A DNA stretch of 26,537 nt from a virus. Under the pieces are notes generated by a model. It was not told where the DNA came from. It was given only the letters and a program-made list of their open reading frames with translations, and did not search any database. A program made the translations under genes and the position numbers. This document shows positions 1-26,537 of the stretch, piece by piece (within the stretch, counting starts at the first letter, position 1; each line of letters begins with the position of its first letter). The stretch lies in the IMG/VR virus record IMGVR_UViG_3300037189_019624, positions 1-26,537 of that record. One strand, given 5' to 3'.

Positions 1-1
1 C

Positions 2-259
2 AATCGCTGGATCGAAGTCTATGACGATTTCTCCATCATCATCCACCCCAACGCTGAACTTGGTAAAATTGCCGACATTCTCCAGCCCTGGATCACCAGT
101 GGTCACCTACCACCGGACACCAACACAAGCCTTGCCACCCTCATCGAGTCCAAGCGCGGTCAACACTTTGTTATCTATGACGCTTTTCCACAGTTCTTTA
201 AAAACATGAGCCTAACAATGCCTGAGCTAATCAATTCTAAGAAGATTTTAGCCCAATAA
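2..259 (+). CDS. 3' end of a gene cut by the left window edge; product unknown
   Basis: The reading frame is open from the first bases of the window to a TAA at 257-259 and gives 85 residues of ordinary globular-looking sequence, with mixed charged and hydrophobic residues, a Trp-containing LQPWITSGHLPP stretch and an acidic FVIYDAF segment. No start codon is needed because the gene must begin left of the window. An overlapping frame that starts at 21 gives a Ser/Thr/Pro-rich product and is a shadow. The next gene starts nine bases after this stop, so the two are probably co-transcribed. I do not recognise a family. Being just before the lysis genes, it could be a virion or lysis-module protein, but nothing in the fragment shows that. 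Confidence 0.7.
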   Translation, partial: NRWIEVYDDFSIIIHPNAELGKIADILQPWITSGHLPPDTNTSLATLIESKRGQHFVIYDAFPQFFKNMSLTMPELINSKKILAQ

Positions 260-268
260 CCCACACCA

Positions 269-637
269 ATGAGCTCAAGCTTTCAAAATCCTTTCCAATC
301 CCTCGGCGTTACCCCTTGGCAACTCATCCTTGGCATAGCCTGCATTGGTTCTTGGTGGGCAACAGTCCAGCCTTTGCCAGGTAAACTTGAACAATTAAAC
401 AACACTGTTCAAAATCTTTCAACCAAAGTAGAGATTCAAGCTGTTCTTCTTAACTCTGTCAAAGAACTGCACGAGGACGTCAAAGAAAACCGTGAAGAAA
501 CCCGTATTGAGATCAAAAATCTTCGCGAAGAACTCTCCCGTATCTATTCCCGCCTAGCTGTCAATCGGTCATTGCCAAAAACCGAGGACCTTTTAGGCAA
601 ACTTACCCAACCAAATGAACTTTCTCCTGTCCAGTGA
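269..637 (+). CDS. Small membrane protein with one N-terminal transmembrane segment and a coiled coil (lysis-module candidate)
   Basis: The 122-residue product has one hydrophobic segment at about residues 17-34 (PWQLILGIACIGSWW). A long heptad-like, highly charged region rich in Glu, Lys and Leu follows at about residues 38-97, including HEDVKENREETRIEIKNL. This N-terminal anchor plus coiled coil resembles inner-membrane spanins of the Rz type and some holin-associated proteins. The gene lies two genes before the endolysin and overlaps a 37-residue membrane peptide gene by 23 bases, which supports a lysis role. No Shine-Dalgarno site precedes the ATG. The role as spanin, holin or antiholin is inference; a virion-associated membrane protein is the alternative. 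That the gene is real is well supported by the start close after the preceding stop and by the tight overlap downstream. Confidence 0.7.
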   Translation: MSSSFQNPFQSLGVTPWQLILGIACIGSWWATVQPLPGKLEQLNNTVQNLSTKVEIQAVLLNSVKELHEDVKENREETRIEIKNLREELSRIYSRLAVNRSLPKTEDLLGKLTQPNELSPVQ

Positions 638-728
638 GCTGACTTTTAAAGAACCCATCGGTTGGATTGTAGTTTCTTGCATTTGCCTAGTGTGGACAAT
701 GATAATTTTTGTGAATAAACAGCCATGA
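615..728 (+). CDS. 37-residue single-pass membrane peptide, holin-like candidate
   Basis: This very short gene starts inside the end of the preceding coiled-coil gene and stops in an ATGA overlap with the endolysin start at 725. The product begins MNFLLSSELTFKEP and has one strongly hydrophobic segment at residues 15-33 (IGWIVVSCICLVWTMIIFV), then a short NKQP tail. Length, single membrane span and position directly before the endolysin fit a small holin or pinholin-like lysis peptide. The VVSC at residues 19-22 looks superficially like a lipobox, but the hydrophobic stretch continues past the Cys and only a short hydrophobic tail would remain, so a lipoprotein is unlikely. It fills what would otherwise be an 87-base gap in a tightly packed arm, which supports it being a real gene. 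Confidence 0.6.
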   Translation: MNFLLSSELTFKEPIGWIVVSCICLVWTMIIFVNKQP

Positions 729-1225
729 CTACGTTTGTTAAAGCTCTGCTCACTATTGCTCACCGTGAAGTTGGCGTTACCGAAGTTGGTAAGTCAAATC
801 GGGGACCACGTGTGGACCAATATCAACAAGCAACATGGCTGGACAAAAAAGACTGGGGAGCTTGGTGCGCAGCTTTTGTTTGCTGGGTTGTTCGTGAGGC
901 GCTTTCCCAAACCAACACCAAAGAAACCGATAATTTCAAGCGCCCGCGCACTGCTGGAGCATGGGATTTTGAGCGTTGGTCCTTGGCCCAGGACTCAACA
1001 ACGCAAACTCGCAAGCCAGCAGGCTCTGACATTCTTCCCGGAGACCTGATTGTTTTTAAATTTTCTCACATCGGCATTGCTCAGTCTGCACCTGATCGCC
1101 AGGGCAACTTCACCACCATTGAAGGTAACTCTAATTCCAAAGGCTCGCGCACAGGTGGTCAGGTTTGCGAGGGCAATCGCAACATCTCCCAAGTCCGCTC
1201 ACGTATTCGCTTTACACTGCCATGA
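725..1225 (+). CDS. Endolysin, CHAP/NlpC-P60-like peptidoglycan amidase or peptidase
   Basis: The 166-residue protein has the signature of a papain-like cell-wall hydrolase (CHAP/TIGR02594-like). The catalytic Cys is C48 in GAWCAAFVCWV, the general-base His is H115 in FKFSHIGIAQ after the turn ILPGDLIV, and the polar third residue lies in TIEGNSN (E133 or N135). The N-terminal helix ALLTIAHREVGVTEVGKS is also typical of this family. Such enzymes cut a peptide bond or the amide linkage in peptidoglycan. No signal peptide or separate cell-wall-binding domain is seen, so export would need a holin, consistent with the membrane peptide gene just upstream. It overlaps that gene and the next one by ATGA junctions (725 and 1222), pointing to translational coupling. 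A virion-associated hydrolase is possible but less likely. Confidence 0.78.
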   Translation: MTTFVKALLTIAHREVGVTEVGKSNRGPRVDQYQQATWLDKKDWGAWCAAFVCWVVREALSQTNTKETDNFKRPRTAGAWDFERWSLAQDSTTQTRKPAGSDILPGDLIVFKFSHIGIAQSAPDRQGNFTTIEGNSNSKGSRTGGQVCEGNRNISQVRSRIRFTLP

Positions 1226-1779
1226 TTCTTAACATCCAAGGTCTTGATTCGTTTCCTCGGACAGCGCTTTCACCGGTAGAGACGCTTCCGCCTGAGGACT
1301 TGACCATTGCTTCTGCTCGCAAAGGTCTAGCTCCTACCTTCCACGGTTCCAAGCCACCCGTTACTGAGATTCAAAAAGAAAAAGCTGTTCATCGCCTAGC
1401 CGCACACATGATTGCTTCAGGTGCACGGCCTAAAACTGTTGCCGCCGAGCTTGATGTCGCCGAGTCCACGGTTTCTAACTGGATCCGTCAGCCTTGGTTC
1501 CAAGCTAACGTCAACCAAATCATCCAAGACGAATTCTCCGGTGACATCACTCAGATGCTCAAATCTGCAGCTTCATCCGCGGTCTTGGTCACAATGGACT
1601 TGATGAACAACTCGGTTGACGAGAAAGTTAAACTGAGCGCAGCTAAAGACATTCTTGATCGTTTTCGTGGTAAACCTACAAACTTTGTTCACCACACAAA
1701 CCATCAAATCTCCGAAAACCCTGCTGAGGAAATTAAACGCCTCGAAGAAACCCTGCTCAAAACCACAATCCAAAATTAA
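1222..1779 (+). CDS. terS: Terminase small subunit-like helix-turn-helix DNA-binding protein
   Basis: The 185-residue product carries a homeodomain-like helix-turn-helix at about residues 55-92, with RPKTVAAELDVAESTVSNWI as the turn and recognition helix. A helical segment follows at 105-148 (DITQMLKSAASSAVLVTMDL and onward) and then a charged C-terminal tail. This layout of N-terminal HTH, helical oligomerisation region and acidic tail is typical of small terminase subunits, which recognise the packaging site on phage DNA and regulate the large subunit. An in-frame ATG at 1165 exists, but the ATG at 1222 overlaps the endolysin stop as ATGA, the junction type used elsewhere here, so I chose 1222. 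It is separated from the large subunit by five genes, which is unusual. A transcriptional regulator is the main alternative. Confidence 0.7.
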   Translation: MILNIQGLDSFPRTALSPVETLPPEDLTIASARKGLAPTFHGSKPPVTEIQKEKAVHRLAAHMIASGARPKTVAAELDVAESTVSNWIRQPWFQANVNQIIQDEFSGDITQMLKSAASSAVLVTMDLMNNSVDEKVKLSAAKDILDRFRGKPTNFVHHTNHQISENPAEEIKRLEETLLKTTIQN

Positions 1780-1784
1780 CCTTT

Positions 1785-2213
1785 ATGCCTCTCGATTATC
1801 AAACCTCTGAAAAGATCACTGCAATTGTTCTTGACTCTGACCCTTCCGGTCGTGCAAACCTCAAACCTAACACCAACGGCCTTGGCTATGCTTCTGGCGG
1901 TGGCACTGTAACCCAAACTGTTTCTGCTTCCACCGGCGTAGAACTTAACAAGCTCTGCGGTCAGATCACCACCGTTGCTCTTACCACCGCTGCTAACGCT
2001 GAAGAAGTCTTCACCGTCACCAATTCCTTCGTCGACGCTTCTGACGTTGTTGTCGCTTCCACCACTTATGCTGGCGCCGGCACAATTCAGATCTCCACTA
2101 AAAAGGTGGTTGACGGAGCTTTTGACCTTGTCATTGCTAACCATCACGCTTCCAACGCACTTAACGCCGCTGTTACTGTTAACTTTGTGGTCATCAAGTC
2201 CGTTACTGCTTAA
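1785..2213 (+). CDS. Small beta-rich virion protein, probable head decoration or fibre-type protein
   Basis: The 142-residue product is rich in Thr, Val, Ala and Gly with almost no Arg. It contains GTVTQTVSASTGVELNKLCG, then TNSFVDASDVVVASTTYAG, and ends in a hydrophobic strand VTVNFVVIKS. Modules of the form GTVTQxTxxxTxVxLNKxxG followed by FTVxNSxVxAxDVV and a closing F-x-V-I-K strand are common in small phage capsid-associated beta-sandwich proteins, so I infer a decoration or head-fibre role. Only Ala follows VIKSVT, so the module makes up nearly the whole protein. The gene begins directly after TAACCTTT with no Shine-Dalgarno site and is followed by the strongest terminator hairpin in the window, which fits a protein made in quantity. 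Exact position in the virion is unknown. Confidence 0.65.
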   Translation: MPLDYQTSEKITAIVLDSDPSGRANLKPNTNGLGYASGGGTVTQTVSASTGVELNKLCGQITTVALTTAANAEEVFTVTNSFVDASDVVVASTTYAGAGTIQISTKKVVDGAFDLVIANHHASNALNAAVTVNFVVIKSVTA

Positions 2214-2226
2214 CACTTAACCTTTA

Positions 2227-2266
2227 GCTCTCGGTAACTCACACTTACCGAGGGCTTTTCTTTTTT
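2227..2266 (+). terminator. Intrinsic terminator hairpin after the 142-residue virion protein gene
   Basis: An 11-base-pair stem pairs 2227-2237 (GCTCTCGGTAA) with 2245-2255 (TTACCGAGGGC), including one G-U pair. The seven-base loop is CTCACAC, and TTTTCTTTTTT follows directly. This is a textbook rho-independent terminator for the rightward arm. The next gene's ATG starts at 2267, immediately after the last T, so read-through must occur for the downstream genes to be expressed from the same transcript. Confidence 0.85.
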
Positions 2267-2515
2267 ATGTACAACACAAGAGAATTTTCAGATAACGGTT
2301 TTAAAGTTGTAGCAAATACAAATGCACTAGAGGTTGGAAAATATTCCGGCATCCAGGTGCTTGAAGCTGCTGTGATTGCTTCGATTACTTTTGAGTCTGG
2401 CTATAATGGCGACACGGGAATCCAAACTTTGACACTTCCTGCTGGACTTTATCGGCCTATGTTGTTTACCACATTGACGCTTACTAGTGGTAAAATTATT
2501 GCGGAGAAACTTTAA
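2267..2515 (+). CDS. 82-residue small virion-type protein of unknown function
   Basis: The product is 82 residues with strand-like alternation: GIQVLEAAVIASITFESGYN, then TLTLPAGLYRPMLFTTLTLTSGKIIAEKL. The FESGYNGDT..LTLPAGLY pattern resembles small phage surface or structural proteins, but I cannot assign a named family. The ATG abuts the T-tract of the terminator with no leader and no Shine-Dalgarno site, so it must be translated from read-through transcripts, perhaps by ribosomes reinitiating from upstream. It belongs to the run of small presumed virion proteins between the two terminase subunit genes. The gene call rests on its strand, its fit between neighbours and the protein-like product. 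Confidence 0.6.
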   Translation: MYNTREFSDNGFKVVANTNALEVGKYSGIQVLEAAVIASITFESGYNGDTGIQTLTLPAGLYRPMLFTTLTLTSGKIIAEKL

Positions 2516-2527
2516 GTCAAACTTTCA

Positions 2528-2929
2528 ATGAACCCTAAGCTCGAAGCTGCATTTTTAACCAATCCTCGCTTTGAGGATGTTTCTGAAGGCGGAGTTACTC
2601 AAAAGCTCAAACTGCTTGACGAGCTTAGGGTTTTTTCCGCAGTGCTGAATGATTTTATCCACATTCCAGCTGGATTTGTTTTTGAAGAAAGCATCCCGTC
2701 TTTTCTTTTTTCTTTCTCGCGGCCTCGTGGTGAAAGCAAACGAGCAGCTTGCATTCATGACTGGCTTTACATTTACAACTCTTACACTAATCCTGGTGGC
2801 ACGTTTCCAGTAACCCGCTCGCAAGCGGATAATGTTTATTACGAATTTCTTCGAGCTAAAGGTGTTAAGCCTATTCGCGCTTACATGCGTTGGCTTGGTG
2901 TTCGCTTGGGTGGCTGGCCACATTTTTAA
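2528..2929 (+). CDS. DUF1353-type phage protein
   Basis: The 133-residue product shows the pattern of DUF1353 phage proteins: an initial strand with FSAVLNDFIHIPAGFVFEES, then SIPSFLF, the conserved AACIHDWLYIYN (His-Asp-Trp-Leu-Tyr), the VTRSQADNVYYEFLRAKGV segment and a closing VRLGGWPHF. The family is widespread in tailed phages and usually sits among virion or lysis genes, but its biochemical role is not established. The conserved His-Asp pair and the later Arg...Ala-Asp hint at a catalytic or metal-binding site, which is inference. The gene is twelve bases after its neighbour and twelve before the next one, without Shine-Dalgarno sites, so it belongs to the same transcription unit. Confidence 0.8.
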   Translation: MNPKLEAAFLTNPRFEDVSEGGVTQKLKLLDELRVFSAVLNDFIHIPAGFVFEESIPSFLFSFSRPRGESKRAACIHDWLYIYNSYTNPGGTFPVTRSQADNVYYEFLRAKGVKPIRAYMRWLGVRLGGWPHF

Positions 2930-2941
2930 CCTTTTAATCTT

Positions 2942-3625
2942 ATGCCTTCTAACTATAAATACTATGATGCTTTTGGTATTGAGCGCACTGTTGCTAGCGT
3001 GCTTGATCCGCTTACTCTTACAGGTGTTGGTGTAACTGCTACAAGCAATGTGATCACGGTTGCTGAAGCCTCTGTGGTTTTTCCTGGGCAACCAATCAGC
3101 TGTTTTGGAATTCCTTTGGGTGCTTTTGTTCATTCGATAAAAAGAACTACTGGCAGCCCTACTGAGCTTACTCTTTGGGCTAGCAGTTTTAATTTAACCA
3201 CTGGAGTTTGGTCAACCTCTGCCGCTAATGCTAATGCTATTGCTGGCTCAACGGCTTCTAACATTTCTGCTGTAGTTTCTGGCTTCTGTCCATTTACTAT
3301 TGTTTCTCTTGCCTATGCAATGGGCATGTGGAGAAACTTACATAGTTTTGAAAGTAAACTTTTTAGTTACACAGCTGGTGTCACCAACGTAGCTGGTGCA
3401 AGCGGTGGATTAGGTATTTCAATCGTGCCAACTACTACAACGGTTGCTAGTGGTCTTGCTTCAATGACGGCAGCTCGCGTAGCAACAACCGATGCTTTAG
3501 ACGCTGTGCCACTGAAGCGCCATAACGGTGAACTTCACGGTGCTTATATTCTTGTTAGCTCTCTTGGTCACAAGAGTGTTGTTCAAGCACTGCCAGGTCG
3601 TGAGCTAATCTACAGCCCAACTTAA
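2942..3625 (+). CDS. 227-residue presumed virion protein, family not recognised
   Basis: The product is dominated by small and hydroxylated residues (Ala, Ser, Thr, Val, Gly). Examples are LTGVGVTATSNVITVAEASV in the N-terminal third, a central ANANAIAGSTASNISAVVSG and a later GGLGISIVPTTTTVASGLAS. This points to a beta-rich virion surface or structural protein. The C-terminal part (HNGELHGAYILVSSLGHKS, then PGRELIYSPT) looks more globular. There are no cysteine clusters, signal peptide or clear membrane segments. The start follows a TAACCTTTTAATCTT junction, and the next gene begins one base after its TAA. I cannot assign a function; a decoration, spike or minor head protein is the natural guess from composition and neighbours. 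Confidence 0.6.
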   Translation: MPSNYKYYDAFGIERTVASVLDPLTLTGVGVTATSNVITVAEASVVFPGQPISCFGIPLGAFVHSIKRTTGSPTELTLWASSFNLTTGVWSTSAANANAIAGSTASNISAVVSGFCPFTIVSLAYAMGMWRNLHSFESKLFSYTAGVTNVAGASGGLGISIVPTTTTVASGLASMTAARVATTDALDAVPLKRHNGELHGAYILVSSLGHKSVVQALPGRELIYSPT

Positions 3626-3626
3626 T

Positions 3627-4460
3627 ATGGCTTCTTCTGAAAAAGTCCACTATTCAATTTTTCCCATTGCTGGCTCTATCAACGAGCGTGGAATTATTCT
3701 TCATGTTCGCGAGAGTCGTTTTACTGCCAGCACAACGCTGGTAGCTGGAACAACTCTTGCTAACTTTATGTCAGCTGAAGCTGTGGACAAAGGAGATGCA
3801 ATTGAGCAAGGCTTTGGTTCTTACATTTACTGTGAACAACTGCCTAAAGAAGGCAATAACCTACGTTTTGTTTTTCTTAAATCTAAAACGCCAGCGGAAC
3901 AACTTCAGGTTGTAAAGCCAAGTTTTACCATTAACGAAACAACTTATTGGCCGGATTGGCTTCTTTCTCTTTACGCACTCGAGGCTGAGATTGCTTTGCA
4001 AAGTGAATCAGGTGTTCTTGGTATTGGCGGAAACACATCTAATGCCGTTACCGGCAAGCGTATCTTAGATCGCTATATTCTTTTTAAAGGTGGCGAATTT
4101 AACACCATTCACGAAATTGACGAGTTCTTTTCACCTGATCCAATTACCTCTCTTTCCGCTACCGAGCCTCGCCCCATGCCGGTGTTCTACAACTATTACG
4201 GTGTTCGCAATTCACTTAACTGCATTCATGCAGGTGTAACAGTTCCAGAACCATACATTACTGCAACTTTGGTCGAAAACTTCGGCACGCCTAACGCTCA
4301 AAAAGTAACCTGGGAACAGGGTTCAGTCTTTCCACCTACAAACCAGGTTGCTTGGATTCCACACTACCGCAAGTTAATTGTCACCGAACGAGATGGTGGC
4401 TTCTACTACCGCCGGCACAAAGTTCTCCCTCCTCGTCTTAACCGCGCAATTCAAATCTAA
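3627..4460 (+). CDS. 277-residue presumed virion protein, family not recognised
   Basis: The product is a soluble-looking protein rich in aromatic residues. It begins MASSEKVHYSIFPIAGSIN, has YWPDWLLSLYALEAEIAL at about residues 110-127, a RILDRYILFKGGEFNTIHEI segment and a Pro-rich part with PRPMPVFYNYYG, and ends HKVLPPRLNRAIQI. It starts one base after the preceding TAA with the context TTAATATGG and no Shine-Dalgarno site. Its 3' end is read in a second frame by a possible upstream extension of the terminase gene, but the in-frame ATG at 4465 avoids that overlap. No motif points to an enzyme. With the 227-residue neighbour it may form a pair of interacting virion proteins, judged only from adjacency. 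Confidence 0.6.
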   Translation: MASSEKVHYSIFPIAGSINERGIILHVRESRFTASTTLVAGTTLANFMSAEAVDKGDAIEQGFGSYIYCEQLPKEGNNLRFVFLKSKTPAEQLQVVKPSFTINETTYWPDWLLSLYALEAEIALQSESGVLGIGGNTSNAVTGKRILDRYILFKGGEFNTIHEIDEFFSPDPITSLSATEPRPMPVFYNYYGVRNSLNCIHAGVTVPEPYITATLVENFGTPNAQKVTWEQGSVFPPTNQVAWIPHYRKLIVTERDGGFYYRRHKVLPPRLNRAIQI

Positions 4461-4464
4461 CTCA

Positions 4465-5973
4465 ATGACTCCCGTTGACCCCGACCAGCAAGATCGACTA
4501 AAAGCTCTTCGACGCCTAGCCGAACTCCGTAAAAACTACGGACTCTTTGCCTATCGTCCCCAGCCTAAGCAAAACCTTTTCCACCTTGCTGCACATTACA
4601 AATACCGTTATCTTCGCACTGGCAACCGCTTTGGCAAGTCCACTTGCGGTTCTGCTGAAGATTGCGCTTTTGCTCTTGGCGCTCGTCTTTGGCTTCCTGA
4701 ATCCGATCCAAATCGGTATTTGGGGATTCCCAAGAGGGCGACAAAAGGAGTTATTCTTGTTGCTGATTGGGACAAGGCGCGGGAAATCTTTACTTCGCTG
4801 GAAACTGGAAAGCTGATGGCGTTCTTGCCAAAGGATCGAATTGAGGCTATTTTGAAAAATCAGGCTGGTGAGGTTTCGGTTATTAAGCTTAAGAATATCT
4901 GGGGAACTGTCTCTACGATAGAGCTGGACACTGTGCGGTCGTATATGGCTAATCCAATGGGACTTGAGTCTTCTCAGTGGGATTGGATTCATGTGGATGA
5001 ACCGATTCCTGAGGGAATGTGGAATGCGGTTAGTCGTGGTTTGATGGATACTGGTGGCTCAGCTTGGTTTACCTGCACACCTATTGCAGAGCAGTGGATT
5101 AATGAGTTTTTCCTTCCAGTTAAGATGATGAAGAGTCAGTTTGAGGAAGGGTTTTCCTGGGATAAGAAGCCTGAATGCTGGATCATGACTGGGTCTAGCT
5201 ATGATAATCAGACATTGGATCGTAAAGAAGTTGACCTATTTGCAAAGCAGCTTTCGGAAAGTGAAAGGGCTAGTCGAATTTATGGGTTGCCGAAGAACTC
5301 TCAGGGCCTAGTCTATGCGGAGTTTGACCAAGAAAAGCATGTGCAGATTGAATTGCCACATGGCTGGAAAGACTATGATGCACCGCCGGATAATTATACT
5401 ATTCGGGTTTTTATTGACCCGCATCCGCGCACACCTCATGCGGTGCAGTTCTGGGCTACCGCGCCGACAGGGCAATCGTTCTGTTATCAGGAAATCTTTT
5501 CTCCTTGCTATATTCAGGATCTTTGCTCGATGATTTTGAGGATTCTTAATGGGCGCACACCGTGGCAAATTTGCATTGACCCCATTGCTTTTATTCCTAA
5601 CCCGGTTGATGGTAAGTGCTACGCGGATGTCTTTATTGCTAATGGGCTTAATGTAATGCCCGCGCCTAAAGAACTTTCAACTGGGATTCAGAAAGCTAAA
5701 CAAGAGCTTATTCGGGAAAATAATATCTTTATTATGTCCTCGTGTTCGGAGACTATTAAGGAATTTTACACCTATTGTTGGGATAAAGATAAAGAAAAAC
5801 CCGTTGACAAAAACGATCACATGATGGAATGTTTCTACCGGGCGTGCGTTGTTGGCCTTGATTGGATTGATACTTCACGGCAAAACATAACCCTAGACAA
5901 GAGTAATTTTATGGATCGTTCGTTAGATCTAAACTTTTTCTCTTTTGGTAACTTTTCAAAAATTGCAGCTTAA
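4465..5973 (+). CDS. terL: Terminase large subunit (packaging ATPase and nuclease)
   Basis: The 502-residue protein is the motor that drives DNA into the prohead and cuts concatemers. Walker A is RTGNRFGKST (residues 51-60), Walker B is WIHVDEP with D178 and E179, and the coupling motif is WFTCTP (201-206). The C-terminal RNase H-like nuclease shows its acidic residues in VFIDPHP (D318), ICIDPIAF (D372) and KNDHMMECFYR (D451). An in-frame ATG lies at 4378, but it would overlap the upstream gene by 83 bases and add a Ser/Thr-rich stretch. The ATG at 4465 comes four bases after that gene's stop, so I chose it. Length and motif order match phage large terminases. Codon use changes sharply near 4711: the first 80 or so codons lack TTG, GGG, CGG and AGG, which become common afterwards. 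Confidence 0.96.
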   Translation: MTPVDPDQQDRLKALRRLAELRKNYGLFAYRPQPKQNLFHLAAHYKYRYLRTGNRFGKSTCGSAEDCAFALGARLWLPESDPNRYLGIPKRATKGVILVADWDKAREIFTSLETGKLMAFLPKDRIEAILKNQAGEVSVIKLKNIWGTVSTIELDTVRSYMANPMGLESSQWDWIHVDEPIPEGMWNAVSRGLMDTGGSAWFTCTPIAEQWINEFFLPVKMMKSQFEEGFSWDKKPECWIMTGSSYDNQTLDRKEVDLFAKQLSESERASRIYGLPKNSQGLVYAEFDQEKHVQIELPHGWKDYDAPPDNYTIRVFIDPHPRTPHAVQFWATAPTGQSFCYQEIFSPCYIQDLCSMILRILNGRTPWQICIDPIAFIPNPVDGKCYADVFIANGLNVMPAPKELSTGIQKAKQELIRENNIFIMSSCSETIKEFYTYCWDKDKEKPVDKNDHMMECFYRACVVGLDWIDTSRQNITLDKSNFMDRSLDLNFFSFGNFSKIAA

Positions 5974-5978
5974 AACTT

Positions 5979-6350
5979 ATGCCTGACTATAAGACTATTC
6001 CAAACCCAAGAGAATTCTTTGGTTGGTCACAAGACTACAAAGGGACTTTAGCCGATACTGTAAATCATCGCACTAACGTGGCTCCAGCTACTGGGCCTAC
6101 GCAAGATGATATAATTCTGGCTATTAACAAACTAATGGGCACGGCTCCAGCGCAAGCTAAACGTGCTCATGTGGGTATTCCATTTTTAATGCAAGCTGAG
6201 CCAGGAATGACTGCAATCTCTCCATCTCGTGAAGCCTATTCTCAAGCTTATGATTTAATTCAAGGAGCAAAACTTCCTGCTGACTTAGATCAAGCAGCTC
6301 AAACACAAATGCTTTTAGCTCATCTCCGTAGCCAAGGTATCCAACCATGA
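5979..6350 (+). CDS. 123-residue protein between terminase and portal, function unknown
   Basis: The product begins MPDYKTIPNPREFFGWSQDY, has a helical stretch around DDIILAINKLMG, and ends in helical, Ala/Gln-rich sequence (SREAYSQAYDLIQGAKLPAD and QAAQTQMLLAHLRSQG). There are no catalytic motifs, cysteines or membrane segments. It starts five bases after the terminase stop and its TGA overlaps the portal ATG at 6347 (ATGA), so it is almost certainly translated with the portal. Small helical proteins in this position are often head-completion or portal-associated factors, but I do not recognise this one. The gene is well supported; the function is open. Confidence 0.7.
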   Translation: MPDYKTIPNPREFFGWSQDYKGTLADTVNHRTNVAPATGPTQDDIILAINKLMGTAPAQAKRAHVGIPFLMQAEPGMTAISPSREAYSQAYDLIQGAKLPADLDQAAQTQMLLAHLRSQGIQP

Positions 6351-8218
6351 CCCCAGAAATTATCAAACGCCTTGAGGCTGAAATTCAGGACGAGAAGCTG
6401 GATGAGCTGCGGACTATGCTGGTTAGGAATCTGAACCGGTCTCGCGGCGACATGGCTAAGAGCTATCCCGCTTGGGACAAAGCTCTTGATACCTATCGTT
6501 CTATTCGCACCGCTGATGCACAAGACGCACGTGCGCGAAACAAAAACGAACCTGAAAAGATGACCGTGCCGCTATCCTTTGCGCAGGTCAACACGCTTGT
6601 CACCTTTCTTTTTCTTGCTTACACGCAAAAAGAATCTATCTTTGAACTTGAAGCCACAGGTCCGGAAGACTACGGTCCAATTCGTGATGCTTGTCAGGCC
6701 ATCCTTCAACGTGAAGAACGGCAAACTCGCTATTATTCCAAGCTTGTCCAGGCACTGCTTGACATGGCTCGATTTAAAATTGGTGTTTTAAAAACCACTT
6801 GGCGCTATGACACCAAAATGGTCAAGCGTGAACAACCTTCTATGGAACTTCCTTTTGCTGGCATGGGTGGAATTACCATGGCAATGGAAATGCCTGAGCT
6901 TCAAGACGATGAAGTCACCACCTACGAAGGTAACGAGGTAGATATTATCTCGCCTTACAATTTCTTTTTTGACACTCGGCAGCCAATTTCTCGCTGGCAG
7001 CAAGGTCGCTTTGCAGCAGATGAAAGCGAATACCACTTTCAAGACCTTCGCGCCATGGAAAAGGCTGGGTCATTGACCGGAACCAAGCACATTACAGCAT
7101 TCACCGCCGAAGCTTGGAAAAAGCGTGATCAAGGAACAAGGTTAGGTAGTGTTTCTCCGCAAGATACTAAGGTTGGAGAACCTAAAAAAGACTTTATGGT
7201 CTGCCTAACGACGGTTCAAGCTAAGATTGTTCCAGCAGATTATGACCTTAGTGACTCTCAGGAGGAAGAAATTTGGGTTTTTGCTATGGCAAATGATCAA
7301 CGCATTCTTGCAGCTAAGCCTTTGAATGCTCCTCATGGTGAATTTACCTATGACATTTTATCCCTTTCTCCTGATCAGCATGCCGAGATGTCTGATTCTC
7401 TTTCTTCACTGATTGATCCTCTGCAAGAAGTTATCACATGGTTGATTAACGCTCGTGTTGCCGCAGTTCGGCAGAACATTGAAGGTCGTTTTGTTGTTGA
7501 TCCTAGTTTTGTCGATCTTTCCACCCTTACCGCTGGTAGTAAATACATACTTCTTAAGAAGAACGCACCTTATAACCAGGGTGTTGCTGCATTTATTAGC
7601 CAGCTTAAGACCGTCGATCCAACGGTTACCCACATGCAAGATGTTCAGAGCTTGTCTCAGATCATGCAGGTGGTTTCAGGCGTGAACGAAAACTCTATGG
7701 GCCAGGTTGCTTCGGGCCGACGTTCCGCTACCGAAAACCGTGCAGCCAATGCTGGCGCAGCTTCTCGCATGAAGCTGATTGCTGCCACTGTGTGGATCGA
7801 CGGTCTTGCTCCCCAAGGACGCAAGATGCTGCTTAATTGCCGGCAAGATTTGACCTATGAGACTTATGAAAAAATCCTGGGTGAGTCTGCTATTAACACC
7901 TATGATAGTTTCCATCCACAGGACCCAGTAGAACTTCTTGGCAACGAAGACTATTTCTGCTACGACGGCACGCTGTCTTCTGAGAAGAATTACATGGCAC
8001 AGTCTTTGCAGGAGCTTATCATTGCTCTGGCCTCTAATCCTGAACTGGCTCAAGCTGCTGGCTTTGACCTAGTCGCGATGACTAAAGAAGCCTTTGCTCT
8101 GCGTGGGCTTAAAAATCTAGATCGTTTCCAACTCCCACCTCAACCTCAAAATGGACCAATCCCACCAACTCTCCCGCCAGGAAGCGGACCAGCTCCTGCT
8201 CTCCCTCCAGCTGCTTGA
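6347..8218 (+). CDS. Portal protein
   Basis: The 623-residue product lies directly before the scaffold and capsid genes and after the terminase, the usual place for the dodecameric portal through which DNA is packaged. Recognisable portal-like segments are the membrane-free helical N-terminal region, KMTVPLSFAQVNTLVTFLFL, LLDMARFKIGVLKTTWRYD, VDIISPYNFFFDTRQPI and ADESEYHFQDLRAM. Further on are DSLSSLIDPLQEVITWLINA, then GRFVVDPSFVDLSTL, and the crown-side ATENRAANAGAASRMKLIA. The tail is a Pro-rich linker (PPQPQNGPIPPTLPPGSGPA) whose DNA also encodes the start of the next gene in another frame. Length is in the range of podovirus portals. The start is fixed by an ATGA overlap with the previous gene. 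Confidence 0.88.
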   Translation: MTPEIIKRLEAEIQDEKLDELRTMLVRNLNRSRGDMAKSYPAWDKALDTYRSIRTADAQDARARNKNEPEKMTVPLSFAQVNTLVTFLFLAYTQKESIFELEATGPEDYGPIRDACQAILQREERQTRYYSKLVQALLDMARFKIGVLKTTWRYDTKMVKREQPSMELPFAGMGGITMAMEMPELQDDEVTTYEGNEVDIISPYNFFFDTRQPISRWQQGRFAADESEYHFQDLRAMEKAGSLTGTKHITAFTAEAWKKRDQGTRLGSVSPQDTKVGEPKKDFMVCLTTVQAKIVPADYDLSDSQEEEIWVFAMANDQRILAAKPLNAPHGEFTYDILSLSPDQHAEMSDSLSSLIDPLQEVITWLINARVAAVRQNIEGRFVVDPSFVDLSTLTAGSKYILLKKNAPYNQGVAAFISQLKTVDPTVTHMQDVQSLSQIMQVVSGVNENSMGQVASGRRSATENRAANAGAASRMKLIAATVWIDGLAPQGRKMLLNCRQDLTYETYEKILGESAINTYDSFHPQDPVELLGNEDYFCYDGTLSSEKNYMAQSLQELIIALASNPELAQAAGFDLVAMTKEAFALRGLKNLDRFQLPPQPQNGPIPPTLPPGSGPAPALPPAA

Positions 8219-8435
8219 AAAAAATGAAGCTTTTTTAGTTTTTCGTCAAGAAGCTCAGGAACTTTATGACCGCTCGATTAATTCCATTCTTCAAGACACT
8301 CCTGTTGACATTCGCACCTTTTTCATTCGTGAACGCTTAATCGGTGCAACGCAGGAACTTAAACGCTTTCTCGATCAACCTACAACAATGGCTGACGATT
8401 TAAACCAACAAATAACACAACACAACAATGCCTAA
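8151..8435 (+). CDS. 94-residue helical protein overlapping the portal gene
   Basis: The gene begins inside the last 68 bases of the portal gene in a different frame and overlaps the scaffold start by eight bases. The product is mostly helical and charged, including SRQEADQLLLSLQLLEKNEA and FRQEAQELYDRSINSILQD, then VDIRTFFIRERLIGATQELK. It has no recognised motif. Small coiled or helical proteins between portal and scaffold occur in many podovirus-like phages and may help head assembly, which is inference. The ATG at 8151 is the first in this frame that gives a continuous product, and the overlapped portal portion is a low-complexity Pro-rich tail able to tolerate a second frame. A later non-ATG start inside the frame cannot be excluded. 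Confidence 0.68.
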   Translation: MDQSHQLSRQEADQLLLSLQLLEKNEAFLVFRQEAQELYDRSINSILQDTPVDIRTFFIRERLIGATQELKRFLDQPTTMADDLNQQITQHNNA

Positions 8436-9183
8436 TAACAATGATTTGGAGGACGATCTTAATGATGACCTCCCCGAGGACGATATCCTCGATGACAACG
8501 ATAACGTCGATCCTAACGATGACGATAACAGTGATGACCTTTCTGATTCTAAGAATCAAAATCTCACACCTGAACAAATTGCTGATCTAGCTGCTCAGAC
8601 GGCTATGCGAGTTCAACCTCGTCAACAACAGCAAATTCCACAACTTAGCCCAGAAGAACTGGATGCTAGACTTAACCGTTACAAAGTCAACGCTGACTTT
8701 GTCAAGCTTCTCCGTGATCCGGAAGCTCAACCAGAAAAACTAGTCGAAGCTTTCCAAGCAATGCTCGACGGAACAGCCAAGCATGCTGTTACTTCTTCCC
8801 AGTTTCTCTATCAAAACGACCTTGGTCCTATTCAGCAAAAGCTTCAGGCACAAGAAGCTTTTGTTCGTGAACAGCAGACCAGGACATTTGTCAAAAACGT
8901 GGGCTCACAATACCCATCCTTGGCAAAATACGACCAGGTGATTCGCCAAGCAACAACCCTTGTTTCGCAAAGTGGCTATATTCCCAAGAGTCATTCCGAC
9001 GCGCGTCGTCAGGTTGCTCTTCAAGCCCAGCAAATCATCCGTCAGATTGATCCCCAATTTTCCTTGAAAGCTAATCCAGCTCGACAGGCTAGTGGCTTTA
9101 GCCCTCGACGTTCGTCCTATGGAGGTGGACAAAACGTCCCAGCTAAAACCGGTGCAGGCAGTTTCGCAGATTACCTCCGTTAA
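8428..9183 (+). CDS. Capsid scaffolding protein
   Basis: The 251-residue protein sits directly upstream of the major capsid gene. Its N-terminal 45 residues are extremely acidic, with repeated Asp/Asn (for example DDLNDDLPEDDILDDND). A helical, Gln-rich middle follows, with NLTPEQIADLAAQTAMRVQ and PEELDARLNRYKVNADFVKL. The C-terminus is basic and flexible, ending in SPRRSSYGGG and then GAGSFADYLR. An acidic disordered start, helical core and basic C-terminal capsid-binding end are the hallmarks of phage scaffolding proteins, which template prohead assembly and then leave. No protease motif (Ser-His) is visible, so the protein is not itself a maturation protease. The gap to the capsid gene is 22 A-rich bases. 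Confidence 0.8.
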   Translation: MPNNNDLEDDLNDDLPEDDILDDNDNVDPNDDDNSDDLSDSKNQNLTPEQIADLAAQTAMRVQPRQQQQIPQLSPEELDARLNRYKVNADFVKLLRDPEAQPEKLVEAFQAMLDGTAKHAVTSSQFLYQNDLGPIQQKLQAQEAFVREQQTRTFVKNVGSQYPSLAKYDQVIRQATTLVSQSGYIPKSHSDARRQVALQAQQIIRQIDPQFSLKANPARQASGFSPRRSSYGGGQNVPAKTGAGSFADYLR

Positions 9184-9205
9184 TCACAAATACCAATAAA
9201 TCAAA

Positions 9206-10588
9206 ATGTTAGGTCTCATCTCTTCTACTGACTTGGAGGCACGTTACTCCGAGCGCGCAATGCGCCAAATCTTCTGGAAATATCCACAAGGTAAGGCAAT
9301 TCTTTCTTATCTTCTTAGTCTTATGGACAAAGAGGAAACTGACAAACCCAAGTTCTCTTGGTTTGAGCAGTCTCATAAACATCAGGAAAGCACGACGGCA
9401 ACGTCGGGTTCTCTTGGCGGCGGTGGCGCTGGTCCGTTTGTTAATTCGACAAACACCACTAGCCAAGCTGCTGCTGGCTTCACCTGGACTTCAGGCACTA
9501 CTTATGGCATCTATGTTGCTGATGCAAGCAAGTTTCTTGTCGATGACTGCGTGTGGATTAAGCGCGTGCCAAACGCAGCTGCTTCCGCTTTCCTTGATCT
9601 TAAAGGTGTTGTTACTGCTATCGATACAGCTTTGAATTACATCCTTGTCACTTCTACCGAAACTATTGCTTCGGTCAGCAATGACACTGATGCTAATTCT
9701 ATTGCTGTGATCAATATTGGTAAGTCCGCTGCTGAGGGTGATCGCTCTCGTCAAGGCCGTGTTGAATTTCCGATTGAACCGGAAAACTACACGCAGATCT
9801 TCCGTCAAGCTGTTGGTCCGTTTCCGTCCACTGCTCTCAAAGCTGGTCTTCGCTTTGACAAAACTGGCATTTACGCCAGCGCTGTTAAGCAAGCTTCGCT
9901 GGACATCACTGAAGCTATTGAAATGGCTTGCTTCTTTAGTGAGCGTGGCGTTCAAACTGTAGTCAATCAAAATGGCAGTTCTGTTCCTCGTCGCCAAACT
10001 GGTGGTGTTCTCTGGTTCCTGAAGCAGTATGAACTTGCTAATGGTGGCACGTTCCTTTACCGCGATGGTGCTTCTGCTATTACTAGCAGCGCCTGGCAGA
10101 CTGAGGAAGCTAAGCGTGTTATTCAGGTCAACGGTAACATCACTTGCGCTCAGCTTGAAGGTCTTCTTCGCCGCGCGTTTGAAAACACTGCTGATGGTTC
10201 TTTTGAAAAGCTGCTTGTTTGCGGTTCTACTCTCTATGACGTCTTCCAACGTTACTTCGCTCTGAAGTCTATCAAGACTACAATGCTGAAGACCAAGGAA
10301 GAATCCTACGGTATGACCATCAACATGTGGGAATCTCCTTGGGGCACTCTGTATCTCAAGTCTCATCCTCTCTTCCAGCGCCAAGCTTTCCGCTCTACGG
10401 GCTTTGTCCTTGACGTTGGTTGCCTTAGCTGGATGGATATGAATGATCGTGAAATCACTTTGCTCAAGAATCGTCAAAACAACGACGAAGACGGCCGCAA
10501 AGATGAATTCCTTGGTGAAGGTGGTCTTGTTGTAAAGGCTCCTGAAAATCATCTCTACCTGGAGGGTATCACTGGTCTTACGGTGTAA
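9206..10588 (+). CDS. Major capsid protein, resembling the DUF5309/SU10-type family
   Basis: The 460-residue product occupies the standard place after the scaffold. It starts MLGLISSTDLEARYSERAMR, continues with QIFWKYPQGKAILSYLLS and has KFSWFEQSHKHQ near residue 50. Later come RQGRVEFPIEPENYTQIFRQ, SLDITEAIEMACFFSERGVQ, and FEKLLVCGSTLYDVFQRYF followed by SPWGTLYLKSHPLFQRQAF. This pattern agrees with DUF5309-type HK97-fold capsid proteins of SU10-like podoviruses. Residues of about 68-170 form a Gly/Thr-rich insertion (SGSLGGGGAGPF onward) that could be a surface-exposed extra domain. No N-terminal delta domain is apparent, which agrees with a separate scaffold. Codon use is strongly biased to CTT, CGT, GCT and GGT, as expected for the most abundant protein. 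Confidence 0.88.
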   Translation: MLGLISSTDLEARYSERAMRQIFWKYPQGKAILSYLLSLMDKEETDKPKFSWFEQSHKHQESTTATSGSLGGGGAGPFVNSTNTTSQAAAGFTWTSGTTYGIYVADASKFLVDDCVWIKRVPNAAASAFLDLKGVVTAIDTALNYILVTSTETIASVSNDTDANSIAVINIGKSAAEGDRSRQGRVEFPIEPENYTQIFRQAVGPFPSTALKAGLRFDKTGIYASAVKQASLDITEAIEMACFFSERGVQTVVNQNGSSVPRRQTGGVLWFLKQYELANGGTFLYRDGASAITSSAWQTEEAKRVIQVNGNITCAQLEGLLRRAFENTADGSFEKLLVCGSTLYDVFQRYFALKSIKTTMLKTKEESYGMTINMWESPWGTLYLKSHPLFQRQAFRSTGFVLDVGCLSWMDMNDREITLLKNRQNNDEDGRKDEFLGEGGLVVKAPENHLYLEGITGLTV

Positions 10589-10591
10589 TTT

Positions 10592-10921
10592 ATGCCTGCA
10601 CTTACTGAAGCAAATGTGACGACTGAGCTTGGATTTTTTCAAGTTTCCTCGCCATATCAAATCCGCACGACCCAGGTTACTTTGGTTCTATCCAGCCAAG
10701 GCGGCACAACCAACACGGTTGACGCTGTTACGCTGGGTTATTCCAAACTTCTTGGTTCCACGCTGGCTCAGAAATCCGATGATGCTCTTGCACTACCCAC
10801 GTGCCCAAGCTACGACGGAACTAAGCTGTTTTTCTACAATCCTGCACAAGCCACTGACGCGAATCGTGATGATCCTGTTGATGTGACCGGAACTTTCCGG
10901 GTGCTTGTTTGGGGTGTTTAA
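10592..10921 (+). CDS. 109-residue capsid-associated protein candidate (cement or decoration)
   Basis: The product is a small, probably beta-rich protein: LTEANVTTELGFFQVSSPYQ, TTQVTLVLSSQGGTTNTVDA, then CPSYDGTKLFFYNPAQA and a closing TGTFRVLVWGV strand. The gene begins three bases after the capsid stop and ends at a terminator-like hairpin, so it is expressed together with the capsid protein, probably at a high level. Small proteins in this position often cement or decorate the capsid lattice. I see no homology that proves this, and the assignment is from location and composition. The start context is TTTATGCCT, without a Shine-Dalgarno site. Confidence 0.65.
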   Translation: MPALTEANVTTELGFFQVSSPYQIRTTQVTLVLSSQGGTTNTVDAVTLGYSKLLGSTLAQKSDDALALPTCPSYDGTKLFFYNPAQATDANRDDPVDVTGTFRVLVWGV

Positions 10922-10935
10922 CTCTTTAGGCTTCG

Positions 10936-10966
10936 GCCCGTGGGCCTTCAACCACGGGCACTTTTC
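10936..10966 (+). terminator. Terminator-like hairpin after the capsid gene pair
   Basis: A perfect eight-base-pair stem pairs 10936-10943 (GCCCGTGG) with 10952-10959 (CCACGGGC) around an eight-base loop. ACTTTTCC follows, a weaker T-tract than at the first terminator. The upstream half can also fold as GGC-TTCG-GCC at 10929-10938, a very stable tetraloop type that excludes the long stem. A partial or regulated terminator is therefore possible. Confidence 0.7.
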
Positions 10967-10978
10967 CTCACAAATTAA

Positions 10979-11164
10979 ATGAAACTTCCTATTCACTCCT
11001 ACGATGGTATGCCTGGCGCTGCCAAAGACGTTAAAGACACTGCTATGCTTGACACTACCGCGCGTGAAAGTGTCAAACGCACTTCTGGCCCTACCCCGAA
11101 CTATGACCGCTCGAAGGTCAAACATGGTTCTTTTGGTAGCCTTGGTGTTCGCGGTCACGCTTAA
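10979..11164 (+). CDS. 61-residue protein downstream of the capsid genes, function unknown
   Basis: The product begins MKLPIHSYDGMPGAAKDV and ends with a Gly-rich basic tail, VKHGSFGSLGVRGHA. It is hydrophilic, has no membrane segment and carries net positive charge. It lies alone between the capsid-side terminator hairpin and the adaptor gene, with 24 bases after it and no Shine-Dalgarno site. Codon use (CGC, ACT, GGT, GCT) matches the neighbouring structural genes, which supports it being translated. The function is unknown; a small head protein or an internal basic peptide is possible. Confidence 0.58.
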   Translation: MKLPIHSYDGMPGAAKDVKDTAMLDTTARESVKRTSGPTPNYDRSKVKHGSFGSLGVRGHA

Positions 11165-11188
11165 CATCTAACCCTTAGTGCCCTCGCT

Positions 11189-11953
11189 ATGACTATTGGA
11201 CAAATCAAAGAAGTAATCGCTGCGAATCTTAAAAAGGAAACCTCTTCCTTTGTCAAAGGTTCCGGTGCAACTGAAATCAATCTGCTCCACCTTGCGTTAA
11301 ACAACGCTCGAAAAGTTGCAGAGAAGTTTCATGATTTTTCCATCTGTCGTAAGCGAGGGCACTTTTCTTACACTGGAACCGCTATTGATTGGCGCACACC
11401 AACGTGGTTTTCTGGCACCGGAACCGCTCGAAAAATTAAGTTCTGGTATGAGCGCGTTTCTGGCACATCGGGAAGCGGCGCTTACGGAGGTGTTGACCGC
11501 ACGCTTAAAGCTCTTACGCAGGAACAACTTGCTAGGTTGTATGCGAGGGAAGACTATCGTGTGGCTCCTCTGGAAACAGCTCAGCGGTATCTTGCTGACT
11601 CTGACCCTGCTTTTGGTAACGACCCTCTTTTGGGACAGAATTACGTTATTATTGAAGGACATAATTTTTACTTGCATCCAGCTACAACTACAACTCGGTT
11701 GATTGTGGCTGATGCTTTTTATTGGTGGACCGATTGGTCGGCTGATAATAATACAGACTGGTGGACAGACTATGGCACCGAGTTTCTTGTTCTACAGTCT
11801 ATTGTTGAATTGAATCGGTTGTCGCATACTTTTGTCGGCAATGTGGAAGGAAATCTTCCGCCGCCAGTTAAAGAAGCTGCGCGGGCACTTAACGAACTAG
11901 TTCAACTGGATAAAGATTCCTCTGAAGGTGCAATCACTATTGAAGATCTATGA
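11189..11953 (+). CDS. Head-tail adaptor (connector) protein
   Basis: The 254-residue product follows the capsid module and precedes the internal virion proteins, the place of the ring protein that docks under the portal. It starts with a helical IGQIKEVIAANLKKETSSFV, then LLHLALNNARKVAEKFHDFS. A glycine-rich central part follows, then the aromatic segment IVADAFYWWTDWSADNNTDW and a C-terminal helix, KEAARALNELVQLDKDSS. The ADxFYWWTDW..D..TDW pattern followed by ETFL-like helices resembles adaptor proteins of SU10-like and related podoviruses. Assignment as adaptor is an inference from pattern and order; a tail-completion protein is the alternative. Its stop overlaps the next start as ATGA (11950). 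Confidence 0.62.
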   Translation: MTIGQIKEVIAANLKKETSSFVKGSGATEINLLHLALNNARKVAEKFHDFSICRKRGHFSYTGTAIDWRTPTWFSGTGTARKIKFWYERVSGTSGSGAYGGVDRTLKALTQEQLARLYAREDYRVAPLETAQRYLADSDPAFGNDPLLGQNYVIIEGHNFYLHPATTTTRLIVADAFYWWTDWSADNNTDWWTDYGTEFLVLQSIVELNRLSHTFVGNVEGNLPPPVKEAARALNELVQLDKDSSEGAITIEDL

Positions 11954-12600
11954 GACAACAACAAAATGATCCTATCGCTCAGGCGATGCAAATTTTACAG
12001 TTTATTACCCAACGTCGTGGGCAGCAGGCGGGCATTGAACAAGAGGCTCGTAGACTTGACTTGCAGGAGCAACAATTTCAGCAAAATCGGGATCAATTTA
12101 GCCGAGGGCTTGAGTGGCAAAAGCAAGATGCGCAAACAAAAAATGATCAGTTTACGCGTGATCTGGCTTTAAGAGAATTAGCCCAAAAGCAAGCGATGGA
12201 AGAAGCTAAACAGAATTTTCTTTGGAACCAAACGCAGGCTAAACAGAAAAATGAGCAATGGAACGCTGAACAAGCTCAGCGGATTATGGAAAATACGCGC
12301 AATAATATGGCGCAACCGGTTGATCAAGCTTATAAGCAAATGCTTATTGATAAAGCTAGGGCTGAAATGCTTGGTCAGGATAAAGATCCACAAATGATGC
12401 AAGCAGAGCTGGATCGCGATAAGATGATTGCTGCAGTGTTGCAAGATCAAATTAACAACGCATCTCCAATGGAACGTGGAAGACTTCAAGATCAGCTGCA
12501 AACTTACATGTATCAAAGATACAAAGATGTAATTCCTCCTTTGCGAGATTATAATCAAGACGAACTAAGAGCAATGCAAACGTATCAAACTCCACAATAA
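11950..12600 (+). CDS. Gln-rich coiled-coil virion protein, ejection-protein candidate
   Basis: The 216-residue product is extraordinarily rich in Gln, Asn and charged residues and almost entirely helical: QAGIEQEARRLDLQEQQFQQ, RDQFSRGLEWQKQDAQTKND and EEAKQNFLWNQTQAKQKNEQ, with no cysteine and few aromatics until the C-terminus. Proteins like this, encoded between the adaptor and a giant internal protein, are usually internal core or ejection proteins that leave the particle with DNA. That is inferred from composition and place. The start is fixed by an ATGA overlap with the adaptor stop. No domain is recognised, and a scaffold-like chaperone for the giant protein is an alternative. Confidence 0.65.
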   Translation: MRQQQNDPIAQAMQILQFITQRRGQQAGIEQEARRLDLQEQQFQQNRDQFSRGLEWQKQDAQTKNDQFTRDLALRELAQKQAMEEAKQNFLWNQTQAKQKNEQWNAEQAQRIMENTRNNMAQPVDQAYKQMLIDKARAEMLGQDKDPQMMQAELDRDKMIAAVLQDQINNASPMERGRLQDQLQTYMYQRYKDVIPPLRDYNQDELRAMQTYQTPQ

Positions 12601-12605
12601 TAGTT

Positions 12606-13010
12606 ATGCTTGACTTTACTTCAGATCCACTTTCAACTAGAAAAGCTGTTCGTGTTGGTGGTGTGCGGCGCAGAGATGAAACCCAGGAACAAATGCAACA
12701 AAGGTTGTATGGTGGTCAGGGTTATGGTGTTGCAACAGAAGATCTTAAAACGATTTTTCCAGGAACAACGCAGAATCAACAAATGGAAGATCCTAATACT
12801 AATATGCTTTTTCTTAACAGCCAAGGCATTGGTAATATGGGAATGTCTGATTACCAGCAAGGATTTTCAAACTATCCACAGGCTTCTGATTCTGGTGCAC
12901 TCTATACTAATAGAGTTACTGTTAATAACAATCTTCGCAAGCGCGGAGGAACACAGGACCAAATGCAACCTGGTCTATATACAAACATGACAAACTTTCA
13001 ATATCTTTAA
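12606..13010 (+). CDS. 134-residue low-complexity virion protein with an internal duplication
   Basis: The product is rich in Gln, Asn, Gly and Tyr and looks largely disordered (for example MGMSDYQQGFSNYPQASDSG). A 16-residue unit is present twice, at residues 20-35 and 110-125, with nine identical positions; the DNA of its core is even closer. No catalytic motif, cysteine or membrane segment is present. It starts six bases after the previous stop and ends ten bases before the next gene, within the block leading to the giant protein. It may be a minor internal virion protein. I recognise no family. Confidence 0.58.
   Translation: MLDFTSDPLSTRKAVRVGGVRRRDETQEQMQQRLYGGQGYGVATEDLKTIFPGTTQNQQMEDPNTNMLFLNSQGIGNMGMSDYQQGFSNYPQASDSGALYTNRVTVNNNLRKRGGTQDQMQPGLYTNMTNFQYL
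12663..12980 (+). repeat. Pair of related 48-base units inside the 134-residue protein gene
   Basis: Unit 1 covers 12663-12710 (residues 20-35) and unit 2 covers 12933-12980 (residues 110-125). Both encode [VL]R[RK]R..TQ[ED]QMQ..LY. Within them, ACCCAGGAACAAATGCAAC and ACACAGGACCAAATGCAAC differ at only two of nineteen bases. Similarity at base level suggests fairly recent duplication or gene conversion, or selection for the same motif. Confidence 0.6.
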
Positions 13011-13019
13011 TTAAGAATT

Positions 13020-14177
13020 ATGGCTACTACACTATTCGTCAATGGGCAACCAAATCAAGTTAAGCCTGCAAAAGCTAATAATACTCGTCAACCAGATAAT
13101 TCTGACATTGACGCTATTTTCCGTGGCATGCAAAACATGCGTGGAATGGTTCGTCGGGGACTTTCTGGGCAACCACTTAATCCTGATGGCTCTGATCCAG
13201 GAAATTCTTTTGACCGTTTCATGAGTCAAAATCCTCAGCTTCGAGGAGCTGCTGAGCGTCAAGCACAGTATGACCAACAGCGTAAAAATAACTTTTTGCC
13301 AAATGTTCGTAGTTCAATAGATGCTATGAAACAACAACGTGGTTATACGGATGCACAAGGTAACTTTGTTCCGCCAACTATGCCAGTTGAACCTACGAGC
13401 AAGTATGGCACTGGTAGTGTTCGCTGGTTGCAACCTGGCGAAACAACTCGTGGAACTATGCCTGATCCATTGACTGGAAAAACAGTTTATATGGATGAGT
13501 ATTTGCCACAGCTGGAAAGAACGCAAGAAACCAAGTATGGCAAAGGTTCACGCCAGTATGGTCAAGGTGTTGTTAGAACACCGCAAATTTCTCCGCCCGG
13601 TGGGGCAAACAACGGACGAGTTGGGCCATTGCAAGCTCCGGGAGAGCCGGGCGGAGAAACTATGTTTGGACAATTACCAGAGTATACTAGCTCTGGAATG
13701 CCTGTGAATTATAACCGTGAGCTTGGTTATGGACCAAATAGTGGTCCTCAGTTTAATTGGAATGCTGCTTTAGGTTATAATCAACCTAATCAAGGGCCAC
13801 AGCCTAATTGGAATGCGTCTTTGAACTATTTGCCAAATAGTGGTCCGCAGCAATATCTTTTTGGTCCAAATGAAGGTCCACAGCGTCCAGCAGATTTTGG
13901 CCCTCAATTGCCTAATAGTTCAGGAGAACAACTTATGGCATTAAAACGTTTGTATGGTTTTGGAGGCAATAATAATCCTACTTTGACTGCTTTGGAAGGT
14001 TTGTGGAGTAATCTATTCCCAGGTAGCGACTATGATTATCTTCAACAACTGTTTCCAGGTCTTGTCCATCCTTCAGCTGGTTCAGGTCGAGTTATGACTG
14101 AACTAGCTAAAATGTATCAAAATCCAGCTTATCAAGCTCTTTTTCCTCAAGTTAATCAAAGCGAGTTTTACAAGTAA
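13020..14177 (+). CDS. 385-residue Gly/Pro/Gln/Asn-rich virion protein with GPQ repeats
   Basis: The product begins MATTLFVNGQPNQVKPAKAN and is mostly low complexity, consistent with an extended or disordered virion protein. A helical part (SDIDAIFRGMQNMRGMVRRG) lies near residues 28-47. Residues 236-296 hold repeated GPQ units, two of them followed by an NWNA core. The C-terminal 70 residues look globular (LMALKRLYGFGGNNNPTLTA, then YDYLQQLFPGLVHPSAGSGR). It sits directly before the giant protein gene, so I infer an internal or ejection-related role. A thin fibre or linker protein would also fit the repeat composition. No Cys, no membrane span and no catalytic motif is seen. Confidence 0.62.
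   Translation: MATTLFVNGQPNQVKPAKANNTRQPDNSDIDAIFRGMQNMRGMVRRGLSGQPLNPDGSDPGNSFDRFMSQNPQLRGAAERQAQYDQQRKNNFLPNVRSSIDAMKQQRGYTDAQGNFVPPTMPVEPTSKYGTGSVRWLQPGETTRGTMPDPLTGKTVYMDEYLPQLERTQETKYGKGSRQYGQGVVRTPQISPPGGANNGRVGPLQAPGEPGGETMFGQLPEYTSSGMPVNYNRELGYGPNSGPQFNWNAALGYNQPNQGPQPNWNASLNYLPNSGPQQYLFGPNEGPQRPADFGPQLPNSSGEQLMALKRLYGFGGNNNPTLTALEGLWSNLFPGSDYDYLQQLFPGLVHPSAGSGRVMTELAKMYQNPAYQALFPQVNQSEFYK
13725..13907 (+). repeat. In-frame GPQ / NWNA protein repeat region
   Basis: Residues 236-296 of the 385-residue protein contain five GPQ units: NSGPQFNWNAALGY, NQGPQPNWNASLNY, NSGPQQYLF, NEGPQRPAD and FGPQLPN. The first two carry the NWNA core. The spacing between units shortens from about 17 residues to about 8. 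The DNA is also repetitive (CCAAATAGTGGTCC occurs twice). Confidence 0.7.
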
Positions 14178-14183
14178 TCTTTC

Positions 14184-17100
14184 ATGCCCACTTTTCAACA
14201 AATCTATTCGCAATATAACTCGGCTCGTCAGAAAAACCTTATTGGTCCTGACGAGTCGATTGCTGACTTTGCTAAAAAAGCTTTGGACTTTACCGGTGAT
14301 CCTAGTTATCAATCGGTAGCTGAGGGTGGAACTGTTGGAAACTGGGTGCGGCAGAGGTCTGCGGATTTGACAAATCTGGTAAACGCAGGCCCGGTGGATG
14401 AGTGGACAAGTGAAGCTGTTGGCCGAGTTGGCGATCTGTTTGGAGTTACTCCAGCCGCTTCTCGAGCTATGGGTGCAAGATTGCCACGTATGGCTGTGGA
14501 CTTTTTGCCAATGATGGCCGCAGCTCCTTTTACAGGAGGAGCAAGTTTTATTCCTGCACTAGGAATGGGAGCTACTAGCGCACTTAGTGCTGCAAGTGCT
14601 TATGAAGATACTGGCGAGTTAGGTAGTGCTGTTATTGGAGCTGCTGCGCCTTATCTTGGAACAGCGTTGGCTCAACGTGGCGGACAAGCTGCTTTAGGAT
14701 TAGCAGCAAAATCGCCAATGCTACAAAAACTTGGTTTTACTGGAGGAACCAAGTATGTTAATGCAGCGCTGTCTGAAGCAGAGCGTGCTTTATTAGCTGC
14801 TTCTGGCAATCTTTCAGCGGAAGCTATCGCAGGAACAACTGTAAATAAAACTGTAGTAGACCGGCTTGCAGATAAAGGTCTTGGTTATTTTGGTGGACAG
14901 CTTGCAGCAAACGCTGGGTTTTTTGGACTTGATACCGCTTATCATGGCCCTGCTGCAACTTTTAATCGCGATTACCTTTTTAACTCTCTTGTTGGAAACG
15001 TTGCTTTTGGTTTAGCAGATATTCCACGTGCTTTTAGTGCTAATGTTTTACCGGGTTCTCAAACATTTAACCTCCCCGAAGCTCCTAAGGTCTACAATTC
15101 TCCAGGAGAACAGCGCGCGGTAGAGGCTGCAGCAATGTTCCAGGACCTTAAAGATCCTGTTGCTTTTGAACAACAGCGTAAGAAATACGGCCTTGACATT
15201 GCTGATATTTCTATGAAAACCCAAGAGCTAGCTGAAGCATTGAATGCTAAAGAAATGGGCCTTCGGGTAAACGAAACTGATTTTATCTCTAAGTGGAACA
15301 ACTATGTGGCAAACACTCCTGAAGCTCAAGCAGCTCAGTTTCCCACCATCAAACGCGGCGGAGCTTTTGGTTCTGAGCTTCTAGGCATGAAAGAAGTGCT
15401 GGGTATGGAAAGCTTACCGACCAAAGCACAGGAGATTGTTGCTGGGTTTAAAAAGCAGAACGCTCAGTTGAAAGCCCAGGTTGATGGGGTGGTTAGGAAT
15501 TTAGGCTCGCCAATTAAATACACAGATAGTTTGAACCTTAGCGTGGAAAAGCTTGGCTTGGATGAATTCTTGCGGACTCCGTTAGAACAGCGGGATTATG
15601 CTACGGCATTGAAAGATTCGTGGATTTCGCTGGACGGCGCGGATTTGATTCGTGACATTCATCGAAAGGATGCTGGGTTAAAGCCATTGCGTCCTGATTT
15701 GTATCAGGAGTTTATTGATTTGTTTAAAGGCAAACCAGCCACGTTTACTCCGGACAAACATATGGAGTTGCTGGTTGCTGCAAGCTTGGCGCGGGGTAAG
15801 ACACCTAAGTTTGACTTGTCGAAGAAGCAAGCACAAGAAGCTATTAAGGAAGGCCAAACTGATGAGGTTGTGATTAAGGAAGCGTTGAAAGGAATGGAGG
15901 AGGAGAATAAGGAAACTATAAATACTTTTCGTCCACCTGTTAATACGCCAACTCCAGAAGCTATTGTTGTCGATACAGCAAAGTTGCAAGAACTTCAACA
16001 ACAAAGAGCTTTGCTTGAACAGCAATTAGCAACAGCGCAAGCTGAAGGACGTGAAATTGATGCAAGGCTAGATCAAGAAAATCTTGTAGAGCTTAATAAG
16101 CAACTAGATGAGGCTGATGCTAGGCTCAACAAATTTAATGAATTAAAAACTCAGGCTGAGGAAGCTCCTCCGCAAGTTCAACAAACAATTAGCGATCGAT
16201 TGATTGCTTCTATTCCAGCTAAGTGGCCTGAGAATGTTAAGGCTATTGTGGCGGACTTTTATCGCACTGGAGATGATACTCAGCTGAAAGAAATTGGTAT
16301 CGATAAAGATTCTGCTTTAAGAAAACAAGTTGCTTATCGTAACTTGCGCGAAGCCGATCCTGCTTATGAGCAGCGGTTGGTTGACTGGAACAAAGCTAGA
16401 ACAAAAGCTGATGCAGAGCGTAGGAAAGTTCTTAACACACTTCCGGTTAAACTAGAAACGCTTACTCCTGATATGCAGGAAGTGTTGAGGAACAACCGTG
16501 CAGATGTTCAGCGAATTCCAACTGAGTTTCTCTTGGCAGAAAACTGGAACCGAGTAAAAGATCAGGATGGAAATGAATACTTGATTCCAAAGCCGGAAGG
16601 TGAATTTCAGAGTGCTGAGGGGTTTGCCAAGACTCTGATGGGTAAATTGGTCAGCCCAGAAATGCTTTCTGAGAGTTCAAATGAACTGGTTAAACTAGCT
16701 AAGCTGCTGAACAATCCAGAAATTGGTTATGCAGAAATGGCTGCGGATAATGCACAAGTTTATGGTGCAGCTTCTTACAAGGCTAAACAGATTCTTCTTA
16801 ACACAAAAGCCTTCACCGGTCTCAAAGCCTCTGACCGCGCAGCTTTTGTCTTTGCTCACGAGCAATCTCACATTTCTTTCGCCAAAGCCATCGAAGGCAA
16901 GTATGGTCCCGATGCCAAAATCCAAGCTGAAAAAGCTCTCGCATGGGTAAACGCGGCTGACCCACAGATGAAGAAAAACGTCGAGGACGTTTTGAAAGAA
17001 CTGCATCTTGGCAAAGACCTGGCGCAGATGGATGGCATTCGTGATGTGTTGAATAACCCGGATTCACAGGAATGGCTTGCCAATGTCATGGGCATGTATG

Positions 17101-20100
17101 CTGTGGGGACGGTAAAGAGCCGTGCTCCAAAAGCAGCCTTTGCTATGCTACCGAAGCCGATTAGAGAATTTGCTGATTGGATGGTTGGGCATTTTCAAAG
17201 TCTTGTCAAAGGAGCTCAAAGCTGGATGCGGTTGTCTGGTGGAGATTATCAGGGCGCAAAGAATGTTAAAGACCTATTTGACACAATTCGTCGCTCTTAT
17301 AGGCAGGCTGAATGGGATGCTATGCAGGCAGAGAAGTTTTTGGACATTGAGCCTAGCTCTATGATTGAACGTGGAAATGAGTTTGCATTTGCACGAGATT
17401 ATAGCAAGCTGGGTCAGGTTGGTGATGAGCCTGTTACTGACATGGCTACGATGAAAAAGTTCATTGGTTCCACATGGAATAAGACTATTCAGTCAATGCA
17501 TACTTTGGCGAATACAAATGAGGAACTCTTTGAACCGGTGATGGCTGTGATGAATTCACATTCAGATACGACTAACACCATTGCAGATATTTTTAAAGTA
17601 GTTGCTGGAGAGCTTGATGGAAATGATAAACTTAGAATGACTAATCAAGCTTTTAAACGTGTATTTAGCTCTGAGCCGTTGACTAAGCTGTTTAATGATA
17701 TTCAAATTCGAGCTGAGGTTGCAGGAAAACGAATGATTACCGTAGATCCGCAGACTGGAAAAGAAGTTTTTGACATGACCGCGCTGTCACCTGAACTGCG
17801 TGGTAGGCTTACACAGTTTCAACCGGAGGCTCAAATGGCTTTGGTGACTATGACTGCGCAGGCAGAAAGAGCTAACGGATTGGCACAAAAGAAATTTCTT
17901 GAGTCCTCGTGGAGTAGGTCGATTTCTAATTTTGCCACGTTGCTTGGTGCAAAAACTTCTTTCAATAAGGCTGACTTTAAGAAAGCTCAACCTATTGCTG
18001 AAGGTGTGTTAAATGACTTAAAAGCGGCTAATGAAACTGTGGATACTTTCCAACAATCACAGTTAATGGAGCAGGCGGTTAGCAAACTTTCTGCACTGGA
18101 TGAAACAGATCAGGCTAGAGCAATGGAACAAGCACAGGAAATCTTTAGTCAATATGATGACTTGAAGAAGTTCTATGACGAACGTCCTGCGTTTATGTCT
18201 TTCCGTCGCTATGGTAATGTTAAGCAAAGAATTTCTAAACCAGGTCAACCAGATGATGTTATTGATGCTGATTCAAATGCAGACTTGGTTGAGAAGCTGA
18301 AGTTTTACAAAGCCCAGGGCTGGGAAGAAGTTGGTCCGCGTGAGGTGCCTGATAAGAAACAACGTGGGCAATATAACCTTAATGCGGAGCTGTTGAAAAA
18401 GATGCAGCTGCAAGAGCGCAGGTTTAAAGAAATGATTCAGGAAAGTCCTATTGATGCAGCGGATAAAGCTGCAATCTTGTCTACTAAGACCGCATCTGAA
18501 GTTTTGATTAGCGAAATCAATGCTAAGGAATTGTTTAGACCTACAAAACGCAGGGCGCTGTCTGGTGACCTTGAACGCTTTGATTGGTGGGAACAGTTTC
18601 AGAACTATATTCCCCGCGCGATAGCCTCGGCGCAGAGGGAAGCTCTTAATGCTAAAGTCAACCACTGGATGCAGAATCCAGCTTTGACAGATATGAGGTC
18701 GCAGAAAGATCAATTCCTTGCACTCTTTGAACAAAGCAAGCAGGCTGATCCGGAGTGGGCTAGGAAGTTAAATAAAACGAATGCTGTCTGGCATATCGGA
18801 TGGAACCTTCCTGGGCATATCGCTGAGGTGTTCCAGCCAATGATGTCTGGCGTGCATGAGCTTGTAGCTAAAGGAGAAAGTCTTCCTGGGGCGCTTAAGA
18901 TGTTTGCAAAAGCTGAAAAAGAAACTATTCGGCTGCATGCTTATAAGTTAAAAGACAAGTTCTTTAATCCTGACAAAGCTAAACTTACCATCAACGGTGA
19001 AGACTTTGAAGGCATGCCTGCTGTGTGGCTTAAAGCCAATGGGACAACACCTGAGCAGTTAAACATTGCTCGGATGTTGCAAGCAAAGCGAGATCGAATT
19101 CAAAAAGCTCCATTGAGTGAGTTGAGAGATTTTACTGGAGAAAATCATGCTCGCTTGCAAGATACTTTAGACGGTAAACGGCAGAGGACTTTAGGAGAGA
19201 TTATTGCCAGTCCCTTTACAATGTATGCTAAAGGGGCGATGGATTTTTACTCAAAGTTTACTCAGCACAATGGTGTTGTGACTTTGGTTACAGCGTATAG
19301 AAAGTTCCGCAAAGATGGTTTGTCACATGAAGATGCCATGCAACGCGCGGAGTTGTTTGACCTTACGGTTAATAACTCTGGTGGTAGGCTGGAGCGTCCT
19401 GAAATGTTTGGCAAACTCGGTGGTGCTGGACATATGGTTTATGGCTTGAGTAGTTATATTCGAGGACGCTTTAGCCAGCTGGCAACTTATTACCGTCATG
19501 GTTTTGATGCTAAGCAGTTTGAAGGCAAGCTAACTCCAGCAGAAATGAAATCTGCACGAAAAGCTTTTCAAACCATGATCTTGGCACAGGTCGGTGCTGC
19601 TGGTGTGCTGGGCATGCCTTTTGTCGGAGCTGGAATTGCTCTTATGGAAGAGCTGCTTGGCGAAGATCTCAAAGGTAAAATGATCAACGCATTGGATGAA
19701 GTGACCAACGATCCAACATTGACTAGGGTGTTTACTCATGGCATGATGTCAACATTGTCTGAGAGCCTTGGGGTTCCTGCAGATTTACATTCTCGCTTCG
19801 CTTTGAGTTCTTTCCTTGGGACGAATTCCTACGATGGTATGAGTGCCAAGTCATTCATGGGTCCATCGGTTGCAATGCTTGACTCGATGTTCAATCTTGG
19901 TGGTCAGATTGCTCAAGGTGAGGGCTTGGAGAAAGCTTTGACTGTTGCTGGTCCTGGTGGGGTTAAGCGTTTGGCCGAGGCTTTGAGTGAGGACTTTCAA
20001 CGGAACAATCCTGAGGGTAACCTGGCAATGTCAATGCTTGGCTTTAGGTCTAGCCAGCAGATGAAACAGCGTGAACGAGAACAGATTCTGCGTAAGCAAG

Positions 20101-20531
20101 AATTAGAAGCACGAAAAGAACTGACTAAATCAGCTACTGAGATTTCTAAAGCAATGGCATTGAGCCCGCGCCAGGGTCGCATGCAGCTAATGATGGAAGC
20201 AGATAGATTGCTGCCGCAAGGATTGGATCAGCAGGCGATAATTAAACAGCGCCAGCAGAATGTCCGAGACTTGATTAACAAAGTTGCAACAATTGAAGCT
20301 GATAAAGTTGGACCTCAAGACGTTCGTAGGGAAATTTCTGGGCGCGTAGCTCCGCTGGCAAGCCAAACCGCTCAGTCAATGGGAGTGCAAATGCCGAATC
20401 CGGTTGAACTTGCCCGCGCCTTGGCACAACAACAAACGCGTTCTAAACTGGGCGCGACGGTTAGCCAACGACCAATTAAGAACGCGATGTTGAGAGAGAT
20501 GCAGTGGGAGAAAAATCCCTGGGACTTCTAG
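14184..20531 (+). CDS. Giant internal virion (ejection) protein with a zinc-metallopeptidase motif
   Basis: The 2115-residue product is the largest in the window and closes the virion module. Residues 105-176 are Gly/Ala-rich and hydrophobic (DFLPMMAAAPFTGGASFIPA and onward), possibly membrane-interacting. Residues 600-660 form a coiled coil (KLQELQQQRALLEQQLATAQ). A metallopeptidase-like domain follows at about 850-965: KAKQILLNTKAF, then HEQSH at 892-896 (an HExxH zinc site), and EWLANVMGMY with E963 as a plausible third ligand. A second hydrophobic stretch lies at 1795-1826 (AQVGAAGVLGMPFVGAGIAL). The rest is long and helical, with a charged C-terminal part resembling large polyvalent phage proteins. 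By size and place it should be injected with the DNA and help cross the cell envelope. The gene starts six bases after the previous stop. The protease role is inference from motifs. Confidence 0.86.
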   Translation: MPTFQQIYSQYNSARQKNLIGPDESIADFAKKALDFTGDPSYQSVAEGGTVGNWVRQRSADLTNLVNAGPVDEWTSEAVGRVGDLFGVTPAASRAMGARLPRMAVDFLPMMAAAPFTGGASFIPALGMGATSALSAASAYEDTGELGSAVIGAAAPYLGTALAQRGGQAALGLAAKSPMLQKLGFTGGTKYVNAALSEAERALLAASGNLSAEAIAGTTVNKTVVDRLADKGLGYFGGQLAANAGFFGLDTAYHGPAATFNRDYLFNSLVGNVAFGLADIPRAFSANVLPGSQTFNLPEAPKVYNSPGEQRAVEAAAMFQDLKDPVAFEQQRKKYGLDIADISMKTQELAEALNAKEMGLRVNETDFISKWNNYVANTPEAQAAQFPTIKRGGAFGSELLGMKEVLGMESLPTKAQEIVAGFKKQNAQLKAQVDGVVRNLGSPIKYTDSLNLSVEKLGLDEFLRTPLEQRDYATALKDSWISLDGADLIRDIHRKDAGLKPLRPDLYQEFIDLFKGKPATFTPDKHMELLVAASLARGKTPKFDLSKKQAQEAIKEGQTDEVVIKEALKGMEEENKETINTFRPPVNTPTPEAIVVDTAKLQELQQQRALLEQQLATAQAEGREIDARLDQENLVELNKQLDEADARLNKFNELKTQAEEAPPQVQQTISDRLIASIPAKWPENVKAIVADFYRTGDDTQLKEIGIDKDSALRKQVAYRNLREADPAYEQRLVDWNKARTKADAERRKVLNTLPVKLETLTPDMQEVLRNNRADVQRIPTEFLLAENWNRVKDQDGNEYLIPKPEGEFQSAEGFAKTLMGKLVSPEMLSESSNELVKLAKLLNNPEIGYAEMAADNAQVYGAASYKAKQILLNTKAFTGLKASDRAAFVFAHEQSHISFAKAIEGKYGPDAKIQAEKALAWVNAADPQMKKNVEDVLKELHLGKDLAQMDGIRDVLNNPDSQEWLANVMGMYAVGTVKSRAPKAAFAMLPKPIREFADWMVGHFQSLVKGAQSWMRLSGGDYQGAKNVKDLFDTIRRSYRQAEWDAMQAEKFLDIEPSSMIERGNEFAFARDYSKLGQVGDEPVTDMATMKKFIGSTWNKTIQSMHTLANTNEELFEPVMAVMNSHSDTTNTIADIFKVVAGELDGNDKLRMTNQAFKRVFSSEPLTKLFNDIQIRAEVAGKRMITVDPQTGKEVFDMTALSPELRGRLTQFQPEAQMALVTMTAQAERANGLAQKKFLESSWSRSISNFATLLGAKTSFNKADFKKAQPIAEGVLNDLKAANETVDTFQQSQLMEQAVSKLSALDETDQARAMEQAQEIFSQYDDLKKFYDERPAFMSFRRYGNVKQRISKPGQPDDVIDADSNADLVEKLKFYKAQGWEEVGPREVPDKKQRGQYNLNAELLKKMQLQERRFKEMIQESPIDAADKAAILSTKTASEVLISEINAKELFRPTKRRALSGDLERFDWWEQFQNYIPRAIASAQREALNAKVNHWMQNPALTDMRSQKDQFLALFEQSKQADPEWARKLNKTNAVWHIGWNLPGHIAEVFQPMMSGVHELVAKGESLPGALKMFAKAEKETIRLHAYKLKDKFFNPDKAKLTINGEDFEGMPAVWLKANGTTPEQLNIARMLQAKRDRIQKAPLSELRDFTGENHARLQDTLDGKRQRTLGEIIASPFTMYAKGAMDFYSKFTQHNGVVTLVTAYRKFRKDGLSHEDAMQRAELFDLTVNNSGGRLERPEMFGKLGGAGHMVYGLSSYIRGRFSQLATYYRHGFDAKQFEGKLTPAEMKSARKAFQTMILAQVGAAGVLGMPFVGAGIALMEELLGEDLKGKMINALDEVTNDPTLTRVFTHGMMSTLSESLGVPADLHSRFALSSFLGTNSYDGMSAKSFMGPSVAMLDSMFNLGGQIAQGEGLEKALTVAGPGGVKRLAEALSEDFQRNNPEGNLAMSMLGFRSSQQMKQREREQILRKQELEARKELTKSATEISKAMALSPRQGRMQLMMEADRLLPQGLDQQAIIKQRQQNVRDLINKVATIEADKVGPQDVRREISGRVAPLASQTAQSMGVQMPNPVELARALAQQQTRSKLGATVSQRPIKNAMLREMQWEKNPWDF
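20528..20531. other. Overlapping stop codons of the two convergent arms
   Basis: The four bases CTAG hold the TAG of the giant virion gene (plus strand, 20529-20531) and the TAG of the helicase-like gene (minus strand, read from CTA at 20528-20530). There is no intergenic space, so any terminator hairpin for either arm would have to lie inside the opposing gene. Confidence 0.9.
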
Positions 20532-21796
20532 TCTTTCTTCTTCAAAGCCATATAAAACTCAGGTGTTGTAATAGCCTGAACCGCTTGACCGTTATCGAAC
20601 GTAGCAGTTACCTGCTTGATTTGTTCGATAGCGGTCATTTGGTCTATAAGCGTGTCGATGTCTTTTTGCTGAGCATGACTGAGAAACGCTGCATAGATTT
20701 TCTTTCTAGTGACGTAGTGAGGTGGGCGTTCGACATGCAGACGAATAAACTGCTGGATGCCTGCCATAGTTGCTGCGTGCGGATTACGACCAACTCCAGC
20801 AAAGATCGTGTCAATGTGCTGTTGTGCATCGGTGACAAGATCCACTGCAAGCTGCATATCTTCTTCATCTAAGATAAGCGTGTCAGAATAAGATAACCTG
20901 GTAAGCATAGCAACTTTGATAACTTGAACTGATTTACTCTGCAAGAAGTTTTGCTGAGCCGATGAAGTGGCGCTTTCCAACTCGTGAAAGTTTTTAGCAT
21001 ACCATTTGTTGTAAATCTTTTTACCAAGGTCACTAAAATCAAACTTACCTATGAGCGTTTGAATTCTCTGTCCGTGCTCGATAAGCACACGCTCAGCTTC
21101 AATCTGCTTTTCGGTAATAACCGGCTCAGGAACTGGCTTGGAGTTTCTATTAGCAAAGATATAAATAGTTCTACGAGAAAAACCACCAGAGAGAGCATTC
21201 TCGTTAATCAACGATCGAGTCAGCTCCGGTGTCATGCATCCAAGCAAAGTGATGTATGGGTAAGGAAGATTTACCGAGCCACGAGAGATAGTGGCTGCAT
21301 CAAAGGTGGGCTGTGGATTATAGATTTCTGTGAGAAGCTGAATCCAGGCTAGAGGGTCACCGCCGACTTGGACGAGGTTAACAAACTCGTCAGAGAAGAC
21401 GGCAGCTTTGGTGTAGTTTCTGGGTTTGTCATTCCACTTGTAAGTCATGAGGCAAGGAGATGGGACACGGTCGCCTTGTTTGTTTTTGTGCCCAGCCATG
21501 AATTCAACAAAAGCTTCTTTGGAGGATGAAGCTGGAGCCATAGGGAGAGGTTGTTTGGGTGTGGAAATCTTGCCTACAAGACGTTTGGCAATGTCTTTGG
21601 CTGTGGACTTTTTGATCCCAGGCGGGCCAACGAACATGATGTATAGGTTGGGTTGAATGTTGCCAATGGGTCCCATGTCTTTCCAAAGGTTAGGGCCGCA
21701 ACAGGAAGATAGAACGGCGTAGGCTCCCCATGCATGGAAAGAATCAGGAGCTTCGTTGCCGGAAGAGTAGATTTGGTAGGCTTCTAGAAAGTTCAT
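20528..21796 (-). CDS. DUF3987-like P-loop ATPase, probable replicative helicase
   Basis: The 422-residue protein has Walker A GPPGIKKST at residues 57-65, a Walker B-like strand VFSDEF at 133-138, a polar sensor strand LLGCMTPE at 184-191 and a probable arginine finger in GGFSRRTIYIF (R208/R209). This motif order matches DUF3987/YfjI-like phage and plasmid ATPases, often fused to or paired with primases. The early HAWGAYAVLSSCCGPNLW segment is also typical of that group. No primase domain (zinc finger or TOPRIM) is visible, so a primase would be encoded elsewhere or be absent. The start overlaps the ligase stop by one base (TAATG), so the two are translationally linked. Unwinding DNA ahead of the family A polymerase is the inferred role. 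Confidence 0.75.
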   Translation of the reverse strand: MNFLEAYQIYSSGNEAPDSFHAWGAYAVLSSCCGPNLWKDMGPIGNIQPNLYIMFVGPPGIKKSTAKDIAKRLVGKISTPKQPLPMAPASSSKEAFVEFMAGHKNKQGDRVPSPCLMTYKWNDKPRNYTKAAVFSDEFVNLVQVGGDPLAWIQLLTEIYNPQPTFDAATISRGSVNLPYPYITLLGCMTPELTRSLINENALSGGFSRRTIYIFANRNSKPVPEPVITEKQIEAERVLIEHGQRIQTLIGKFDFSDLGKKIYNKWYAKNFHELESATSSAQQNFLQSKSVQVIKVAMLTRLSYSDTLILDEEDMQLAVDLVTDAQQHIDTIFAGVGRNPHAATMAGIQQFIRLHVERPPHYVTRKKIYAAFLSHAQQKDIDTLIDQMTAIEQIKQVTATFDNGQAVQAITTPEFYMALKKKD

Positions 21797-22653
21797 TAGT
21801 CAAGAATAGCTTCAAGAGTAGGTTTAAGTGGAACTCCTTTATCCGAAAGCATTTCAAAGCGGACTTTGGCTAGGAAGCCTTCGGGGGAGTTTTGAGAGTA
21901 GTAAATTTGTTGTTCGTGTGTCAAGCCGGAGCCTACGGTAAATTCGTGGCCGCTGGCAGTTTGGCAGGTTAATTGGAAACCTTGGTTACCTTTTTCACCC
22001 GTGGTGAGGTCGAAGCCGAGGATAAGGAAATCGTCGTCGATCCAACCTTTGCGCTTAAGGAGACTTTTCCAACGGTTCTCTTTGTTGCCACAGTCTTCCG
22101 CGAATCCATAAGGAGCAAGGGGAAGACGATACATAAGTCCTTCGTATCCTTGAGACCTGTATGTTGCATAAAGCTCGTCGTCCAGTCCGGGAATATTGAC
22201 AACAGTTGTGGGGACAACTTTAATAGTCGTTGCCGAATGGATGACCAAGTTGGTTTTGAGAAGTTCGAGGAGGGCAGCACGCTCGTGGAAAGGGCGATGA
22301 AGATTTGTGGTATCGACGATGTCGAAGACATGGTATTGGATTTCATGGGTGATAGATGAGGTGGCTTTGCGCTTGACTGCAACAGCGGAGTTGATCTGCT
22401 GAAGAGACTTGCCGTGGCAGTAAAGCTCGCCGTCGAGCAGCCATTCAGGTGGGCAAGCTAGAGCGAGCGGTTTAGTGAAATGCTGAACTACTTCTGGATT
22501 CCAGACTTTGCCTTCTTCCTCACGCAAGCCGCGAGACTGCATAACACCTTGGTGGTAGAGCGCGCGAACACCGTTGAGCTTTGGTTGGACATAGAATGGA
22601 TGGGTAAGTTTGGATCGGTGATCCTGCCATTTGAAGGCGCACATGGGTTTCAT
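21796..22653 (-). CDS. ATP-dependent DNA ligase
   Basis: The 285-residue protein seals nicks through a lysine-AMP intermediate. Motif I is KLNGVR (residues 25-30, nucleophile K25). Motif III is LDGELY (73-78), motif IIIa is YHVFDIV (107-113), motif IV is EGLMYR (171-176) and motif V is in RWKSLLKRK (194-202). An OB-fold-like domain follows (DDDFLILGFDLTTGEKG to the end). Asn replaces the usual Asp of KxDGxR. An ATG 15 codons further upstream (22698) is in frame, but the ATG at 22653 overlaps the previous stop as ATGA and gives MKPMCAF right before the adenylation domain, so I prefer it. Length fits small phage ligases. It would act in replication and repair with the neighbouring polymerase. 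Confidence 0.92.
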   Translation of the reverse strand: MKPMCAFKWQDHRSKLTHPFYVQPKLNGVRALYHQGVMQSRGLREEEGKVWNPEVVQHFTKPLALACPPEWLLDGELYCHGKSLQQINSAVAVKRKATSSITHEIQYHVFDIVDTTNLHRPFHERAALLELLKTNLVIHSATTIKVVPTTVVNIPGLDDELYATYRSQGYEGLMYRLPLAPYGFAEDCGNKENRWKSLLKRKGWIDDDFLILGFDLTTGEKGNQGFQLTCQTASGHEFTVGSGLTHEQQIYYSQNSPEGFLAKVRFEMLSDKGVPLKPTLEAILD

Positions 22654-22910
22654 AGAATAACAATCTGCTGAGGTTCTGGGTATTTGAAACTTACCCATTC
22701 AATGGGGGTTTTGTCTCGGTGGAACATGTTTGGTCGGATGAAGGTTTCGAAGGTAAGGGACCAGGTCTCGCACCAGCGCCGCATGTCAGCTGTGCCGCCG
22801 AATAGAGGTTTGATGAAGCGGGAATCGATCTCGACATAGGAGTCGAGTTGGAGATCGCGGAGGATTTGACAGCGGAGCTTGGAAGCTTCGTGGGGTTTTA
22901 GGAAGAGCAT
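22650..22910 (-). CDS. 86-residue protein between polymerase and ligase, function unknown
   Basis: The product begins MLFLKPHEASKLRCQILRDL and contains VEIDSRFIKPLFGG and RRWCETWSLTFETFIRP before ending EPQQIVIL. It has globular composition with several aromatics and two Cys, but no motif that I recognise. It overlaps the gene before it by 13 bases and meets the ligase start in an ATGA, so translation is likely coupled. Position inside the replication block suggests a DNA metabolism accessory role, which is inference only. Its reality is supported by these junctions and by filling the space between two certain genes. Confidence 0.6.
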   Translation of the reverse strand: MLFLKPHEASKLRCQILRDLQLDSYVEIDSRFIKPLFGGTADMRRWCETWSLTFETFIRPNMFHRDKTPIEWVSFKYPEPQQIVIL

Positions 22911-23101
22911 GGGAGTTGGCAGAATGAGAAGTCGGTTACGAACTTAGCAACACTGTTAGCTTTGCTTAGGGATTCGTATTTGACGTAGTCGTTGAATTTA
23001 CAAATTAAACGGGATAGAAGATTGACGTCTTTGTGACCGTGCCGGGTGGGTTTGTCAGTAATGCGGGCGATGGTGCCTGGTAGGTATTCAATATAGTGCA
23101 T
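22898..23101 (-). CDS. 67-residue protein after the DNA polymerase gene, function unknown
   Basis: The product begins MHYIEYLPGTIARITDKPTR and continues with GHKDVNLLSRLICKFNDYVK, ending in a Cys-containing tail, FCQLPCSS. It is mildly basic and has three Cys in the second half (C34, C61, C65 approximately), too few and too irregular to call a zinc finger. It starts two bases after the polymerase stop and is the only gene here with an SD-like AGGAG at reasonable distance. I recognise no family. The neighbours suggest a small replication accessory protein. Confidence 0.58.
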   Translation of the reverse strand: MHYIEYLPGTIARITDKPTRHGHKDVNLLSRLICKFNDYVKYESLSKANSVAKFVTDFSFCQLPCSS

Positions 23102-23103
23102 GG

Positions 23104-25572
23104 TTAAATTTCTCCTAGTCGATAGTCTTCATCTGTGTGCATCCAGGATTGACCGTAGCCTCCTTCAAAGGGGATAACAAGTCGCTCGTTGGCGATGGAT
23201 AGGGTGTTGTTGAAGTAGGATTGAATTTTTGCAATTGCCCATTCCGTTTTTTCAATTGGAAACTGTCCGCAAAGCGCGTCATGCACTGAGTGCAAGGGCT
23301 GGATGATAAGGTCACCGGACGTGGTTCTGTTGTCAGGATCGAGCCACAGCTTTTGCATGGCCAGATTTGTGGCATAGGTGGTATTGGCTTGGGGTTCATG
23401 GGCGTAAGCGGCTTTGAAGGTTTGGTCGTTACCTGGGCGTCCGAAGAATGTGCGGACGTGGCCTGAGGCACAGGAGAGGGTGCGGTGCTTGGTTACTTGT
23501 TGCTGGACCCAGCGTTGCCAGGAGAGCACACCGGGGTAACGTTTGAAGAAGACGTTTTGGACTTTTTTACAATCGTTAGGTGGAACCCAGACGACGTTGA
23601 GTTCGGCGGATTTTTTGAAGGTTTGAAGGAGGATGTTGTTCGCCATGGTGTTGGGGCCCATGTCGTATGAGGATCCGTGCTGAACAGCTTTGCAGACAGC
23701 GTAAAGATGCCCGGGGATGGAGACTGTCTTGGTGAGACGTTTGATCTCATCGCGGGGTAGGTCATTGATGTTTACGGTTACTTCGTTGAGCTGCCCTTGC
23801 ATTTGCATATACATGAGAGCGATGATTTTGGCAGGTTTCATACCTGCGCGGTAATCGTCGAGCATGGTGGGGTCACCGAGCATGGAGGCGCGAGAGGCTA
23901 CTGTCCAACCATCTGCGCCGGAAAGGTCACATTGGAAGAAGTGGTAGCCTGGGTCTGGCTGGTAGAGATATCGAAGCTGTTTTGTAATAGTCTGAAGGTT
24001 CGTTCCTGATCCTGTAACTGATCCTGAGCAAGACAAGCGGCCCGTCTCTGTTCCAACCAGGTTGTAGGAACATCTAACTCTTTCGTCAGGGTCAGTTGCC
24101 AGCTCAAGTTGCTTCCGAACGCCTTCGAGCTTCTTCCATCCGAGGGCGCAGGCCAAGAATGGATGAGTGTTTGCTCCTTGTTTGATGATGATTTTAAGCA
24201 TTGCGTCTGCATTGGCGGTGAGTTTAGTGGTTTTATGTCCAGCTTCCTTGATGTATTGAGGCTCAAAGCCGAGCTTTTTATACAGAAGGTCGCACATTTG
24301 CTTAGGTGAGTTAAGGTTGATTTCCTGGTTAGCATGACTATTGCAGGCTAACTGGAGCTCGAGCATTTTGGTTTTAATCTCGGCAAGATTAACTTTGGCA
24401 GCTTTAGTGTCATACTTGATTCCGCGCAGGGACATGTATTGCAAAGATGGGATCAGCGACATATTAAAGTCGTAATGCTTGCGTTGGTCTGGAGTCATCG
24501 CTGCCATGTGGTTTTGATGAATTTCCAGCGTTACGGCGGCATCTTTACAACAATAGGTTCGATGGAGTTTCTTTGCTTCGGTGATGTCAAGATCGGCACC
24601 AGAAGTTCGCTCGAATTTGTAGTATGGTTCCTTTGACCAGATGGACGCTTGAGTTCCCAGGCTTTTGGGAAGTTCAGGGTATATTTCCCAGCCTGATAGC
24701 ATGGTGTCATGCTGAATGTTTCGAGCGTTAATGCGCCACAGCCAGGCAAGGACAACGTAGTCATAGAGAGAGTTTTGTAAGACTTTAGGAATCGTGGGGT
24801 CGGACATCATTTTATTGAATGACTTCATTACGATGCCTTTGGTCTGGTCGTCGAAGTCAGAGAGGTTAATTGTCCAGGCTGAAGATGGATCGGTGGATAT
24901 ACCGATGCAGGTTACACCGTTGAGGTTTTTGTGAGTGGTTTCTTCTGGGTTTGGGACACCTCCTTCTATGTCCACGGAGCAAAGTCGTCCTTCCGAAATG
25001 GAGGCCAGTCTTGCAAGGCACTCGCTGGCGGTGAGGGAGGGTTCGAGCTTTCTGATGGGTAGGGATAACTCGTTTGAATGGGATTCTTCACAGGCACGGT
25101 TAATGTCAAATTGAAAAAGGGGTGCTTCGTCCCAGACTTTTTGCACATATCCTGGAGAAAAGGTTCCAAGGCATTTATAAGCGCCAAAACCAGAGAACAA
25201 GGTTCCTCGGTAAACGTTGATTTTATGATATACACCGGCAGCCCAGAGTGGCGTGCTACCGAGGAGCAAGATACAGTTAGGCTGAAACTTGTTGAGGTCG
25301 GACTTGAGAATTCGGAGGGACTCATGGAAGTCAGGATCAGATTTGTTAATGTTTTCTACGTCGCCGCTGGGCGGGATTTGATTATAGACATAACCGCGAA
25401 AGCAGTTAGACATGATGATACCGGAGTTTTGCAGGGCTGCGGTGAGAAGACCAGAGGAGGGACCAGCGAATGGTCGGCCCTGGGCAAGCTCGTGCGGACC
25501 TGGCGCATCACCGATAATGGCTAAGCGGTAAGGTGCAGGGGAGAGAGGAAAGGCGTTGGGAAGGTGGGTCAT
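23104..25572 (-). CDS. Family A DNA polymerase with N-terminal uracil-DNA-glycosylase-like domain
   Basis: The 822-residue protein has three parts. Residues 15-160 match the UDG superfamily (COG1573): GDAPGPHELAQGRPFAGPSS at 21-40, ILLLGSTPLWAAG at 101-113 and TFSPGYVQ at 137-144, where the usual His of the HPS/HPA motif is Ser. Residues 195-355 form the 3'-5' exonuclease: Exo I VDIEGG (D201, E203), Exo II QNSLYDY (N267, D271) and Exo III YCCKDAA (Y340, D344). The polymerase has GRLSCSGSV at 511-519, motif A CDLSGADGW (D549), motif B CKAVQHGSSYDMG (K628, Y636) and motif C SVHDALCG (H764, D765). It is the replicative polymerase by place and domains. SPO1 polymerase is a known precedent for the UDG-like fusion. 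The start overlaps the methyltransferase stop as ATGA. Confidence 0.94.
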   Translation of the reverse strand: MTHLPNAFPLSPAPYRLAIIGDAPGPHELAQGRPFAGPSSGLLTAALQNSGIIMSNCFRGYVYNQIPPSGDVENINKSDPDFHESLRILKSDLNKFQPNCILLLGSTPLWAAGVYHKINVYRGTLFSGFGAYKCLGTFSPGYVQKVWDEAPLFQFDINRACEESHSNELSLPIRKLEPSLTASECLARLASISEGRLCSVDIEGGVPNPEETTHKNLNGVTCIGISTDPSSAWTINLSDFDDQTKGIVMKSFNKMMSDPTIPKVLQNSLYDYVVLAWLWRINARNIQHDTMLSGWEIYPELPKSLGTQASIWSKEPYYKFERTSGADLDITEAKKLHRTYCCKDAAVTLEIHQNHMAAMTPDQRKHYDFNMSLIPSLQYMSLRGIKYDTKAAKVNLAEIKTKMLELQLACNSHANQEINLNSPKQMCDLLYKKLGFEPQYIKEAGHKTTKLTANADAMLKIIIKQGANTHPFLACALGWKKLEGVRKQLELATDPDERVRCSYNLVGTETGRLSCSGSVTGSGTNLQTITKQLRYLYQPDPGYHFFQCDLSGADGWTVASRASMLGDPTMLDDYRAGMKPAKIIALMYMQMQGQLNEVTVNINDLPRDEIKRLTKTVSIPGHLYAVCKAVQHGSSYDMGPNTMANNILLQTFKKSAELNVVWVPPNDCKKVQNVFFKRYPGVLSWQRWVQQQVTKHRTLSCASGHVRTFFGRPGNDQTFKAAYAHEPQANTTYATNLAMQKLWLDPDNRTTSGDLIIQPLHSVHDALCGQFPIEKTEWAIAKIQSYFNNTLSIANERLVIPFEGGYGQSWMHTDEDYRLGEI
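23112..23116 (-). promoter_or_regulatory. Possible Shine-Dalgarno site for the 67-residue gene
   Basis: On the minus strand AGGAG lies ten bases before the ATG at 23101. It is the only SD-like match at a usable distance among the starts inspected. It is also part of the last codons of the polymerase gene (Leu-Gly-Glu), so it may be coincidental. Confidence 0.4.
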
Positions 25573-26537
25573 ACGAAATTAACTTGTCCTCCTAGCATTG
25601 CTTTGTAGGTGTCTTTCACACGGTTTTCCAATTCAGGGAAGCGTTTGTCGTCGATTTCACAGCCGATGATTTTGCAACCGCGTAGGATACAGGCGCGGAG
25701 AATAGAACCGCCGCCTGCAAATGGGTCGAGGATGGTCATACCTGGGAAGTGAATTGGGTCGAGGATCATCTGGTTGATGAAGTCGAGCGGTTTGGCAAAG
25801 GGATTAGACTGGAGTTTTTTATCCGGCATGCCGTCGACTTCGAGATGGCACTTGGTCATAGGTTTTGCTAGGCGTGGAGAGCCTTTCTTCATAACCATGA
25901 CAGGTTCATAGGACTTGGTGGGGTTGATATGTGGCGCGTTGTTTTTGCACGAGTGCGGCTTAAGCCAGAGAAGATTCCAGTCGAGCACATTGAAGCCAAC
26001 TTCGCGTCCCCAGGTAGCAAGCTTTTCTTGATGTTGCTGGGCGTAGAAGAAGAACAGATAAGTGTTGTCTTTAAGCACACGATAAGCGCCTTGGAGGAAA
26101 GGTTTCATCTGTTCTACGTTTTGATTGACATCGTGGGTAGAGCGCATTTGGTCAATACCATGCATGTCTTCCATAAGGTCCATGTCAATGCCATAAGGGA
26201 TGTCGGTGATAATGGAGTCGATCGAAGACGGCGCGAGCTTTGTCATCATGAGTTCTACGCAGTCCATGTTAAACAAGCGGTCAGAGATTTGCACCGTGCG
26301 CATTTCACGAATTTGCTCTGGGGAAGCTGGAGTTACCGATAGTGCAGCAGGAGAGGTGGTGTTGCCGAGTTGGATAGAGATGATGCCAGTGGGCTTGGTG
26401 GACTTGGCTGGTTGAGGAATGACTAGGACGTTGGCGGATTGAAGGGCTTTGGCTTTGATGGCGTCTTGCTCTTTGCGGCCAAGGAGAATTTGCTTAGCTT
26501 GGTCGAAAGTTTTAGCGTCCCAGATTTCTTTATCTTC
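25569..26537 (-). CDS. DNA methyltransferase (beta-class N4/N6), N-terminus cut by the right window edge
   Basis: The frame is open from the right edge to a TGA at 25569-25571, so 322 residues are visible and the true start may lie outside. Numbered from an internal Met at 26303, the catalytic motif IV is DIPYG (34-38, an unusual form of DPPY), followed by a target-recognition-like part. Then come motif X (NPFAKPLDFINQMI, about 167-180) and the SAM-binding motif I DPFAGGGS (193-200), with IIGCEID (212-218). The order IV then X-I marks the beta class that methylates adenine N6 or cytosine N4. About 78 residues precede the Met, with helical sequence (EDKEIWDAKTFDQAKQILLG) and a Pro/Ala/Ser linker, as in a longer N-terminal domain. 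It likely protects phage DNA from host restriction. Starting at 26303 is the alternative. Confidence 0.86.
   Translation of the reverse strand, partial: EDKEIWDAKTFDQAKQILLGRKEQDAIKAKALQSANVLVIPQPAKSTKPTGIISIQLGNTTSPAALSVTPASPEQIREMRTVQISDRLFNMDCVELMMTKLAPSSIDSIITDIPYGIDMDLMEDMHGIDQMRSTHDVNQNVEQMKPFLQGAYRVLKDNTYLFFFYAQQHQEKLATWGREVGFNVLDWNLLWLKPHSCKNNAPHINPTKSYEPVMVMKKGSPRLAKPMTKCHLEVDGMPDKKLQSNPFAKPLDFINQMILDPIHFPGMTILDPFAGGGSILRACILRGCKIIGCEIDDKRFPELENRVKDTYKAMLGGQVNFV

What the first reader, a model, noticed from the sequence alone, without database searches (positions are those of the whole stretch)
16728..17096. HExxH metallopeptidase motif embedded in a 2115-residue virion protein
Residues 892-896 of the giant protein read HEQSH, preceded by a strand-like KAKQILLN and followed 67 residues later by EWLANVMG, where E963 could be the third zinc ligand of a gluzincin. 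The sequence shows the motif and its context. That the domain cuts host envelope, host defence or phage proteins after injection is inference. A zinc protease built into an ejection protein would be a notable delivery system.
Basis: partly seen in the sequence, partly recalled or inferred. Interest (0 to 1): 0.72.

Follow-up and report, generated by a model that had tools for sequence, protein, structure and literature searches.

The report
Zincin-like domain beside cargo slot
A giant late-gene protein of an uncultured phage carries a probable zinc-peptidase domain that all four detectable relatives keep, and in those relatives a different foreign segment sits right next to it; this looks like a new example of the known 'polyvalent' proteins that phages are thought to inject with their DNA, not a new kind of system.

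Summary
The motif is real. Residues 892-896 of the 2115-aa ORF (14184-20531) read HEQSH, E963 lies 67 residues after H896, and shuffled versions of the protein contain only 0.011 HExxH on average. Four homologous giants from other IMG/VR contigs (43-62% identity in this domain) keep H-E-x-x-H and EWLAN while the x positions vary (HEQSH, HENSH, HEHAH). E963 is the only invariant Glu or His between the motif and residue 1042. A distant homologue (L026) also has HELGH. Its fold test is inconclusive: two AlphaFold models from 4-5 sequences were poor and matched no zincin. Profile evidence is weak but points to zincins (Pfam M48 E=0.0017, below cut-off; the N4 virion RNA polymerase zincin in correct register, P 0.02-0.05).

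New here: relative to the window, all four relatives carry their only large insertion (108, 142, 171 or 635 aa) at residue 852, immediately before the zincin. The inserts are largely unrelated to each other. I read this as a cargo slot bordered by a constant zincin.

Zincin domains in polyvalent, injected phage proteins are known (Iyer 2017; N4 gp50), so this is a new member of a known kind. Self-processing is my preferred role; host cleavage is untested.

The parts
14184..20531 (+). Giant late-operon protein, 2115 aa
   Evidence: ORF; lies after the terminase-portal-head gene block; homologues in L038, L005, L018, L020
14184..16739 (+). N-terminal chassis, residues 1-852, with an Ala/Gly-rich stretch near residues 100-170; its end 'LLNNPEIGYAEM' is the left edge of the cargo slot
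   Evidence: Aligned across five giants without any other insertion over 15 aa relative to the window
16737..16742 (+). Cargo slot, residues 852/853: empty in the window; 108, 142, 171 or 635 aa inserted in the four relatives
   Evidence: MAFFT insertion map; anchor distances 19 vs 127, 161, 190, 654
16740..17108 (+). Probable zincin-like metallopeptidase domain, residues 853-975
   Evidence: Invariant pattern G-x-A-S...I-x-x-N...HExxH...EWLAN; weak Pfam M48 match; register with the N4 C1 domain
16779..16802 (+). KAKQILLN, residues 866-873, strand-like segment; I870 and N873 invariant
   Evidence: aligned by hhalign to 'DKTIYLVSP' of N4 vRNAP
16857..16871 (+). HEQSH, residues 892-896, predicted zinc ligands H892 and H896 and general base E893
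   Evidence: Invariant H-E-x-x-H in five giants
17070..17072 (+). E963 of EWLAN, predicted third zinc ligand
   Evidence: Only invariant Glu/His between the motif and residue 1042
17109..17354 (+). Helical region after the zincin, residues 976-1057, as conserved as the zincin itself
17379..17396 (+). EFAFAR, residues 1066-1071, at the place where relatives have DTQFAK or DLQFAK, a motif resembling the left cargo boundary (GDTQFA). Lead only
18552..19946 (+). Conserved C-terminal chassis (residues 1457-1921), with a hydrophobic segment near residues 1797-1826
   Evidence: hhalign to the distant giant of L026, P=5e-8 over 439 columns; hydropathy

Best explanation
The segment is a zincin-like (HExxH + Glu) metallopeptidase domain inside a polyvalent, probably packaged and ejected giant phage protein. 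Residues 853-975 carry the active site: H892, H896 and E963 would hold the zinc and E893 would activate water. The domain is a constant part of the chassis and forms the C-terminal border of a cargo slot at residue 852, which relatives fill with different domains and this phage leaves empty. Shown: the motif, its conservation, and the single variable insertion site. Inferred: zinc binding and peptidase activity, packaging and ejection. The role I think most likely is proteolytic processing of the giant itself (or a fellow virion protein) before or after ejection, which in relatives would free the cargo. I give about 0.75 that it is a zincin-type domain and about 0.45 that self-processing is its role.
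For: HExxH and E963 are invariant in five giants at 43-62% identity, while the x positions change. Pfam M48 hits the isolated window domain at E=0.0017 (18.7 bits, cut-off 20.3) and matches 3 of 5 members; SprT-like, another HExxH family, matches one at E=0.08. hhalign places the window strand and HExxH on the N4 vRNAP strand and HExxH: P=0.0038 against the single sequence and 0.019-0.048 against nine sequences, with a score of 23.1 against a shuffled mean of 14.5, reached by 1 of 150 shuffles. A distant homologous giant (L026; C-terminal P=5e-8) has HELGH, aligned to residue 892 at P=0.026. The zincin is well conserved (35% invariant against 23% for the shared length, four sequences) and kept even without cargo, which suits a constant internal job better than an arms-race target. 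The variable insertion abuts it. Published precedent: P1 DdrB is processed, probably by its own zincin (PMC5512222).
Against: Both AlphaFold models (pLDDT 70 and 56) are essentially all-helical over residues 843-1057, without the zincin sheet, and match no zincin. No curated Pfam, NCBIfam or PHROGs cut-off is reached in this region. The zincin persists where there is no cargo to release. N4 vRNAP, the best-studied relative in kind, is packaged unprocessed according to PMC5512222.
Confidence: 0.6

Rival explanations
1. The domain is an active zincin that acts as an injected effector, cleaving host proteins (envelope, defence or regulatory) after ejection.
For: Polyvalent zincins are proposed to be effectors in some cases (PMC5512222). 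The protein is in a late-operon position compatible with ejection, and the domain is kept when no cargo is present.
Against: Nothing found points to a host substrate. The domain is conserved like the chassis rather than diversified or swapped, while the neighbouring slot is what varies.
Confidence: 0.25
2. The domain is a zincin fold kept for structure (packaging, ejection or domain packing) and is not, or is no longer, a peptidase.
For: [quoted passage not shown]
Against: The three ligands and the general base are invariant in five giants while neighbouring positions vary. A purely structural domain would not need that quartet.
Confidence: 0.2
3. HExxH is coincidental in an unrelated helical domain, such as a helical ejection-protein module; no zinc is bound.
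For: AlphaFold gives an all-helical model with only generic helical (globin-like) matches. Profile matches to zincin families are weak.
Against: Expected HExxH count 0.011. H/E/H/E invariant across five giants, and HELGH in the distant L026 giant. The models rest on 4-5 sequences.
Confidence: 0.15

Closest known systems
Zincin-like MPTase domains of polyvalent proteins (Iyer et al. 2017, PMC5512222)
   Same: HExxH on one helix and a Glu on a later helix with a variable stretch between; inside a very large multidomain phage protein encoded with late genes; neighbouring domains differ between relatives
   Different: No sequence match to a curated polyvalent domain. The Asp three residues after HExxH seen in one widespread phage clade is absent here (HEQSHISF). 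The companion domains here are unidentified, except a weakly GNAT-like insert in L020
N4 virion RNA polymerase gp50, C1 domain (residues about 2124-2375)
   Same: Strand and HExxH in register; distal Glu helix (ALNEFMAW against EWLAN, my reading of the two alignments); the C1 zincin follows a large N-terminal part and precedes a long, mostly helical C-terminal part
   Different: No RNA polymerase domain was detected in the window giant. The N4 C2 region shows no detectable homology to the window C-terminus. Statistical support for C1 homology is weak
Peptidase family M48 (PF01435)
   Same: Best Pfam hit, covering the strand and HExxH helix (E=0.0017)
   Different: Below the gathering score (18.7 against 20.3 bits); only the first 77 of 186 profile positions match; M48 in cells is mostly a membrane peptidase family (own knowledge)
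T7 gp16-type ejection proteins (PMC8954989)
   Same: Large last protein of the podophage-like late operon, expected to be ejected
   Different: No transglycosylase or other Pfam domain found; no sequence similarity in 50,697 phage records

Membership tests
Zincin-like metallopeptidase superfamily | HExxH motif | tested here: met
   Present and invariant in five giants
Zincin-like metallopeptidase superfamily | Third ligand (Glu) on a later helix | tested here: inconclusive
   E963 is the only invariant Glu/His up to residue 1042, but its position in space is not established
Zincin-like metallopeptidase superfamily | Three-stranded sheet packed against the HExxH helix | tested here: inconclusive
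   AlphaFold from 4-5 sequences is low-confidence and shows no strands around the motif; no zincin among the matches
Zincin-like metallopeptidase superfamily | Zinc binding and peptide-bond cleavage | not testable with these tools
   Needs biochemistry
Peptidase M48 (PF01435) | Reaches the Pfam gathering score | tested here: not met
   18.7 bits against 20.3 for the isolated domain
Polyvalent proteins (Iyer 2017) | Very large multidomain protein encoded among late genes | tested here: met
   2115 aa, after terminase, portal and head genes
Polyvalent proteins (Iyer 2017) | Several recognised functional domains in one chain | tested here: inconclusive
   No Pfam, PHROGs or NCBIfam domain reaches its cut-off; an L020 insert is weakly GNAT-like (Acetyltransf_CG E=0.042; YjdJ structure E=0.0098)
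Polyvalent proteins (Iyer 2017) | Packaged in the virion and delivered to the host | not testable with these tools
   Inferred from synteny only
N4-like virion RNA polymerase | RNA polymerase domain before the C1 zincin | tested here: not met
   No RNA polymerase domain in the giant by Pfam or PHROGs
N4-like virion RNA polymerase | Homologous C1 zincin | tested here: inconclusive
   Correct register, P 0.019-0.048; 1 of 150 shuffles scores higher
T7 gp16-like ejection proteins | N-terminal lytic transglycosylase domain | tested here: not met
   No such Pfam match in the giant

The most novel reading that the evidence does not exclude
The giant is a delivery chassis with one exchangeable cargo slot at residue 852, bordered on its C-terminal side by a constant self-processing zincin that frees whatever occupies the slot at DTQFA-like boundaries. 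The RNA polymerase of N4 would be a cargo in the analogous slot, since it too lies just N-terminal to a zincin. The window phage would be a natural empty-slot version.
Probability: 0.2. Interest if true: 0.65.

Novelty: new member of a known kind. Interest (0 to 1): 0.42.

Why it matters
What zincin domains do in injected phage proteins has been open since 2017 (self-processing, activation inside the host, or attack on host proteins). This small clade gives natural comparisons: the same chassis and zincin with four different inserts, and one with none. That makes the question testable by comparing processing with and without cargo. If the slot is real and tolerant, it would also explain how such proteins gain and lose effectors without disturbing packaging.

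Tried and rejected
AlphaFold of residues 843-1057 (4 sequences, pLDDT 70) and of residues 786-1057 (5 sequences, pLDDT 56): helical or low-confidence, with matches only to globins and generic helical proteins. I treat these as failed tests because of shallow alignments, not as evidence against the fold.

Homologues in named phage genomes: none for the giant, for its domain at a meaningful E-value, or for any insert. In bacterial and archaeal genomes: none. PDB by sequence: nothing meaningful.

Homology of the giant's C-terminus with N4 C2: not detectable (P 0.53). N4 therefore stays an analogy of domain order.

DTQFA-like boundary motif as a cleavage site: the second copy in L005 (24.7) exceeds the 99% shuffle level (21.7) and the one in L018 (19.0) is near the 95% level (19.7), but the window and L020 lack a clear copy. 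Kept as a lead only.

A recurring domain that I seemed to recognise from memory in the L005 insert (GWAMVQ...GEQQSRWGQ) could not be confirmed by any search.

Full report
Observation. The ORF at 14184-20531 encodes 2115 residues. Random shuffles of the protein contain 0.011 HExxH on average.

Setting. Upstream on the same strand lie a terminase (4378-5973), a portal (6347-8218), the major head protein (9206-10588) and several unmatched late genes; then comes the giant. Replication genes follow on the opposite strand: a DUF3987 primase/helicase-like gene, a DNA ligase, a UDG-exonuclease-PolA fusion and a DNA methylase. The giant is thus the last gene of the structural operon, where podophages keep ejection proteins. 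Its packaging is inferred. No named phage record encodes a relative.

Relatives. IMG/VR scans found the same giant in a twin contig that is identical over the 20 kb compared (not independent). They also found four divergent giants: L038 (2182 aa), L005 (2730 aa), L018 (2241 aa) and L020 (cut at its end). In the domain they are 62, 62, 53 and 43% identical to the window. All keep H-E-x-x-H and EWLAN; the motif reads HEQSH, HENSH, HEQSH, HEHAH and HEHAH, so the catalytic letters are fixed while the x letters drift. Of four His in the window domain only H892 and H896 are invariant, and E963 is the only invariant Glu/His between the motif and residue 1042; D950 is also invariant. The L005 giant also appears, cut short, in a contig from another sample (L004/L010), which adds nothing.

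A further relative. L026, whose head protein is 39% identical to the window's, encodes a giant of about 2670 residues. Its C-terminus is homologous to the window's (hhalign P=5e-8 over 439 columns). It carries HELGH at residue 721, which hhalign aligns to H892 (P=0.026), and a later 'YYETFAQTF' that could supply a Glu ligand (my reading). A HExxH-bearing region therefore appears to be an old part of this chassis.

Is it a zincin? For: the conserved quartet; weak Pfam M48 hits to three of five members (best E=0.0017 for the window domain, below the curated cut-off) and one weak SprT-like hit; and hhalign alignment of 'VYGAASYKAKQILLN...HEQSH' with 'IYGWTNFDDKTIYLV...HELVH' of the N4 vRNAP zincin, in correct register (P=0.0038 single sequence; 0.019-0.048 with nine sequences; one of 150 column shuffles scored higher). 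Against or unresolved: two AlphaFold models from 4-5 sequences are essentially helical around the motif and match no zincin. I put about 0.75 on a zincin-type domain.

The cargo slot. Aligning the five giants shows one position at which all four relatives carry a large insertion relative to the window: after residue 852, with lengths 108 (L038), 142 (L018), 171 (L020) and 635 aa (L005). No other insertion exceeds 15 aa (a four-sequence alignment gave the same place within a residue). Measured between fixed anchors, LLNNPE at residue 841 and YGAAS at 860, the spacing is 19 residues in the window and 127, 161, 190 and 654 in the relatives. BLASTP matches between the inserts are confined to their left ends (first 12-75 residues, best in the first 25), apart from one 11-residue match at E about 1; the rest do not match. 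The L020 insert is weakly GNAT-like (Acetyltransf_CG E=0.042; solved YjdJ E=0.0098). The shared left-end sequence in the relatives suggests that the window lost a cargo rather than never having one (inference). If the helix ending near 845 is the first element of the zincin, the slot may even lie within the domain, between its first helix and the strands (inference from the M48 match, which starts before or at the slot: residues 850-898).

How it most likely works. The zincin is constant, conserved like the chassis (35% invariant columns against 23%), and directly borders a variable segment. This fits an intrinsic job, processing of the giant or a fellow virion protein, better than a rapidly diversifying host-directed weapon. 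Iyer et al. [quoted passage not shown] A repeated DTQFA-like motif flanks the cargo and recurs after the zincin in L005 (score above the 99% shuffle level) and more weakly in L018, which could mark cleavage sites; the window and L020 lack clear copies. The zincin being kept in the cargo-less window argues that cargo release cannot be its only role. I give self-processing about 0.45, host effector 0.25, non-catalytic structural role 0.2.

Comparison with what is known. Zincin-like metallopeptidases are described as the most common domain of polyvalent proteins (about 36% of them). N4 vRNAP has the order membrane-associated N-terminal part, RNA polymerase, HExxH domain C1, long helical C2 (PMC12633501). 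The order here is N-terminal chassis, slot, HExxH domain, long C-terminal part, so in N4 the polymerase occupies the analogous place. But N4 C2 and the window C-terminus show no detectable homology, so this is an analogy, not membership.

Verdict. A real, conserved HExxH + Glu domain in a giant, probably ejected, phage protein: a new member of a known kind. The host-cleavage claim is untested. The worthwhile addition is the single variable insertion site beside the zincin.

Noticed in passing
window 16737-16742; L038:4398-4778, L018:15000-15485, L020:17224-17796, L005:10503-12467: Single variable insertion site directly N-terminal to the HExxH domain, filled by four largely unrelated segments in relatives and empty in the window.
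   Followed up: yes
window 23107-25572 (-): DNA polymerase with an N-terminal uracil-DNA-glycosylase-superfamily domain (residues 12-149, E=1e-10) fused to 3'-5' exonuclease and PolA domains; L005 has an 821-aa ORF at the same place.
   Followed up: partly
L005 protein residues 854 and 1694; L018 residues 853 and 1202; L038 residue 825: DTQFA-like motif at the left edge of the cargo, recurring after the zincin; possible processing site or linker.
   Followed up: partly
L053:15-8048 (L026 contig): Distant giant (about 2670 aa) with two HExxH sequences, FHEDYH and HELGH, about 90 residues apart; only HELGH aligns with the window motif.
   Followed up: partly
window 25572-26303 (-): N6/N4 DNA methylase (Pfam E=2e-20) at the window's right end, probably continuing the replication gene block.
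   Followed up: no
window 725-1222 (+): CHAP-domain endolysin-like protein upstream of the structural genes.
   Followed up: no
window 9491-10660 (-): 389-codon open frame antisense to the major head protein; the relative L005 also has a long antisense frame there (3591-5330, 579 codons). Probably a by-product of codon use.
   Followed up: no
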